Source: Krasilnikoviella flava (GTDB lineage Bacteria; Actinomycetota; Actinomycetes; Actinomycetales; Cellulomonadaceae). Taken from it: a stretch of 64,000 nucleotides of DNA. Shown one piece after another: positions 1 through 64,000 of this stretch (position 1 is its first letter; the number at the start of each line of letters is the position of its first letter). The DNA is taken from NCBI RefSeq assembly GCF_900167525.1, contig NZ_FUZQ01000002.1, positions 558,001 through 622,000 of the forward strand. The letters are read 5' to 3'. Under the pieces are notes generated by a model, which saw only the letters and a list, made by a program, of their open reading frames with translations, was not told the DNA's origin and searched no databases. The position numbers and the translations under genes are program-made.

Positions 1-1092
1 GAGCCCGAGGAGGACGTGCTGTACGGCAGCTACGGCCTCGACCAGTGCATCGAGCTGGTCGACGACGCCCTGGCCCGCGGCCGGGCGCGCGACGTCGCCG
101 CGTACGGGGCGGACCCCGACCACCCGGGGACCCCGTGGCTCGGCGACGAGTGGGGGATCGGCGAGGGGACGGCCGTCTCCATGATCGACACCGTGCCGCC
201 GCGCGGGCACATGTCGCACGCCCGCGCCCGCCTGCGCCCCGACGGCGTGGTGGAGGTCGAGGTCGGCACCGCCGAGTTCGGCAACGGCACGACCACCGTG
301 CACGCGCAGCTCGCCGCCAGCGCGCTGGGGCAGCGGGCCGCCGACGTCGTCGTGAAGCAGTCCGACACGGACCTGGTCGAGCACGACACGGGCGCGTTCG
401 GGTCCACGGGCACCGTGGTGGCCGGGAAGGCGTCGCTCGCGGCTGCCACCGAGCTCGCGGAGCGGGTGCGCGTGGTCGTGTCGTCGCTGACCGGGACCGC
501 GCCGGCCGACTGCCGGCTGGTACCCGGCGGGGTCGGCTACGAGGGCGGCGCGGTCGTGCCGCTGGCCGAGGTGGCGCGGCACGCCGGCGCCGCGGGCGTG
601 CGGCTCGAGGCCGAGGGCCGCTGGGGCGGCACGCCGAGGTCGGTCGCCTTCAACGTGCACGGCTTCCGGGTGGCGGTGCACCGCGGCACCGGCGAGATCC
701 GCATCCTGCAGAGCGCGCAGGCCGCCGACGCGGGGGCTGTCGTCAACCCGCGCCAGTGCCGCGGCCAGGTCGAGGGCGGCATCGCCCAGGCCCTCGGCGC
801 CGCGCTGTACGAGGACGTCGTGATCGACGACGCCGGCCGCGTCACGACCGACATCTTCCGCCAGTACCACCTGCCCACCTTCGCGGACGTGCCGCGCAGC
901 GAGGTGTATTTTGCGCGCACCACGGACTCCACCGGGCCGATGGGCGCGAAGTCGATGAGCGAGAGCCCGTTCAACCCCGTCGCCCCGGCGCTCGCGAACG
1001 CGCTGCGCGCCGCCACCGGGGTGCGGTTCACGGAGCTGCCGCTCGCCCGCGACAAGGTCTACCTGGGCATCAAGGCGGCCGCGACGCCTTGA
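1..1092 (+). CDS. Molybdenum hydroxylase large subunit (xanthine dehydrogenase/aldehyde oxidase family), 3' part
   Basis: The reading frame is open from base 1, so the gene begins before the window; 363 residues of the C-terminal part are visible. It looks like the molybdopterin-binding subunit of a xanthine dehydrogenase/aldehyde oxidase-type enzyme, which hydroxylates purines, aldehydes or N-heterocycles. Seen: an AEFGNGTTTVHAQLAA stretch, GAFGSTGTVVAGKA, a cofactor-binding EGGIAQALGAALYEDV segment, and near the end MGAKSMSESPFNP, where the Glu at bases 961-963 matches the family's catalytic Glu. A MoCo cytidylyltransferase-like gene lies just downstream on the other strand, which fits this role. 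The substrate cannot be told from the visible part. Confidence 0.9.
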   Translation, partial: EPEEDVLYGSYGLDQCIELVDDALARGRARDVAAYGADPDHPGTPWLGDEWGIGEGTAVSMIDTVPPRGHMSHARARLRPDGVVEVEVGTAEFGNGTTTVHAQLAASALGQRAADVVVKQSDTDLVEHDTGAFGSTGTVVAGKASLAAATELAERVRVVVSSLTGTAPADCRLVPGGVGYEGGAVVPLAEVARHAGAAGVRLEAEGRWGGTPRSVAFNVHGFRVAVHRGTGEIRILQSAQAADAGAVVNPRQCRGQVEGGIAQALGAALYEDVVIDDAGRVTTDIFRQYHLPTFADVPRSEVYFARTTDSTGPMGAKSMSESPFNPVAPALANALRAATGVRFTELPLARDKVYLGIKAAATP

Positions 1093-1104
1093 CCTCCCCC
1101 GCCC

Positions 1105-1151
1105 CGCCGGCTGAGCTTGTCGGAACCAGGTCTCGACAGGCTCGACCGGCG
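1105..1151. repeat. Inverted pair of the GGTTGAGC..GTCGAAACC repeat family (degenerate copy)
   Basis: Two 23-nt arms (1105-1127 and 1129-1151) face each other across one base. They are variants of the element seen more perfectly at 42072-42141 and 44161-44214. The pair sits between two convergent gene ends, where a bidirectional terminator would be expected, but no T-tract follows. Confidence 0.6.
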
Positions 1152-1160
1152 ATCCGGGGC

Positions 1161-1796
1161 TCAGGCGAGCAGGTCGAGGTCGGCCTCGGTGTCGACGTCG
1201 CGACCGTCGCCGGGATGTGTGACGACGTCGATGAGGTCCGCGTGGGTGCGCAGGAAGTCGCGCGCCCCTGTGTCGCCGACGGCGCTCGCGGCGGCCGGGG
1301 CGGCGAGGGCCGCGTCCAGCACCAGCGGGTGCGACCAGCGCGGGCGGGCACTCTGCGCGACCGGGGCGTGCGCCCAGCGGGAGGCGGTGACGCGGCCGGG
1401 CCGGTGCGCCGCGAGCAGGCGGGCGACGTCCTCGGGCGCGACGCCGGGCTGGTCGACGTGCGCGACGACCACGCGCGCGGCTCGCCCGCGGCCACCCGCG
1501 TCCAGCGCTGCCGCGACACCGGCCCGCAACGACGACGCCATGCCGGTCCACCAGTCCTCGTTGACCACGACGCGCAGGCCGGAGGCGTCGAGCGCGGACG
1601 CCGCGCGCACGCGGTCCGCCTCCGCCCCGAGCACGACGACGACCTGGTCGCAGCCGCCGTCGAGCAGGACGGCAGCGGCGTGCTCGACCAGGGGCCGGCC
1701 GCCGTCGGGTGCCCAGGGGAGCAGCGCCTTGGGGCCACGACCCAGCCGGGTGCCCGCACCGGCGGCGAGCAGGACGGCGACGGTAGGACCCGTCAC
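1161..1796 (-). CDS. MobA/MocA-like nucleotidyltransferase (MoCo cytidylyl- or guanylyltransferase)
   Basis: A 211-aa NTP_transf_3 family protein. The N-terminal nucleotide-binding signature LLAAGAGTRLGRGPKALLP (about residues 9-27) is intact, and VAHVDQPGVAPEDVARLL resembles the metal-binding region of MocA-type enzymes. These add CMP or GMP to molybdopterin; enzymes of the xanthine dehydrogenase family use the cytosine form in many bacteria. The GTG start overlaps the stop of the upstream HxlR gene by 4 nt (GTGA, 1793-1796), so the two are probably translated together. The neighbouring molybdenum hydroxylase supports a cofactor-maturation role; which nucleotide it uses is not decided here. 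Confidence 0.8.
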   Translation of the reverse strand: MTGPTVAVLLAAGAGTRLGRGPKALLPWAPDGGRPLVEHAAAVLLDGGCDQVVVVLGAEADRVRAASALDASGLRVVVNEDWWTGMASSLRAGVAAALDAGGRGRAARVVVAHVDQPGVAPEDVARLLAAHRPGRVTASRWAHAPVAQSARPRWSHPLVLDAALAAPAAASAVGDTGARDFLRTHADLIDVVTHPGDGRDVDTEADLDLLA

Positions 1797-2215
1797 GAGG
1801 CCTGACCGCGCGTGGCGTCGTAGCGCTGCTGCGCTGCGGTGACCTCGTCGACGGATCCCTCGAGGACGTCGAGGAGGCCGACGAGCCGGTCGGCGACCCG
1901 GTGGCCGAGGCCGGTCAGCGAGTACTCGACGTGCGGCGGGATGCTGGTGCGGACCTCGCGCACGACCATGCCGTCACGCTCGAGCGTCTGAAGCGTCTGG
2001 GCGAGCATCTTCTCGCTCACGCCGTCGATCCGGCGGCGCAGCGCGTTGAAGCGCACGGCGCCGTCGCGCAGCCCGGCCACGGTGAGCACCCCCCACCGGC
2101 CCGTGACCGCCTCGAGCGCCTGACGCGACGTGCAGCCGCGCGAGAAGACGTCGGCGATCATCGCGTCGGTCGGGCCGGGGTCGGTCTGCGCGACGGCGGG
2201 GGAGTCGGTGGTCAC
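1793..2215 (-). CDS. HxlR-family transcriptional regulator
   Basis: A 140-aa winged-helix regulator of the HxlR/MarR-like type. Visible: the family's N-terminal Cys (SRGCTSRQALEAV), the GRWGVLTVAGLRDGAVRFNAL segment, the recognition helix region RRRIDGVSEKMLAQTLQTLERDGMV and the wing VPPHVEYSLTGLG-like sequence. I chose the GTG at 2215 because upstream sequence in frame is not family-like. It is divergent from a QorB/NmrA-type reductase, as in the ytfH/ytfG (qorB) pair of E. coli, so it most likely controls that gene and itself. It is coupled by 4 nt to the nucleotidyltransferase downstream. Confidence 0.88.
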   Translation of the reverse strand: MTTDSPAVAQTDPGPTDAMIADVFSRGCTSRQALEAVTGRWGVLTVAGLRDGAVRFNALRRRIDGVSEKMLAQTLQTLERDGMVVREVRTSIPPHVEYSLTGLGHRVADRLVGLLDVLEGSVDEVTAAQQRYDATRGQAS

Positions 2216-2280
2216 CCGCCCAGGATACGGCGCGATCCGTCGGGGAGCACTGTGACGAAGGCCGCACTGCTGATTGGTTG

Positions 2281-2302
2281 GCGCTTTCGAAAAGTGAGCG
2301 CA
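2281..2302. promoter_or_regulatory. Candidate HxlR operator between divergent genes
   Basis: In the divergent gap there is an imperfect dyad: GCGCT and AGCGC at the edges (2281-2285 and 2297-2301) around a CTTTCGAAAAG core. It lies about 65 nt before each start. The symmetry is visible; its use by the HxlR protein is inferred from position. Confidence 0.4.
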
Positions 2303-2364
2303 TGCTGGCATGGTGGCCCCCTCGCGGGCCGTCCCCTCAGTCCCGTCAGGTAGGGAGCATCACC

Positions 2365-3237
<873 letters not shown>

Positions 3238-3293
3238 CGCTCCACACCGCCGAGGTCCGCCAGGCCTGACCGGCCCACCGCGCGTGGCCGACC

Positions 3294-3325
3294 GCCCCGG
3301 GCGCGGACACGCCCGTGCCCGGGGC
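3294..3325. terminator. GC-rich hairpin between two codirectional genes
   Basis: GCCCCGGGC (3294-3302) pairs with GCCCGGGGC (3317-3325). There is no T-run, as is common in GC-rich actinobacterial terminators. It may end the upstream transcript; the downstream gene has its own TACACT box at 3337-3342. Confidence 0.4.
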
Positions 3326-3348
3326 ACGGAACTCCCTACACTCGCCCG

Positions 3349-4329
3349 GTGCGTCGTGTGCTGAGCCGTTGGGTGGACCCGTTCGTCGTCACGCTCGTGG
3401 CGGTGATGGTGCTCGGGCTGGTGGTGCCGGTCGGCCCGGGGGCGCAGCGGGTCGTCGACGTCGCGGCGGACGTCGCGGTCACGATCCTGTTCCTCGTGTA
3501 CGGCATGCGGCTGTCCACGCGCGAGGTGTGGACGGGCCTGCGCAACTGGCGCCTGCAGGGCAGCATCCTCGCCGCGACGTACGTCGTCTTCCCGCTGCTG
3601 GGGCTGCTCGTCGCGTGGGCCGTGACGCCGCTCGTCGGGGGGCCGCTCGCGGCCGGCATGCTCTACCTGTCGCTGCTGCCGTCCACCGTGCAGTCCTCGG
3701 TGGCGTTCACCTCCGTGGCGCGCGGCAACGTCGCCGGGGCGATCTGCGGGGCCACCGTGTCCAACGTGCTGGGCATGGTCCTCACGCCGCTGCTGGTGCT
3801 GTGGCTCATGAGCGATGCGCAGGGTGACGCGTCGGGGACCGCCGGTCACGGCCTGGACGGGCTGCAGACCGTGCTGCTGCAGCTGCTGCTGCCGTTCGTC
3901 GTGGGCCAGCTGCTGCAGCCGTGGGTCGGCGGCTGGATCCGCGCCCGCCGGTGGCTCACGCTCGGCGTGGACCGTGGCACCATCCTCGTCGTCGTGTTCT
4001 CCGCCGTCGCGGCGGCGAGCTCGGCGGGCGTGTGGGCCGGCATCTCGGGCTGGGCGATCGTCGCGCTGCTGGCGGTGAGCGGGGTCATGCTCGCCGTCAT
4101 GCTCGGCCTCACGTGGTGGGGAGGCGCCGCGCTGAAGCTGCCGGTCGAGGACCGCGTCGCCCTGCTCATGTGCGGGTCCAAGAAGTCCCTGGCCACCGGT
4201 CTGCCCATGGCGAGCGTGCTGTTCCCGGTCGCCGTCGCGGGCGTCATCGCGGTGCCGGTGATCATCTTCCACCAGCTCCAGCTCGTGGTGTGCGCGGTGC
4301 TGGCGCGCCGCCTCGCGCTCCGCGACTGA
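3349..4329 (+). CDS. Bile acid:sodium symporter family transporter (SBF-like)
   Basis: A 326-aa membrane protein with about nine or ten hydrophobic segments. LLPSTVQSSVAFTSVARGNVAGAICGATVSN is the conserved crossover region of the SBF/YfeH-type bile acid:sodium symporter superfamily, and CGSKKSLATGLPMASVLF is the second hallmark. Family members move organic anions with sodium; the bacterial substrate is generally unknown. The GTG start lies 6 nt after a TACACT box (3337-3342) with no Shine-Dalgarno, suggesting a leaderless mRNA. No partner gene is evident. Confidence 0.9.
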   Translation: MRRVLSRWVDPFVVTLVAVMVLGLVVPVGPGAQRVVDVAADVAVTILFLVYGMRLSTREVWTGLRNWRLQGSILAATYVVFPLLGLLVAWAVTPLVGGPLAAGMLYLSLLPSTVQSSVAFTSVARGNVAGAICGATVSNVLGMVLTPLLVLWLMSDAQGDASGTAGHGLDGLQTVLLQLLLPFVVGQLLQPWVGGWIRARRWLTLGVDRGTILVVVFSAVAAASSAGVWAGISGWAIVALLAVSGVMLAVMLGLTWWGGAALKLPVEDRVALLMCGSKKSLATGLPMASVLFPVAVAGVIAVPVIIFHQLQLVVCAVLARRLALRD

Positions 4330-4380
4330 GCCCCGCCGGCCGCCCTGCGAGCATCCGGTCCCGTGCCTAGCGTCGCGGGC

Positions 4381-4707
4381 ATGGCGAAGCAGGACGACGC
4401 GAAGCAGGACGACGCGAAGCAGGACGACGACGCGTCGGGGGAGCGGTGGTCGCACGACGTGACCGAGCACTCCGACGCGCTGGACCTCGAGGACGACGTC
4501 TTCACCTGGGACGACCCCGCCCGCATCGCGGCGTCGCTGAAGCGGTCGGCCGAGGCGAGCGACCGGCGCAAGGGCACGCCCTACCAGTCGGCCATGTCGA
4601 TGCTGACGTTCTACGTCAACCGGGCCGGGGCGAACCTCCCCGCCGCGCAGCGCGACGTCCTCGACCGGGCGAAGGACGAGCTGCGCACGGCGTTCGGCCG
4701 GGACTGA
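4381..4707 (+). CDS. DUF3175 protein
   Basis: A 108-aa soluble protein. The body (WSHDVTEHSDALDLEDDVFTWDD, SLKRSAEASDRRKGTPYQSAMSMLTFYVNRAG, LDRAKDELRTAFGRD) matches the DUF3175 family, whose function is unknown. The N-terminus holds three tandem KQDDA-type units made by repeats of a 15-nt unit (from 4387), which look like a local expansion rather than part of the domain. I prefer the ATG at 4381, which follows a TAGCGT box by 7 nt; a GTG at 4363 is an alternative. Confidence 0.8.
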   Translation: MAKQDDAKQDDAKQDDDASGERWSHDVTEHSDALDLEDDVFTWDDPARIAASLKRSAEASDRRKGTPYQSAMSMLTFYVNRAGANLPAAQRDVLDRAKDELRTAFGRD

Positions 4708-4718
4708 GCGCCAGGCCG

Positions 4719-5657
4719 TCAGGTGAACGCGACCCCGGTGAGCTCCTCGGACAGTGCCCACAGGCGGGAGGCGTCGCCGGTACGCCGCAGAGGTGCCCAG
4801 GGCCGCTGCGGTCCGGGCGGGCCGCCCAGGCGTCCCGGCCGGCCGGGGCCGTAGAAGCCCCCGTCCCGCGCCTCGGACGAGACGGCCGCCAACAGCGCCG
4901 GCAGCGCGGCGCTCTCGACCGTCCCGACGACGAGGCCGCGCGCGCAGAGCCAGCGGATGACGCGCACGTCCCGGGTGTCCGCGGCGCGGCCCACCTCGGG
5001 CCGCGCGGCGAGCAGGCTCGTCGGCGCGACCCCGGGGTGCGAGACGTTGCTCGTGACGCCCCAGCCCGCGGCCCCGCTGCGGCGGGCGAGCTCGAGGCCG
5101 AAGAGCCCGCAGGCGAGCTTCGACTGCCGGTAGGAGCGCATGCCGTCGTACCTGCGCTCCCCGTTCAGGTCGTCCCACCGGATCGTGCCGCGGCGCGCGG
5201 CGATGCTCGTCTGCGAGGTCACGCGCGCGCGTCCGGCCCGCAGGAGGGGCAGCAGGCGACCGGTGAGCGCGAAGTGGCCGAGGTGGTTGGTGCCGAGCTG
5301 CAGCTCGAAGCCGTCGGCGGTGACCTGCCGCTCGGGCGGGGTCATGACGCCCGCGTTGTTGACCAGAAGGTGGATCGGCGCACCTTCGGCCGTGAGCTTC
5401 TCGCCCAGCGCCGCGACCAACGCGAGGGACGCCAGGTCCAGCTCGTGCCGGACCAGCCGCGCCGCCGGGTGCTGCGCCCGGATCCGCGCGGCGGCCGCCT
5501 CGCCCTTGCGGGGGTTGCGGACCGGCATGAGGACCTCCGCGCCGGCGCCCGCGAGCCGCGTCGCGATCTGCAGGCCGACGCCGTCGCTCGCTCCCGTGAC
5601 CAGCGCGCGATTGCCGGAGAGGTCGGGCAGGACGATGTCGTGCTCGGTACGTGCCAT
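4719..5657 (-). CDS. Short-chain dehydrogenase/reductase
   Basis: A 312-aa classical-type SDR resembling retinol-dehydrogenase/WW-oxidoreductase-like members. Seen: cofactor loop TGASDGVG, the NNAG motif (LLVNNAGVM), the [19 protein letters not shown] helix, catalytic Ser in [10 protein letters not shown] and the YRQSK catalytic pair in [12 protein letters not shown]. The start is the ATG at 5657, since upstream residues are not SDR-like. It reads convergently toward DUF3175 and divergently from the GAF regulator, so it may share control with the latter, but nothing indicates its substrate. Confidence 0.88.
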
Positions 5658-5729
5658 GGGCCCCACGGTGCCCGACGGCGGCGGTGCGAGCCAGGGTCCG
5701 GCGATCCCGGGCTGGGCGGTGCGGGCCCC

Positions 5730-5735
5730 TAGACT
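5730..5735 (+). promoter_or_regulatory. Candidate -10 box for the GAF regulator gene
   Basis: TAGACT sits 38 nt before the ATG at 5774, leaving a short leader that contains the Shine-Dalgarno GGGAGGT. The -35 is not distinct. Confidence 0.4.
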
Positions 5736-5773
5736 GGCCCGCACGCACCGGACGACGACGTCGGGAGGTCGCG

Positions 5774-7051
5774 ATGCACGGGGAGACCCGCAGCGCAGAG
5801 CAGGGTCCGCGCGGGGCAGGCGTGCGTCGCGACCCGCGCACCGTGCGCGCCGCGTACGAGCGGTTCCTCGGCACGGGCGAGCTGCCCGGCGACATCGACC
5901 CGGTGGTCGCCGAATCCTGGCGCCGGTCCCTGCGCAGCGGCGTCGACCCGGACACCCCCCACCTCCAGGTCGCCCTCGGCGACGCCGAGCTCGCCGCCTA
6001 CCGTGCCTCCCACCCGCTCGCCGCCGTCATGCCCGTGGTGCGCGAGCTCGTGGTCGACGGCGCGGCCGACGACGGCCTCGTCGTCGCCGTCTCCGACGAG
6101 ATCGGCCGCCTGCTGTGGGTCGAGGGCAACCACCGCCTGCGGGGCACCGTCGACCGGGTCGGGTTCGTCGAGGGCGCGGTGTGGCGCGAGGAGAGCGTGG
6201 GGACCAACGCGCCCGGAACGGCGCTCGCCACCCGCCGCGCCGTGCAGGTGATCGGCGCCGAGCACTACTCCCGCCCCGTGCAGGAGCTCAGCTGCGCGGC
6301 CGCGCCCATCCGGGACCCTGCGACCGGCCGGGTGCTCGGCGTCCTCGACGTCACCGGCAGGCGGGCCGCGGCGTCGCACGTCGTGCTGTCGCTGGTGCGG
6401 GCGACCGTCGCCACCGTCGAGCGGGAGCTCGCCCACCGTGCGGCTGCGAGCGCCGGCACGGGTGGCCTCGCCGCCCGGCCCGCCGTCGACCTGCGCGTGC
6501 TCGGCCGGCCCGTGCTGCGCACCCCGGGGGGCGAGCACCGGCTCTCGCTGCGGCACGCCGAGATCCTGCTGCTGCTCGCCGAGCACCCGCGCGGGCTGGG
6601 CGCCGACGAGCTCGCCGTCCTGCTGCACCCGGGCGAGCTGTCCGACGTCACCGTGCGGGCGGAGGTGTCCCGGTTGCGGCACGTGGTGGGCGCGCTGCTC
6701 GCCGGGTCGCGGCCCTACCGGCTCGCCCGGCCGCTGCGGACCGACGCCGACGCCGTGCGGGACGGGCTCGCCGCGGGCGACGTGCGCGGCGCCGTCGCCG
6801 CCTACGCGCCGCTGCTGCCGCGGTCCGTCGCCCCCGGCGTGGAGCGGCTGCGGGCGGAGCTGACGGCGGAGGTGCGGGCCGCCGTCCTGGCGTCGGGCGA
6901 CCTCGACGCCCTGGACGCGTGGGTGCGCGGCGGCGACGGCGCCGACGAGCACGCGGCCTGGGCCCGGCTGCTCGCCCTCGCGCCGGCCGGTAGCCCGCAG
7001 GCCGTGCGAGCCCGCGCCCGCGTCACGCTGCTCGACACCGAGCTGTCGTAG
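5774..7051 (+). CDS. AcoR-like GAF-domain regulator with a winged-helix C-terminus and no AAA+ domain
   Basis: A 425-aa protein. Residues 20-60 carry the AcoR-type opening ([28 protein letters not shown]); about 85-220 form a GAF sensor with [25 protein letters not shown] and [22 protein letters not shown]. AcoR-type sigma-54 activators would continue with an AAA+ domain and Fis helix; here neither exists. Instead residues about 235-330 look like a winged-helix/BTAD-type DNA-binding unit ([33 protein letters not shown]), then a helical tail. It precedes an acetaldehyde-type dehydrogenase and is likely its aldehyde- or alcohol-responsive regulator. The ATG at 5774 has a good ribosome site. Confidence 0.75.
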
Positions 7052-7059
7052 CCGGGGGC

Positions 7060-7310
7060 TCAGCAGCCCGCGAGCGCCTCCGTGACGCCGTCGCCGGGAC
7101 AGACCTCCCGGCTCCAGCTCCCTGCGCCGTAGGTGTCGGCCGCCGTGTCGTAGTAGATCTCGAGGTCGCCGCCGACGACGCGGTAGTCGGGCCGCCCTCG
7201 GTGGTGGGCGTCATCACGGCGAGCTCGGCCCCGGACTCCCATGCCGCGTCGAGGCAGTCGCGCGCCTCGGCGGGGATCTCGCCGCCCTGCGGCGATGGTC
7301 CTGTCCGCGC
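7060..7310 (-). pseudogene. Frameshifted remnant of a small secreted-type hypothetical protein
   Basis: Two adjoining minus-strand frames each hold half of one protein-like sequence. The first reads [30 protein letters not shown]; the second continues [31 protein letters not shown] and ends at 7060. They meet near 7196, so a single base is missing or added. No start codon or signal peptide is intact upstream. It is a decayed gene or a sequencing error; the 5' boundary is approximate. Confidence 0.5.
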
Positions 7311-7429
7311 GGGCCGTGGTCCAGACCGGACGGACGTTCGGGCCGCACTGCAACGGAGCTGCAACCTTCGCCGTCCTAGGGTCGGCGGCATCGCGGCGCG
7401 ACGAGGCGCCGCACGTGCGAGGAGGCAGC

Positions 7430-8953
<1,524 letters not shown>

Positions 8954-8973
8954 GCCGACGACGGGAGCGGACG

Positions 8974-9387
8974 ATGACCGACGACGCGGTCTCCCGCGTC
9001 GCCGTGACCGACGCCGCGGCCGGGCTCCTCGCCCGGCTGCGGCGTCAGCACGGCGACCTGATGTTCCACCAGTCCGGCGGCTGCTGCGACGGTTCGAGCC
9101 CGATGTGCTACCCGGACGGCGACTTCCTGCTCGGCGACGCCGACGTGCACCTGGGGGACCTGCTCCTCACGGACGGGCCGCCCGCGGCCACCGGCGCGAC
9201 AGGGGAGGAGTTCACCGTGCCCGTCTGGATGAGCCGCGCCCAGTTCGAGTACTGGCGGCACACCCACCTGACGATCGACGTCGTGCCCGGGCGGGGCGCC
9301 GGGTTCAGCGTCGAGGCGCCGGAGGGGGTGCGGTTCCTCATCCGGTCCCGACTGCTCACGGACGCGGAGGTGGCGACGCTGCGCTGA
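8974..9387 (+). CDS. DUF779 protein, partner of the aldehyde dehydrogenase
   Basis: A 137-aa DUF779 protein. The Cys-rich loop MFHQSGGCCDGSSPMCYPDGDF and the WMSRAQFEYWRHTHLTIDVV region are the family's hallmarks. DUF779 genes often sit directly beside aldehyde dehydrogenases; the biochemical role is unknown. Here the gene starts 20 nt after the dehydrogenase stop with GGGAGCGG as ribosome site, so the two form an operon. The conserved cysteines suggest metal binding or redox chemistry, which is inference. Confidence 0.9.
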   Translation: MTDDAVSRVAVTDAAAGLLARLRRQHGDLMFHQSGGCCDGSSPMCYPDGDFLLGDADVHLGDLLLTDGPPAATGATGEEFTVPVWMSRAQFEYWRHTHLTIDVVPGRGAGFSVEAPEGVRFLIRSRLLTDAEVATLR

Positions 9388-9394
9388 GCCCGTG

Positions 9395-9760
9395 TCACCA
9401 GCCGGCGAACCTCCCGAGCGCCACGAACGCCGCGGCGAGCAGCAGGAGCACGTTGACCCACAACTGGGCGAGCTCGCGCCGCCGCACGTGCACCGCGATC
9501 GCGAGCGCCTGGAGCACGACGAGGCACGTCGCGGCCGTCGGGGTGAGCCAGGGTTGTGTGCCGGTCGCCAGGGGCAGGACCAGGCCCAGCGCGCCCGCGA
9601 TCTCGGCCAGGCCGATCAGGCGCACCACGACGACGGGGAAGTCCTCCACCCACCCCATGGCCGACCGCAGGCGTTCGCGGCTGCGGGTCAGCTTGACGAA
9701 GCCCACCGCCAGGTAGAGCAGGGCCAGCAGCCCGACGGCGACCCACAGTCCGATGTTCAT
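9395..9760 (-). CDS. DoxX-family membrane protein
   Basis: A 121-aa protein with four predicted membrane helices (about residues 3-20, 41-62, 72-90, 97-116). The pattern LLALLYLAVGFVKL at the start and VRLIGLAEIAGALGLVLP in the second helix is that of DoxX/DoxD-like small membrane proteins. Family members have been linked to redox or detoxification at the membrane, but no function can be assigned here. It ends 7 nt from the DUF779 stop, convergently. Confidence 0.8.
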   Translation of the reverse strand: MNIGLWVAVGLLALLYLAVGFVKLTRSRERLRSAMGWVEDFPVVVVRLIGLAEIAGALGLVLPLATGTQPWLTPTAATCLVVLQALAIAVHVRRRELAQLWVNVLLLLAAAFVALGRFAGW

Positions 9761-9915
9761 CCGGTGCCTCCTCGCGGCAGCAGCTCGAGGCGGGCGGCGA
9801 TGCCAGGGCGGAGCGGCGACGCCGTCGTGCCTGCTGGGAACCTAGCGCGGGGACGTCGTCACCGGAACGACCGCGCCCGTGGTGTCGGAGGGTCGACGCC
9901 CGATATGTTCTCCCG

Positions 9916-10911
9916 GTGACCCGAGAGACCCTCCCCTCCCTGTCGGCGCTCCCCGCGTGGCTCGTGCCGTCCGTGTACCTGAACTGGTCGGCCGACTGGC
10001 TGACGGAGTCCGTCGCGATCGCGACCCGCACGCCGGAGCACCGGCTGCCCGCGGGGCCGGACGGGCCGCAGCGCGGGGACGTGGTCGTGACGGTGCTCGG
10101 CGACGCCGGCGTGGTCGCCGCCGTCGAGCTCATGGGCGCGAGCGACGGCGAGAGCTGGGTGAGCGACGACCTCTTCGGCCCGGACCGGCCGATCGTGTGG
10201 GCAGACCTGTTCGAGGGCGCCGACACCTACACCGGCTCGTCGGGCTGGCTGCCGCCGGAGCACGCGCGGCTCGTGCTGGACGGCGTCGCCGAGCAGTTCC
10301 GGGGCGGCCCCGTGCACACCCTCGACCCGGGCGACTGCGGCGCCCGCGCCACCGCGCCCGACGTGCACGCCCTGCGCATCCTCGGCCATCGCGCCGTGAC
10401 CGGCTGGTCGATGCGCCGCGAGGAGCGCTGCGCCACCTGCGAGCGGTTCGTCGACGTGCACCGCATGCACGCCCACGACGACGGCGCCGTCCGCCTCGGC
10501 ACCACCACCGCCGGCGGCCGCACCCTGGAGCAGCTGGTGCGCGACGTGCACCTCCTGTGCGAGCAGTGCCACGACCTGCTGCACGCGCACACGGTGTCGT
10601 CGCAGCGCGCGCGGATGCGCCCCCAGTGCCCCGGCTGCGGCGCGCGCGGCAAGACCAAGCGGATCGTGTGGGGCATGACGTTCCAGGACGACGTGATGAA
10701 CGCCGAGCCGGACGTCGTCTACGGCGGCTTCGAGGTGCCGGTGCCGACGCCCGAGTGGTACTGCACCGAGTGCCACGCCAACTTCGCGAGCAGCGTCATC
10801 GCGTCGCGGGCGCTGACCTCCGCCGACACGGGCGGCAGCGCAGGGGTCGTGGCCGTGACGGGAGCCCTGTCGGTGGTGCCCGACCTGCCGGACGACGAGC
10901 CCGCCGCCTGA
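9916..10911 (+). CDS. Protein with four CxxC motifs, degenerate HNH-like centre
   Basis: A 331-aa protein I cannot place in a named family. Residues 1-165 are an acidic globular domain without recognised motifs. Four CxxC pairs follow: C172/C175, C215/C218 with H219 (LLCEQCHDLLH), C238/C241 (CPGCG), and C283/C286 (WYCTECH). The first two, with VHRMHAH between them, resemble the treble-clef zinc core of HNH nucleases; the last two look like a second zinc finger. The GTG start lies 6 nt after TATGTT (9904-9909), so the mRNA may be leaderless. It converges on a true HNH gene. Confidence 0.65.
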   Translation: MTRETLPSLSALPAWLVPSVYLNWSADWLTESVAIATRTPEHRLPAGPDGPQRGDVVVTVLGDAGVVAAVELMGASDGESWVSDDLFGPDRPIVWADLFEGADTYTGSSGWLPPEHARLVLDGVAEQFRGGPVHTLDPGDCGARATAPDVHALRILGHRAVTGWSMRREERCATCERFVDVHRMHAHDDGAVRLGTTTAGGRTLEQLVRDVHLLCEQCHDLLHAHTVSSQRARMRPQCPGCGARGKTKRIVWGMTFQDDVMNAEPDVVYGGFEVPVPTPEWYCTECHANFASSVIASRALTSADTGGSAGVVAVTGALSVVPDLPDDEPAA

Positions 10912-10926
10912 CACCCGTCGTGGTGG

Positions 10927-10958
10927 GGCCGCGGCCGACCTCGGGTCAGGCCGCGGCC
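10927..10958. terminator. Strong GC hairpin at the convergent end of two genes
   Basis: GGCCGCGGCC occurs at 10927-10936 and again at 10949-10958; being self-complementary the copies pair, and GACC/GGTC extends the stem inward to 14 pairs with one bulged base. It spans the stop codon of the HNH gene and lies 16 nt after the facing gene, so it probably ends both transcripts. Confidence 0.6.
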
Positions 10959-11425
10959 GTCGCCGTGGCGCGCCGTCGTCGGCGCACGAGACCGTGCTCG
11001 GCCGGGGGCACGAACGGGGCGAGCAGCAGCGGCATGCCCGCCTCGAGCGGCGTGCGGTCGGCCTTGAGTCCGTTGCACCGCTCGCACGCGGCGACGAGGT
11101 TCAGCCACGACGAGTCGCCGCCGCGCGAGCGGGGGATCACGTGGTCGACCGTCTCCGCGGGGCCGCCGCAGTACGCGCAGGCGCCGTCGCGGCGCTTGAC
11201 GCCGTCCTTGGTGACAGCGGGCCGGCCGGCGCTGCGGTAGCGCCAGCGCATCGCGACGTACCGCACCAGGCGGAGCACCCGCGGCATCGGGTAGGGGCCG
11301 AACCGATGGCCCTCCACCGCCTCCTCGACCACCGCGACCTCGCGGACCAGCATCGTGATGGCGTGCTTGACCGACACGCGGTGCAAGGGCTCGTAGCCCG
11401 CGTTGAGCACCAGGACGTCGGCCAC
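10946..11425 (-). CDS. HNH endonuclease-domain protein
   Basis: A 159-aa protein of the actinobacterial HNH type. After an N-terminal LVLNAGYEPLHRVSVKHAITML segment comes the complete zinc/HNH core: CAYCGGPAE, VDHVIPRSRGG, WLNLVAACERCNGLKADRTP. The conserved DH pair, the Asn and both CxxC pairs are all there, so nuclease activity is plausible. The GTG at 11425 is preceded by GGAGGGAGC. Such genes are very common and usually single; a role in repair or restriction is possible but not shown. Confidence 0.85.
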   Translation of the reverse strand: MADVLVLNAGYEPLHRVSVKHAITMLVREVAVVEEAVEGHRFGPYPMPRVLRLVRYVAMRWRYRSAGRPAVTKDGVKRRDGACAYCGGPAETVDHVIPRSRGGDSSWLNLVAACERCNGLKADRTPLEAGMPLLLAPFVPPAEHGLVRRRRRATATAAA

Positions 11426-11613
11426 GGCCCGCTCCCTCCTCGACCGGCGCGCACACCGTGTGAATCCGGTCACAGCATGCTGCCGAGGTGAAAGTATGCC
11501 GCCGAGGCGCGGAAGTCCAGGGCAAAGCCCGGTCGGGACGCCCGTCGGAGGCCGATGAGTCCGGTCCGCGCGCGCCGTCCACCCTGCGTCCACGACACCC
11601 GACGGAGGGCCAC

Positions 11614-12075
11614 ATGAGGCTCAGCGTCACCATCGTCACCTCGCTCGACGGGGTGGTGCAGGGACCGGACGGGCCCGAGGAGGACACCCGCGGCGGCTTC
11701 GCCGAGGGCGGCTGGTTCGTCCCGTTCACCGCCGGCACCACCGTCGTCCGCCCCGCCGACGAGGCCGACCTGGCCGCCGAGGTGCAGGCGCTCAAGGACG
11801 GTCCCGACGGCGAGCTGCAGGTGCACGGCAGCGCGCGACTCGCGAGCACCCTGCACGACCTGGGGCTCGTGGACGTCTGGCGCCTCGTCGTCGCGCCCGT
11901 GGTCGTCGGTTCCGGGGCGCGGCTGTTCGACGACGGCGCAGCGCCGTCCGGGTTCGCGGTCACGCGGTCGTGGCTCGGCGACACCGGGCTCGTGTTCCTG
12001 GAGCTCGAGCCTCGGCCCCTGCGGCACGGCGCCGCCGACGTCGTCGACGGCGCGCAGTCCGTGCGCGTCGACTGA
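11614..12075 (+). CDS. RibD C-terminal/dihydrofolate reductase-like protein with an internal deletion
   Basis: A 153-aa member of the DHFR-like (RibD_C) family. The start is normal (VTIVTSLDGVVQGPDGPEEDTRGGFAEGGW) and the end is normal (GELQVHGSARLASTLHDLGLVDVWRLVVAPVVVGSGARLF). Family members are about 190-200 aa because of a middle section with a GRRTYE-type cofactor motif; here FVPFT runs almost straight into the DLAAEVQALKDG helix, so some 40-60 residues seem missing in frame. Loss of the NADPH-binding part suggests it is not an active reductase. Confidence 0.7.
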   Translation: MRLSVTIVTSLDGVVQGPDGPEEDTRGGFAEGGWFVPFTAGTTVVRPADEADLAAEVQALKDGPDGELQVHGSARLASTLHDLGLVDVWRLVVAPVVVGSGARLFDDGAAPSGFAVTRSWLGDTGLVFLELEPRPLRHGAADVVDGAQSVRVD

Positions 12076-12130
12076 AGGGTCGGTCGCCCCCGTCCGTGCG
12101 TGGCAGGCCGACGGAGCGTCCGACGGCCGG

Positions 12131-12820
12131 TCATGCGCCGCGACGGCGACGGCGTGCGTCCCGCTCGGCCTCCTCTTTCGCGAGGAGCACCGCCCGTGTG
12201 ATCGAGCGCGCGCGGGACGGTTCCGACGGGGCGCCCGTCTCGGTGAGGAGCGCCGCGAGGAGGCCCAGGGGCGCCGTGGCGAGGCCGAGCGGCGGAGCGA
12301 AAAACGGGAAGGCGAAGATGCCGCCATCACGCAGCACGTTCCTGTCGAACCAGTAACGCCCCACGCAGATCGCGAGGGTGAGGGCTAGCCACGCGGCGAA
12401 CCACGGTGTCAAGGACTGGCCGGCCTGGGCCAGCGTCGCGAGCGACAGCCAAAGCGTCAGCGACGCCGGTGTCTCGAACGCCTCTCGGGCGGTGCTCGCG
12501 AAGCCGATCGTCAGGGCGACGCAGAGCAGGAGCGCAGCGGCGCCCACGGACCACGGTCCCGCTCCGTGGGCGAAGGCGCTGGTGGCCGTCCCGGCAAACC
12601 ACGTGCCGCCGCTCGACCACCCGACGGCATCGGCCCACGACCCGATCTGGGCCAGTGGCCGAAGTCCTGACGAGTGCGCGCCCCGCAGGGCGGCGCAGCC
12701 GAGGACCGAGCACAGCAGGGCGTACGCCTTGATAAGGACCGGCCTCCGGCCGGCCAGGTCGGTGATCAGCGACGCGACGTCCATGGGTTCCGTCTCCTTG
12801 TCGTCCGAGTTGCCCGTCAT
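12131..12820 (-). CDS. Hypothetical membrane protein
   Basis: A 229-aa protein with about four or five hydrophobic helices (about residues 28-47, 90-112, 122-140, 141-158, 168-195) and a charged cytoplasmic tail rich in Arg (LLAKEEAERDARRRRRGA). I do not recognise a family. The start at 12820 follows the DUF3892 stop by 3 nt, so they are cotranscribed; an ATG at 12784 is an alternative. Its neighbours give no clear function. Confidence 0.6.
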   Translation of the reverse strand: MTGNSDDKETEPMDVASLITDLAGRRPVLIKAYALLCSVLGCAALRGAHSSGLRPLAQIGSWADAVGWSSGGTWFAGTATSAFAHGAGPWSVGAAALLLCVALTIGFASTAREAFETPASLTLWLSLATLAQAGQSLTPWFAAWLALTLAICVGRYWFDRNVLRDGGIFAFPFFAPPLGLATAPLGLLAALLTETGAPSEPSRARSITRAVLLAKEEAERDARRRRRGA

Positions 12821-12823
12821 CGG

Positions 12824-13105
12824 TCAGAACCGGGGCAGCCGCAGCAGGTTGTCGGTCTCCGTGCCGTTGGCAACCGTGGCGATGTACCGCGTGCCGCGGG
12901 AGCTCACCCTGGCCACGACGTCGGTCTGCACGTGGGTGACCGGGTGCAGGGCCCGGTAGCGGGTGCCGCGCACGATGTCGGTGTGCACGGCCTCGCGGCT
13001 CGAGACCCGGAGCGGGCCGGTGGTCAGGTCGGACACGGCGACGGCCTCGATGTGCTCGTTGTGCGTGCCGGGCTCGGCGACGCGGACGGAGTGGATGAAC
13101 GGCAT
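12824..13105 (-). CDS. DUF3892-like small protein
   Basis: A 93-aa basic protein matching the DUF3892 pattern: an N-terminal FIHSVRVAEPGTHNEHIEAVAV strand pair, then AVHTDIVRGTRYRALHPVTHVQTDVVARVSSRGTRYIATVANG. The family is small, widespread and uncharacterised. It is the first gene of a two-gene unit with the membrane protein, and GAGGAGCC precedes its ATG. Confidence 0.65.
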   Translation of the reverse strand: MPFIHSVRVAEPGTHNEHIEAVAVSDLTTGPLRVSSREAVHTDIVRGTRYRALHPVTHVQTDVVARVSSRGTRYIATVANGTETDNLLRLPRF

Positions 13106-13198
13106 GGTCGGCTCCTCGTGGACGGACTCGTGCTTGTCGGTGTGGTGGGGAGCGGCGGGCGCGTCGGGTCCGGACCTGTCACGCCCGCCGTGGGGGCC

Positions 13199-14074
13199 TC
13201 AACCCTTCGCGCGGAAGAAGACGGGGTCGGCGAACCAGCCCGCCGTCAGCGTCCAGGTGCCGGGGGCCCCGGCGGGGACGGCGACGCACACGTTCCCCTT
13301 GGCGGAGCCGCCCTCGTACAGCTCGTCGACGTCGGTGAGGTCGTCAGGGATGACGCCGCACGAGTCGGAGTAGGTGACGCTGTCGTCGCCGACGAACTCG
13401 ACCGTGAGGTCGACCCACGGTGTGCCGGTCTCGTCGCCCGTGTAGGTCGCCTCGACCGGGACGATCCAGTACTCCATGCCGTCGGCGGGCGCCTCGTTGA
13501 ACTGGTTCTCGGCGTGGATGTCCGCCCAGGCCTCGTGGGGCTTGCCGAGGTCGACGGTCCAGTCGTCGTTGCCGACGGTCTCGGCGAACGTGAACGGATT
13601 GTCGCGGGTGCCCTCCTCGGCCGCGGCCGGCTCGGGGTCGGCCGCGACGTCCTCGTCCGTGGTCGCCTGGTCCGCGACGTCCGCATCCGGCTCGGCCGGA
13701 GCATCCTCACCGGTAAGGGCGGGGGTGTCGTCGAGCGAGTCGGAGACGTCGTCGAGCACCGAGCTGTAGAAGGCCTGCGACGCCAGGACGGCGGCGCCGG
13801 CGACGACGGCCAGCACGATGCCCGCGACCGCCATGCCCTGTCGGGGCGCACCTCGACGGGCCTTCACCAGCCCGACGATCGCCAGCACCAGCCCTGCAAG
13901 GGCGAGCACGAACGCCCCGTTGTTGACGATGGGGATCAGGGACAGCAGCAGCGCGACCAGCGCGACGACGAAGCCGGCCACGGCGAGCCCGTTGCCGCGC
14001 GTCGGGGGAGGCGTGACGGGAACCGGGGGGGCGGGGTGCGGCTCGAAGGTCGGGCCGTTCGGGGTGGTGGACAT
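13199..14074 (-). CDS. DUF4190-type membrane-anchored protein with an extracellular domain
   Basis: A 291-aa protein. Residues 1-25 are a Pro-rich cytoplasmic start; two closely spaced hydrophobic helices follow (about 28-68 and 78-97, NGLAVAGFVVALVALLLSLIPIV ... GMAVAGIVLAVVAG), the pattern of DUF4190. An acidic, Ala/Asp-rich linker (about 110-150) leads to a beta-rich extracellular domain like DUF4352 (FAETVGNDDWTVDLGKP, WIVPVEATYTG). Such proteins sit on the outer face of the actinobacterial membrane. AAGGAG precedes the ATG at 14074. It is the last of three small membrane-anchored genes and may share their promoter. Confidence 0.7.
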   Translation of the reverse strand: MSTTPNGPTFEPHPAPPVPVTPPPTRGNGLAVAGFVVALVALLLSLIPIVNNGAFVLALAGLVLAIVGLVKARRGAPRQGMAVAGIVLAVVAGAAVLASQAFYSSVLDDVSDSLDDTPALTGEDAPAEPDADVADQATTDEDVAADPEPAAAEEGTRDNPFTFAETVGNDDWTVDLGKPHEAWADIHAENQFNEAPADGMEYWIVPVEATYTGDETGTPWVDLTVEFVGDDSVTYSDSCGVIPDDLTDVDELYEGGSAKGNVCVAVPAGAPGTWTLTAGWFADPVFFRAKG

Positions 14075-14127
14075 GGGAACTCCTTCGGTGGTGTCGGGTG
14101 AGTGCTGAGGTTGCGGCTGGTACGGGG

Positions 14128-14739
14128 TCACTGCTTGTCCCACGTGCCGCAGCGGTTCGTCTCGAAGTCCTGGCCGTCGCGCAGCGCGACCGTGGGTCGG
14201 CCTCCGGTGACGATGTCGTTCTGGACGATGTCGTCCTGGTTGGTGCCGGACCGGTAGATCGCCCAGTAGCAGTCGCCGGAGACAGGCTCGGTGGTCCGGT
14301 AGGTGCCGGCCTCGACGTCCGTGCCGACGGTCCAGACCCCCTCGTCGATGCGGTTGTTCTCGATCGTCTTCTCGGTCTTGCTGACGGCCTTCTCGCGCCC
14401 GGCGACGTCCTGCTCGCGCTCGTCCAGCCCGGACTCGCGCTCGTCGAGCTCGGCCTGCCGGGTCGCCGCCTCCGTCTCGGCGTCGTCGATCCGGCTCTCC
14501 GCCGTCTCGGCGCGTGCGACGGCGCCGTCGAGCTCCGTGCGCGTCGCGTCCAGCTCGGCGGCGGTGTCGGTGACCTGCGTCTGCGCGGTCCGGGCGTCGC
14601 GATCGCGGTCGGCGGCGACCACGGTCGCCCCCGTTGCGAACGCGCCCAGGAGCGCCGCTGCCGTGCCCAGCACGATCGGCGTGCGGTGGTCACGCACCCA
14701 TCGGGACGACGTCCGGGGTCGAGCGTCGGCGCCGCTCAC
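14128..14739 (-). CDS. Single-pass membrane protein with extracellular coiled coil
   Basis: A 203-aa protein: a basic cytoplasmic start, one membrane helix (about residues 22-44), then a coiled coil of roughly 85 residues rich in Glu, Ala, Asp and Arg (ELDATRTELDGAVARAETAESRIDDAE), and a compact C-terminal domain (GVWTVGTDVEAGTYRTTEPVSGDCYWAIYRSG ... CGTWDKQ). The end resembles domains seen in many actinobacterial secreted proteins with V..DI..GTYR signatures. The GTG start overlaps the previous stop by 4 nt (14736-14739). Confidence 0.65.
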   Translation of the reverse strand: MSGADARPRTSSRWVRDHRTPIVLGTAAALLGAFATGATVVAADRDRDARTAQTQVTDTAAELDATRTELDGAVARAETAESRIDDAETEAATRQAELDERESGLDEREQDVAGREKAVSKTEKTIENNRIDEGVWTVGTDVEAGTYRTTEPVSGDCYWAIYRSGTNQDDIVQNDIVTGGRPTVALRDGQDFETNRCGTWDKQ

Positions 14740-15269
14740 GTCTGGTCTCCCGTCGGATCGACCGTCAGGAGCAGGTCGAGCCCCGTGTCGGGGTGGTAGC
14801 CCCACGACGCGGTGATGCCGTCCCAGGAGTCGGTCTGCCTGCCGTCGAGCGCCCGCGTGGAGTACATGAGCTCCGTGACCCGGGCCGGGGTCTTGAGCGC
14901 GCTGAGGACACAGTCGACGGTCGTGTAGCTCGCGCCGGTGAGGTCGTCGTCGCCCTGGACGTCGAGCGCCAGGGTGGTGCCGTCGTCGACGAGCTCCATT
15001 CCGTCGCTGGGCCCGCAGCCGTCGAAGGCGGCCTCGAAGGCTGCCGCACCGGGCCCGGTGTCGGTCGCGTCGCCGGCGGGTGCCGGATCACCGAGTGACA
15101 GTGCGAGCGCCACGACGGACGCTCCCACCACCATCCCGCCGAGAGTCGCGGCGACGACCGTCCCGGGGCGGTATCGCCTGTCGTCCCTCGTCGGGTCGTC
15201 GTGCGGCGGGCCCTGCGGCGGAGGCGGGGCGGTGGCCACCCGGCCGTCGACCGGTGCGTCCTCGTTCAT
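14736..15269 (-). CDS. Hypothetical membrane-anchored extracellular protein
   Basis: A 177-aa protein with a Pro/Asp-rich cytoplasmic start, a single membrane helix at about residues 36-60 (GTVVAATLGGMVVGASVVALALSL) and an outer domain with two Cys (FDGCGPSDGMELVDDGTTLALD, TTVDCVLSALKTPARVTELMYST). The Cys pair probably forms a disulphide. No family was recognised, though the outer domain resembles many actinobacterial proteins of unknown function. GAGGAGCC lies before the ATG. It heads the three-gene set that ends at 13199. Confidence 0.6.
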   Translation of the reverse strand: MNEDAPVDGRVATAPPPPQGPPHDDPTRDDRRYRPGTVVAATLGGMVVGASVVALALSLGDPAPAGDATDTGPGAAAFEAAFDGCGPSDGMELVDDGTTLALDVQGDDDLTGASYTTVDCVLSALKTPARVTELMYSTRALDGRQTDSWDGITASWGYHPDTGLDLLLTVDPTGDQT

Positions 15270-15365
15270 CGTCGGCTCCTCGCGTCGATGTGCGTCGGGT
15301 GGGTTGTTCCGACCCGTCTGGCAGGAGCATCGACTCGGGGGACAGGCGCTGTCAGGAACGCGGGT

Positions 15366-15381
15366 GATAAAGCCTCTTATC
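15366..15381. promoter_or_regulatory. Inverted repeat in the promoter region of the restriction-modification operon
   Basis: GATAA (15366-15370) and TTATC (15377-15381) form a small AT-rich dyad in otherwise GC-rich DNA, just upstream of the promoter. It could be the site of the helix-turn-helix domain of the first operon gene; that is inference. Confidence 0.35.
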
Positions 15382-15395
15382 GCGCCGCCGTGACC

Positions 15396-15423
15396 TTGCC
15401 GGCGCGGGTCGTGCGCCTACCCT
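15396..15423 (+). promoter_or_regulatory. Candidate promoter of the hsd operon
   Basis: TTGCCG (15396-15401) and TACCCT (15418-15423) are 16 nt apart. Transcription would begin near 15430, giving a short leader with the strong ribosome site GAGAGGAGG before the ATG at 15446. Confidence 0.5.
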
Positions 15424-15445
15424 TGGCGCGACGAGAGGAGGCGCG

Positions 15446-17551
15446 ATGGACTCGACACCGCTGCGACCGGCACGGACGGCCGAGGCCGGGCTGCACGACC
15501 TGACGTTGTCCCTGCCGGACATCGCGCTCACGGCCGGCGTGCAGCGACCGGTGGTGTCCATGTGGCGTACGCGCCACGCCGCCGGCCCGAATCCGTTCCC
15601 TGCCCCCGTCGTGGACAGCGCAGGCTCGCCGCGTTTCCGTGCGTCGGAGGTCGTCGCATGGGTGGAGCGCACCGGCCTGGGGAAGAACATCGACTTCGCC
15701 GCCGACGTCGCGGTACGCGGCGTGCTCGACGCCCGTCCGGGGGGCGGCCGCCCCACCGACGGTCTCCTCGCGCTGCTGTGCCTGCGCGCGTACGCATCGG
15801 CGGTGCTCGCGGACCTCGCCCCCGGCGACGTGCTCGACCTGGCCGACGAGCTCGACCCCGACGACGAGTTCCTCTACCGGGAGGTGGCGGCGCTCGGGGC
15901 AGACCTCCCGGCCGTGTGCGAGCTCGCGGACCTCATGGCGTCTGCCGCATACTCGCCAGGCCGCGCCGCGGAGGCCGTGCTCGCGGACCGCTACCGCGCC
16001 GGCCGTGCGGACCTCACTCGGTCGGCGCTCGCGCCGGCAGCGCTCGACCTGGTCGCGCGGGTGGTGGAGGTGGTGGCGCCGGCGGACGTCGTGGCGAGCC
16101 CGGCGCCCGGGTGCGGCGACCTGCTGCATGCCGTCCTCGCCACGCCCGACGCCGTCGACGTCCCGACAGCGCTGGTGCCGCTGGGGGAGGGGCGCAGGCT
16201 CGCGCGACGCCGCCTGGTCGCGCACGGTTGGGACGTCCGGACGCTGGAGGACGGCGACCTGCCGACCGAGGCGGTCGTCGTCCGCCAGGTGCCGGAGGTC
16301 GGCGTCGGCGACGTGTCGGACGAGGAGGCGCTGGCCCGGGTCGACGAGGTCGTGCTGTCGCTGGGTCCGGGGCAGCGGGCGGTGGTGATCGGCCCGGCGA
16401 GCGCGCTCGTGGAGGCGGCGTCGAGCCCGGCGGTGGAGTCTGCGCGCTCGGCGCTGCTGCGCACGCACCGCCTGCGCACGGCGGTGCTGCTGCCGCCGGG
16501 GCTCGTCGTCGGCCGGTCGCGGCAGCGCCTCGCGCTGTGGGTGCTCGGCGATGCGCACCCCGACGTCGCGATCGGGGACCGGTGGACGATGGTCGCGGAC
16601 CTCTCGGACGCCACCGTCAACGGCCCGACCTTCGACAGGGCAATGCTCGACGACCTGCTCACCGACGTCGTCGCCTCCCTCGACAGCGCGGATTCCGTGC
16701 GCGCGCACGCGTTCCGGTTCGCCCGCTTCGTCAGGCTCCCGGAGGTGCTCGCGCGCGGCGGCTCGCTGATCGAGTCGGGACGAGGCCTGGCGCAGGTGCC
16801 GCGCGACGACCGCGGTGCGGCGGCGGTGCGCGTCCGCGAGCTCGCGGAGCTGCTCGACGGCGAGGGCCGGCGCCCCCTCGACGTCACCGTGCGACGGGGC
16901 GCGGCGCAGCCGCTGCATGAGGCCCTGCTGGGCACCCTTGCCGACGACGGGAGGGTGCGCAGACTGCCCGGAGTCCGCCTCGCGGAGTCGATGGTCGTGC
17001 CGGCGCCGGAGAGGGATCCGGCACTGACCCGCGTGCTGGGCCCGGACGAGCTGCTCGGTGCCGTCCCGTGGGGCACGCGGGCCGTCGACCGGATGCGCCT
17101 GGCCGCCGAGCACCCTGGTGCGCGGCTCACCGAGCCGGGCGACGTCGTCGTCACGACCACGCCCCGTCCCGCGGCCGAGGTGGACCGTGACGGCTTCTCC
17201 GCCGTCGTGTACCCGGCGTGGGTTCTGCGCGTCGTCGACCCCGATGGTCCCGGGGACACCCCCCGCCTACTGTCCGATGTCGTGGCCCGCGAGATCGCCG
17301 CCCAGCCCTCGGGTGCCAAGCGGTGGCGGTCGTGGCGGGTGCGGATGCTGCCGGCGGACCAGGCGGACGACGTCGAACGTGCGCTTCGTGCCGTCGCTGA
17401 CCGTGCCGCTGCCGCCCGCCGCGAGCTCGACCGTTTGGAGGAGCTCGCCGGGGCGTTGGTCGACGGCGTCGCGGTCGGCGTCGTCAAGATCGTCCCTGGC
17501 GAGGTCGACGACGGCGTCAGTGCCGCAGGACAAGATGAGGCCATCGAATGA
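15446..17551 (+). CDS. HTH-methylase-like-HsdS-like composite protein, first gene of the type I RM operon
   Basis: A 701-aa protein. About residues 22-80 look like a MerR/excisionase-type DNA-binding unit (SLPDIALTAGVQRPVVSMWRTRH, RFRASEVVAWVERTG). Residues 80-190 are helical, as in the N-domain of HsdM. Residues 190-410 follow the N6-adenine methylase fold order, ending in AVLLPPGLVVGRSRQRLALWVL, but the SAM motif is SPAPGCGDLL (218-227) instead of DPACGSG, and where an NPPY/F motif belongs (about 276-288) there is VVVRQVPEVGVGD. The end (about 560-701) resembles an HsdS segment with a terminal helix ELDRLEELAGALVDG. Its stop overlaps the hsdM start (ATGA). It is probably not a methylase itself; a specificity, scaffold or regulatory role is inferred. 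Confidence 0.65.
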   Translation: MDSTPLRPARTAEAGLHDLTLSLPDIALTAGVQRPVVSMWRTRHAAGPNPFPAPVVDSAGSPRFRASEVVAWVERTGLGKNIDFAADVAVRGVLDARPGGGRPTDGLLALLCLRAYASAVLADLAPGDVLDLADELDPDDEFLYREVAALGADLPAVCELADLMASAAYSPGRAAEAVLADRYRAGRADLTRSALAPAALDLVARVVEVVAPADVVASPAPGCGDLLHAVLATPDAVDVPTALVPLGEGRRLARRRLVAHGWDVRTLEDGDLPTEAVVVRQVPEVGVGDVSDEEALARVDEVVLSLGPGQRAVVIGPASALVEAASSPAVESARSALLRTHRLRTAVLLPPGLVVGRSRQRLALWVLGDAHPDVAIGDRWTMVADLSDATVNGPTFDRAMLDDLLTDVVASLDSADSVRAHAFRFARFVRLPEVLARGGSLIESGRGLAQVPRDDRGAAAVRVRELAELLDGEGRRPLDVTVRRGAAQPLHEALLGTLADDGRVRRLPGVRLAESMVVPAPERDPALTRVLGPDELLGAVPWGTRAVDRMRLAAEHPGARLTEPGDVVVTTTPRPAAEVDRDGFSAVVYPAWVLRVVDPDGPGDTPRLLSDVVAREIAAQPSGAKRWRSWRVRMLPADQADDVERALRAVADRAAAARRELDRLEELAGALVDGVAVGVVKIVPGEVDDGVSAAGQDEAIE

Positions 17552-19227
17552 GGAAGGACAACCGAGTGCCCCCGAGGACCAAGGCGGCCATGCCGTCGGT
17601 CGCCACGGCGACCACCATGAAGGATCTGAAGGACACGCTCTGGAAGGCCGCGGACAAGCTGCGCGGCTCGATGGACGCGAGCCAGTACAAGGACGTGATC
17701 CTGGGGCTGGTGTTCCTGAAGTACGTGTCGGACGCGTTCGAGGAGCGCCGGGAGGCGATCCTCGCGGAGTGCGTGGCTGACGGGCTCAGCGAGAACGACG
17801 CCGCGCCGCTGCTGGAGGACATCGACGAGTACCGACGTGCCGGCGCGTTCTGGGTGCCGGAGCGGGCGCGGTGGGGCTACCTGGCGCGCAACGCCAAGGG
17901 CCGCGTCGCGACGGTCGACGAACCGGAGGCGTCGGTCGGCCAGCTCGTGGACGACGCGATGGCGCACCTCATGGGGGCGAACCCGCCGCTGGCGGGCACG
18001 CTGCCGACGATCTTCAACTCGATCAGCGTGGACCAGCGGCGCCTGGGCGAGCTGGTGGACCTGTTCTCCTCGGCCAGGTTCACGGGCGTGATGGCGGACG
18101 GCACCAAGGTGTCCAAGGCACGCGACGTGCTGGGTGAGGTGTACGAGTACTTCCTGGAGAAGTTCGCCCGCGCCGAGGGCAAGCGCGGCGGCGAGTTCTT
18201 CACGCCGCCCTCCGTGGTGCGCGTGCTCGTCGAGGTGCTCGAGCCGTACCGCGGGCGCGTGTACGACCCGGCATGCGGGTCCGGCGGCATGTTCGTGCAG
18301 GCGGAAAAGTTCCTCGAGAGCCACGGCGCCGACCCGCAGGCCATCAGCGTGTACGGGCAGGAGCTCAACCAGCGCACCTGGCAGCTGGCGCGCATGAACC
18401 TGGCGATCCACGGCCTGTCCGGGCAGCTCGGCCCGCGCTGGGGCGACACCTTCGCGCGCGACCTGCACCCGGACGTGCCGATGGACTACGTGATGTCGAA
18501 CCCGCCGTTCAACATCAAGGACTGGGCGCGCAGCACCGACGACGCGCGCTGGAAGTACGGCGTGCCGCCCGCGGGGAACGCCAACTACGCGTGGATCCAG
18601 CACATCCTGTCCAAGCTGGCGCCCACCGGGTCCGCGGGCGTGGTCATGGCGAACGGGTCGATGAGCTCGAACTCCGGGGGAGAGGGCGAGATTCGCGCCC
18701 AGCTCGTCGAGGCCGACCTGGTGAGCTGCATGGTGGCGCTGCCGACGCAGCTCTTCCGGTCCACGGGGATCCCCGTGTGCGTGTGGTTCGTCGCGAAGGA
18801 CAAGGGCGCGCGCGCCGGCGAGGTGCTGTTCATCGACGCGCGGAACATGGGCCACATGGTCGACCGTGCCGAGCGCGCGCTGTCCGACGAGGACATCGCC
18901 AAGATCGCGAGCACGTACCACGCGTGGAAGCGCACCCCGTCGCAGGTTGAGCTTGTCGAAACCCTGTCGCTGGTTGAGCCTGTCGAAACCGAGACCACCT
19001 ACGCCGACATCCCCGGCTTCTGCTACTCCGCGACGCTCGCAGAGATCAAGAACGCTGGCTATGCGCTGACGCCCGGTCGGTACGTAGGCGCCGCCGAGGC
19101 GGAGGACGACGGCGAGCCGGTGGAGGAGAAGATCGCGCGGCTCACCAAGGAACTATTCGAGCAGTTCGACGAGTCCGCGCGGCTGGAGAAGGTCGTGCGC
19201 GAGCAGTTGGAGCGGGTCCGTGCGTGA
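17548..19227 (+). CDS. hsdM: Type I restriction-modification methyltransferase subunit HsdM
   Basis: A 559-aa N6-adenine DNA methyltransferase. The helical N-domain (LWKAADKLRGSMDASQYKDVILGLVFLKYVSDAF) is followed by the SAM motif D240-PACGSGG and the catalytic N318-PPF. LPTQLFRSTGIPVCVWFVAKDK and the MGHMVDRAERALSDEDI end are typical. Two copies of a genomic repeat lie in frame at about residues 466-482, adding VELVETLSLVEPVET to a surface linker before the C-terminal part. The start overlaps the upstream stop by 4 nt, and its stop lies inside the hsdS start region (8-nt overlap). It would methylate DNA with HsdS and take part in the HsdR complex. Confidence 0.95.
   Translation: MRKDNRVPPRTKAAMPSVATATTMKDLKDTLWKAADKLRGSMDASQYKDVILGLVFLKYVSDAFEERREAILAECVADGLSENDAAPLLEDIDEYRRAGAFWVPERARWGYLARNAKGRVATVDEPEASVGQLVDDAMAHLMGANPPLAGTLPTIFNSISVDQRRLGELVDLFSSARFTGVMADGTKVSKARDVLGEVYEYFLEKFARAEGKRGGEFFTPPSVVRVLVEVLEPYRGRVYDPACGSGGMFVQAEKFLESHGADPQAISVYGQELNQRTWQLARMNLAIHGLSGQLGPRWGDTFARDLHPDVPMDYVMSNPPFNIKDWARSTDDARWKYGVPPAGNANYAWIQHILSKLAPTGSAGVVMANGSMSSNSGGEGEIRAQLVEADLVSCMVALPTQLFRSTGIPVCVWFVAKDKGARAGEVLFIDARNMGHMVDRAERALSDEDIAKIASTYHAWKRTPSQVELVETLSLVEPVETETTYADIPGFCYSATLAEIKNAGYALTPGRYVGAAEAEDDGEPVEEKIARLTKELFEQFDESARLEKVVREQLERVRA
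18945..18990 (+). repeat. Two direct copies of the GGTTGAGC..GTCGAAACC element inside hsdM
   Basis: Copies at 18945-18963 (GGTTGAGCTTGTCGAAACC) and 18972-18990 (GGTTGAGCCTGTCGAAACC), 8 nt between them. Elsewhere in the window the element occurs in inverted pairs between genes; here the copies are direct, in frame and free of stops in the reading frame used. Confidence 0.85.
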
Positions 19228-20380
19228 GTGGAGTGAGACAAGTTTCGGGCACCTCGGCGAGATATTCGACGGGCCGCACGCGACACCTACCCGTCGAAGC
19301 GTCGGACCATACTTCCTCAACATCTCGAGTCTTCAGAATGGTCGCCTAAACCTCAGCGAGTCAGACCATGTGTCCCCTGAAGATTTTGCGATGTGGACCA
19401 GGCGCGTGACGCCGGTGGAAGGAGATCTTCTCTTCTCATATGAGACTCGCCTTGGCGATGCCGCACTCATGCCGGGCGGCGTGCAAGCGTGCCTTGGTCG
19501 CCGGATGGCACTGCTTCGCCCGGACCGCGAGGTGGCCGACCCTCGGTATCTCCTCTATATGTACCTCGGCCCCCAGTTTCAGCGGACCATCGAGCAGAAC
19601 ACGATTCACGGTGCGACCGTTGAGCGGATCTCGCTGAAGACGATGGGTTCGTGGCCGGTACGTCTCCCCGACTTACGGGAACAGCGCGCGATCGCCGAGG
19701 TCCTGGGCGCCCTCGACGACAAGATCGCGGCCAATGCCCGCCTCGCCGCGACTGCTGACGAACTCGTCGGCGAGCTCTACCAGCGAGCCCTCGAAGCGGG
19801 CGATTGTCGGACCGGCTGGTTCTTTGACTTCTTCACCGTTGCGTTCGGCTCCGCCTTTAAAGGTGAGTTCTTTTCCGATCGTGGAGCGGGCCGGCCGCTC
19901 ATCCGGATTCGCGATCTCAAGACCTTTTCGCCACAGGTGTGGACCAGCGAAACTCGCGCCGACGAGACGATCGTCAGGCCCGGCGACGTCGTCGTCGGGA
20001 TGGACGCGGACTTTACGCCGACACCGTGGCTCGGGAGCGAGGGACTGTTGAACCAGCGGGTCTGTGTCGTGTCGTCGGCGCACTCGCGAGCGTTCACTCT
20101 CGAAGCTATCCGTGGGCCGATCGCGTTCATTGAGGGGCACAAGTCCGGGACCACGGTGATCCATCTGAACAAGAGCGATCTTACCGAGACACGGGTTGTG
20201 ATCCCGGGCGAGGCGGCCGCTCGCCGGTTCGATGCCGAGGCTCAGGGCGTGCTCGACACTCGGGTGAACGCAGCGGCCGAAGCGGGCCGGCTCGCATTGC
20301 TGCGCGACGCCCTGCTCCCGCAGCTCATGTCGGGCAGTCTGCGTGTCCGTAAGGCTCGGGAGGTCGTGGATGCCCTATGA
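19220..20380 (+). CDS. hsdS: Type I restriction-modification specificity subunit HsdS
   Basis: A 386-aa DNA-recognition subunit with the two-half layout: a first target-recognition domain (about residues 1-150), a conserved helix (LPDLREQRAIAEVLGALDDKIAANARLAATADELVGELYQRAL), a second recognition domain (about 205-330) and a second helix (AAEAGRLALLRDALLPQLMSGSLRV). It directs HsdM and HsdR to one bipartite target. The sequence, above all its first third, is visibly less GC-rich than its neighbours (ATATTCG, GATCTTCTCTTCTCATATGAGAC), as expected for exchanged recognition modules. It starts at GTG within the hsdM end and overlaps the next gene by 11 nt. Confidence 0.92.
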   Translation: MREWSETSFGHLGEIFDGPHATPTRRSVGPYFLNISSLQNGRLNLSESDHVSPEDFAMWTRRVTPVEGDLLFSYETRLGDAALMPGGVQACLGRRMALLRPDREVADPRYLLYMYLGPQFQRTIEQNTIHGATVERISLKTMGSWPVRLPDLREQRAIAEVLGALDDKIAANARLAATADELVGELYQRALEAGDCRTGWFFDFFTVAFGSAFKGEFFSDRGAGRPLIRIRDLKTFSPQVWTSETRADETIVRPGDVVVGMDADFTPTPWLGSEGLLNQRVCVVSSAHSRAFTLEAIRGPIAFIEGHKSGTTVIHLNKSDLTETRVVIPGEAAARRFDAEAQGVLDTRVNAAAEAGRLALLRDALLPQLMSGSLRVRKAREVVDAL

Positions 20381-21308
20381 GCTCGCGGATCGGCTCGTCG
20401 TTGGTGTCGCGTCGAGCGCGCTGTTCGACCTGGCGGAGTCGGACGCCGTCTTCCGAGCGCAGGGAGAGGAGGCGTACCGGCTCCATCAGGAGGCGCACAT
20501 CGATGACACTCTGAAGCCGGGGGTGGCGTTTCCGTTCCTCCAACGGCTCCTTGCACTGAATGACCTGAGGCCGGATGACGCGCTCGTCGAGGTCATCGTG
20601 CTGTCGAAGAACGACCCGTCGACGGGGCTGCGCGTGATGCGGTCGATCGCCACGCACGGGCTGGCGATCACGCGGTCGGTATTCACCCAGGGGAAGGCCC
20701 CGTACGACTACATCCCGGCGCTGGACATGTCGCTGTTCCTGTCCGGAGACCCGGCCGACGTCCGTGCGGCGGTCGACTTGGACCTCCCAGCGGGACAGGT
20801 GCTCAGCTCGTCGGCGGCGACCGAGGACGACGGACACGAGCTGAGGATCGCCTTCGACTTCGACGGCGTCCTCGCGGCGGACGACTCGGAGCGCATCTAC
20901 CAGGGCGGGGGCATCGAGAAGTTCCGGGAGTACGAGCAGCAGCATCAGGCGATCCCGCTGAATCCTGGACCGCTCAGCGGATTCCTCCGGGACGTCAACC
21001 GCATCCAGGCGGTCGAGTCACAGGTGCGCGACGCGGACCCGACCTACCAGCCTAGGCTCCGGGTCTCGATCGTCACGGCCCGGAATGCACCGGCCCACGA
21101 GCGGGCGGTGCGGACGCTCCAGCAGTGGGGCGTGACCGTCAACGACGCGTTCTTCCTCGGCGGCATCGACAAGGGGCGGATCCTCGAGGTCATGCGTCCG
21201 CACATCTTCTTCGATGACCAGGAGGCGCATCTGCTCTCGACGGCGGCCTTCGCGCCGAGCGTGCACGTCCCGTACGGGGTGACGAACCAGGCGTCCGACG
21301 TCAGCTGA
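20370..21308 (+). CDS. Cytosolic 5'-nucleotidase-like protein (cN-I/PF06189 type) in the hsd operon
   Basis: A 312-aa protein like the 5'-nucleotidase family that includes cytosolic nucleotidase cN-I. The phosphatase loop IAFDFDGVLAADDSERIY holds the paired Asp of HAD enzymes; SIVTARNAPAHERAVRTLQQWGV and FLGGIDKGRILEVMRPHIFFDDQ supply the later motifs, including the final Asp pair. It would dephosphorylate nucleoside monophosphates. The ATG at 20370 has GGGAGGT before it and overlaps hsdS by 11 nt, so it is a true operon member. It also overlaps the convergent Abi gene by 8 nt. A defence role such as nucleotide depletion is inference from location. Confidence 0.82.
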   Translation: MPYELADRLVVGVASSALFDLAESDAVFRAQGEEAYRLHQEAHIDDTLKPGVAFPFLQRLLALNDLRPDDALVEVIVLSKNDPSTGLRVMRSIATHGLAITRSVFTQGKAPYDYIPALDMSLFLSGDPADVRAAVDLDLPAGQVLSSSAATEDDGHELRIAFDFDGVLAADDSERIYQGGGIEKFREYEQQHQAIPLNPGPLSGFLRDVNRIQAVESQVRDADPTYQPRLRVSIVTARNAPAHERAVRTLQQWGVTVNDAFFLGGIDKGRILEVMRPHIFFDDQEAHLLSTAAFAPSVHVPYGVTNQASDVS

Positions 21309-22284
21309 GCAGCGTCGTCCAGGCAATCGGCGCGCCTAGGTCACCGAGGGTCACGACGTCGTCGGCCGGAAAAGTGTCGAGGTGTTCGCGGAGACGACGG
21401 TTCCACGTCGACGTCGGATCGATTGCCCGCATCAGGTGGGACGTGACCGCGAGGATCGGATAGACACGGCCCAGGCTGCGGGCGTCAAACTTCGCGAGAT
21501 AACGGAGCCTGTCGATGTGTCCGAGGCGCTTCGTGCTGATCTGTTCGACGAAATTGCGGTTCCACAGTCGTGCGTGATGTGCACAGGTGTTGCGCGCGAT
21601 GTTCAGCGATTGCAACCAGTTCCCGAGGATGCGACCGTCGCCGCGCCCCTCGGCGTCGAGCAGGCCGAGGCGCGCAGCGACGGTGTCGCGATCAGCCCGT
21701 CGAGCCCCGTGGAAGAGGATCGACATCGAGCCGAAGTCGAGCACCTCGACAGCGACCCAGATGGGGATGTCGCCGTCGTACTTGTCCTGGAAGTGCTTGA
21801 CGAAGTCCTCGGAAGAGCGGCCGAGGTGTTCCTCGTACTTTGCGAGCCACCGGGCGTGGCCCGACGGTTCATCGGGCCGGGAGGGCTTGGGCCGGGTGAA
21901 TCGTCCGTCGAGGTGCGCAGCCTCGCGGTACGCATACGCCGAGTGCTTGCCGAGTACGTACGCGAGCTCGACCCGGACGGCGACCTCGACGCGTTCCAGT
22001 GCGTCCATGAGCAGAAGCTTGAGCCGGCGGTCGAAATCGTAGAGGCGGAGGACCTGGTCGAGCGTGGTCCCTGCGCGCACCTCGCTCCTGCGGACGGCGT
22101 GACCTGATGATTCGGACGCATCGTCGTCGATGATCCGGTACGGGTACCAGTAGCCGCTCAGTCGGTAGTAGCCGATCCGTTCCACCGCCCAGAGGCAGGT
22201 AGCCATGTCGGCTTCGATGCCGCGTTCGAGGAGGAGGCGCGCCTGCTCGTCGAAGGACCGGTAAGGCTTGCTGTAGGTGACCAT
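21301..22284 (-). CDS. Abi_2 family (AbiD/AbiF-type) HEPN abortive-infection protein
   Basis: A 327-aa protein. Early segment AVERIGYYRLSGYWYPYRI (about residues 33-51) and late segment NIARNTCAHHARLWNRNF are the two hallmarks of Abi_2/AbiF proteins. The late one contains the HEPN ribonuclease pattern: R231 followed by H236 (RNTCAH). It therefore probably cleaves RNA and stops growth upon phage infection. A separate promoter and a leader hairpin precede it, suggesting control by its own 5' RNA. It lies in the type I RM island, on the opposite strand, convergent with the nucleotidase. The ATG at 22284 has GGAGGGCG. Confidence 0.88.
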   Translation of the reverse strand: MVTYSKPYRSFDEQARLLLERGIEADMATCLWAVERIGYYRLSGYWYPYRIIDDDASESSGHAVRRSEVRAGTTLDQVLRLYDFDRRLKLLLMDALERVEVAVRVELAYVLGKHSAYAYREAAHLDGRFTRPKPSRPDEPSGHARWLAKYEEHLGRSSEDFVKHFQDKYDGDIPIWVAVEVLDFGSMSILFHGARRADRDTVAARLGLLDAEGRGDGRILGNWLQSLNIARNTCAHHARLWNRNFVEQISTKRLGHIDRLRYLAKFDARSLGRVYPILAVTSHLMRAIDPTSTWNRRLREHLDTFPADDVVTLGDLGAPIAWTTLLS

Positions 22285-22304
22285 CGCCCTCCTACAAATG
22301 AAGA

Positions 22305-22350
22305 CCAGCCCGTGCCCGACCGAGGTCGGGCAGAGGGGCTGGCCGTGATG
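22305..22350 (-). ncRNA. Structured leader or small RNA upstream of the Abi_2 gene
   Basis: A long hairpin: inner arms 22313-22321 and 22324-22332 (9 pairs), outer arms 22305-22311 and 22336-22342 (7 pairs), with a 1x3 internal loop. A transcript from the TTGACA/TACAGT promoter would begin about 22350 and fold at once; on the minus strand the stem is followed by TCTTCATTT, so it may also act as a terminator or attenuator. This resembles RNA-antitoxin plus HEPN-toxin layouts. The fold is visible; its role is inferred. Confidence 0.5.
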
Positions 22351-22356
22351 AGAGTT

Positions 22357-22387
22357 ACTGTACCTGGGCCCGCCGACGGAGTGTCAA
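22357..22387 (-). promoter_or_regulatory. Promoter of the Abi_2 gene/leader RNA
   Basis: On the minus strand, consensus TTGACA (22387-22382) is followed after 19 nt by TACAGT (22362-22357). A 9-nt inverted repeat (ACCTGGGCC at 22362-22370, GGCCCAGGT at 22431-22439) brackets the promoter and reaches the hipA stop codon. Confidence 0.6.
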
Positions 22388-22438
22388 GGTGCTTGTACTG
22401 TTCGAGGGCAAGGCGACATCGAGGGCTGACGGCCCAGG

Positions 22439-23674
22439 TCACCGACGCGACGACCTGGCGATCCGTCCGGCCCGCTCGCGGAGCGCAGCTGGGACGTCGG
22501 CGTGGACGTCGAGCTCGGACGCCGAGCCGACGGCGTCGGTGACGGCTTCGGCCGTGGCGACGACGACGGCCCGGGCGTCATCGGCCCGCATGCCCCACGA
22601 CTCGGCCTCGAGCACCAGGTCGCCACCGGTGATGAGGTCCAGCCTGTTCTTGCCGGCGATCGCCATGCCGGAGTGCCGGTAGTCGGCGGACACGAGGAAC
22701 ACCGGAGCCGTGTCATACAGGGGCGCGACGCCGTACGACGCCTCCTGGTCGATCGTGAACGAGTAGTTCTTCGCGTGCGCGTCACCGTTGCCGATGACGA
22801 CGTTGAAGGTCACCTGGCGCAGCAGGTCGCGGAGGAGTTCGCTCGGGTCGACCGCCTCGGCAGCTGCCTGGCGGGCGACGGTCGCCAGCCGGCCCGGCCC
22901 CGTTCCCGAGCCTTCGTACTTGTCCACGGCGGCGAGCCCGAGGGCCTGGGCGAGGTCCTCCTGGTGGAGCCGACTCCCGTCGGCCCGGTCGAATCTCTCC
23001 ACAACGATGGCCTCGCGCCCGCCCAGGGTGACGAGCTCCGACCGCGCTGCGGGAATACCCGCCGCGCGTGCGAGCCCGAGCGTCCAGTGCTCGAGCTGCA
23101 CCAGGTGCGGAACGCCGGTCGCACCCCAGGGCTCGGGCTTGATCAGGTGGGTCGACATCGCGCCGTCAGCGGGCCAGGCCCACCCCGTCGACGTGCGGTG
23201 CAGCAGGACCTTGGCCTGGATCCCGCCCAGCGACGCGGTGACCGCGAGTCCGTCCGGCGGCTCGAGGGTCGGCAGGTCGGCCACGATCCGCGCGACCTCG
23301 GCGTCGTCGAGCGGCCGGAGGTGCCCGTCGGTGGGTTCCGCGCCCTCGGGGAGGAGCTGGACGGCTCCGGCGCACTCGGCGCCGACGTGCGACAGGAGGC
23401 CGAACGTGTCGCCCGGGCGCACGTGATGCTCGCGCTCCAGGGCGGCACGGGCGGCGCCCTCCGGGAGCAGGTTGTCCAGGAACCGTTCGAGCTCGGGGCC
23501 CTCGACGCGACGCTCGGTGAGCGGGAGGGACAGCGACAGCGGCCGGCTGCCCTCGCCCCAGCGCCCGAGGGCGCTCGTCGCGAACCGGAGCCGGAGGCGT
23601 CCGTTGCGCAGGCGGCGGACCTCGCCGAGCTCCTCACCCCGGAGGAACATCGTGAGTGCGGCGACCACGGTCAT
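22439..23674 (-). CDS. hipA: HipA-family Ser/Thr kinase toxin
   Basis: A 411-aa HipA-like protein. The N-domain (TMFLRGEELGEVRR, RPLSLSLPLTERRVEGPELERFLDNLLPEG) is followed by the phosphate loop SLGGIQAKVLL and the kinase core: VERFDR, LHQEDLAQALGL, and GNGDAHAKNYS with catalytic D298 and N303, then APLYDTAPV. Active-site residues look intact. HipA kinases phosphorylate translation factors (GltX in E. coli) and cause growth arrest. The ATG overlaps the hipB stop (ATGA, 23671-23674), as in other hipBA pairs. It is in the RM island, so it may stabilise it or take part in defence. Confidence 0.9.
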   Translation of the reverse strand: MTVVAALTMFLRGEELGEVRRLRNGRLRLRFATSALGRWGEGSRPLSLSLPLTERRVEGPELERFLDNLLPEGAARAALEREHHVRPGDTFGLLSHVGAECAGAVQLLPEGAEPTDGHLRPLDDAEVARIVADLPTLEPPDGLAVTASLGGIQAKVLLHRTSTGWAWPADGAMSTHLIKPEPWGATGVPHLVQLEHWTLGLARAAGIPAARSELVTLGGREAIVVERFDRADGSRLHQEDLAQALGLAAVDKYEGSGTGPGRLATVARQAAAEAVDPSELLRDLLRQVTFNVVIGNGDAHAKNYSFTIDQEASYGVAPLYDTAPVFLVSADYRHSGMAIAGKNRLDLITGGDLVLEAESWGMRADDARAVVVATAEAVTDAVGSASELDVHADVPAALRERAGRIARSSRR

Positions 23675-23937
23675 CCCTTCCCCTCGTCGCGGGGCTCGAC
23701 GGTGATCCGGGAACCGCGGGGCACCAGGACGATCTCGTAGCCGCATGCGCTCGCCAGCTCGATGACGGTGCCGCTCGCGACGGAGGCGCCACGTTCGAGG
23801 CGGGAGACCGTCGGGCGTGACGTCCCGGCGGCCTCGGCCAGCTCGTCCTGACTCAGGAGCGCACGTTCCCGCGCGCGCTTGATCGCGGTCCCCAGGGCAG
23901 GGCCGGTGCGGGCGCGGAACCACGTCGGGGCGCTCAT
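23671..23937 (-). CDS. hipB: HipB-like antitoxin, Xre-type repressor
   Basis: An 88-aa helix-turn-helix protein: GTAIKRARERALLSQDELAEAAGTSRPTVSRLERG is a complete Xre domain (about residues 16-50), followed by a short strand tail (YEIVLVPRGSRITVE). It would bind HipA and repress the hipBA promoter. The downstream gene is coupled by 4 nt. An inverted pair of a 13-14 nt motif lies directly upstream of its ATG (from 23941), suitable for autoregulation. Confidence 0.88.
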   Translation of the reverse strand: MSAPTWFRARTGPALGTAIKRARERALLSQDELAEAAGTSRPTVSRLERGASVASGTVIELASACGYEIVLVPRGSRITVEPRDEGKG

Positions 23938-23940
23938 ATC

Positions 23941-24011
23941 TGATTCATATCAGGTCATGCCCCGCCATGCATCATTTTTGACGCATTCGCTGCTTGGCCC
24001 TGTATGAATCA
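23941..24011. promoter_or_regulatory. Candidate HipB operator pair
   Basis: TGATTCATATCAGG at 23941-23954 and its inverted near-copy at 23999-24011 (read on the minus strand TGATTCATACAGG) face each other in an AT-rich stretch between hipB and hsdR. Two half-sites that far apart suit looping or two dimers. Both hipBA and hsdR transcription could be affected. Confidence 0.5.
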
Positions 24012-24205
24012 CATCTGACACAGGCGCCGACCGACTGATGTGGCCGTCGCGCAGGTGGAGCAATGCAGCTGCGACCACACAGCCTGGAGAACCGACGACT
24101 TGATAAGGGTGATTACCGGCCGAAACTGCTGCTTAGGTCCGCTGGTTCGGCCACGATGGGTGCCGAGGACGACAGCCACGACCACCCGACCAGCACGGAG
24201 GACCA

Positions 24206-27200
24206 ATGCGACCGCACGAGGCCGACTGGGAGCAGCTCGCGCTCGACCACCTGGCCGAGCCGCTCGGCTGGCAGCCCCTGCGCGGGCAGCAGATCGTTCC
24301 CGGCGCGCTCTCGGACCTCGGGCATGCCAGCTACACGGCGCTCGGCGAGCAGCCGCAGCGCGAGGCGTGGTCCGAGCTCGCGATCCCGTCCCGGATGCGT
24401 GCTGCCGCGCGCCGCCTCAACCCCGACGTGCCGCGCGAGTACCTGGAGCAGGCGCTCGCGGAGATCCTCAGGCCGACGTCGCAGGACGCGATCACCGAGA
24501 ACAAGCGGATCCATGACGTCCTCGTCCAGGGCTACCGAATCGCGTACGTCGAGGACGGGCGTGAGCAGACCGCGACGGTGCGCCTCGTCTCGGCGCACGA
24601 GCACGAGAACGAGTGGCTCGCCGTCAACCAGGTCACCGTGGTCGACGGAGATGTCGAGCGACGCTTCGACGTCGTCCTCTACCTCAACGGGATGCCCGTG
24701 GTGATCGTCGAGCTGAAGAACGCAGGCTCGCCGCATGCCGACGTCGCCGCCGCGCACGCGCAGCTCACCACCTACGTCCGCGAGCTGCCGATGGCGTTCC
24801 GCTTCTGCGTGCTCACCGTCATCAGCGACGGCGTCGTCGCCAAGTACGGCACCCCGTTCACCCCGCTCAACCACTACGCGCCGTGGAACGTGGACGACGA
24901 CGGTCGGGTGGTCGGCCCTGACGGACGCCCGGAGGGCGACCGGCCGTTGCACCTGGTGCACGACGACGGGCTGCTCGGCGAGGTGGCGGCGCGCACGCCC
25001 CTGGAGGTCACCCTCGACGGCCTGTTCAACCCGGAACGCTTCGGTCAGCTGCTGCGGGGCTTCGTCGCCTTCGACGCGGACGAGGACGGGCTGCACAAGC
25101 GGGTCGCCAAGCCGCACCAGTACTTCGCCGTCACCAAGGCGGTCGCCGCGACCGCCGAGGCGGTCCGCGGGGACGGCAGGGCCGGCGTCGTGTGGCATAC
25201 GCAGGGCTCCGGGAAGTCGATGGAGATGGAGCTCTACGCCGCGGCGATCGGGCGGCATCCCGCGCTGGAGAACCCGACGATCGTCGTCATCACCGACCGC
25301 ACGGACCTGGACGACCAGCTCTTCCAGACGTTCGCCCGCTCCCAGCTGCTCGCCGAGCAGCCGCGCCAGGTCACGCGCCGCAGCGAGCTGCGCAGCGAGC
25401 TCGCGAACCGTGCCACCGGCGGTATCTACTTCACGACGCTGCAGAAGTTCGGGCTCACCGCCGAGGAGAAGCGCGCGGGCCGCAAGCACCCCGTGCTCTC
25501 CGAGCGGCGCAACGTCGTCCTCGTCGTCGACGAGGCGCACCGCAGCCACTACGACGACCTCGACGGCTACGCGTGGCACCTCAAGAACGCGCTGCCGAAC
25601 GCGACCCTGATCGCGTTCACCGGGACGCCGGTCACCGGCGAGCGGGACACGGAGGCCGTGTTCGGCGACGTCATCGACGTCTACGACCTCACCCGCGCGG
25701 TCGCCGACGGCGCGACGGTCCCGGTCTACTTCGAGTCGCGACTCGTCAAGGTCGCGTTCCCCGACGACGTCGACCCGGGCACGATCGACACCGCCGCGGA
25801 CGAGGCGACCGTCGGCCTCGACGACGCCGAGCGCGCCCGCATCGAGAAGTCGGTGGCCGTCGTCAACGCCGTCTACGGCGCCCCCGCCCGCCTGAAGACC
25901 CTGGCGGACGACCTGGTATCGCACTGGGAGCAGCGCAGGGACGCGGTCGCCGAGCTCGTGCGCCCGGCGACCGGAGCGCGAGTCGCGGCCGGCGGAGCCC
26001 CCGGCAAGGCGCTCGTCGTCGCCGGCACCCGGGAGATCTGCGCCCGGCTCTACGAGCAGATCGTGGCGCTGCGGCCCGAGTGGCACTCGGACGACGTCAC
26101 CCGCGGCAGGGTCAAGGTCGTGTACTCCGGCGACGCCGGGGACCAGCCGCCGATCGCCGACCACGTGCGACGCGACGGCGAGAACACCCTGATCAAGAAC
26201 CGGCTCAAGGACCCCGACGACGAGCTCGAGATCGTCATCGTCAAGGACATGCTCCTGACCGGGTTCGACGCCCCGCCGCTCCACACCCTGTATCTCGACC
26301 GACCGCTCCGCGGCGCACTGCTCATGCAGACCCTGGCGCGCGTGAACCGGACGTTCCGCGGCAAGGACGCCGGTCTGCTGGTCGCCTACGCTCCCGTCGC
26401 GGAGAACCTCGCGGCGGCGCTCGCGCAGTACACGGTGCGGGACCAGGCGGAGAAGCCCGTCGGGACACCGCTCGCGGAGGTCGCCGCCGCCACGCGCGAG
26501 CTCGTCCTGGCGCTGCGAGAGCTAGTCGAGCCCACCGGCTGGCGCACGCGACTCCGTGAGGCGGGGTCCGGCGGCCGTGCCTACATCGGCGTCGTGCTCG
26601 ATGTCGTGAGCTGGCTCCGCAGCCCGCGCACGCCGCAGAACCGTGTGCCTGCCGATTCCGACGCGGAGCCTGTCGGTGACACCTTCCGCCGTCGAGCACA
26701 GGCGCTCTCGCGTGCCTGGTCGGCGTCGGGTCGGCACGACTCGCTCGCCGACCTCGCGGACGAGGCGCGCTTCTACGAGGAGGTGCGGGTCTGGATGGGC
26801 AAGCTCGACGCCGAGGAGCGGCAGGCCAGTGGCCAGCCCATCCCCGAGGACGTGCAGCGCCTGCTCAACCAGTTGACGGCGACGTCGGTCGACGCGCGCG
26901 ACGTCGTCGACGTCTACGACGCGGCCGGCCTGGAGAGCCCCCGGCTCGACCAGCTCGACGGCGACTTCCTGGCGAAGGCCAAGGAGGCACCCCACCCGCA
27001 GATCACGATCGAGGCGCTGCGCGCCCTCGTCGTCGCCGAGGCCCGCGCCGCCACGGCCGGGAACCTGGTGCGGCGGCAGGCGTTCTCGGAGCGGCTGTCA
27101 CAGCTCATGCTCAAGTACACGAACGCGAACCTCACCTCGGCGGAGGTGATCGCGGCGCTCGTCGAGATGGCACGCGAGGTCGTGGCCGAGTCCGAGCGGG

Positions 27201-27505
27201 GGGCGAGGTTCGACCCGCCGCTCGGGCGCGACGAGCTCGCCGTCTACGACGCGGTCGCGCAGAACGAGTCCGCCGCACTGCTGCAGGGTGACGACAAGCT
27301 CGCGGAGATCGCGCGCGAGCTGATCGTGGTGCTCCGTCGCGACGTCAAGACCGACTGGACCGTGCGCGACGACGTGAAGGCGAAGTTGCGCTCGTCGATC
27401 AAGCGCCTGCTCATCAAGCACAAGTACCCGCCGGACCAGCAGCCCGAGGCCATCCGTCTCGTCATGGCACAGATGGAGGCCATGGCCCCGAGGTACGCGG
27501 CATGA
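24206..27505 (+). CDS. hsdR: Type I restriction endonuclease subunit HsdR
   Basis: A 1099-aa motor/nuclease subunit. The N-terminal PD-(D/E)xK nuclease shows D155 (RRFDVVLYLNG) and E169-x-K171 (VIVELKN). The translocase has Walker A HTQGSGKS with K337, ITDRTDLDDQLF, DEAH at 442-445 (VVDEAHRSHYDDL), and FTGTP; the second RecA domain includes GFDAPPLHTLYLDRP and QTLARVNRTF. The C-terminal helical part binds the methylase. All motifs look active. GGAGG lies before the ATG. It has its own upstream gap (268 nt) and is separated from hsdMS by the nucleotidase, Abi and hipBA genes; its stop overlaps an ATG (ATGA). Confidence 0.95.
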   Translation: MRPHEADWEQLALDHLAEPLGWQPLRGQQIVPGALSDLGHASYTALGEQPQREAWSELAIPSRMRAAARRLNPDVPREYLEQALAEILRPTSQDAITENKRIHDVLVQGYRIAYVEDGREQTATVRLVSAHEHENEWLAVNQVTVVDGDVERRFDVVLYLNGMPVVIVELKNAGSPHADVAAAHAQLTTYVRELPMAFRFCVLTVISDGVVAKYGTPFTPLNHYAPWNVDDDGRVVGPDGRPEGDRPLHLVHDDGLLGEVAARTPLEVTLDGLFNPERFGQLLRGFVAFDADEDGLHKRVAKPHQYFAVTKAVAATAEAVRGDGRAGVVWHTQGSGKSMEMELYAAAIGRHPALENPTIVVITDRTDLDDQLFQTFARSQLLAEQPRQVTRRSELRSELANRATGGIYFTTLQKFGLTAEEKRAGRKHPVLSERRNVVLVVDEAHRSHYDDLDGYAWHLKNALPNATLIAFTGTPVTGERDTEAVFGDVIDVYDLTRAVADGATVPVYFESRLVKVAFPDDVDPGTIDTAADEATVGLDDAERARIEKSVAVVNAVYGAPARLKTLADDLVSHWEQRRDAVAELVRPATGARVAAGGAPGKALVVAGTREICARLYEQIVALRPEWHSDDVTRGRVKVVYSGDAGDQPPIADHVRRDGENTLIKNRLKDPDDELEIVIVKDMLLTGFDAPPLHTLYLDRPLRGALLMQTLARVNRTFRGKDAGLLVAYAPVAENLAAALAQYTVRDQAEKPVGTPLAEVAAATRELVLALRELVEPTGWRTRLREAGSGGRAYIGVVLDVVSWLRSPRTPQNRVPADSDAEPVGDTFRRRAQALSRAWSASGRHDSLADLADEARFYEEVRVWMGKLDAEERQASGQPIPEDVQRLLNQLTATSVDARDVVDVYDAAGLESPRLDQLDGDFLAKAKEAPHPQITIEALRALVVAEARAATAGNLVRRQAFSERLSQLMLKYTNANLTSAEVIAALVEMAREVVAESERGARFDPPLGRDELAVYDAVAQNESAALLQGDDKLAEIARELIVVLRRDVKTDWTVRDDVKAKLRSSIKRLLIKHKYPPDQQPEAIRLVMAQMEAMAPRYAA

Positions 27506-27788
27506 GCCCGGAGTCTCCCGAGGGGGCGCGTCGCCGGTTCAACCTCCCGATGGGGAGCCGGAGCGGTGCAGGCCGGACCCGCGCCTGTTTCACGAGTCGC
27601 AGGCTCTCCGCAACGTGCAGCCGCGGATCCAGGCTGCCGTCGCCGAGGGTGCATTCCTCGCCGTCCAGGAGGCCAAGGGCGCCGGCGAGAGCGACACGAT
27701 GCAGGCCGCCATCCTCGCGGCGTACGCCCGTGCGTGGGACAACCTGCGCGTGGTCATCGAGCGCCGGGTCGAGGACGACGTGATCTAG
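27502..27788 (+). pseudogene. Frameshifted small ORF coupled to the hsdR stop
   Basis: An ATG overlaps the hsdR stop (27502-27505), but its frame soon turns to Arg/Ser-rich nonsense. Another frame, open through the same region, encodes a natural-looking helical stretch, RLFHESQALRNVQPRIQAAV, then AEGAFLAVQEAKGAGESDT and AAYARAWDNLRVVIERRVEDD, ending at TAG 27786-27788. No ATG or GTG precedes it in its own frame. The simplest reading is one small operon gene broken by a frameshift near 27555-27575. No family was recognised. 27789-27947 holds nothing else recognisable. Confidence 0.45.
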
Positions 27789-27947
27789 ATCGCGTGTCGC
27801 CTCGAAGGCAAGGTCGACCTCGGGTTCGGGATCCACACGCGCGACGCGCTGCCGGTAGCGACGGCGGACGAGAGCGGTGGAGAGGCGTCCTGGTCCGGCC
27901 TCGGAATTCGCCCCTTCCGCCGGGCGTGACCGACCTACCCTCGAAGG

Positions 27948-29096
27948 ATGCGGGTGCTGTTCGCGACGACGGGCGGTCAGGGGCACTTTCTGCCGATGGT
28001 GCCGCTCGCCCGCGCGGTCGCCGAGGCCGGTCACGACGTGCGGGTCGCGGCGCCCGACTCCTTCGCGAAGCACGTCGCGCCGACCGGTCTGCGCCACGAG
28101 CCGTTCGGCGACGCGGACCCCGCGGCGCTGGGGGCCGTCTTCGGCGCGCTGCCGGGCCTGTCCCCGCAGGAGGCGAACGCACGAGTGATGACCGAGGTGT
28201 TCGGCCGCCTCGACCCGGTCGCGGCGCTGCCTGCGGTCGCCTCGCTCGTCGACAGGTGGCGGCCCGACCTGGTGGTCCGTGAGCCCGCGGAGCTGGCCTC
28301 GCTCGTCGCCGCGGAGGCCGCCGGAGTCCCGCACGCGCAGGTGGCGATCGGGCTGCGGTCCCTGCTCACGGCCTTCGTCGACGAGCTGACCGGTCCGCTG
28401 GCCGCCCTCGCGGCCGGGGCGGGCATCGACCACGACCTCGCCGCCGCGGCCGCGGCGGAGCCCGTCTTCACCAGCGTGCCGTCCTCGTTCGACGACGACC
28501 ACGACGACGTCCCGCCGGTGCGCTACCGGATCCCGGCGTCCAGCGCGCCGGCCCCGCCGCTGCCCGCGTGGGGCGACCCCGACGCGCCGCTCGTCTACGT
28601 CTCCTTCGGCACGGTCGCCGCCGCGCAGGGGTTCGACGGCGCCTACGCCGCCGCCGTCGAGGCCATGGCCGAGGTGGACGTGCGCGCCCTCGTGACGGTC
28701 GGCGCCCACGGCGACCCGGAGGCCTGGGCCCCGTGGCCGCGCAACGTGCACGTGGAGCGCTGGTGGCCGCAGGAGGCGGTGATGCCGGACGCGTCGGCGA
28801 TGGTCGGGCACGGCGGGTTCGGCACCACCACCATGGCGCTCGGGGCGGGCGTCCCGCAGGTGGTGGTCCCGTTGTTCGCCTCCGACCAGTGGATCAACGC
28901 CAGCCGGGTCGCCGAGCTGCAGGCGGGTATCGCCCTCGAGGCCGGGCGAGGGCTCGCCGACCGGCTGCGTCCTGCGCTGCACGCCGTCCTCCACGACGCG
29001 CGCTACCGGGCCGCCGCACGGGGCCTGGCCGACGAGATGGGCGCGCTTCCTCCCCCGTCGGCGATCGTGGGACGGTTGATGGCGCTGGCCCGGTGA
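27948..29096 (+). CDS. Glycosyltransferase, GT1/MGT (UDP-glycosyltransferase-like)
   Basis: A 382-aa GT-B glycosyltransferase. The acceptor half starts LFATTGGQGHFLPMVPLARAVAEAGHDV; the donor half carries YVSFGTVAAAQG, WWPQEAVMPDASAMVGHGGFGTTTMALGAGVPQVVVP and FASDQWINASRV, the signature of macrolide/antibiotic-type glycosyltransferases and UGTs. It would move a sugar from a nucleotide donor to a small molecule. The ATG follows TACCCT (27936-27941) by 6 nt, suggesting a leaderless mRNA. It is a single gene with no biosynthetic cluster around it, so detoxification by glycosylation is as likely as product synthesis. Confidence 0.9.
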   Translation: MRVLFATTGGQGHFLPMVPLARAVAEAGHDVRVAAPDSFAKHVAPTGLRHEPFGDADPAALGAVFGALPGLSPQEANARVMTEVFGRLDPVAALPAVASLVDRWRPDLVVREPAELASLVAAEAAGVPHAQVAIGLRSLLTAFVDELTGPLAALAAGAGIDHDLAAAAAAEPVFTSVPSSFDDDHDDVPPVRYRIPASSAPAPPLPAWGDPDAPLVYVSFGTVAAAQGFDGAYAAAVEAMAEVDVRALVTVGAHGDPEAWAPWPRNVHVERWWPQEAVMPDASAMVGHGGFGTTTMALGAGVPQVVVPLFASDQWINASRVAELQAGIALEAGRGLADRLRPALHAVLHDARYRAAARGLADEMGALPPPSAIVGRLMALAR

Positions 29097-29118
29097 CCTG
29101 AGGGCGGCGTCGGCGGCG

Positions 29119-29541
29119 TCACGCGTCGTCGAGCGCCAGCGGACGCACCCGCCCGCCGGCGGCGACGAAGAACCCGCGCAGGCGGACGCCCCGGTCGTCG
29201 GCCTCGGCGCGCAGGTCGTGGTTCCAGGCGCGGTCGTCGGCGGTGAGCGTGGCGTCGCCGGGCCGCTCGAGGACGACGACGGCGCAGCCGCCGGGCGCCT
29301 CGTCGTCGACCACGCTGCGCAGCACGGTGCCCAGGCCGACGAGAGCGGCGGCATCGGGCCGGACGGGGACGTCGTCGATGGGGAGGGCCAGACCGAGGAG
29401 CCGGTCGTCGGCGTCGAGCCAGGTGACGGTGAGGGTGCGCCGCCGCGCGTGGACGCCGCCCGCGAGGAAGTGGGCGAGCTCGAGGAGCTCGGCGTCGTCG
29501 GCGACCTGGTCGCCCGGGCGGAACGGGGAGATGGTTTCCAT
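29119..29541 (-). CDS. Hypothetical actinobacterial protein
   Basis: A 140-aa soluble protein. The sequence (ELAHFLAGGVHARRRTLTVTWLDADDRLLGLALPIDDVPVRP, VLRSVVDDEAPGGCAVVVLERPGDATLTADDRAWNHDL) has the regular strand/helix pattern of a small alpha-beta domain and resembles uncharacterised proteins common in Actinobacteria. No catalytic motif is seen. It stands alone, convergent with the glycosyltransferase. Confidence 0.7.
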   Translation of the reverse strand: METISPFRPGDQVADDAELLELAHFLAGGVHARRRTLTVTWLDADDRLLGLALPIDDVPVRPDAAALVGLGTVLRSVVDDEAPGGCAVVVLERPGDATLTADDRAWNHDLRAEADDRGVRLRGFFVAAGGRVRPLALDDA

Positions 29542-29606
29542 GCGCCGTCACCCTGCCGCAGCGGTGCCCCCGCCCGCCGGAGTTATCCACAGGCCCGGCC
29601 GTCCGG

Positions 29607-30533
29607 TCAGACGGAGAGTAGCCCCGCCAGCTCGGCACGGCCCAGGTACTCCGCCCAGCCGGCCGGCGTCGTCCCGAAGCGACCGTCGACGGCGGTGGGG
29701 TCCGCGCCCGCCTCGAGCAGCAGCCGAGCGTCGTCAGGGGTGCCCGTGCTCGCCACGTGGTGCAGCGCCGTGCTTCCGTCGTCGGCCACGACCGTGACCG
29801 GGAAGCCGTGGGTCACGAGCGACCGCACCGCGTCCCAGCGGCCGAGCCCGGCCAGCTCCACGAGCAGCGTCGGGTGCCGGTCGGGCAGGTCGCCCAGGCC
29901 GCCGTTCAGCCGGAGCATCCGCTCGAGGTCGGCCGCGCGTCCTCCGAGCGCCACGGCGACGACCGGGTCGCGGCGCTGGCGCTGTGCACGGTAGATGTCG
30001 CGCAGCAGGCAGATCTCGGCACCGTGCGCCATCGCCTCGCGGTTGAGGTGCACCACGAGCGCGGCGAGGGAGTCGCCCGCGAACGGCCCGCCGCGGGGCC
30101 CGAGGGGCTCGGCGAGCGCGTCGTCGTCGAGCCGCCGGAGGTTGTCGCGCCACAGCTCATAGCCCTCCCGCAGGAGGTCGAGGCCGCCGGCGGCCGTCAG
30201 GGGCAGCGGCTCCGGCCAGTGTCGGCCGTCGAACATGTCGGCGTCCGCGGGGGCGGGAGTGGGGCCGAAGAACGTGCGGCCCCGCTTGCCCCAGACGTCG
30301 CGCCCCAGATGCGCGGCACGCCACGCGATCGTCGTCACCGGGGGCACGGGCGGGTCCACCGGCGTCAGCTCGATCCGGACGGCGCCGTCGTCGTCGCGCC
30401 GCAGGCTCCACGCGCCGTCGACCGGCTCCCACAGGTACTCGTCGTCGGTGAGCCCCTGCAGCCGCGGCCACAGGTGCGCGTCCCAGTAGAACTCGACCTG
30501 GCCCAGCAGGAGCGTGCGCAGCGTCGTCGTCAT
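29607..30533 (-). CDS. DinB-like domain fused to ankyrin repeats
   Basis: A 308-aa protein with two parts. Residues 1-190 form a DinB/YfiT-like four-helix domain (LLGQVEFYWDAHLWPRLQGLTDDEYLWEP, TTIAWRAAHLGRDVWGKRG, LAALVVHLNREAMAHGAEICLLRDIYR), with several His that could bind metal. Residues about 205-308 contain ankyrin-type repeats (GLGRWDAVRSLVTHGFPVTVVADDGSTALHHVASTGTPDDARLLLEAGADPTAVD). DinB domains host thiol-dependent transferases; the ankyrin part suggests a protein partner. The combination is not common. It follows aceB and a long palindrome on the same strand. Confidence 0.75.
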   Translation of the reverse strand: MTTTLRTLLLGQVEFYWDAHLWPRLQGLTDDEYLWEPVDGAWSLRRDDDGAVRIELTPVDPPVPPVTTIAWRAAHLGRDVWGKRGRTFFGPTPAPADADMFDGRHWPEPLPLTAAGGLDLLREGYELWRDNLRRLDDDALAEPLGPRGGPFAGDSLAALVVHLNREAMAHGAEICLLRDIYRAQRQRRDPVVAVALGGRAADLERMLRLNGGLGDLPDRHPTLLVELAGLGRWDAVRSLVTHGFPVTVVADDGSTALHHVASTGTPDDARLLLEAGADPTAVDGRFGTTPAGWAEYLGRAELAGLLSV

Positions 30534-30560
30534 CCCCCGATCCTGCCCCGGAGTCGGTCG

Positions 30561-30618
30561 CCGAGCATGCAGTTGCGCACGTTCTGAGCGTTCAGAACGT
30601 GCGCAACTGCATGCTCGG
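30561..30618. repeat. Perfect 58-nt palindrome between aceB and the DinB-ankyrin gene
   Basis: Arms at 30561-30587 and 30592-30618 are perfectly complementary over 27 nt with a 4-nt loop (GCGT). The arm contains AGTTGCGCACGTTC. It begins 5 nt after the aceB stop on the minus strand and lies 28 nt before the next start. No T-run follows, so it may be a terminator, a transcript stabiliser or a REP/MITE-like element. Confidence 0.85.
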
Positions 30619-30622
30619 ATGG

Positions 30623-32377
30623 TCAGCCGGCGAGGTAACGGGCGTACGCGCCGGTGGTGAGGAACGGCGGGAACTCCTCGCCCAGCGCCACCTCGCGGAA
30701 CAGGGCCACGGCGTCGTCGAACCGGTCGCCGGACGACCGGGGTAGGCCGCGGAGCACGTCGCGCAGCACGGCCTCGCACCGCACGCGGGTGATGGGCAGA
30801 CCGTCCTCCGTGGTCGTTCCGGAGGCCACCCACTGCCACACCTGCGACCGAGAGATCTCGGCCGTGGCGGCGTCCTCCATGAGGTGGTCGATCGCCGCCG
30901 CACCCGTGCCGCGCAGCCACGACTCGATGTACCGCACCCCCACGGACACGTTGGTGCGCAGGCCCGCCGCGGTGACGGTCGCTCCGGTCCGGCGGGCCGA
31001 CGCGACGTCGAGCAGCTCGGCCTGGCCCACCTCGACGTCGTCGCGCAGGCGGTCCACCTGGTGCTCCCGCTCGCCGAGCACCTCGTCGAACGCGCCCCGC
31101 GCCACCTCGACCAGGTCCGGGTGCGCCACCCACGTGCCGTCGAAGCCGGCCGCGGCCTCGCGCGTCTTGTCGGACCAGACCTGCTCGACGGCGCGCTCGG
31201 TCACCTCGGGGGAGCGGCGGTCGGGGACGAACGCGCTCATCCCGCCGATGGCGTGCGCCCCACGCCTGTGGCACGTGGCGACGAGCAGCTCGGTGTACGC
31301 CCGCATGAACGGCGCCGCCATCGTCACCTGGCCACGGTCGGGCAGCACGTACGACGACCCCCGCTTGCGGAAGCACTTGATGATGCTGAACAGGTAGTCC
31401 CAGCGACCGGCGTTGAGCCCGGCGCAGTGGTCGCGCAGCTCGTAGAGGATCTCCTCCATCTCGAACGCGGCGGGCAGCGTCTCGATGAGCACCGTCGCAC
31501 GGATCGTGCCGCGGGGGATGCGGAGCGCGTCCTGGGCGACCTCGAAGACCTCGTTCCACAGCCGCGCCTCGCGGTAGCCCTCCAGCTTCGGCAGGTAGAA
31601 GTACGGCCCGCGCCCGCGCTCGATCAGCTCGGCCGCGTTGTGGAACAGGTACAGGCCGAAGTCGACCAGCGAGCCCGACGCCGGCTGCGTGGACCCGTCC
31701 GGGCCGGTGTACGCCAGGTGCGACTCGAACAGGTGCCAGCCGCGGGGCCGGAACACGATCGTCGGGAGCTCGGTGAGGTCCGTCGAGCGCAGCGCGTACC
31801 GCTTGCCCGCCGGGTTCGTGAACGTCAGCGTGCCGCGGATCGCGTCGTGCAGGGCGAGCTGGCCCTCCACGACGTTGCGCCAGGTCGGGGACTGCGCGTC
31901 CTCGGCGTCGGCCAGCCAGCACCGGGCGCCCGAGTTGAGCGCGTTGATCGTCATCTTCGGGTCCGTCGGGCCCGTGATCTCGACCCGGCGGTCGCTCAGC
32001 CCCGGCGCCCCGGCCGCGCCCGCGACCCGCCAGGACGGGTCGTCGCGCACGGGCCGGGTGGCCGGGTGGAAGTCCGGGTCGTCGCCGTCCGCGATCCGCC
32101 GCATCCGGCGCTGGCGCTCCAGCAGGAGGCCGGTGCGGTCGTCGGCGAACCGGTCGTGCAGCATCGCCAGGAACGCCAGCGCCTCCGGGGTGAGGATCTC
32201 CTCGTCGCGCGGCCCGAGCGGGGCGGTGACGCTGAGGTGCCCCTCGGCGAGCGTCGTCCCGCCCCAGACGAACGGGTCGGTGGCGGTGTCGGCGAGCGGG
32301 GTGCCGACGGCGGGAGCCACGGCCGGCACGGGGGCGGTGCGCGGGGGAGCGGTGGTCGAGGACGTGAGCGTGGTCAT
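30623..32377 (-). CDS. aceB: Malate synthase A, glyoxylate cycle
   Basis: A 584-aa malate synthase joining acetyl-CoA and glyoxylate. The A-type is shown by length and by segments such as LPTIVFRPRGWHL, PYFYLPKLEGYREARLWNEVFEVAQ, ATVLIETLPAAFEMEEILYELRDHCAGLNAGRWDYLFS and GGMSAFVPDRR; the late TNVSVGVRYIESWLRGTGAAAIDHLMEDAATAEISRSQVWQW region is also standard. The first 35 residues are Thr/Pro/Ala-rich and specific to this strain. It lies 51 nt after isocitrate lyase on the same strand, forming an aceAB operon with the divergent RamB-like regulator. Confidence 0.96.
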   Translation of the reverse strand: MTTLTSSTTAPPRTAPVPAVAPAVGTPLADTATDPFVWGGTTLAEGHLSVTAPLGPRDEEILTPEALAFLAMLHDRFADDRTGLLLERQRRMRRIADGDDPDFHPATRPVRDDPSWRVAGAAGAPGLSDRRVEITGPTDPKMTINALNSGARCWLADAEDAQSPTWRNVVEGQLALHDAIRGTLTFTNPAGKRYALRSTDLTELPTIVFRPRGWHLFESHLAYTGPDGSTQPASGSLVDFGLYLFHNAAELIERGRGPYFYLPKLEGYREARLWNEVFEVAQDALRIPRGTIRATVLIETLPAAFEMEEILYELRDHCAGLNAGRWDYLFSIIKCFRKRGSSYVLPDRGQVTMAAPFMRAYTELLVATCHRRGAHAIGGMSAFVPDRRSPEVTERAVEQVWSDKTREAAAGFDGTWVAHPDLVEVARGAFDEVLGEREHQVDRLRDDVEVGQAELLDVASARRTGATVTAAGLRTNVSVGVRYIESWLRGTGAAAIDHLMEDAATAEISRSQVWQWVASGTTTEDGLPITRVRCEAVLRDVLRGLPRSSGDRFDDAVALFREVALGEEFPPFLTTGAYARYLAG

Positions 32378-32428
32378 GGCGTGCCTCCGGTCGATCGGGG
32401 CTGGGAGGGGGGAGGGGAGCGGTGCCGC

Positions 32429-33745
32429 TCAGAACTGGGCGGCCTCGGTGGAGCCGGCGAGCGCGAGGGTGGCGGCGTCGGGGTTGAGCGCCGTCGACAC
32501 CCGGTCGAAGTAGCCGGTGCCGACCTCGCGCTGGTGCTTGGTCGCGGTGTAGCCGCGCTCCTCGGCGGCGAACTCGGCCTCCTGCAGCCGCACGTAGGCG
32601 GACATCTGCTCGCGGGCGTAGCCGTGGGCGAGGTCGAACATCGAGTAGTTGAGGGCGTGGAAGCCGGCCAGGGTGATGAACTGGAACCGGAAGCCCATCG
32701 CGCCCAGCTCGCGCTGGAACTTCGCGATCGTGTCGTCGTCCAGGTGCTTCTTCCAGTTGAACGACGGCGAGCAGTTGTAGGCCAGCATCTGGTCCGGGAA
32801 GTCGGCCTTCACGGCCTCGGCGAACGACCGCGCCAGCTCGAGGTCCGGGGTGCCGGTCTCCATCCAGATGAGGTCGGCGTACGGGGCGTAGGCCTTGGCG
32901 CGGGCGATGCACGGCTCGACGCCGTTCCGCACCTCGTAGAAGCCCTCGCCCGTGCGCCCGCCGGTGAGGAACGGGCGGTCGCGCTCGTCGACGTCGGACG
33001 TGATCAGCGTGGCCGCCTCGGCGTCCGTGCGGGCGATGACGACGCTCGGCACGTCGGAGACGTCGGCCGCGAGCCGCGCCGCGTTCAGCGTGCGCACGTG
33101 CTGCTGGGTGGGGATCAGCACCTTGCCGCCCAGGTGGCCGCACTTCTTCTCGCTGGCGAGCTGGTCCTCCCAGTGCACGCCCGCGGCACCCGACGCGATC
33201 ATCGAGCGCATCAGCTCGTACGCGTTGAGCGGGCCGCCGAACCCGGCCTCGGCGTCCGCCACGATCGGGGCGAGCCAGTCGCGGGTCGGCGCGCCGTTCT
33301 CGGAGACGTCGATCTGGTCGGCGCGCAGCAGCGCGTTGTTGATGCGGCGCACGACCGCCGGCACCGAGTTGGCCGGGTAGAGCGACTGGTCGGGGTAGGT
33401 CTGGCCCGCGAGGTTCGCGTCGCCGGCCACCTGCCAGCCCGAGAGGTAGATCGCCTGCAGGCCCGCCTTCACCTGCTGCACGGCCTGGTTGCCGGTCAGC
33501 GCGCCGAGGGCGTTGATGAAGTCCTCCTCGTGGAGCTGGCGCCACAGCCGCTCGGCGCCCCGGCGGGCCAGGGTGAACTCCTCGCCGACCGACCCCCGCA
33601 GCGCGACGACGTCCTCGGCGGCGTAGGTGCGCTCGATGCCCGCCCAGCGGGGGTCGGACGCCCACTGCTCGGTCAGCTGCTCGGCCGTCTGCGTCTGGTC
33701 GCCGGCGGCGGTCGTGGTGGTGCGGGGCTCGAGGGTGGCGGTCAT
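32429..33745 (-). CDS. aceA: Isocitrate lyase
   Basis: A 438-aa isocitrate lyase, splitting isocitrate to glyoxylate and succinate. The catalytic loop KKCGH has Cys202; substrate-binding stretches include [48 protein letters not shown] and [10 protein letters not shown]. The ATG at 33745 leaves a 153-nt divergent gap to the regulator, with a strong inverted repeat. With aceB it allows growth on acetate or fatty acids, in line with the aldehyde/acetate metabolism hinted at by the ALDH gene. Confidence 0.97.
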
Positions 33746-33839
33746 GTCGTGCCTCTTTCGTCTCTCGGTGTCGCGTCGTCCGGTGGTGCCGATGTCCACG
33801 ACCCTGACGCTTCGAACGACCCCGCCGCCAGCAGTTCCG

Positions 33840-33865
33840 AGGAGAAGATTCGAGGTTCTTCTCCT
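33840..33865. promoter_or_regulatory. Inverted repeat between aceA and its putative regulator
   Basis: AGGAGAAGA at 33840-33848 pairs with TCTTCTCCT at 33857-33865 around TTCGAGGT. It lies 95 nt before aceA and 34 nt before the regulator gene, fitting a shared operator for the RamB-like protein. Confidence 0.55.
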
Positions 33866-33898
33866 GGACGGAAGGTGTGGCACGTGTCACCCTCGAGC

Positions 33899-35398
33899 AT
33901 GGCCATCTCGACCGAACCGCGGCCCGGTACCCGGGACGACGCCACCCTGCCGATCGCTCAGGAGGCCGACGCCCTGACGATCGGCCGCCGCATCCGGCAC
34001 CTGCGCACCCGCCGCGGCATGACGTTGGAACAGCTCGGTGACGCCATCGGACGTGCGCCGTCACAGGTCTCGATGCTCGAGAACGGCAAACGCGAGCCGA
34101 CGATCGCGCGCCTGCAGGCGGTGGCCCGCGCCCTCGGTGCGACGGTCGAGGACCTGCTCTCCGCCGAGCCGCCGTCCCACCGTGACGCCCTCGAGATCGA
34201 GCTCGAGCGCGTGCAAAGGGGGTCGCTCTTCTCCGCGCTCGGGGTGCGCCCCGTGAAGGTGGGCAAATCGCTGCCGTCGGACGCCCTGGAGGCGATCGTC
34301 GGACTGCAGCGAGAGCTCGAGCGGCTGCACTCCGAGCGCGCGCTCACCCCGGAGGAGGCGCGCCGGGCCAACACGGAGCTGCGCGCGGACATGCGGGCCC
34401 AGGACAACTACTTCCCCGACCTGGAGATCGTCGCGCGCGGCCTGCTCGACGACGTCGGGCACGGCCGGGGCCCGCTGCCGCAGCGCGCGGTGGGCGAGCT
34501 GGCCGCCCACCTGGGCTTCTCGATCCACTACGAGCCGGACCTGCCGCAGTCCACGCGCGCCGTCATCGACCAGCTGCACCGCCGCGTGTACCTGCCGAGC
34601 AACGGGATCCGGGGCCGGTCCGAGGCGCGGTCGGCGGTGCTCCAGGCGCTCGCGTCGCACGTGCTGGAGCACGCGGAGCCGCGCGACTACCGTGAGTTCC
34701 TGCGCCAGCGCGTCGAGGCGAACTACCTGTGCGCGGCGCTGCTGGTGCCCGAGCGGGAAGCCGTCAAGCAGCTGCGCGAGGCCAAGGAGCGGCGGTCGAT
34801 CTCCTTGGAGGACCTGCGCGACGCGTTCGCCGTCTCCTACGAGACGGTGGCGCACCGCTTCACGAACCTGGCGACCCGGCACCTCGGCATCCCGGTGCAC
34901 TTCATGAAGGTCCACGAGTCGGGGGCGATCCACAAGGCGTACGAGAACGACGGCGTGCGGTTCCCGGCCGACCCGCTGGGGACGGTCGAGGGGCAGCACG
35001 TGTGCCGGCACTGGACCGCCCGCGTGGTCTTCGGCATCGCCGACCGGCTCAGCCCGTACTACCAGTACACCGACACCCCGACCGGCACGTACTGGTGCAC
35101 GTCCCGCGTGCAGGACACCGCCGACGGGCGGTTCTCCGTGAGCGTGGGCGTGCCGTACGCGCAGGTCAAGTGGTTCCTGGGGCGGGAGACGACGGCGCGC
35201 AGCACGTCGCGCTGCCCCGACGAGAGCTGCTGCCGCCGGCCCGCCGAGCCGCTCGCGCGCCGCTGGGACGGCCATGCGTTCCCCAGCGCCCGCCCGCACG
35301 CGTCGATGCTGGCCGCGATGCCGTCCGGCGCGTTCCCCGGCGTCGACACGACCGAGGTGTACGAGTTCCTGGAGCGGCACGCGCCGGTGGCCGACTGA
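33899..35398 (+). CDS. RamB-like Xre/ScfR-family regulator of the glyoxylate cycle
   Basis: A 499-aa regulator. An Xre helix-turn-helix (IGRRIRHLRTRRGMTLEQLGDAIGRAPSQVSMLENGKREPT, about residues 26-68) is followed by a linker, an ImmA/IrrE-like segment (RAVIDQLHRRVYLPSNGIRGRSEARSAVLQALASHVLEHAEP; the zinc-protease HExxH is not conserved) and a long C-domain of the ScfR/RamB type (YETVAHRFTNLATRHLGIPVHF, VCRHWTARVVFG, with Cys-rich RCPDESCCRRP). RamB controls aceA/aceB in related Actinobacteria; divergence from aceA and the intervening palindrome support that here. The ATG at 33899 was chosen for the family-like start. Confidence 0.88.
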   Translation: MAISTEPRPGTRDDATLPIAQEADALTIGRRIRHLRTRRGMTLEQLGDAIGRAPSQVSMLENGKREPTIARLQAVARALGATVEDLLSAEPPSHRDALEIELERVQRGSLFSALGVRPVKVGKSLPSDALEAIVGLQRELERLHSERALTPEEARRANTELRADMRAQDNYFPDLEIVARGLLDDVGHGRGPLPQRAVGELAAHLGFSIHYEPDLPQSTRAVIDQLHRRVYLPSNGIRGRSEARSAVLQALASHVLEHAEPRDYREFLRQRVEANYLCAALLVPEREAVKQLREAKERRSISLEDLRDAFAVSYETVAHRFTNLATRHLGIPVHFMKVHESGAIHKAYENDGVRFPADPLGTVEGQHVCRHWTARVVFGIADRLSPYYQYTDTPTGTYWCTSRVQDTADGRFSVSVGVPYAQVKWFLGRETTARSTSRCPDESCCRRPAEPLARRWDGHAFPSARPHASMLAAMPSGAFPGVDTTEVYEFLERHAPVAD

Positions 35399-35412
35399 CG
35401 CCGACGGAGGGG

Positions 35413-36096
35413 TCAGTCGTGCCAGGCGCCCACCCACTCGTCCCAGCGCGGGCCGTCGCCCAGGGGCTCGCCGTCGCCCGACCGGGCGCGCAGGCCGGAC
35501 AGGACGAGCCCGAGGTAGCGCAGGTGCAGGGCGTCCGCCTCGGCCCGGGGGAACGGCAACGACGGTCGCAGATGGAGCAGGAGCTGCATGACGTCGGCGG
35601 TGGTGAACCCGGCGGGCAGCACGCCGGCCGCGCGGTCGTGCGCGACGAGGCGCTCGAGGCCGGCGCGCAGGTCGTCGGTGGCGGCCGCGAGGTCCGCCGG
35701 CAGCGGGCCGGTCGCGCCGGTCGGGCGGAGCAAGGGGCCGGTGGCGCCCGTGATCTGCCGGGCGAGAAAGGTGCCGACCCCGCCGTCGGCGCCCTCCCGC
35801 GGCGTCCTCTCGACCTCGTCGGCCACCTCGGCCGCGAGCCGGGCCGCCTCGCGCACGCCGTGCACGCGCAGCGCCTCGACCAGCGCGTCCTTGGTGGGGT
35901 AGCGGCGGTAGACCGAGCCGACGCCGACGCCGGCGTGGCGGGCGACGTCGGCCATCGACGCGCCGTGCCCCTGGGTGGCGAAGACCTCGCGGGCGGCGGC
36001 CAGCACGGCGGTGTCGTTGGCCCGCGCCTCCCGCTTCCGGCCGGGCAGCGGGCGGTCGGCGCGCTCGTCGGCGGGGCCGTCGGTGGGGGAGGGCAT
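35413..36096 (-). CDS. TetR-family repressor of the divergent MFS transporter
   Basis: A 227-aa TetR-type regulator: NDTAVLAAAREVFATQGHGASMADVARHAGVGVGSVYRRYPTKDALVEALR is a complete DNA-binding domain (about residues 27-78), followed by a helical ligand domain (RAGLERLVAHDRAAGVLPAGFTTADVMQLLLHL). The ligand domain holds a repeated TGATGPL motif, a small local duplication. ATG 36096 is preferred over GTG 36102. It is divergent from an MFS efflux gene with a perfect palindrome between, so it is probably its local repressor. Confidence 0.88.
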   Translation of the reverse strand: MPSPTDGPADERADRPLPGRKREARANDTAVLAAAREVFATQGHGASMADVARHAGVGVGSVYRRYPTKDALVEALRVHGVREAARLAAEVADEVERTPREGADGGVGTFLARQITGATGPLLRPTGATGPLPADLAAATDDLRAGLERLVAHDRAAGVLPAGFTTADVMQLLLHLRPSLPFPRAEADALHLRYLGLVLSGLRARSGDGEPLGDGPRWDEWVGAWHD

Positions 36097-36131
36097 GGGC
36101 ACACGGTAGCCCGCGCCCGGATGCTAGGGTG

Positions 36132-36158
36132 AATCGGAACGGGCATTCCGTTCCGATT
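36132..36158. promoter_or_regulatory. TetR operator palindrome
   Basis: AATCGGAACGG (36132-36142) and CCGTTCCGATT (36148-36158) are perfectly complementary with GCATT between. It lies between the TetR gene and the MFS gene and has the size and symmetry of a TetR-family operator. Confidence 0.75.
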
Positions 36159-36214
36159 GATTGGCACCGCGCGACGAGGCGCTGCCACCCTCACCACAGA
36201 GAGCGAGCACGCCC

Positions 36215-37642
36215 GTGCCTCCGACCCGCCCGGCGCCCGACGGCGCCCCCGCCCGCCCGACCGACAGCACCGTCGTGCGCCACCCCGGCCGGGTGACGTT
36301 CGCGCTGAGCGCCGCGGTGCTCGCGTTCTCCCTGATGCAGACGCTCGTCGTCCCCGCACTGCCGACCCTGGGCCGGGAGCTCGGCGCCACCGCGCAGGGC
36401 ACCGGATGGATCCTCACCGCCTTCCTGCTCGCCGGCGCCGTCCTGGCTCCCGTCGTCGGAAACCTCGGGGACCGGTTCGGGCACCGCCGCGTGCTGCTCG
36501 GCACGATCCTCGTGTTCGCCGCGGCGACCCTCGCGGCCGCGGTTGCGCCTAGCCTCGGCGTGCTGCTCGCGGCCCGCGTGGTGCAGGGCGTGAGCACCGC
36601 GACCTTCCCGCTCGCCCTCGCGCTGGCGCGCTCCGTGCTGTCCGGGCCGCGGCTCGCGGCCGCCTTCGGCTGGATCCCCGGCATGATCGGCCTCGGCGCG
36701 GGCGCCGCGCTCGTCGTGGGCGGCGTCGTCGTGGACGCGCTCGGCTGGCGCTGGCTGTTCGTGCTGGGCGCCGTCCTGATCCTCGGCTCGGGCGCCCTGG
36801 TGGCCGCCTGGGTGCCGCGCGGCGGCGCGCCCGCCGTGCAGCGCCGCACCGACTGGCCCGGCATCGCGCTGCTCGCGGGCGGCCTCGTGGGCGTGCTGCT
36901 CGCGGTCTCCCAGGGCGGTTCCTGGGGCTGGGGCTCGGCGCGGACGCTCGTCGTCGGCGCCGCCGGCGTGCTGCTGCTCGCCGTGCTGGTGCTCGTGGAG
37001 CGCCGCACGGCCGCGCCGGTGGTGGACGTGCGGACCTTCCGCCACGGCCCGATCGTGCTCGTCAGCCTGCTCACCGTGGCCGTGGGCTTCGTGCCGTACG
37101 TCTGCTACGTGGCGCTGCCGCTGCTCATGCAGGCCCCGGCGGGCACCGGCTACGGGCACGGGATGAGCGTGACCCTCTCAGGGCTGGCCATGCTCCCCAG
37201 CGCCGTGCTGGTCTTCCTCGGCGGCCGGGCGACCCCGGCGCTGGTGCGCCGTATCGGCCCCGGTGGCACCGGTGCCGTCGCGGCGGGGGTCATGGCCCTC
37301 GGCGCGGCCGGCCTGGCGCTGTGGCCCGCGACGCCGTGGGCCGTGGTCGTGGCGTTCTCCGTGCTGGGCCTCGGCAACGGCATCGGCTACGCGATCTGCG
37401 CCCAGCTCGTCGTCTCCTGGTCGCCTCCCACCGAGACCGGCGCTGCGACGGGCCTCAACAGCGTCGTCCGCACCGTGGGCTCCGCGGCGGCAGCGCCCGT
37501 GGTCACCGCGCTGCTCGCGGCCGGCACGACCGACCCCGCCGGCGCCTACTCCGCCGCGTTCTGGGTGGCGACGACGGTCAGCGTGGTCGGCGTGCTGGTC
37601 GCGCTCACCCTCGTCGTGCGGTCGCGGCGCGCGGCGCACTGA
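36215..37642 (+). CDS. MFS multidrug efflux transporter (DHA2-like)
   Basis: A 475-aa transporter with 12-14 hydrophobic segments. LVVPALPTLGRELGATAQGTGWILTAFLLAGAVLAPVVGNLGDRFGHRRVLL includes the MFS motif A (GNLGDRFGHRR), and the LGAGAALVVGGVVVDALGWRWLFVLG segment is a motif C-type antiporter signature. It is expected to export drugs or toxic metabolites using protons. The start is taken as the GTG at 36215; an ATG-like upstream start at 36161 would lie in the operator. Its TetR neighbour and the palindrome point to substrate-induced expression. Confidence 0.9.
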   Translation: MPPTRPAPDGAPARPTDSTVVRHPGRVTFALSAAVLAFSLMQTLVVPALPTLGRELGATAQGTGWILTAFLLAGAVLAPVVGNLGDRFGHRRVLLGTILVFAAATLAAAVAPSLGVLLAARVVQGVSTATFPLALALARSVLSGPRLAAAFGWIPGMIGLGAGAALVVGGVVVDALGWRWLFVLGAVLILGSGALVAAWVPRGGAPAVQRRTDWPGIALLAGGLVGVLLAVSQGGSWGWGSARTLVVGAAGVLLLAVLVLVERRTAAPVVDVRTFRHGPIVLVSLLTVAVGFVPYVCYVALPLLMQAPAGTGYGHGMSVTLSGLAMLPSAVLVFLGGRATPALVRRIGPGGTGAVAAGVMALGAAGLALWPATPWAVVVAFSVLGLGNGIGYAICAQLVVSWSPPTETGAATGLNSVVRTVGSAAAAPVVTALLAAGTTDPAGAYSAAFWVATTVSVVGVLVALTLVVRSRRAAH

Positions 37643-37723
37643 GGCCGCTCAGGGTTCCCCCAGGGTCGAACCGGGGGGACACCCCATGGTGGCGGCACCG
37701 CCCCGCACCGGAGGGTGGGAGGC

Positions 37724-38485
37724 ATGATCGACGCGATCGCCTCCCTCTGGGCGCAGCTGGAGAGCATGCTGTTCGGCCTCGTGGCGTCCGCCTGGGCGTT
37801 CCCCGCGCTGTTCGCGTCGACGGCAGCCGACGGGTTCTTCCCGCCCGTGCCCGGCGAGACCGTGATCATCATGCTGGCGGTGGGCGCCGAGACCGGCTCC
37901 GGCGTCAACCTCGCCCTCGTGGTGCTGGTGGCGGCGCTCGGCGCGTGGTGCGGCGACCAGGTGGCGTACGCGCTCGGTCGTGCGCTGGGCACGTCCCGGG
38001 TGCCGTTCCTGCGCGGCCCCCGCGGTCAGCGCGCCGTGGCCTGGGCCGCCCGGTCCTTCGAGCGGCGCGGCGCCTCCGTGGTCCTCGGCGCGCGCTTCGT
38101 GCCCGTGGGGCGGATGGCGGTCAACGTCACGGCCGGCGCCGTCGGCTTCCCCCGGCGCCGCTTCATGGGCCTGTCTGCCGTGGCGTCGGTGGCGTGGGCG
38201 GGCTGGTCGGTGCTGATCGGGGTGGTGGCCGCCCAGCCGCTCGGCGACCACCCGCTGCTGGCCGTCGCCGTCGGGGTCGTCGTCGGCACCGTGCTCGGCG
38301 TCGTCGTGGACCGGGTCCTCACGGCCTGGGGTGCGCGCGGCAGGCGGGCGGCCGCCCCGGCGCCGCGGACGCCCGCGGTCGCACGGCGCGAGCCCGCCCT
38401 CGCGGGCGGAGGCGTCGGTCCGCGCGTGCCCGCCCGCGGTACCGGTGCGCTCAGTGCTCCCTGCGGTCCTTCTCGTCCCCGATGA
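37724..38485 (+). CDS. DedA-family membrane protein
   Basis: A 253-aa DedA/SNARE-associated (VTT) protein. The re-entrant loop FFPPVPGETVIIMLA, the GAWCGDQVAYALGRALG segment and ARFVPVGRMAVNVTAGAVGFPRRRF with its conserved Arg are all present. DedA proteins are thought to flip phospholipids or carriers such as undecaprenyl phosphate. The C-terminal 50 residues are an Ala/Pro/Arg tail of low complexity. GGGAGGC precedes the ATG. The gene ends inside the opposing nhaA gene (35-nt overlap). Confidence 0.9.
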   Translation: MIDAIASLWAQLESMLFGLVASAWAFPALFASTAADGFFPPVPGETVIIMLAVGAETGSGVNLALVVLVAALGAWCGDQVAYALGRALGTSRVPFLRGPRGQRAVAWAARSFERRGASVVLGARFVPVGRMAVNVTAGAVGFPRRRFMGLSAVASVAWAGWSVLIGVVAAQPLGDHPLLAVAVGVVVGTVLGVVVDRVLTAWGARGRRAAAPAPRTPAVARREPALAGGGVGPRVPARGTGALSAPCGPSRPR

Positions 38486-39746
38486 AGTCCTCGACGTCGT
38501 CGTCGATGCCGTCGAGATTCATGTCGGCGGTGCGGGCCCGGCGGGCGTCCCAGCGCAGCATGAGGGCGCCGAGCACCGCCGCGATCACCGAGCCCATGAG
38601 GATGGCCGCCTTGGCCCCTTCGGTGTGCTCCGAGGCGTGCCCGAACGACAGCTCCGCCACGAGTAGCGCCACGGTGAACCCGATACCGGCGAGGAGCGCG
38701 ACGGGCAGCAGGTCGCGCACGCCGATGCCCTGCGCGAGCCGCAACGGCGTCAGGCGCGTCACGAGCCACGTCGTGCCGAGCACGCCGACGAGCTTGCCGA
38801 CCACCAGCCCGACCGTGATCGCCGGCACCACCGGCTGGGAGAGGATCTCGGTCACGCCGCCGCCGTCGACGAGGTTCACCCCGGCGGCGAAGAAGGCGAA
38901 GACGGGCAGGGCCACGCCCTGCGACCAGGGCTTGACCGCGTGCTCGTAGCGCTGGGTGCGCGCCTCGGCCTCGCCGTGGGCCGGTCGCGCGGCCACGGTG
39001 AAGCCCATGAGCACGCCGGCGACCGTGGCGTGCACGCCCGAGGAGTGCATGAATGCCCACGCGACCACGAACAGCGGCACCAGGATCCACCACCGCGGGG
39101 CGCGCGAGCGCACGTACCAGCCGAAGACGGCGATCGTGACCAGCGCGGCCGCGAGATAGGCGAAGCTGAGGTCCTCCGTGTAGAAGACGGCGATCACGAT
39201 GATCGCCAGCAGGTCGTCGACGACGGCGAGGGTGAGCAGGAAGGTCCGCACCGCGGTGGGCAGGCCCTTGCCGAAGACGGCGAGGACGCCGAGCGCGAAC
39301 GCGATGTCGGTGGCCGTCGGGATCGCCCAGCCCTCGAGCGCGCCCGGCTCGTCCAGCGCGACGACGACGACCGAGTAGATGACCGCGGGCACCACCATGC
39401 CGCCGACGGCGGCGAGCATGGGGACACCCGCCTCCTTCGGGCTGCGCAGGCTGCCGGCCACGAACTCGTGCTTGAGCTCGAGGCCGACGACGAAGAAGAA
39501 GATCGCCAGGAGCCCGTCCGCCGCCCACTCGGCGACCGTGAGGTTCAGGTGCACGGGGACGGGGCCGATGCTGTCGAAGCCGACCGTCGCCTCGGACAGG
39601 GCGAAGTACCAGTCACGCCAAGGGGCGTTCGCGCAGATCAGGGCGAGGACGGCGGCGCCGATGAGGAGCGCTCCGCCCGTCGTCTCGCGGGAGGCGAAGC
39701 GGCGCAGCCGGGCGCCGGCGGTCGGGGTGGCGGTCTCGGAGGTCAG
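38451..39746 (-). CDS. nhaA: Na+/H+ antiporter NhaA, apparent CTG start
   Basis: A 431-aa NhaA antiporter. The paired Asp of the ion site is in LAVVDDLLAIIVIA; IPTATDIAFALGVLAVFGKGLP and AGIGFTVALLVAELSF are further hallmarks. The first membrane helix (GGALLIGAAVLALICANAPW) is encoded upstream of any ATG or GTG: in this frame the only well-placed start is CTG at 39746, 6 nt after GGAGA. The next GTG (39554) would remove that helix. A CTG start or a base error is implied. It exchanges sodium for protons under salt or alkaline stress. Confidence 0.9.
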   Translation of the reverse strand: MTSETATPTAGARLRRFASRETTGGALLIGAAVLALICANAPWRDWYFALSEATVGFDSIGPVPVHLNLTVAEWAADGLLAIFFFVVGLELKHEFVAGSLRSPKEAGVPMLAAVGGMVVPAVIYSVVVVALDEPGALEGWAIPTATDIAFALGVLAVFGKGLPTAVRTFLLTLAVVDDLLAIIVIAVFYTEDLSFAYLAAALVTIAVFGWYVRSRAPRWWILVPLFVVAWAFMHSSGVHATVAGVLMGFTVAARPAHGEAEARTQRYEHAVKPWSQGVALPVFAFFAAGVNLVDGGGVTEILSQPVVPAITVGLVVGKLVGVLGTTWLVTRLTPLRLAQGIGVRDLLPVALLAGIGFTVALLVAELSFGHASEHTEGAKAAILMGSVIAAVLGALMLRWDARRARTADMNLDGIDDDVEDFIGDEKDRREH

Positions 39747-39875
39747 GGCGTTCTCCTGTCCGGTCGTGGGGTCGTTCTGTCGCCCGGCGTTGCAGCCGGT
39801 GCCACCGACCAGACTTCCCGGCTCACCCGCGGGTCAGCCTAGCGTCCGGCGGGCGGTGCCCGGGGCCAGCGTCCG

Positions 39876-40433
39876 TCAGGTCGTCTCGCGGGCCATCTCG
39901 ACCAACCGGGTCAGGGTGTTCCAGTTCCGCGCCGTGGTCCAGGTGCCCGCGGCGCGGTCGATCGCCGCCGGGGTGAGCCTCGACCGGCCGATGCCGTTCA
40001 CGTAGTCCACGTAGAGCACGTCGTCGACGACGGCGAACCGTTCCGACCGGCCTTCCGCGAGCTGTGCCAGGCCCTCGGGGTCCGCCGGCTCGGGGGAGAC
40101 ATGCACCTGCACGTGCGACGGGTGGTCCGCGACGGCGTCGGGGAACGGGTCGGCGGCCAGGATCGCGGCCGCGCGCTCCGCCGTGACCGCCACGGCGCGC
40201 AGGTCGCCGCCGAGCTGTGCGGCGAGCGCGGCGGTGACACGCTCGGCGACGTCGTCGTCGCCCGCGTCGCCCGTCGCGACGAGGTTGCCGCTGTTCGCGT
40301 AGGTGCGGGCGTCCGAGAGGCCCGCCGCGCCGGCGGCCTCGCGCAGGTCGGCGGAGCTCACGCGGCGGGACCCGCCGACGTTGACTCCGCGCAGCAGCAC
40401 GACCCAGGCGGTGGGCGCGTCGGAGGAGGTCAT
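39876..40433 (-). CDS. DUF1697 protein
   Basis: A 185-aa DUF1697 protein: VVLLRGVNVGGSRRVSSADLREAAGAAGLSDARTYANSGNLV is the family signature, and the ADPFPDAVADHPSHVQVHV and NWNTLTRLVEMA segments follow. The function is unknown. ATG 40433 is preceded by GGAGGAGG. A divergent paralogue lies at 45738. Confidence 0.9.
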   Translation of the reverse strand: MTSSDAPTAWVVLLRGVNVGGSRRVSSADLREAAGAAGLSDARTYANSGNLVATGDAGDDDVAERVTAALAAQLGGDLRAVAVTAERAAAILAADPFPDAVADHPSHVQVHVSPEPADPEGLAQLAEGRSERFAVVDDVLYVDYVNGIGRSRLTPAAIDRAAGTWTTARNWNTLTRLVEMARETT

Positions 40434-40562
40434 GGGTCCATGGTGCTCGCCCGGCCGGGGCGCGTCGCGGCGGAGTCCGTCGTGTGAACGCCGGGTGACA
40501 TCTTCCCGACCCGCCGACGCGGGGGTGGTGGCGCGAATCACAGCGTCGTAGTTTGACGGCAG

Positions 40563-40581
40563 GGACGGTGTCCAGCCGTCC
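40563..40581 (+). promoter_or_regulatory. Hairpin in the phoH leader
   Basis: GGACGG (40563-40568) pairs with CCGTCC (40576-40581). It lies just after a TAGTTT box and before a short upstream ORF, so it should fold at the 5' end of the phoH mRNA. Confidence 0.35.
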
Positions 40582-40597
40582 TTCGGGAGGCCAGCCG

Positions 40598-40717
40598 ATG
40601 GGGTTCACGCTCCGTGCGGGAGGGCCGGCACCGGCCCCGCGCCGCACGGCGCGCCCGGGTCGGCCGCCCGCCCACCAGGAGGGAGCTCGTCGTGGCCCGA
40701 ACCGCAGCCGTCCCTGA
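40598..40717 (+). CDS. Possible 39-aa upstream peptide overlapping the phoH start
   Basis: ATG at 40598 has a good ribosome site (GGGAGG, 40585-40590) and opens a 39-codon frame that ends at TGA 40715-40717, past the phoH GTG at 40692. The peptide is Pro/Arg-rich. It may be a leader whose translation affects phoH initiation, or a chance ORF in GC-rich DNA. Confidence 0.3.
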
Positions 40718-42068
40718 GTGCGACACCGTCGACACCGTCAACACTGCCGGCACGACCCCGCGCACGTTCGTCGTCGACACGTCCGTGCTGTTGTCCGACC
40801 CCCGGGCGATCCACCGCTTCGCCGAGCACGACGTCGTCCTGCCGGTCGTCGTCATCACGGAGCTCGAGGCCAAACGGCACCACGCCGAGCTCGGCTACTT
40901 CGCCCGCAGCGCCCTGCGGATGCTCGACGAGCTGCGCCTCAAGCACGGTCGGCTCGACGCGCCGATCCCCGTGGGCGAGGTGGGCGGCACGCTGCGCGTC
41001 GAGCTCAACCACACCGACCCGCAGGTGCTGCCCGCCGGGTTCCGCCTCGGCGACAACGACACGCGGATCCTGTCGGTCGCGGCCAACCTCGCGGCCGAGG
41101 GTTGCGACGTCACCGTGGTCTCCAAGGACCTGCCGATGCGGGTCAAGGCCTCGGCGGTCGGCCTGCGCGCGGAGGAGTACCGGCATGAGCTCGCCGTCGA
41201 CTCCGGGTGGACCGGGATGCGCGAGATCGACGTCGCCGACGAGCAGGTGGGCACCCTGTACGAGGGGGGCGAGGTGGAGCTGGCGACCCTCGACCCCGAG
41301 GTCGTCGAGGCGGCGTCGCCCCTGCTGTGCCACACCGGGCTGGTGATCCACTCGCCGGGCGGCTCGGCCCTCGGCCGGGTGACACCGGACAAGACGGTCC
41401 GCCTGGTGCGCGGCGACCAGGACGTCTTCGGCGTGCACGGCCGCTCCGCGGAGCAGCGCATCGCCATCGACCTGCTGCTGGACCCCGACGTCGGGATCCT
41501 GTCGCTGGGCGGTCGCGCCGGGACCGGCAAGTCGGCGCTCGCGCTGTGCGCCGGCCTGGAGGCGGTGCTCGAGCGCCAGCAGCACCGCAAGGTGATCGTC
41601 TTCCGGCCGTTGTACGCGGTCGGCGGCCAGGAGCTGGGCTACCTGCCCGGGTCCGAGTCCGAGAAGATGAACCCCTGGGCCCAGGCGGTGTACGACACGC
41701 TCGGGGCGCTCGTGGCACCGGCGGTCCTCGACGAGGTGATCGACCGCGAGATGCTCGAGGTGCTGCCCCTGACGCACATCCGCGGGCGTTCGCTGCACGA
41801 CGCGTTCGTCATCGTGGACGAGGCCCAGTCCCTGGAGCGGAACGTGCTTCTCACGGTGCTGTCCCGCATCGGCCAGGACTCGCGCGTCGTCCTCACGCAC
41901 GACGTCGCCCAGCGGGACAACCTCCGGGTGGGTCGGCACGACGGCGTGGCGGCCGTGATCGAGGCGATGAAGGGCCACCCGCTGTTCGCGCACGTGACCC
42001 TCACGCGCTCGGAGCGTTCGCCCGTCGCCGCCCTGGTCACCGAGATGCTGGAGTCGCTGGAGATCTGA
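40692..42068 (+). CDS. PhoH-family ATPase with N-terminal PIN domain
   Basis: A 458-aa PIN-PhoH protein. The PIN nuclease domain (about residues 15-150) shows the Asp of [12 protein letters not shown] and [25 protein letters not shown]. The PhoH ATPase has Walker A GRAGTGKS with K280, [16 protein letters not shown] and Walker [10 protein letters not shown], then HDVAQRDN. Such proteins act as RNA helicase/ribonucleases in actinobacteria. GGGAG precedes the GTG at 40692. Its leader has a hairpin and a possible short ORF, hinting at post-transcriptional control. Confidence 0.92.
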
Positions 42069-42071
42069 CCT

Positions 42072-42141
42072 CGCTGGTTGAGCCTGTCGAAACCTGCTTG
42101 TCGACACCGAGGCGACGTGGTTTCGACAGGCTCAACCAGCG
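42072..42141. repeat. Perfect inverted pair of the GGTTGAGCCTGTCGAAACC element
   Basis: Arms 42072-42094 and 42119-42141 are complementary over 23 nt with 24 nt between. They lie between the convergent phoH and FUSC genes; the right arm supplies the TGA stop of FUSC. A folded transcript from either side could serve as terminator. Confidence 0.85.
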
Positions 42142-43472
42142 GCGTGGCGGCGCGGGTGCACCAGCACGACGGCGAGCACGCCGAGGACGGCGCCGATCAC
42201 GGTGTCGAGGGCGCGGGAGGCGGCGATGCCGCCGGGGTCGACGGTGCCGCCGAGCGACGTCATCAGCAGCGCCATCGGGGTGATGGTGAGCATCGCCAGG
42301 CCGTAGTGGCGCCCGACGACGATCTCGGTGACGACCTGGAGCGCCACGACGACGACGCAGGTCGCGGCGAAGGACAGGTGGGCCGCGAGGAGCGGCCAGG
42401 CCAACAGCGCGCCGAGCACGGTCCCGCCGCCGCGCTGCAGGGCACGGACCACGGCGTGGTGCGTGCTCGCGCCCTGCAGCGTGGCCGTGGCGCCCAGCTG
42501 CGCCCAGGCGGGGTGGCTCAGGCCGGCCGCGAGCGTGGCGCCTCCGGCCACGACGCTCGCCAGCACGACGCGGGTCCCGCCGAGGCGCCACCCTGCGGTG
42601 TGCCACGTCGCGCGGACGTCGTCCCGCAGGCGTCGGCGTGCGGGCAGCGTGTCGGCGGGGGGCACGGTGCCGGGCCGCGCGGCGACGGGGTCGCCGAGGC
42701 CGTCGGCATCGAGCACCTCCGCGACGGCGGCCAGCTCGGCGGCCAGCACGCGCGCCGTGTCCCGGGTGCGCCGGTGCGACAGGTCGTCGGCCAGGACCTC
42801 GCGCGCCCGGGCGACGGCAGCCGCGGCCGTCCTGGCGGCCTCGGGAGCGCGGTCGGGGCCGGCGTCGAGAGACCTCCGCACCGCGTCGGCCGCCCGTCGG
42901 ACGGCCAGCCGGGCCGGGGCGCTCGGCCGCACCAGGTAGCCGCTCATCCCGACGAGCCACGCGATGACGGCCCCGACGGCGAACGCGGTGCCGCGCTCCG
43001 CGACGCCGGACCAGGTCAGGGGCCCGACCATGCCGCCCGCCGCGGCGAAGACGACGATGCTCGCCCCCGGGGGCCCCGTGCGGACCAGCGCGCACAGGGC
43101 AGTCGCCAGACCCGCGACGAGCGCCACCACGCCGAGGACGACGACCGTGGGCGCGCCCAGGGCGGTGAGGGAGGCCGTCAGCGCGAAGGCGGCGACGAAC
43201 ACGCCGGCCACGCCGGCCAGCAGGGATGCGCGGCGCCGGTACGGCTCGTACCGGCCGTACAGGATGACGAGCGCCCCGAGGGAGGCGAAGGCGGCGAGGT
43301 CGGCGCGTCCGACGGCGGCGCTCAGCGCGAGGACGACGGCCGCGGCGGCGCCGACGCGCAGGGCTGCCGCGAGGGTGGCGTCGGCGGGGTTGATGCGCAG
43401 CGCGGCCCGCAGGTGGGCGGGGTCGAGGACGTCGCGGGCGCTCGTCAGGACAGGAGAGGGAGAGGGAGGCAT
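42132..43472 (-). CDS. FUSC-family membrane protein (aromatic-acid exporter-like)
   Basis: A 446-aa protein with two membrane blocks (about residues 35-180 and 310-440) flanking a soluble helical middle, the FUSC/AaeB-like layout. GADLAAFASLGALVILYGRYEPYRRR in the first block and GATATLQGASTHHAVVRALQRGGGTVLGALLAWPLL in the second match the family's repeated motif. It probably exports organic acids or other small molecules. Its stop codon comes from a repeat element. TATCAT sits 8 nt before the ATG with no ribosome site, so the mRNA may be leaderless. It is divergent from a MarR regulator. Confidence 0.85.
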   Translation of the reverse strand: MPPSPSPVLTSARDVLDPAHLRAALRINPADATLAAALRVGAAAAVVLALSAAVGRADLAAFASLGALVILYGRYEPYRRRASLLAGVAGVFVAAFALTASLTALGAPTVVVLGVVALVAGLATALCALVRTGPPGASIVVFAAAGGMVGPLTWSGVAERGTAFAVGAVIAWLVGMSGYLVRPSAPARLAVRRAADAVRRSLDAGPDRAPEAARTAAAAVARAREVLADDLSHRRTRDTARVLAAELAAVAEVLDADGLGDPVAARPGTVPPADTLPARRRLRDDVRATWHTAGWRLGGTRVVLASVVAGGATLAAGLSHPAWAQLGATATLQGASTHHAVVRALQRGGGTVLGALLAWPLLAAHLSFAATCVVVVALQVVTEIVVGRHYGLAMLTITPMALLMTSLGGTVDPGGIAASRALDTVIGAVLGVLAVVLVHPRRHAAG

Positions 43473-43480
43473 TGCGGGAC

Positions 43481-43506
43481 ATGATAGTTCACGGGTAAAC
43501 CATCAT
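43481..43506. promoter_or_regulatory. MarR operator overlapping the FUSC promoter
   Basis: ATGATAGTT (43481-43489) and AACCATCAT (43498-43506) form a near-perfect dyad. The FUSC -10 TATCAT (minus strand, 43486-43481) is inside it, so binding would block FUSC transcription. Confidence 0.6.
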
Positions 43507-43543
43507 GGAAGCAGTCGTGGGTGTGACCTCTATCCTGGTCGCC

Positions 43544-44032
43544 GTGGACTACATCGAGCGCGTGCGCGCGCAGTGGGCCGAGCGCCTGCCCGACATCGAC
43601 ACGTCCCCGGCCGAGGTGGGCGCCCGGGTGCGCCGGATCGCGGCCCTGCTCGAGGCCGAGCTCGCCGACGACCTGGCCGCGGAGGAGGTCACCCGCGCCG
43701 AGCTCGACGTCCTCACCGCCCTGCGACGGTCCGGGCGTCCGCTGCGCGCGGGGGAGGTCACGACGATGACGGGCTCGCCCGGCGCGTCGATCACCAAGCG
43801 GCTCGACCGGCTGGAGCGCGCCGGCCTGGTGGAGCGGGCCGTGCACGAGCGGGACAAGCGCGGCGTCCTGGTGGCGCTCACGGCGCGCGGGGAGTCGCTC
43901 GTCGACGAGCTGTTCCCGCGGCAGATCGAGCACGAGCGTTCCGCGCTGACCGATCTGTCGGTGACGGAGCGGGCCGAGCTCGGCCGGCTGCTCGCCGTCG
44001 TGCTGCGCCGGCTGGACCCGCGCGACTACTGA
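43544..44032 (+). CDS. MarR-family regulator
   Basis: A 162-aa MarR-type winged-helix protein: EVTRAELDVLTALRRSGRPLRAGEVTTMTGSPGASITKRLDRLERAGLVERAVHERDKRGVLVALTARG covers the recognition helix and wing. I take the GTG at 43544, which is 7 nt after TATCCT (43531-43536); an ATG at 43505 is possible but lies in the operator. It probably represses the divergent FUSC exporter and is relieved by a phenolic or similar ligand, as many MarR proteins are. Confidence 0.85.
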   Translation: MDYIERVRAQWAERLPDIDTSPAEVGARVRRIAALLEAELADDLAAEEVTRAELDVLTALRRSGRPLRAGEVTTMTGSPGASITKRLDRLERAGLVERAVHERDKRGVLVALTARGESLVDELFPRQIEHERSALTDLSVTERAELGRLLAVVLRRLDPRDY

Positions 44033-44160
44033 GCCGCCCGGGCGTCGTGCTGCGCGGGGAGGTGCCGCAGTCAGGTGGAACCCCCCAGCCCCGCGCCCCG
44101 AGGGCGCCTCCCCGCGTACGCCGACAGTAGCAGGTGAGGTTAGCCTTACCAACCCTCTTC

Positions 44161-44214
44161 GGTGGGTGAGCCTGTCGAGACCGGGAAACAGGGTCTCGAC
44201 AGGCTCGACCGGCG
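44161..44214. repeat. Inverted pair of the repeat element downstream of fumC
   Basis: Arms 44161-44182 and 44192-44214 (GGTGAGCCTGTCGAGACC type and its complement) with 9 nt between. They lie 7 nt past the fumC stop in the convergent gap with the MarR gene, again a terminator-like place. Confidence 0.75.
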
Positions 44215-44220
44215 AGAGGG

Positions 44221-45654
44221 TCAGGCCCGCGGGGGCTTCGTCATCGAGAGCACGTCCAGCGCGGAGTCGAGCTGGGCCTCCGTGACCTCGCCGCGCTCCA
44301 CGAAGCCGAGGTCGATCACGGCCTCGCGCACGGTCATGCCCTGCTTGACGGAGTGCTTGGCGACCTTCGCGGCGGCCTCGTAGCCGATCACGCGGTTGAG
44401 CGGCGTGACGATCGACGGCGAGGACTCGGCGAACGCGCGGGCGCGGTCCACGTTGGCCGTGATGCCCGAGACCGTCTTGTCGGCCAGCACGCGCGACGCG
44501 TTGGCGAGCAGCCGGGTCGACTCCAGCACGCCCTGCGCGATGACCGGGATCTGCACGTTGAGCTCGAAGGAGCCGCTGGCGCCGGCCCACGCGACGGTGG
44601 CGTCGTTGCCGACCACGCGGGCGGCCACCATGAGCACGGCCTCCGGGATGACCGGGTTGACCTTGCCAGGCATGATCGAGGAGCCCGGCTGCAGGTCGGG
44701 GATCGCGATCTCGCCCAGGCCGGTGTTCGGGCCGGAGCCCATCCAGCGCAGGTCGTTGCAGATCTTGGTGATCGAGACGGCGATGGTGCGCAGCGCGCCC
44801 GAGAGCTCGACCAGGCCGTCGCGCGCCGACTGCGCCTCGAAGTGGTCGCGCGCCTCGGTCAGCGGCAGGCCCGTGTCCTCGCGCAGCAGCTCGATGACGC
44901 GCTGCGGGAAGCCGGCCGGGGTGTTGATGCCCGTGCCGACCGCGGTGCCGCCCAGCGGCACCTCCGCCGCGCGGGGCAGCGCCGCCTCGACGCGCTCGAC
45001 GCCGAACCGGATCGCCGCGGCGTACCCGCCGAACTCCTGGCCCAGCGTCACGGGGGTGGCGTCCATGAGGTGCGTGCGGCCCGACTTCACGACGGAGGCG
45101 AACTCCTCGGCCTTCGCGCCCAGCGCGTCGGCCAGGTGCCGCAGGCCCGGGATCAGGTCGTGGATCGCGGCGGCCGTCGCGGCCACGTGCACCGAGGTGG
45201 GGAAGACGTCGTTGGAGGACTGTGACGCGTTGACGTGATCGTTCGGGTGCACGTCCTTGCCGAGCGAGCGCGTGGCCAGGGTGGCCAGCACCTCGTTGGT
45301 GTTCATGTTCGACGACGTGCCCGAGCCGGTCTGGAAGACGTCGATCGGGAAGTGCGCGTCGTACGCGCCCGAGGCGACCTCGTCGGCCGCGGCGACGATG
45401 GCGTCGGCGATGTCCCGGTCGAGCACGCCGAGCTCGGCGTTCGCGCGCGCGGCGGCCTTCTTGATCCGGGCCAGGGCCTCGATGTGGCCGCGCTCGAGCG
45501 TGGTGCCGGAGATGGGGAAGTTCTCCACGGCGCGCTGGGTCTGCGCGCGGTAGAGCGCGTGCGCCGGGACGCGCACCTCGCCCATCGTGTCGTGCTCGAT
45601 GCGGTACTCGGTCTCGCCCGCGCCGGTGCCGGGGACGACGGTGTCGGAAGTCAT
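44221..45654 (-). CDS. fumC: Class II fumarate hydratase
   Basis: A 477-aa fumarase, hydrating fumarate to malate in the TCA cycle. The family signature G324[10 protein letters not shown] is intact, as are [54 protein letters not shown] and the [15 protein letters not shown] loop. The ATG at 45654 was chosen. The gene is single and followed by a repeat-pair hairpin. Confidence 0.97.
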
Positions 45655-45737
45655 GCCTCTATCGTGCCGCACCCCGGCGGGCGGTCCGTCGTGAGGCGGG
45701 TCACTCCGGTGTCGGTGCTGCGGGGGAGGATCGGCGC

Positions 45738-46307
45738 GTGACCTTCACCCACGTGGTCCTCTACCGCGCGATGAACCTGGGCCACCGCGGCAGCCCCGTC
45801 CGCGCGGAGCTGGAGGCCGCGCTGCTGGCGGCGGGCGCGCGTGCCGTGCGGTCGTTCCAGACCAACGGCACCGTGCTCCTCGACCCGGGGGAGCCCGGCA
45901 CCACGACGGCGGACGCGGCCGCCGAGCGGGTGATGCGCGCCGCCGTGCCGCGGCTGGCCGAGCGCTCCGGCTACACGCACGCCGCGCTGGTGCGCCCGCT
46001 CGACGACGTCGCCGCCGCGATCGACGGCGACCCGTTCGCCCGCACCCGCGACGAGCGGACCTACCGGGAGACCCTGACCTTCGTCGACGGCGGCGAGCCG
46101 CTCCCCGTCGACCTGCCCTGGACGGACCCGCGCGACCTGCTCGACCTCGTCGCCGCACGACCGGGCCTGGTGCTCGGCGTGGTGCGCGGCGGGCCGGGCA
46201 GCGGGGGCGACCCGAACGGCGCCGTCGAGCGGTTCACCGGCGGGGTCGCCACCACCCGCACGCTCGGCACCGTGCGGCGGCTGCTGGCGGCCGCCGCACG
46301 GGGCTGA
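45738..46307 (+). CDS. Divergent DUF1697-like protein
   Basis: A 189-aa relative of the DUF1697 gene at 39876. [43 protein letters not shown] replaces the usual LLRGVNVGG...TYxNSGNLV, so key positions have changed, while the layout is kept ([24 protein letters not shown]). The function is unknown. It starts at GTG 45738. Confidence 0.75.
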
Positions 46308-46344
46308 GCGGAGCGTCGGGGCCGCGCGGGCGGCGCAGGCGAGG

Positions 46345-46986
46345 TCAGGCGGCGGCCGGCTGCTCGCCGACCTCGCCGTCGACCGCCACGAGGCGCGCGC
46401 TGCCGTCGTCCAGGTCGTAGACGACGCCGACGACGGCGAGGCGGCCCGCGTCGACGGCCGCGGCGAGCGCGGCCGAGTAGCCGCGCAGAAGGCCGACGGT
46501 GTGCTTGACGTGCGCCGTGCGCAGCACGTCCGGGTCGATCGGCCCGGAGACGCCCTGGCGGCTGGTGAGCTCCGCCACCGACGGGATGACCTTGTCGACC
46601 ACGGCGCGCACGAAGCCGGGCGGCTGCTCGCCGGTGGCCAGCGTGTGGGCCGTGGCGGCGACGGCGCCGCAGGAGTCGTGCCCCAGCACCACGACCAGGG
46701 GCGTGTGCAGCACCTCGGTGCCGTACTCGATGGAGCCCAGCACCGTGGTGTCGACGACGTGGCCCGCGGTCCGCACCACGAAGACGTCGCCCAGGCCCTG
46801 GTCGAAGATGATCTCCGCGGCGACCCGGGAGTCCGAGCACCCGAAGATCACGGTGTGCGGGTGCTGCACGGTGCGCAGCTCGTGGCGGCGGTCGGCGTCC
46901 TGGTCGGGGTGCTCCGGGGCGTCCTGCACGAACCGGGCGTTGCCGTCGCGCAGCCGCGCCCACGCTTCTGCCGGGGTCAGGGTCAT
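46345..46986 (-). CDS. Beta-class carbonic anhydrase
   Basis: A 213-aa beta carbonic anhydrase, interconverting CO2 and bicarbonate. The zinc ligands C50, H103 and C106 and the Asp52-Arg54 dyad are present (FGCSDSRV; LGHDSCGAV). VVRTAGHVVDTTVLGSIEYG is also typical. The start overlaps the fructokinase stop by one base (TGATG), so it is the last gene of a tightly packed xseB-fructokinase-carbonic anhydrase operon. Confidence 0.95.
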   Translation of the reverse strand: MTLTPAEAWARLRDGNARFVQDAPEHPDQDADRRHELRTVQHPHTVIFGCSDSRVAAEIIFDQGLGDVFVVRTAGHVVDTTVLGSIEYGTEVLHTPLVVVLGHDSCGAVAATAHTLATGEQPPGFVRAVVDKVIPSVAELTSRQGVSGPIDPDVLRTAHVKHTVGLLRGYSAALAAAVDAGRLAVVGVVYDLDDGSARLVAVDGEVGEQPAAA

Positions 46987-47981
46987 CAGTGGTTCTCCGT
47001 TCCGGTGGGCGCCTCGGGGGCGGTGGGTTCGTGACGGTCCGCGCCGGCGAACCGCACGCGGTCGGGACCGATGAGGTCCGTGGGCCACGGCGGGTTCGCG
47101 CCGGCGCGGGAGACGGTCACGGCGGCCACGGCGACGGCGCGCGCGAGCATCCGCGACGTCGCTGCGCGGTCGATGGCGCGCAGGGCGTCGCGACGCGCCG
47201 ACCCCAGCAGGTCCGCGCCCCACAGCCAGTCGAGCAACGCGCCCATGAACGAGTCGCCGGCGCCGACGGTGTCGACCACGTCGACCCGCGGCGCCGCGAT
47301 CGTCACCTCGCCGGCGGCCGTGACCCCCGTCGCGCCCTCGCCGCCGAAGGTCACGACGACGAGCGCTGGGCCGGTGGTCTGCCAGGCTCGCGCGACGTCC
47401 AGCGGCTCGCGGCCGGGGTACAGCCACTCCAGGTCCTCGTCGCTGACCTTCACCACGTCCGTGAGCGCGACGATCTCCTCGACGCGGGGGCGCACCGCGC
47501 CGGCGTCGCCCATGATCGCCGGGCGGGCGTTGGGGTCGTACGTGACGGTCGCGGTGTCGCGCGCGGCCGCGAGGAGGCGCCGCACGTCGGCGTCGCCCGG
47601 GGCGAGGATCGCCGCGATCGAGCCGGTGTGCACCGCGAGGGTCTCGTCGGTCGCGCCCGCGCTGTCGGGCACCTGCCACTCGAGGTCGAAGTCGTACGTG
47701 GCGGCGCCGGCGGCGTCGAGGGTGGCCTGCGCGACGCTCGTGCGCGCGGCGCCGTCGCTGCCCGGTGCGAGCCCGACGCGCGACTCGGCGAGCCAGGCCC
47801 GCACGTCGTCGCCCCGCGCGTCGCGCCCGAGCCACGTCGCCAGCCGCACGTCGCGGCCGAGGCGACCGAGCGTCAGCGCGACGTTCGCCAGGCTGCCGCC
47901 TGGGTGCTCCTCGCTGGCCCCGTCGGGACGGTGCACGACGTCGACCAGCGCCTCGCCGACCGCGAGGACGTGCGCGCTCAC
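46986..47981 (-). CDS. PfkB-family carbohydrate kinase (fructokinase-like)
   Basis: A 331-aa ribokinase-superfamily sugar kinase. The N-terminal GEALVDVV and [33 protein letters not shown] and the C-terminal [16 protein letters not shown] with catalytic D243 are the two PfkB signatures. Fructose is the most likely substrate from the sequence style, but this is not proven. The GTG start overlaps the xseB stop by 4 nt, and its own stop overlaps the carbonic anhydrase start. The pairing with a DNA-repair subunit gene probably reflects compact packing. Confidence 0.92.
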
Positions 47982-48274
47982 GCGTCGTCCTCGGCGCCGT
48001 CGCCGGACCCGGCGAGTCCCGTGGAGCTCGCCTGCGCGGCCGCGAGCCGCTGACGCGCACCGTCGAGCCACTGCTGGCAGCGGGCCGCCAGGGCCTCGCC
48101 GCGCTCCCACAGGGCGAGGGACGCCTCGAGCGGCTCGCTGCCGGCCTCGAGCCGTGCGACGACCTGGACGAGCTCGTCGCGCGCCTCCTCGTAGGTCAGG
48201 TTCACCACGTCGGCGGGCAGGTCGGGGGTGGCGCCGGGCGGAGGGCTTGCGGCATCCGTGTTCGCGTCGGTCAC
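47978..48274 (-). CDS. xseB: Exodeoxyribonuclease VII small subunit
   Basis: A 98-aa small subunit of exonuclease [54 protein letters not shown] is the conserved helical core, preceded by about 30 disordered residues. It caps the large subunit, encoded about 6 kb away (54078-55370) rather than beside it. The start may be the GTG at 48274 or one at 48292. Confidence 0.92.
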
Positions 48275-48375
48275 GGGGACAGTCAACAACACCCGGCCGG
48301 CAGGGTGCCGCGGCGGTCCGCGGGCCGGGCGGAAATGCCTTGCGAGCCGGGTGGCGGTCGGGCAGCGTGCGCGGC

Positions 48376-49995
48376 ATGGGTCATCTGGAGGTGGCGCACG
48401 TCGAGCACGTGCTGCCGGACGGTCGCACGCTGCTCGACGACGTCTCGTTCCGCGTCCCCGAGGGCAGCGTCACCGCCCTCGTCGGTCCCAACGGCTCCGG
48501 GAAGACCACGCTGCTGCGCCTGCTGTCGGGCGACCTGACGCCGCAGGCCGGCACCGTCACCGTGACGGGCGGACTCGGCGTCATGAGGCAGTTCGTCGGC
48601 TCCGTCCGCGACGAGAGCACCGTGCGAGACCTGCTCGTCGACGTCGCCACGCCGCGGATCCGCGACGCCGCCCGCGCCGTCGACGCCGCCGAGCAGGCGA
48701 TCATGGAGGTCGACGACGAGCCCGCGCAGATGGCGTACGCACAGGCGCTCGCCGACTGGGCCGAGGTCCGCGGGTACGAGGCGGAGACACTGTGGGACGT
48801 GTGCACCGTCGCCGCTCTCGGCATCCCGTACGAGCAGGCGCGGTGGCGCGAGGTGCGCACCCTCTCCGGGGGCGAGCAGAAGCGCCTGGTGCTGGAGTCG
48901 CTGCTGCGCGGGACCGACGAGGTGCTGCTGCTGGACGAGCCGGACAACTACCTGGACGTGCCCGGCAAGCGGTGGCTGGAGGAGCAGCTGAGGGCCACGC
49001 GCAAGACCGTGCTGTTCGTCTCGCACGACCGGGAGCTCCTGGCGCGCTCGGCCGGCCGGATCGTCGCCCTCGAGCCGGGGCCTGCAGGGGCGGACGCGTG
49101 GGTGCACGGCGGTTCGTTCGAGACGTTCCACGACGCGCGGCGCGAGCGGTTCGCCCGCTTCGAGGAGCTGCGCAGGCGCTGGGACGAGAAGCACGCCCAG
49201 CTCAAGCGGCTCGTGGTCGACCTGCGTCGCGCCGCGACGATGAGCCACGACATGGCATCGCGCTACCGCGCCGCGCAGACCCGCCTGGCCAAGTTCGAGG
49301 AGGCGGGCCCCCCGCCGGAGCCGCCCCGCGAGCAGGACATCACGATGCGGCTGCACGGCGGCCGCACGGGGCTGCGCGCGGTGACGTGCGAGCGGCTCGA
49401 GCTGACCGGTCTCATGAAGTCGTTCGACCTCGAGGTCTTCTACGGTGAGCGGGTCGCCGTCCTGGGGTCGAACGGGTCCGGCAAGTCGCACTTCCTGCGG
49501 CTGCTCGGCGGTGGCGACGTGGCGCACACCGGCAGCTGGCGGCTCGGGGCGCGCGTCGTGCCCGGTCTGTTCGCCCAGACGCACGCCCACCCGGAGCTCT
49601 TCGGCCGCACGCTGCTGGACATCCTCTGGGCCGACCATGCGCACGACCGCGGCAAGGCGATGGCGGCGCTGCGCCGCTACGAGCTGACCGTGGCGGCGGA
49701 GCGACCGTTCGACCGCCTCTCCGGCGGCCAGCAGGCGCGGTTCCAGATCCTGCTGCTCGAGATCTCCGGGTGCACCGCGCTGCTCCTCGACGAGCCCACG
49801 GACAACCTCGACCTGGAGTCCGCGGAGGCGCTGCAGGAGGGGCTCGAGGCGTTCGAGGGCACGATCCTCGCCGTCACGCACGACCGCTGGTTCGCGCGGG
49901 GGTTCGACCGGTTCCTCGTGTTCGGGCAGGACGGCGTGGTCCGTGAGACGACCGAGCCCGTCTGGGACGAGGGGCGCGTCGCCCGCGCCAGGTAG
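48376..49995 (+). CDS. ABC-F ATPase (ribosome-associated type)
   Basis: A 539-aa protein with two ATP-binding cassettes and no membrane segment. Walker A motifs GPNGSGKTT (K43) and GSNGSGKS (K370), signatures LSGGEQKRL and LSGGQQARF, and Walker [12 protein letters not shown] and [11 protein letters not shown] are intact. The linker (about residues 255-325) is charged and helical ([22 protein letters not shown]). ABC-F proteins act at the ribosome E site, some conferring antibiotic resistance; which type this is cannot be said. Confidence 0.92.
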
Positions 49996-50010
49996 GCGGG
50001 GGAGGCGGGG

Positions 50011-50643
50011 TCAGCCGTCGCGGGGCTCGCGGGCCGCCGCCCGCGCGCGCCGGCCCGCGACGACGTCGAGCACGTTGTCGACGAGCTGCTCGGCGTGCTC
50101 GCCGACCGGCTGCAGCATGCCGAAGGTCGCGCCGAGGTAGGCCGGGGACAGGACCAGCAGCACGACGTCCAGCGGGGTCAGCTCGGTCGTCCCGCTCGCG
50201 TCGAGCAGCCGCTGGAAGAGCTCGAGCCGCGGGCGGAGGATCTCCTGGGTACGTTCGGGGCCGGACCGCGTGTCCCGTGCCGCGGTCGCGAGCGCGCGGA
50301 CGAACGCGAGCCCGCCGGGGCGGTCGAACGTCTCCACGAGGTTGCGGGTGTAGGCGAGCAGATCGGCGCGCAGGTCGCCGGTCGCCGGGATCGGTGACGC
50401 GACGTTGACGTCGGACACCGCGACGTCGAGGACGAGCGACTCGCGCGTGCGCCAGCGGCGGTAGACCGTCGCCGGGTGGACGCCCGCGCGGGCCGCGACC
50501 TCGGGGATTTCCGGCGGCTCGCCGCCGTTCTCGGTCATCAGCTCGCGCACCGCGTCGTGCACGGCCGCCCGCGTCCGGGCCGTGCGGCCACCGGGGCGCA
50601 CGGTGCCGGTCGCCTGGATCTCCCTGTCGTGGGGGTCGGACAT
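50011..50643 (-). CDS. TetR-family regulator
   Basis: A 210-aa TetR-type regulator with the DNA-binding part GGRTARTRAAVHDAVRELMTENGGEPPEIPEVAARAGVHPATVYRRWRTRESLVLD and a C-terminal domain of the TetR_C_11-like type (LRADLLAYTRNLVETFDRPGGLAFVRAL). It is divergent from a flavin monooxygenase; inverted repeats between them (50657-50672, 50694-50709) make it the likely regulator of that gene. Confidence 0.9.
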   Translation of the reverse strand: MSDPHDREIQATGTVRPGGRTARTRAAVHDAVRELMTENGGEPPEIPEVAARAGVHPATVYRRWRTRESLVLDVAVSDVNVASPIPATGDLRADLLAYTRNLVETFDRPGGLAFVRALATAARDTRSGPERTQEILRPRLELFQRLLDASGTTELTPLDVVLLVLSPAYLGATFGMLQPVGEHAEQLVDNVLDVVAGRRARAAAREPRDG

Positions 50644-50656
50644 GCGACGACCTTAT

Positions 50657-50672
50657 CGCAACGAAAATTGCG
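50657..50672. promoter_or_regulatory. Candidate TetR operator 1
   Basis: CGCAA (50657-50661) and TTGCG (50668-50672) around CGAAAA, 14 nt upstream of the TetR start. Suits autoregulation. Confidence 0.45.
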
Positions 50673-50693
50673 TGAGGACTCGTCGCGCCCTAG

Positions 50694-50709
50694 TCTCGCT
50701 AACGCGAGA
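50694..50709. promoter_or_regulatory. Candidate TetR operator 2
   Basis: TCTCGC (50694-50699) and GCGAGA (50704-50709) around TAAC, 30 nt before the flavoprotein start, where its promoter should lie. Confidence 0.45.
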
Positions 50710-50738
50710 GCAGTTGCGTCAATGCTGAGGAGGGCGAG

Positions 50739-51953
50739 ATGTCGAAGGTGCTGATCGTGGGTGCGGGGATCGCGGGCGACGCGCTGGCGGTGCTGCTCGA
50801 CCGGTCCGGGTGGGAGGTCGACGTGGTCGAGATCGCGCCGGCGCTGCGCGCGGGCGGCCAGACCGTCGACCTGCGCGGCGACAGCCGCGAGGTGCTCCAG
50901 CGGCTCGGGCTCCTGGAGGCAGCGCTCGACGCCACCGTCGAGCAGCGCGGCCTGGCGTGGATCGACGCGGACGAGCGGCGTCGTGCCGAGATGCCCGTCG
51001 AGGCTTTCGGCGGCGCCGGGTTCGTCTCCTCCGAGGAGCTGCTGCGCACTGACCTGGCGCGCCTCCTCCACGGCGCCGTCGGCCCGCGGACCACCCACCG
51101 GTTCGGCGACACGATCGTGGGTCTCGCGGAGGCCGGTGAGGGGGTCGCCGTCGAGTTCCGCGAGCGCCCCCCGGAGGTCTACGACCTCGTCGTCGGTGCG
51201 GACGGTGCGCACTCCCGCGTGCGACGGCTCGTCTTCGGCCCCGAGGAGGCGTTCCGGCGGCCGCTCGGGCTCGCCCACGCGTGGTACACGCTGCGGGAGA
51301 CGCCGACGACCCCCGGCCTCGACGGCTGGTTCCTCATGCTCAACCTGCCGGGGTCCCGCGTCGTCGAGGCGCGACCCGGGCACCCCGGCGAGCAGGAGGT
51401 CGGGCTGACGTTCCCGGTCGACGTGCTGCCGCCCCGCGACGACGCCGAGGCGCGGTTCGCCCTCCTCGAGCGCACGTTCGCGGGCGCCGGCTGGCGCACC
51501 GCCGAGCTCCTCGCCGCCGCCCGGGCGGCCGACGACTTCGCGCTCGACACGTACGACCAGATCCGGATGGACGCCTGGTCGCGGGGTCGGGTCGTCCTCC
51601 TCGGGGACAGCGCCTGGTGCGCGAGCCCGCTGAGCGGCCTCGGCACCGCGCTCGCGCTGCGGGGTGCCGCGACGCTCGCCGACGCGCTCGGTGCGCGGCT
51701 CCCGGACGACGTCGCCGGCGCGCTCGCGGCGTACGAGTCCGCCATGCGGCCCGTGACCGTCCGGGCGCAGGCGATGTATCCCGGGCGGGTGCGCTCGTTC
51801 GCGCCGCGCACGCGGCTCGGCATCGCGGCCATGACCGGCGTGATGCGGCTGGTCCAGCGCGGTCCGGTCGCGACGTTCCTCACCCGGCACGTCGGCGACT
51901 ACGGGCAGGCACCCGAGGCGGCGCCCACCCGGCCGGTCACGACCGGCCGCTGA
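50739..51953 (+). CDS. FAD-dependent monooxygenase (group A, TetX-like)
   Basis: A 404-aa flavoprotein. Dinucleotide-binding VLIVGAGIAGDALAVLLDRSGWEVDVVE, the DG motif VVGADGAHSRVRRLV and the GD motif GRVVLLGDSAWCASPLSGLGTALALRGAATLADAL are complete, so it should use NAD(P)H and O2 to hydroxylate a small molecule. The substrate is unknown; related enzymes inactivate tetracyclines or rifamycins. The TetR neighbour suggests induction by the substrate. GAGGAGGGCGAG precedes the ATG. Its end overlaps the epoxide hydrolase gene by 17 nt, convergently. Confidence 0.9.
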   Translation: MSKVLIVGAGIAGDALAVLLDRSGWEVDVVEIAPALRAGGQTVDLRGDSREVLQRLGLLEAALDATVEQRGLAWIDADERRRAEMPVEAFGGAGFVSSEELLRTDLARLLHGAVGPRTTHRFGDTIVGLAEAGEGVAVEFRERPPEVYDLVVGADGAHSRVRRLVFGPEEAFRRPLGLAHAWYTLRETPTTPGLDGWFLMLNLPGSRVVEARPGHPGEQEVGLTFPVDVLPPRDDAEARFALLERTFAGAGWRTAELLAAARAADDFALDTYDQIRMDAWSRGRVVLLGDSAWCASPLSGLGTALALRGAATLADALGARLPDDVAGALAAYESAMRPVTVRAQAMYPGRVRSFAPRTRLGIAAMTGVMRLVQRGPVATFLTRHVGDYGQAPEAAPTRPVTTGR

Positions 51954-53088
51954 AGAATGCGCGGAGGTCCGCCGCCAGCAGCTCGGGCTCCTCCATCGCG
52001 GGGAAGTGCCCGCCCTCGGCGTGCTCGGTCCACGAGTCGATCGCTCCCCACGCGTTGAACACTTTCGCCATCAGCGGGTGGGTGTCGAACACGGACCAGG
52101 CCGACGGGACCTCGGAGGCCGCGAGCCAGTCGAGGCCGGAGTGCGAGGCCTCGTAGTAGAACTGCGCGCTCGACGCGCCGCTGCGCGTGAACCAGTACAG
52201 CGACACGTTCGTGAGCAGCTGGTCGCGGTCGACCGACTCGTCCGGGGTGCGGCGGGCCGGGTTCGTCCAGGTCTGGAACTTCTCGGCGATCCACGCGAGC
52301 TGGCCGACGGGCGAGTCGGTGAGCGCGGCGCCGATCGTGTCGGGGCGGTGGTTCTGCATCTCGAAGTAGCCGTGCTCGCTTGCGTCGGCGGCGCGCACCG
52401 CCTCGATCTGCGCGACCTCGTCGTCCGTCAGGCCGTCGGGCAGCGGGAACTGGTCGCCGACCATGCCGAGCGACCGGCCGTCGCTCCCGACGTGGGTGCC
52501 GATCACGCGCTGCGGGTACAGGGCGGCGAGCCGCCCGGTGGTGCCCGCGCCGATGTCGGTGCCGTGCACCGCGAACCGCTCGTGACCGAGCCGCGTCATG
52601 ATCTCGGCGTACGCCTCGGTGGTGCGGGCGATCTCCCAGCCGGTCCCGGACAGGGGCGTCGAGTACCCGAACCCGGGCAGCGACGGGACGACGACGTGGA
52701 ACGCGTCGGTGAGCAGCGGGACCAGGCGCTGGTACTCGACGAACGAGCCGGGCCAGCCGTGGCACAGCAGCAGCGGGGTCGCGTCCGGGTTCGCGGAGCG
52801 GGCGTGGACGACGTGGAACGTCTGGCCGTCGACGACGGTCGTGACCTGCTCGTGGGTGTTCAGTGCGACCTCCTGCGCGCGCCAGTCGAAGCCGTCGCGC
52901 CAGTACTCGGCGAGCTCGCGCAGGTACGGCAGGGGGATGCCGCGGCTGAAGTCCGTGCGGTCGTCGCGGCCGGGCACGGGCAGGGGCCAGCGGGTGCGCG
53001 CGAGCCGGTCGTGCAGGTCGTCGAGGTCGGCCTGCGGCACGTCGATGCGGAAAGGGACGAGGGCGCTGTCTGCGGTGTTCGTGGTCAT
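51937..53088 (-). CDS. Epoxide hydrolase, alpha/beta fold with EHN domain
   Basis: A 383-aa epoxide hydrolase. The N-terminal EHN segment (FRIDVPQADLDDLHDRLARTRWP, YLRELAEYWRDGFDWRAQEVALN) precedes the hydrolase core: HGWPGSFVEYQRLVPLL (oxyanion), nucleophile D178 in HGTDIGAG, and catalytic H361 in GGHFPAMEEPE. It opens epoxides to diols. It is divergent from a WYL-type regulator with a perfect palindrome between them. Together with the adjacent monooxygenase this hints at a detoxification pair. Confidence 0.93.
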   Translation of the reverse strand: MTTNTADSALVPFRIDVPQADLDDLHDRLARTRWPLPVPGRDDRTDFSRGIPLPYLRELAEYWRDGFDWRAQEVALNTHEQVTTVVDGQTFHVVHARSANPDATPLLLCHGWPGSFVEYQRLVPLLTDAFHVVVPSLPGFGYSTPLSGTGWEIARTTEAYAEIMTRLGHERFAVHGTDIGAGTTGRLAALYPQRVIGTHVGSDGRSLGMVGDQFPLPDGLTDDEVAQIEAVRAADASEHGYFEMQNHRPDTIGAALTDSPVGQLAWIAEKFQTWTNPARRTPDESVDRDQLLTNVSLYWFTRSGASSAQFYYEASHSGLDWLAASEVPSAWSVFDTHPLMAKVFNAWGAIDSWTEHAEGGHFPAMEEPELLAADLRAFFSGRS

Positions 53089-53108
53089 GGCTCCACGCTC
53101 CCAGCAAA

Positions 53109-53129
53109 CGCGGAAGACGAGCTTCCGCG
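53109..53129. promoter_or_regulatory. Operator palindrome between epoxide hydrolase and WYL regulator
   Basis: CGCGGAAG (53109-53116) and CTTCCGCG (53122-53129) are perfectly complementary across 5 nt, 21 nt from each start. A shared operator for the WYL regulator is likely. Confidence 0.65.
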
Positions 53130-53149
53130 ATCGGTGACAGGATCGCGAC

Positions 53150-54112
53150 GTGATCGAGACGTCGGCCCGCCTGCTGCAGCTGCTCTCCCTGCTTCAGCTG
53201 CGTCGCGACTGGACCAGCGGCGAGCTCGCCGGCCGCCTCGGGGTCAGCACACGCACCGTGCGCACGGACGTGGGCAAGCTCCGGTCGCTCGGCTATCCGG
53301 TCGAGGCACGCCCCGGCGTCGCCGGCGGCTACCGCCTGGCCGCCGGGACCGCGATGCCGCCGCTGGTGCTCGACGACGACGAGGCGGTCGCGGTCGCGAT
53401 CGGGCTCGGTGCCGCCGCGCACGGGGTGCCCGGGGCGGGGGAGACGTCGCTCACCGCGCTGGCCAAGCTCGAGCAGGTGATGCCCGCGCGCCTGCGGCGC
53501 CGCGTCGAGGCCGTCCGGGACGCGACCAGCGTGGTGCCCGGCGGGGACCCGGCCCTCGACCTCGAGGTGCTCGGCGGCGTCGCCGCCGCGATCCGGTCCG
53601 GGGAACGGCTCCGGTTCCGCTACACCTCCCACGACGGTGCCGGGTCGGCGCGGCACACCGAGCCGCACCGCCTCGTGAGCTGGGGCTCCCGCTGGTACCT
53701 GCTCGCATGGGACCTCGAGCGCGTGGACTGGCGCGTCTTCCGGGTCGACCGCATCGCCCTGCGCCCGCCCACCGGCGCGCGGTTCCGGCCGCGCGTCATC
53801 CCCGAGGACGACGTGCTGCGTCACGTCGTGGCGCGGGTGGGCCGGGCGACCTGGCGCTACCGGGCGCGGATCCTCGTGCACGCGCCCGCCGCGCAGGTCG
53901 TCGCGAAGGTCGGCTCGCCGCTCGAGGTCGAGGAGGTCGGGCCGTCCACCTGCCGGATCGAGGTCGGGAGCGACGACCCCGACCGGCTCGCGCTCTGGGT
54001 CGCCCAGCTGGGCATGGACGTCGAGGTGCTCGAAGGAGCGGAGCTGGCCGCGGCCTTCGGCCGGCTGGCGGACCGGTTCAGCCGCGCGGCGCGGGTGACG
54101 CCGTCGCGGTGA
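53150..54112 (+). CDS. WYL-domain transcriptional regulator (YafY-like)
   Basis: A 320-aa regulator: an HTH_11 domain (SARLLQLLSLLQLRRDWTSGELAGRLGVSTRTVRTDVGKLRSLGYPVEA) and a WYL ligand domain (about residues 140-210, LRFRYTSHDG ... EPHRLVSWGSRWYLLAWDLERVDWRVFRVDRI, with the WYL triplet), then a C-terminal WCX part. It likely controls the divergent epoxide hydrolase. The GTG lies 6 nt after CAGGAT. It ends inside the convergent xseA gene (35-nt overlap). Confidence 0.9.
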   Translation: MIETSARLLQLLSLLQLRRDWTSGELAGRLGVSTRTVRTDVGKLRSLGYPVEARPGVAGGYRLAAGTAMPPLVLDDDEAVAVAIGLGAAAHGVPGAGETSLTALAKLEQVMPARLRRRVEAVRDATSVVPGGDPALDLEVLGGVAAAIRSGERLRFRYTSHDGAGSARHTEPHRLVSWGSRWYLLAWDLERVDWRVFRVDRIALRPPTGARFRPRVIPEDDVLRHVVARVGRATWRYRARILVHAPAAQVVAKVGSPLEVEEVGPSTCRIEVGSDDPDRLALWVAQLGMDVEVLEGAELAAAFGRLADRFSRAARVTPSR

Positions 54113-55370
54113 CGGCGGCGTCCAGCGCCCCGTCGGCGACGCGCACGTGCACCGCGTCCCCGGGCTCGACGTCCCGGGCCGCGCGCACCACGTGCCCGTC
54201 GCCGCGCTGCACGACGGCGTACCCGCGCTCGAGCGTGGCCTGCGGGGACAGGGCCCGGACCTGCGCCTCGAGGCGGCCGACCTCGCCGGCGGCCCGCAGC
54301 AGGGCGGCGTCGAGCCGGTGCCGGGAGTGCCGGACGAGCTGGGCGATCTCGCGCTCGCGGACGTCGATCGTCGTCTGCGGCCGGGCGAGCGCCGGCCGCG
54401 ACCGCAGGGCGTCCAGGCCGTGCTGCTCCCGCGCGACCCGGCCCGCGACCGCCGCGCGCATCCGCCGGCGCGCCTGGTCGAGGCGCTGCCGCTCCTCGGC
54501 GACGTCGGGCACGACCTGCTTCGCGGCGTCGGTCGGGGTCGACGCACGGTGGTCGGCGACGAGGTCGAGCAAGGGCGCGTCCGTCTCGTGCCCGATGGCG
54601 CTGACCAGCGGCGTCGTGCAGCCGGCCGCCGCGCGGACCAGGGCCTCGTTGCTGAACGGCAGCAGGTCCTCGACCGAGCCGCCGCCGCGCGCCACGACGA
54701 TCACCTCGACCTCGGGGCGGGCGTCGAGCTCGGCGATCGCGGCGCTCACCTCGCGTACCGCGTCGACGCCCTGCACCGCGACCTCGCGGATCTCGAACCG
54801 CACCTGCGGCCAGCGCGCCCTCGCGTTGACCACGACGTCGTGCTCGGCCTTGGACTCGCGACCGCACACGAGGCCGACGACGGCGGGCAGGAAGGGCAGG
54901 GGGAGCTTGCGGTCGAGGTCGAACAGGCCCTCCGCGGCGAGCACCCGCCGGAGCTGGTCGATGCGCGCGAGGAGCTCGCCGACGCCGACCTGCCGGATCG
55001 CGGTCGCGCGCATCGACAGGCGCCCGTTCTTCATCCAGAACTCGGGCTTGGCCTGCACCACCACGTGGTCGCCCACCTCGGGCTTGTGGTGCAGGCCGTC
55101 GTAGATCTTGGTGAGCACGTGCACCGGGAGCGAGGCCTCCGCGTCGGTGTCGCGCAGCGTGACGAACTGCAGCCCCGACCGTCCGCGGTACGTGTGCTCC
55201 ACGACCTGGCCCTCGACCCAGACCGCCGACATCCGCGCGACGTAGTCCCGGATCTTCGCGGACAGCAGGCGCACCGGCCACGGGCGCTCCGGCGTCGTCT
55301 CGCGGGCGAGCTCGGGCAGGGGCTGCGGCTGGGCTTGCGGCTGGGACGTGTCCGACACGGCGTCCAGCAT
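54078..55370 (-). CDS. xseA: Exodeoxyribonuclease VII large subunit
   Basis: A 430-aa exonuclease VII large subunit. The N-terminal OB domain (VWVEGQVVEHTYRGRSGLQFVTLRD) and the catalytic domain (VGLVCGRESKAEHDVVVNARARWPQVRF, VIVVARGGGSVEDLLPFSNEALVRA, SAIGHETDAPLLDLVADHRASTPTDAA) are intact, followed by the coiled-coil C-terminus that carries XseB subunits. It degrades single-stranded DNA from both ends. A GTG at 55358 is an alternative start. Confidence 0.96.
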   Translation of the reverse strand: MLDAVSDTSQPQAQPQPLPELARETTPERPWPVRLLSAKIRDYVARMSAVWVEGQVVEHTYRGRSGLQFVTLRDTDAEASLPVHVLTKIYDGLHHKPEVGDHVVVQAKPEFWMKNGRLSMRATAIRQVGVGELLARIDQLRRVLAAEGLFDLDRKLPLPFLPAVVGLVCGRESKAEHDVVVNARARWPQVRFEIREVAVQGVDAVREVSAAIAELDARPEVEVIVVARGGGSVEDLLPFSNEALVRAAAGCTTPLVSAIGHETDAPLLDLVADHRASTPTDAAKQVVPDVAEERQRLDQARRRMRAAVAGRVAREQHGLDALRSRPALARPQTTIDVREREIAQLVRHSRHRLDAALLRAAGEVGRLEAQVRALSPQATLERGYAVVQRGDGHVVRAARDVEPGDAVHVRVADGALDAAVTATASPAPRG

Positions 55371-55453
55371 GCCCCACGCCCCTGACGGGCCCGTCAGCCG
55401 CTCGGCAGGAGCCCGTCACAGGACGTCCACACCGGCCCACCTAGACTGGCCGC

Positions 55454-56497
55454 GTGACTGCGACCGCCCCGGCTCCGATCAGCCCGACCACCACCAAGCG
55501 CGTGCTCCTCGCCGCTCCGCGCGGCTACTGCGCGGGGGTCGACCGCGCCGTCGTGGCGGTGGAGAAGGCGCTCGAGACGTACGGCGCGCCGGTCTACGTG
55601 CGCAAGGAGATCGTGCACAACAAGCACGTGGTGGAGACCCTGCGCGACCGAGGAGCGATCTTCGTCAACGAGACCGACGAGGTGCCCGAGGGTGCCCGGC
55701 TCGTGTTCTCCGCGCACGGGGTCTCGCCCGCGGTCCGGGAGTCCGCCGCGGCGCGCAGCCTCGACACGATCGACGCCACCTGCCCCCTGGTCACCAAGGT
55801 GCACAAGGAGGCCGTGCGGTTCGCGAAGGACGACTACGACATCCTCCTCATCGGCCACACGGGGCACGAGGAGGTCGAGGGGACGGCCGGCGAGGCACCC
55901 GACCACGTGCAGGTCGTGAACTCCCCGGACGAGGTCGACCAGGTGCAGGTCCGCGACCCGCAGAAGATCGTCTGGATCTCGCAGACCACCCTGTCCGTGG
56001 ACGAGACCATGGAGACCGTGCGGCGTCTGCGCGACCGCTTCCCCGAGCTGCAGGACCCGCCCAGCGACGACATCTGCTATGCCACGCAGAACCGCCAGGT
56101 CGCGGTGAAGAAGCTCGCCCCGGAGTGCGACGTCGTGATCGTGGTGGGCTCCGCGAACTCGTCCAACTCGGTGCGCCTCGTCGAGGTGGCGCTGCAGGCC
56201 GGCGCCCGGACGTCCTACCGCGTGGACCGCGCCGCCGAGATCGACCCGTCGTGGCTCGACGGCGCCACCACGGTGGGCGTCACCTCCGGCGCCTCGGTCC
56301 CGGAGATCCTGGTGCAGGACGTCATCGACTACCTGGACGGCCGCGGCTTCGCCGACGTCCAGGAGGTGCGCACCGCGACCGAGGACCTGATGTTCTCCCT
56401 GCCGCGCGAGCTGGCGCGCGGTCTCAAGGCCGCGGGCCACGAGGAGAAGCGGCCCCGCCGCGGTGCCCGGACCGCGCTCCCCGTCGAGCCCGCCTGA
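55454..56497 (+). CDS. ispH: 4-hydroxy-3-methylbut-2-enyl diphosphate reductase
   Basis: A 347-aa IspH, the last enzyme of the MEP isoprenoid pathway, with a [4Fe-4S] cluster. The three cluster Cys are C26 ([12 protein letters not shown]), C110 ([12 protein letters not shown]) and C208 ([11 protein letters not shown]); HNKHVV, HTGHEE and [10 protein letters not shown] with substrate residues are also present. The GTG lies 6 nt after TAGACT (55442-55447), so a leaderless mRNA is likely. Confidence 0.98.
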
Positions 56498-56509
56498 CCG
56501 CCGGCGGGC

Positions 56510-58108
56510 TCAGCCCGCTGCCGACTCGTCCTTCTCGTCGGGCTCGGACGCGCGCGCGAGGTCGCGCTGCGCGGCGTCCACGAGCGACTCGACGGAGTCG
56601 TCGCGGTCGCCGCCGGCCGTGAGGGTGCCGAGGTCGACGACCAGGCCCTCCTCGACGGCGAGCAGCTCCGGCTTGGTGACGGCGCGGGTGGTGTCCTCGA
56701 CCGCCTTGAGCGGCTCGATGGCCTGACCTGCGTCCACGACCTTCAGCTCGACCATCCGCCGCGCCTGCGGCAGCACGCGCGTCTCGAGCGACCCGACGAA
56801 CGCGTTGTAGTGCTTCGTCGCGGTGGTCATGGACTGCCCGAGCCGGGTGATGCTCTTGGTCATCGTGACGATGCGGGCGTACAGCTCCTTGCCCGTCTGC
56901 AGCACCTTCTGCGCGTCCTCGGCGACGGCGTCCTGCTGCCACGCGTACGCCACGGTGCGCAGCATGGCGACGAGCGTCATCGGGGTGGCGACGAGCACCC
57001 GCTTGCGGATGGCGCTCTCGAGGAGGTCGGGCGACCGCTCGACGGCGGCGGCCAGGATCGGCTCCGCCGGGACGAACATGACCACGAACTCGGGGGCGGC
57101 GTCGAACTGCGACCAGTAGGCCTTGCCCGCGAGCACGTCCACGTGCTTGGCGAGGTCCTTGGCGTGGGCGTCGAGCTCCTTGTCGCCGTCGGCCGGGCTC
57201 GTCGCCTGCTGGGCACGCAGGTACGCGCTGAGCGGGACCTTCGCGTCGACCACGATGTTCTTGCCGCCCGCGAGGCTGACGACCAGGTCGGGGATCAGCG
57301 TCTCGCCCTCCGCGGTGGTGCGGTGCACCTGGGCCTCGAAGTCGACGTGGTCCAGCATCCCGGCGGCCTCGACCACGCGCTTGAGCTGCAGCTCGCCCCA
57401 CACGCCGCGGGTCTGGTTGGAGCGCAGGGCGGAGACAAGGTCGCTCGTGCCGATCCGCAGCTGCGAGTTCACCGTCTCGAGCTGGCGCAGCTGCTCCGTG
57501 AGGGCCGTGTGCCCCTGGAGGCGAGCCTGCTCGGCGGTGTCGACGCGCGCGTTCACCTTGTCGAGGGTCTTGCTCATCGGGTCGAGCAGGGCGCGGATCG
57601 CCTGCTCCCGCTGGGCGAGCGTCTCGTCGTTCTTCTGGGTGCTGCGCCGGAGGCGCTCGTCCGCGAGGTCGAGGAACTGCTTCTGGTTCGCCGTCAGCAC
57701 GTCGTTGGCCAGGGCGCGGAACCGCTGCGCCGCGGCCTCCTGGTCGCCCTTCGCCTCGGCGAGCTGCCGCTCCAGGTCCTCCCGCACCTGGATCAGCAGA
57801 CGGTCGGCCTGCTCCCGGGCCTCCACCACGCGCCGGTCCGCCTCGTCGCGGGCGCGGTCGAGGTCGCGCTCCGCCAGCTCGCGCTGCTCGGCCAGCCGTC
57901 GCTCGGCGTCCGCGGCCGCGACCTCCAGCCGGCCGCGCAGGTCGGCGGCGTCGCGCCGCACCGACTCCAGCTCGCCGTGCTCGCGCAGGCGCTCCATCTC
58001 CTGCGAACGACCGGACCGGGCTCCGCGGTACGCGTGCCCGAGCCACCCCAGCAGCGCTCCCACCACGAGAGCGCCGAGGGTGAGCAGCAGCAGGGTGGTC
58101 GTCGTCAT
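56510..58108 (-). CDS. rmuC: DNA recombination protein RmuC
   Basis: A 532-aa RmuC protein. A membrane helix (LLLLTLGALVVGALLGWLG) is followed by a long coiled coil (about residues 35-200) and the RmuC nuclease-like domain: TRGVWGELQLKRVVEAAGMLDHVDFEAQ, IPDLVVSLAGGKNIVVDAKVPLSAYL, PEFVVMFVPAEPILAAA and KRVLVATPMTLVAMLRTVAYAWQQ. The DAKVP motif fits the restriction-enzyme-like fold. RmuC limits inversions at short repeats. The ATG at 58108 was chosen. Confidence 0.95.
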   Translation of the reverse strand: MTTTTLLLLTLGALVVGALLGWLGHAYRGARSGRSQEMERLREHGELESVRRDAADLRGRLEVAAADAERRLAEQRELAERDLDRARDEADRRVVEAREQADRLLIQVREDLERQLAEAKGDQEAAAQRFRALANDVLTANQKQFLDLADERLRRSTQKNDETLAQREQAIRALLDPMSKTLDKVNARVDTAEQARLQGHTALTEQLRQLETVNSQLRIGTSDLVSALRSNQTRGVWGELQLKRVVEAAGMLDHVDFEAQVHRTTAEGETLIPDLVVSLAGGKNIVVDAKVPLSAYLRAQQATSPADGDKELDAHAKDLAKHVDVLAGKAYWSQFDAAPEFVVMFVPAEPILAAAVERSPDLLESAIRKRVLVATPMTLVAMLRTVAYAWQQDAVAEDAQKVLQTGKELYARIVTMTKSITRLGQSMTTATKHYNAFVGSLETRVLPQARRMVELKVVDAGQAIEPLKAVEDTTRAVTKPELLAVEEGLVVDLGTLTAGGDRDDSVESLVDAAQRDLARASEPDEKDESAAG

Positions 58109-58304
58109 GGGCCACACGGTGTCACGCGGGACCGACACGGCCCAGCACCCACGCGACGAGCGCGCTGACCCGACCCTCAGGACGTGGGTCCGAGGATCGC
58201 CTCGGGACGCCCGGCGCGCCGGGAGGATCGCGGGGCGTCGCTGACCTGGGCGGTGACGTGCCGCGGCGCGGGTCCGGGCGCCGCCCGCGCACTACGGTGG
58301 ACCC

Positions 58305-59126
58305 GTGAGCGACCAGACCGGGCCGCCGCCGCCCGCGGCCACCGTCCCCCCGCCCGACCTCGGCGCCGCCCTCAGCCTGCGCGGCCTGTGGAAGCGGTTC
58401 GGCCAGAAGATCGCCGTCGCGGGGGTCGACCTCGACGTCCCGACCGGCTCGTTCTTCGGCCTCGTCGGCCCCAACGGCGCGGGCAAGACGACGTCCCTGT
58501 CGATGGCGACCGGGCTGCTGCGCCCGGACTTCGGCACGGTGCACGTGCACGGCACCGACCTGTGGGCGCGGCCCGAGGAGGCCAAGGCGACGCTCGGTGT
58601 GCTCCCGGACGGGGTGCGCCTGTTCGACCGGCTGACCGGCGCCCAGCTGCTCACGTACGCGGGCCTGCTGCGTGGGCTGGACCGGGACACGGTCGCCGGG
58701 CGCACCGAGGACCTGCTGCGCGCGATGGACCTGGTGGGGGACCGCGACACGTACGTCGTCGACTACTCCGCCGGCATGACGAAGAAGATCGGCCTCGCCT
58801 CCGCGATGATCCACGCGCCGGGCGTGCTCGTCCTCGACGAGCCCTTCGAGGCGGTGGACCCGGTCAGCGCCGCGAACATCCGCGACATCCTGCACGGCTA
58901 CGTCCGCGACGGCGGCACGGTGGTGGTGTCGAGCCACGTCATGGACCTGGTCCAGCGGATGTGCTCGCACGTGGCGATCATCGCGGGCGGGCACGTTCTC
59001 GCGGCCGGGACGGTCGCGCAGGTGCGTGGCGAGCAGAGCCTCGAGGACCGGTTCGTGGACCTGGTCGGCGGACGCCGGGAGTCGGAGGGACTGGCGTGGT
59101 TGCGCAGCTCGTCCGCCTCAAGCTGA
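58305..59126 (+). CDS. ABC transporter ATP-binding protein
   Basis: A 273-aa ABC ATPase: Walker A GPNGAGKTT (K61), an altered signature YSAGMTKKIGLA and Walker B VLVLDEPFEAVD are seen. It pairs with the permease gene, which overlaps it by 31 nt, to form an exporter. The substrate is unknown. GTG 58305 is 6 nt after TACGGT, with no Shine-Dalgarno. Confidence 0.93.
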   Translation: MSDQTGPPPPAATVPPPDLGAALSLRGLWKRFGQKIAVAGVDLDVPTGSFFGLVGPNGAGKTTSLSMATGLLRPDFGTVHVHGTDLWARPEEAKATLGVLPDGVRLFDRLTGAQLLTYAGLLRGLDRDTVAGRTEDLLRAMDLVGDRDTYVVDYSAGMTKKIGLASAMIHAPGVLVLDEPFEAVDPVSAANIRDILHGYVRDGGTVVVSSHVMDLVQRMCSHVAIIAGGHVLAAGTVAQVRGEQSLEDRFVDLVGGRRESEGLAWLRSSSASS

Positions 59127-60691
59127 CCCTCCTGGCCAACACGTTCCGCCGGAGCGTGTGGCAGACGGTCGGCCTGGTCCTCGGCTCCCTGTACGGCCTC
59201 GGCGTGCTCGTGCTGGTGGTGGCCGCCGCGGTGGCGGGCGGCACCGCCGACCCGGTGGTGACGGGGCACGTCGTGACCGTGGTCGGGGCCCTGGTGGTCC
59301 TCGCGTGGTGGGTGGTCCCGGTGTTCGCGTTCGGGGTGGACGCCACCCTCGACCCGCGGCGGTTCGTGACGTTCGCGATCCCGCGGCGCACGCTGCTGGC
59401 GGGCCTCGCGCTCGCGGGCCTCGTGTCGATCCCCGCGGCGGTGACGACGCTCGGCGCCCTCGGCGTCTCGCTCGCCTGGTGGCGGCACCCCGTGGCCCTC
59501 GTCGCGGGCGTGCTGGGCGGCCTCCTTGCGACGGCGCTGTGCGTCGTGGGCTCGCGTGCGACGACGACGGCGCTCGCGCCCTTGCTGGACTCGCGCCGCT
59601 CCCGCGAGGTCCTGACGATCGTGGCGGTGCTCCCGCTCGTGCTCATCGGCCCCGCGGTGGGCTGGCTGGCGAACGGCGTCGAGGTCACGGTCGGCGGCTC
59701 GCCGGACGGGCTCGACGCGGCGCTCGCGCCCCTGGTGCAGGTCGTGGGCTGGACTCCCCTCGGGGCGCCCTGGGGGCTCGCGTCGGCCGCCGGCGAGGGC
59801 GCGTGGGGGCTGTTCCTGGCACGGCTGGCGATCTCTGTCGCGGCCCTGGCCCTCGCCTGGTGGGTCTGGGACCGTTCGCTGGCCCGGGAGCTCGTGACCC
59901 CGCGCGGCGGCGGGGAGGCCGCCGCGGCGAAGGGGCTCGGCTGGTTCGGCCGGCTGCCCGCCACTCCCACGGGCGCGGTGGCCGCGCGGGCCGCCACCTA
60001 CTGGCTGCGCGACCCGCGGTACGCGGCGTCGATCGCCATGGTGCCGCTGCTGCCGCTGGTGCTGCTCGCCGTCGGGCTGACGAACGGCGCGGGCGGCGGG
60101 CTCCTGCTGGTCATGGCCCCCCTGGCGGCGTGGCTGCTCGGCTTCGGCATCTCGAACGACGTCGGGTACGACAACACGGCGTTCGCGCTGCACGTCGCGA
60201 CCGGCACGCCGGGGCGCGTCGACCGGTGGGGGCGCGTGCTGCCCGTGCTGGTGGGCGGGCTGCCGCTGTCGCTGGCGTTCGCCCTCGTCGGCTGCGCCGT
60301 CGCCGGGCGGTGGGACGCGCTGCCGGCGCTGCTCGGCCTGACCCTCGGCGTCCTGGGCGCGTCGCTGGGGATCTCGAGCGCCGTCTCGGCGCGGCTGGTC
60401 TATCCCGTGCCGAGGCCGGGGGAGAGCCCGTTCAAGTCCCCCCAGGGCGCCACGATGGCCACGATGCTCGCCCAGATGGCGGCGATGGCGATCACCCTCG
60501 CGGTGAGCGTGCCCACGCTCGCGCTCGCCGTGCCCGCGATCCTGCTGCCGATGGCGACGCTCGGGTGGGTGGCGCTCGGCGTCGGGGTGGTGACGGGCGC
60601 GGTCGTGCTGCTGCTGGGCGTGCGCTGGGGCGCGCGTACCTACGACCGTCGTCTGCCGGAGCTGCTGCAGCAGGTCATGGCCTTCGGCTGA
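59096..60691 (+). CDS. ABC exporter permease
   Basis: A 531-aa membrane protein with roughly 12 hydrophobic helices and few charged residues. It has no ATPase motifs and is the membrane partner of the preceding ATPase. The GTG start at 59096 lies within the ATPase gene and is preceded by GGAGGG, so translation is coupled. Features such as FVTFAIPRRTLLAGLALAGLVSIPAA and LGFGISNDVGYDNTAFALHVATGTPG resemble actinobacterial two-component exporters of unknown substrate. Confidence 0.85.
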   Translation: MVAQLVRLKLTLLANTFRRSVWQTVGLVLGSLYGLGVLVLVVAAAVAGGTADPVVTGHVVTVVGALVVLAWWVVPVFAFGVDATLDPRRFVTFAIPRRTLLAGLALAGLVSIPAAVTTLGALGVSLAWWRHPVALVAGVLGGLLATALCVVGSRATTTALAPLLDSRRSREVLTIVAVLPLVLIGPAVGWLANGVEVTVGGSPDGLDAALAPLVQVVGWTPLGAPWGLASAAGEGAWGLFLARLAISVAALALAWWVWDRSLARELVTPRGGGEAAAAKGLGWFGRLPATPTGAVAARAATYWLRDPRYAASIAMVPLLPLVLLAVGLTNGAGGGLLLVMAPLAAWLLGFGISNDVGYDNTAFALHVATGTPGRVDRWGRVLPVLVGGLPLSLAFALVGCAVAGRWDALPALLGLTLGVLGASLGISSAVSARLVYPVPRPGESPFKSPQGATMATMLAQMAAMAITLAVSVPTLALAVPAILLPMATLGWVALGVGVVTGAVVLLLGVRWGARTYDRRLPELLQQVMAFG

Positions 60692-60768
60692 CGGTCCGGC
60701 GCCCTCATGCCGCGCTGCGTGGGTGCGCGGTCACGGGCCGGCCAAGGGCACTTTGCGACAATAGACGC

Positions 60769-61809
60769 GTGACCTCCGCGAACCCCGATCACCTGTCCCT
60801 GCCTGACGGCTGGACGACGTCCGCCCCCGACCTGTCCGACCTGCCCCGCCTCGGCGACCTGCGCGGGGCCGCCGCCGCACCGTTCACCGGGTCGTCGGTC
60901 GTGAACCAGGACGCCCTGGCGGCCGAGGTGGCAGGTCCCATGTCGTGGACGCGTCGTCAGGTGGTGGCGCGCGACGCCGACGGCGTGGTGCGGGCCTGGG
61001 CGTGGGCGCACGACCGCGCCGCCGGGCGCGTCGTGGTCGGCGTCGACGTCGACCGCGGGGTGCCCGAGGCCGACGAGCTGGCGGCCGCGGGGTACGCGTG
61101 GGCGGCGCGGCAGGGCCGGGAGCTCGCCGCCCAGCGCGGGCTCCGGCGCACCCAGCTCGACGCGGGCTCGTACGCAGGCGACGAGACGCAACGGCGCTGG
61201 CTGGCCGCCGCGGGGTACGGCCGGGCCCGCTCGTGGCTGCAGATGTCGCGGCCGGTCGTCGCGGAGGAGGCCTTGCGCGGGATCCTGCCCGACCCGCGGC
61301 CGGGCGTGACGGTGCGCCGGGTCGCGACGCACGACGACGGCATGCCCGTGGCGGACGACCTGCAGACCGTGCACCGGGTGCTCGAGAGCGCGTTCGAGGA
61401 CCACTTCAACTCCTACCGGGAGAGCTTCGGGGAGTTCCTGGTGCGGCTGCGTTCCGACCCCGGTCACCGGTGGGACCACTGGTGGCTGGCGTTCGTCTCC
61501 GACCCGCAGCGCCCCGACGTGCCGCCGGAGCCGATGGGGGCGCTCGTCGGCGCGGTGCTGCCGTCCGGCCCGTCGGGCAAGGAGGGCAGCTACATCGAGT
61601 ACCTGGGCGCCGACCGCCGTGCCCGCGGCCGCGGGGTGGCGACGGCCCTGCTGTTCGCCGTCGTGCGTGACGCCGCGGCCCGGGGTCGTGACCGCGTGGG
61701 GCTCGAGGTCGACGCCGACAGCCCGACGGGTGCCGCGTCCCTGTACGAGAGCTGGGGCTGGCGCACGGCGTACGTGACGGAGTCCTGGCACCAGGACGTC
61801 GACGTCTGA
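60769..61809 (+). CDS. GNAT-family acetyltransferase with two domains
   Basis: A 346-aa protein with two GNAT-like halves. The C-terminal half is complete: YIEYLGADRRARGRGVATALLFAVVRDAAARGRDRVGLEVDADSPTGAASLYESWGWR is the acetyl-CoA-binding core (R/QxxGxG/A as RARGRG). The N-terminal half lacks a clear loop and may be a degenerate duplicate. It would acetylate an amine, possibly an antibiotic or peptide. GTG 60769 follows GACAAT by 6 nt. Confidence 0.9.
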   Translation: MTSANPDHLSLPDGWTTSAPDLSDLPRLGDLRGAAAAPFTGSSVVNQDALAAEVAGPMSWTRRQVVARDADGVVRAWAWAHDRAAGRVVVGVDVDRGVPEADELAAAGYAWAARQGRELAAQRGLRRTQLDAGSYAGDETQRRWLAAAGYGRARSWLQMSRPVVAEEALRGILPDPRPGVTVRRVATHDDGMPVADDLQTVHRVLESAFEDHFNSYRESFGEFLVRLRSDPGHRWDHWWLAFVSDPQRPDVPPEPMGALVGAVLPSGPSGKEGSYIEYLGADRRARGRGVATALLFAVVRDAAARGRDRVGLEVDADSPTGAASLYESWGWRTAYVTESWHQDVDV

Positions 61810-61864
61810 GCCGCGCGCGACGCCCGGTGGGGCCGGTGTCGGTGCCCGCACCTACCGTCGCGGC

Positions 61865-62665
61865 ATGACTCTGTTCGGGCCGGACGACGAGCTGCGGGGC
61901 GCGCGGCTCGTCGAGGCCGACATGACCGGCGCCACGTTCCGCCTCACGAAGCTCGACGGCGTGCGTTTCGACCAGAGCTTCATGCCTGGAGCGGTCATGC
62001 GCGGCGTCGACCTCACCGACGCCGACATCGACGGCCAGATCACCGGGCTGCGCGTCAACGGCGTCGACGTCGCGCCGCTGGTCGAGGCCGAGCTCGACCG
62101 CCGGTACCCGGGCCGTGAGCAGGCGCGCTCCGCGGACCTCGCCGAGCAGCGCGCGTCGCTGGACGCGGCGCTGGCCGCCTGGGACGCGCACCTGGCGCGT
62201 GCGGCCGCCCTGGGGCCCGGGGCCGTCGACGACCAGGTCGACGGCGAATGGTCGACGGCGCAGACGCTGCGGCACCTGGTGTTCGCGATGGACGGCTGGG
62301 TGCGGTACGGCCTGCGAGGGATCGACGACGCGTTCTGGTACGCGGGCCTGCCCTTCACGGAGTACGAGCCCGAGGTGGCGGCGCTCGGCGTCGATCTGAC
62401 GGCGACGCCGCCCCTGGCGGAGACCCTCGAGGCCCACGCCGACCGGATCGCCCAGGTGTACGCCGTCTACGACTCCCTCGCCGGCACGGACGTCACGGTC
62501 GACGCCCCGCGGCTGCCGCCGTGGGCGCCGGAGGGCTTCACCCGTGCGGTGCACCAGAGCATCGGCGTCGTCGCCCGGGAGCACTGGGCGCACCTGCAGT
62601 TCGCGGAGCGCGACCTGACGACGCTCGAGGGTCGCGCCGGGAGGCTGGTTGGGGGAGCCGGGTAG
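61865..62665 (+). CDS. Pentapeptide-like segment fused to a DinB-type domain
   Basis: A 266-aa protein. Residues about 10-60 hold A(D/N)LxG-like pentapeptide turns (LRGARLVEADMTGATFRLTKLDGVRF, VMRGVDLTDADIDGQ). Residues about 95-260 are a DinB_2-like four-helix bundle (DGEWSTAQTLRHLVFAMDGWVRYGLRG, GVVAREHWAHLQFAERDL) with His ligands. The fold hosts mycothiol-dependent enzymes in Actinobacteria; the activity here is unknown. ATG 61865 follows TACCGT by 6 nt. Confidence 0.8.
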   Translation: MTLFGPDDELRGARLVEADMTGATFRLTKLDGVRFDQSFMPGAVMRGVDLTDADIDGQITGLRVNGVDVAPLVEAELDRRYPGREQARSADLAEQRASLDAALAAWDAHLARAAALGPGAVDDQVDGEWSTAQTLRHLVFAMDGWVRYGLRGIDDAFWYAGLPFTEYEPEVAALGVDLTATPPLAETLEAHADRIAQVYAVYDSLAGTDVTVDAPRLPPWAPEGFTRAVHQSIGVVAREHWAHLQFAERDLTTLEGRAGRLVGGAG

Positions 62666-62690
62666 TGCCCGGCACGTAGACTCTCCCGAC

Positions 62691-63776
62691 GTGGCACTCA
62701 CCATCGGCATCGTCGGCCTGCCCAACGTCGGCAAGTCCACGCTCTTCAACGCCCTGACCCGCAACCAGGTGCTCGCGGCGAACTACCCGTTCGCGACGAT
62801 CGAGCCCAACGTGGGCGTGGTCCCGCTGCCGGACCCGCGGCTGGACAAGCTCGCGGAGATCTTCGGCAGCGAGCGGGTCCTGCCCGCGACGGTGTCGTTC
62901 GTCGACATCGCGGGCATCGTCAAGGGCGCCTCCGAGGGCGAGGGGCTGGGCAACAAGTTCCTCGCGAACATCCGCGAGGCGGACGCGATCTGCCAGGTGA
63001 CGCGCGTGTTCGACGACGGCGACGTCGTTCGCGTCGAAGGCTCCGTGGACGCCGAGGGCGACATCGAGACCATCTCCACCGAGCTGATCCTCGCCGACCT
63101 CCAGACGCTGGAGAAGGCGCTGCCGCGGATGGAGAAGGAGGTCAAGATCAAGCGGGGCGACGCCGCGCTGTTCGCGGCCGCCACCACCGCGCAGAAGATC
63201 CTCGAGGCCGGCACCACGCTGTTCCAGGGCGCGAAGGCCGAGGGGCTCGACCTCGCCGACATCGCCTCGCTGCAGCTGCTGACGGCCAAGCCGTTCATCT
63301 ACGTCTTCAACACGGACGACGCGGGCCTCGCCGACCAGGGGATGCAGCAGCGGCTGCGCGACCTCGTCGCCCCCGCGGACGCCGTGTTCCTCGACGCGAA
63401 GTTCGAGGCCGAGCTCGTCGAGCTCGAGCCGGACGACGCGCGCGAGATGCTCGCCGACTCCGGACAGGACGAGGCGGGCCTCGACCAGCTCGCCCGCGTC
63501 GGGTTCCACACCCTCGGCCTGCAGACGTACCTCACCGCCGGTCCCAAGGAGTCCCGCGCCTGGACCATCCACAAGGGCTGGACCGCCCCGCAGGCCGCCG
63601 GCGTCATCCACACCGACTTCGAGCGCGGCTTCATCAAGGCCGAGGTCATCTCGTTCGACGACCTCGTCGAGGCCGGCTCCGTGCAGGCCGCCCGCGCCGC
63701 CGGCAAGGCGCGCATCGAGGGCAAGGACTACGTCATGCAGGACGGCGACGTCGTGGAGTTCCGCTTCAACGTGTAG
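62691..63776 (+). CDS. ychF: Redox-regulated ATPase YchF
   Basis: A 361-aa YchF/OLA1 translational ATPase. GLPNVGKST (K15), the NYPFATIEPNVG switch, VDIAGIVKGASEGEGLGN and the non-GTPase G4 site in YVFNTDD are seen, then a helical domain and a TGS end (HTLGLQTYLTAGPKESRAWTI ... DYVMQDGDVVEFRFNV). It binds ribosomes and hydrolyses ATP. GTG 62691 lies 8 nt after TAGACT (62677-62682). A repeat-free 115-nt gap follows, in which nothing was seen. Confidence 0.97.
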   Translation: MALTIGIVGLPNVGKSTLFNALTRNQVLAANYPFATIEPNVGVVPLPDPRLDKLAEIFGSERVLPATVSFVDIAGIVKGASEGEGLGNKFLANIREADAICQVTRVFDDGDVVRVEGSVDAEGDIETISTELILADLQTLEKALPRMEKEVKIKRGDAALFAAATTAQKILEAGTTLFQGAKAEGLDLADIASLQLLTAKPFIYVFNTDDAGLADQGMQQRLRDLVAPADAVFLDAKFEAELVELEPDDAREMLADSGQDEAGLDQLARVGFHTLGLQTYLTAGPKESRAWTIHKGWTAPQAAGVIHTDFERGFIKAEVISFDDLVEAGSVQAARAAGKARIEGKDYVMQDGDVVEFRFNV

Positions 63777-63891
63777 CTGCTTGCCTGCTCGGGGCATCTG
63801 TGGCGCCGATGGTGCGCGCCGATGACCAGCGGCCCGAAAGCTTCGCACGGTGATTCTCGTGAGACAGGTGCGCCTCACGGGTCACGAGCAT

Positions 63892-64000
63892 TCACGAAGC
63901 CCCCGGGCGGGGCACCTGCTGCAGCAGGGCCTGCACCTGATCGACCACCAGGTCGGGGCGGGAGACGAACGGGTGGTGCCCGGTCGGCAGCTCGACGGAC
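63892..64000 (-). CDS. Alpha/beta hydrolase, C-terminal end only
   Basis: The last 35 codons of a minus-strand gene that continues past the window. VELPTGHHPFVSRPDLVVDQ is the typical hydrolase end with the catalytic His (GHHPF), then a helix VQALLQQV and a stop at 63892-63894. Too little is present to name the enzyme. Confidence 0.65.
   Translation of the reverse strand, partial: SVELPTGHHPFVSRPDLVVDQVQALLQQVPRPGAS

Follow-up and report, generated by a model that had tools for sequence, protein, structure and literature searches.

The chimeric gene at positions 15446-17551 of the window (the whole stretch of 64,000 nucleotides analysed here) encodes a protein in which an HTH domain is followed by an HsdM-like body without catalytic motif and by half an HsdS. 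We consider it probable (about 0.78), from the comparison of sequences, that this chimera regulates transcription of its own type I RM island as a dedicated factor, i.e. that its HTH acts on an inverted repeat (dyad) in the promoter and that it most likely activates transcription. Comparison of related loci supports the architecture, the loss of the catalytic motif, the operator, the fixed spacing between operator and -10 box, and a covariation between HTH and operator. The elements of the island in the window are the following:

12824..13105, minus strand: divergent cassette gene U4 (DUF3892); 13 of 80 loci
13199..14143, minus strand: divergent cassette gene U3, DUF4190-like match below cut-off; 14 of 80 loci
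14128..14805, minus strand: divergent cassette gene U2, coiled coil, exported look (by eye); 34 of 80 loci
14736..15269, minus strand: divergent cassette gene U1, 177 aa, exported or membrane-anchored look (by eye); 17 of 80 loci, divergent within 4 kb
15366..15381, unstranded: putative operator dyad GATAA-AGCCTC-TTATC, 5' of the chimera gene; only exact copy in the genome
15418..15423, plus strand: -10-like box TACCCT, 36 nt after the dyad
15446..17551, plus strand: gene of the putative chimeric regulator, 701 aa (HTH, dead HsdM, half HsdS)
15497..15685, plus strand: HTH domain, residues 18-80; recognition helix at residues 34-43
15686..16876, plus strand: HsdM-fold body without NPPF, residues 81-477
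16877..17515, plus strand: half-HsdS, one TRD and the conserved-region helix (637-677), residues 478-690; E 2.9e-7
17566..19227, plus strand: hsdM, intact DPACGSG and NPPF; probable start GTG 17566, open frame from ATG 17548
19220..20380, plus strand: hsdS
24102..24117, unstranded: second putative operator copy GATAAGGGTGATTACC, one mismatch, 104 bp 5' of hsdR
24152..24157, plus strand: degenerate -10-like CACGAT, 34 nt after the second dyad; weak, not TANNNT
24206..27505, plus strand: hsdR

The chimeric protein and its association with hsdM

Single-protein searches (Pfam, NCBIfam, PADLOC and, by sequence, the PDB) matched the chimera to nothing meaningful. Pfam N6_Mtase did not exceed its cut-off in any of 21 members (one reached E 0.044 and the window protein had no match), Pfam Methylase_S did not match, PADLOC, whose library includes control-protein models, left the protein unmatched at E up to 1, and a PDB profile search matched HsdM weakly (2okc, E 0.016). 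In hhalign the C-terminal region aligned with HsdS 5-193 (probability 93, E 2.9e-7; controls 0.82 against HsdR and 0.087 against HsdM). The TRD and conserved helix of HsdS are therefore both present, with one TRD-like region (478-690) instead of the two TRDs per chain of HsdS. The body is collinear with HsdM (E 0.013 and 0.0078) at such low hhalign probability (3 and 5) that its HsdM identity is settled by the fold of the predicted structure. The top Foldseek match of the model, in structural rows that cover mainly residues 81-662, is 7eew (E 2.4e-13, aligned 87 to 687), an intact methyltransferase of Vibrio vulnificus YJ016 which, like the chimera, carries a methylase body and a specificity part in one chain. 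The alignment begins after the HTH, the rmsd of 23 reflects a different domain placement, and 7eew is described as a methyltransferase whereas the chimera has no catalytic motif.

A pattern-limited genome scan yielded 80 homologous loci, whose records, judged by the names we recognised, we take to be actinobacterial; the protein alignment of 79 rows leaves out L059 and L109, whose frames are short or broken as found (the start of L059 was assigned by hand). In 79 of the 80 loci hsdM lies 3' of the chimera gene on the same strand, mostly within about 60 bp, and all 77 rows of the adjacent HsdM are intact. The exception is Mumia quercus (L077), which has the gene (9983-12034) and the dyad, without a -10 box at the usual distance, and in the genome of which a search run without positive control gave no HsdM match. 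The first-pass annotation had postulated an ATGA coupling of the two genes; this was close in spirit, but the detail is probably wrong. For hsdM the probable start is GTG 17566, in a frame open from ATG 17548. The divergent cassette (12824-15269, minus strand, in the window), whose small proteins look exported or membrane-bound, recurs in 53 of the 73 loci with enough upstream DNA. The interval between hsdS and hsdR (20343-23937) contains in the window a 5'-nucleotidase-family gene (PADLOC candidate PDC-S08), the start of which overlaps the end of hsdS, and furthermore an AbiD-like gene and a HipA/HipB pair on the minus strand; elsewhere in the family this cargo differs or is missing.

Starting from hsdM, all 25 family loci with at least 64% identity carry the chimera gene and none of the five at 53-58% does (n = 30, taken from a longer list). 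The strict coupling suggested by the family was corrected by a class-wide sample of 29 related hsdM loci, in which 14 have the chimera gene, two a C-terminal remnant, and 13 no gene that could be seen (eight of these, L186-L190, L192, L195 and L197, were extended upstream, while L176, L177, L179, L181 and L182 were scored on about 1-1.5 kb). The enzyme can thus do without the chimera. In both remnants (L185, 3982-4323, and L191, 3456-3809 in reversed orientation) the C-terminal helix region of the chimera lies directly before hsdM, and the rest of the chimera and the dyad are absent. In one group of hsdM loci without the chimera (L187-L190, L194) HsdM misses an N-terminal stretch of about 42-60 profile positions (from about 50-55 to 97-115), which may have formed the contact surface for the lost partner. 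In a quickly built hsdM tree (70 rows) the chimera gene needs 7 changes versus 17.7 after shuffling, i.e. it is clustered; an early gain followed by several losses would fit this tree. The gene thus goes with an hsdM clade and was probably lost several times. A profile search in 296 genomes of the phylum gave seven matches, among which the window's own alone is full-length, so that the gene appears sparse outside the order.

These distributions bear on the reading that the chimera is mainly a structural subunit, such as an extra arm, a decoy or an assembly factor for HsdM/HsdS, with an HTH that adds DNA contacts or some side regulation. We regard this as possible though rather unlikely. The 13 of 29 class loci without the gene and the two with a mere remnant speak against it, and disfavour an essential subunit in particular, as does Mumia with its gene and dyad and no HsdM match (in the search without positive control).

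The putative operator and its promoter geometry

The GATAA/TTATC dyad that the first-pass annotation had seen in the promoter is widely conserved: GATAA-N6-TTATC lies 5' of the chimera gene in exact form in 73 of the 80 loci and with at most one mismatch in 78. In the 4.85-Mb genome of the window a tolerance of one mismatch yields four sites, including those at 15366 and 24102. The counts of the dyad come from the 80 loci that had revealed it in the first place; the genus, gene-less and 15-locus sets test other sequences, with some genomes recurring under different locus labels. Of 18 genomes of the genus, the six with the chimera gene each have one exact dyad, located before that gene, and in the other 12 (two of them assemblies that are 74-86% complete) both the exact dyad and a match to the gene are absent. 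Among related hsdM loci without an intact chimera, none of 12 upstream regions (ten gene-less, two with a remnant) contains the dyad with at most one mismatch; the gene-less L141 and L144 do have a one-mismatch dyad, but downstream of hsdM.

Away from the chimera promoter, the 80 loci (1.55 million positions) contain ten further exact dyads, all of them linked to the island, i.e. eight before an ATPase gene, one before a split hsdR (L041) and one further upstream (L102). In Streptomyces all eight extra dyads downstream of hsdR precede a gene for an SMC/AAA-type ATPase, as identified by tblastn (L092, L094, for instance at 18753-21392, L096, L097, L100, L103, L105 and L106). This ATPase is distantly similar to mad3 and LmuB, and its exact dyad has a -10 box at 34 nt; L093, L099 and L107 carry a relative of this gene divergent to the chimera gene instead. 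Among the 65 loci in which the start of hsdR was seen, hsdR has its own dyad (at most two mismatches) in 8 of the 29 where it lies more than 900 bp from hsdS (none in 21) and in 0 of the 36 where it adjoins hsdS.

The distance from dyad to promoter is fixed. In 74 of 79 promoters (the window and 78 loci, with L093 and L099 excluded for their changed dyads) a TANNNT box is found 31-36 nt after the dyad, versus a mean of 3.5 and a maximum of 9 in 500 shuffles. L093 and L099, with their changed dyads, have TANNNT at 34 nt, and 14 extra dyad copies are followed by this box at 33 or 34 nt. The hsdR copies of the window and of L031 have a degenerate -10 box only, and the window's copy, with one mismatch and no TANNNT, counts against the regulator model. 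No -35 box stands out: TTGACA with at most two mismatches occurs in 11 of 67 promoters (the non-redundant ones among the 74), versus 7.7 of 67 after shuffling. Weak -35 boxes are common in actinobacterial promoters, and a missing one is therefore no proof of activation. On the other side of the dyad, a mirror-image -10 box at 33-34 nt is present in 37 of the 79 promoters (shuffled mean 4.3, maximum 12), and minus-strand divergent cassette genes are found at 35 of these 37 loci versus 18 of the 36 remaining loci for which the upstream DNA suffices. A dyad between two -10 boxes would look like the pattern expected of a symmetric activator between two promoters.

We therefore favour activation by the chimera as the likely mode. 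The protein, presumably as a dimer, would contact the palindrome through its HTH recognition helices, at a position immediately 5' of the promoter (about -61 to -46, as estimated from the -10 box), and would most likely recruit RNA polymerase to a promoter whose -10 box is not accompanied by a recognisable -35. Such recruitment would make the chimera-hsdM-hsdS operon auto-activating, in what we infer to be an autogenous loop, and would extend to hsdR, where this is separately promoted, and in many relatives to the divergent cassette. The dead M/half-S body may bind HsdM/HsdS (or DNA) and serve as the sensing part.

Autorepression, in which a dimer 5' of the -10 box would silence the island until the dimer is removed by titration, seems unlikely to us. 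It can point by analogy to RptR, a regulator ahead of type I hsd genes that acts as a repressor according to the available text of PMC12255303, and to HsdC of Mycoplasma, which binds the promoter of its own operon (PMC5282649, in the text available) and which 'appears to repress' in the accessible part of a review (PMC12707154). The position of the dyad argues otherwise, as it does not overlap the promoter but lies 5' of the -35 region, with constant spacing to the -10 box and without a clear -35.

The probable reader of the dyad

In 15 additional loci, ten have the dyad with at most one mismatch and five a variant of it, with TANNNT at 32-36 nt in 14 of the 15; in L200 the -10-like box lies at 26. 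All five loci with an RQAV recognition helix have a variant dyad, altered symmetrically in both halves, which reads GTTAA-N6-TTAAC in L198 and L200 (helix SRQAVSMW) and GTTTA-N6-TAAAC in L210, L211 and L212 (TRQAVTNW). These five loci form two groups of near relatives, and the covariation thus amounts to about two independent observations. Between L198 plus L200 and three relatives with GATAA there are 16 fixed differences, and those in the HTH are at residues 33 and 36 only. With 2 changes in 57 positions the HTH does not exceed the other parts (5/111, 5/245, 1/108 in the TRD, and 3/79), so that the rate is no argument; what counts is where residues 33 and 36 lie, at the recognition helix. 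L099 (KPAV), with the dyad GTTAT-N6-ATAAC, has 6/57 private changes in the HTH, the most of nine rows compared, and 3/101 in the TRD; for L093 the values are 3/57 and 7/101.

Since variant dyads covary with recognition-helix residues, it is likely that the chimera itself, via its HTH, reads the dyad. The recognition code is not simple, because L201 (RQVV) and L083 (RPAV) retain GATAA despite their other helices and N39 is found both with GATAA (L207) and with GGTAA (L093). That the target-recognition domain of the half-S should be the reader instead appears quite improbable. The 5+6+5 geometry of the dyad does resemble a symmetric bipartite type I target, and there is a precedent in EcoR124INT, in which, as described in the available part of PMC3320862, half-HsdS dimers read the symmetric target GAA-N7-TTC. 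Nevertheless, the switch from GATAA to GTTAA tracks recognition-helix residues and is accompanied by a single fixed change in the TRD, and L099 combines a changed dyad with a concentration of private changes in the HTH; L093 is less clear in this respect. These comparisons, i.e. the footprint, the fixed promoter geometry and the HTH-operator covariation, give good support to a controller of the operon as suggested in the first-pass annotation.

Relation to known systems and the conserved dead body

Judged by sequence motif, motif IV (NPPF/Y) occurs in none of the 79 family members, where its position holds forms such as TQLPY, VTQVP and VAQYP; the DPxxGxG loop is retained in 10 of the 79. The reading as an active methylase whose motifs are unusual could appeal to this loop and to the retained fold, but is very improbable, and was rejected on the consistent lack of motif IV, with a profile similarity between body and HsdM of merely E 0.0078. 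Two checks that could have refuted the first-pass annotation did not do so: the sequence lacks the catalytic motif, and 79 of 80 homologues lie beside hsdM. Its anatomy of HTH, dead HsdM and HsdS-like end tied to hsdM was right, and its interpretation is supported in part, with the extra recognition arm and the decoy or stabilising subunit as less probable alternatives to the controller.

Three loci show the same order of HTH and methylase as the chimera but keep DPPA, DPPY or NPPF: in L149 and L150 a similar HTH precedes an intact N6 methylase and in L153 it is fused to a whole HsdM (E 4.6e-23, 2.9e-21 and 1.5e-13, respectively, against the family profile in a three-sequence comparison). They are possible active relatives of the regulator. 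As such relatives with an intact methylase exist, the simplest view is that the loss of catalysis in the chimera family is a derived state.

Proteins of the SsoII/Ecl18kI type resemble the chimera in having an HTH ahead of a methylase, an operator in the promoter and autogenous control, and the chimera gene indeed combines an N-terminal HTH with an inverted repeat in its own promoter. In the available text of PMC12707154, however, the methylase of that type is active and represses itself, whereas the chimera is a dead type I M/half-S and has, by sequence motif, no active methylase. The same text has C proteins as activators and HTH-bearing active methylases as self-repressors. The chimera gene has a site at a fixed spacing upstream of its own promoter, through which autogenous activation as by C proteins may occur; with 701 residues the chimera is no small stand-alone Xre-type HTH protein. 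RptR and HsdC are, like the chimera, dedicated regulators ahead of type I genes with a conserved site, but their sites differ (TAGCTA and GTGTTAN5 repeats), RptR is a small repressor, and the accessible parts of PMC12255303 and PMC5282649 do not describe them as enzyme chimeras. The non-canonical type I system PacII (M1M2S) likewise has two different methylase-fold proteins, both of them, in the part of PMC9613975 available, with catalytic motifs (NPPF and NPPY); the chimera has no NPPY as in the second M subunit of the M1M2S definition given there. No dead M/half-S chimera occurs among these known regulators and enzymes. For HsdM, HsdS, C proteins, M1M2S systems and the SsoII type alike, at least one of the features compared is lacking in the chimera, and we class it apart from them as a putative RM-encoded regulator. 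In the open-access literature we found no description of this protein or of an activator of type I systems.

DNA binding alone does not explain the conservation of the dead body of 600 residues, to which, among 70 conserved columns, 23 (methylase body) and 17 (TRD) belong, next to 16 in the HTH (the redundancy-filtered set A2 comprises 70 of the 80 loci). Binding of HsdM is the simplest idea, because the complex of type I enzymes is anchored by a helix bundle between S and the M tails (PMC9613975, in the part available) and the chimera keeps one HsdS-like helix. The signal sensed by the regulator could then be how much HsdM/HsdS is available. Bolder candidates for the signal are unmethylated DNA and DNA-mimic anti-restriction proteins, and Ocr, the phage DNA-mimic anti-restriction protein, is bound in 7eew. 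We tentatively propose, as a possibility still short of an even chance, that the dead body is a mimic of the restriction enzyme that takes up such signals (free HsdM/HsdS, unmethylated targets or phage DNA mimics), with the HTH passing them on to transcription of the island. The restriction system would then be guarded by its own decoy, and the output of the island would include the divergent cassette and, in Streptomyces, the ATPase gene.

The chimera family is widespread in actinobacteria, many of them from soil. Because an operator has been predicted for it, together with a promoter geometry and hints of how recognition may be coded, its regulation is testable at once. If the regulator reading is true, a restriction enzyme has been turned into a transcription factor that lost catalysis and kept the shape of the enzyme, which raises the question of what this shape senses.
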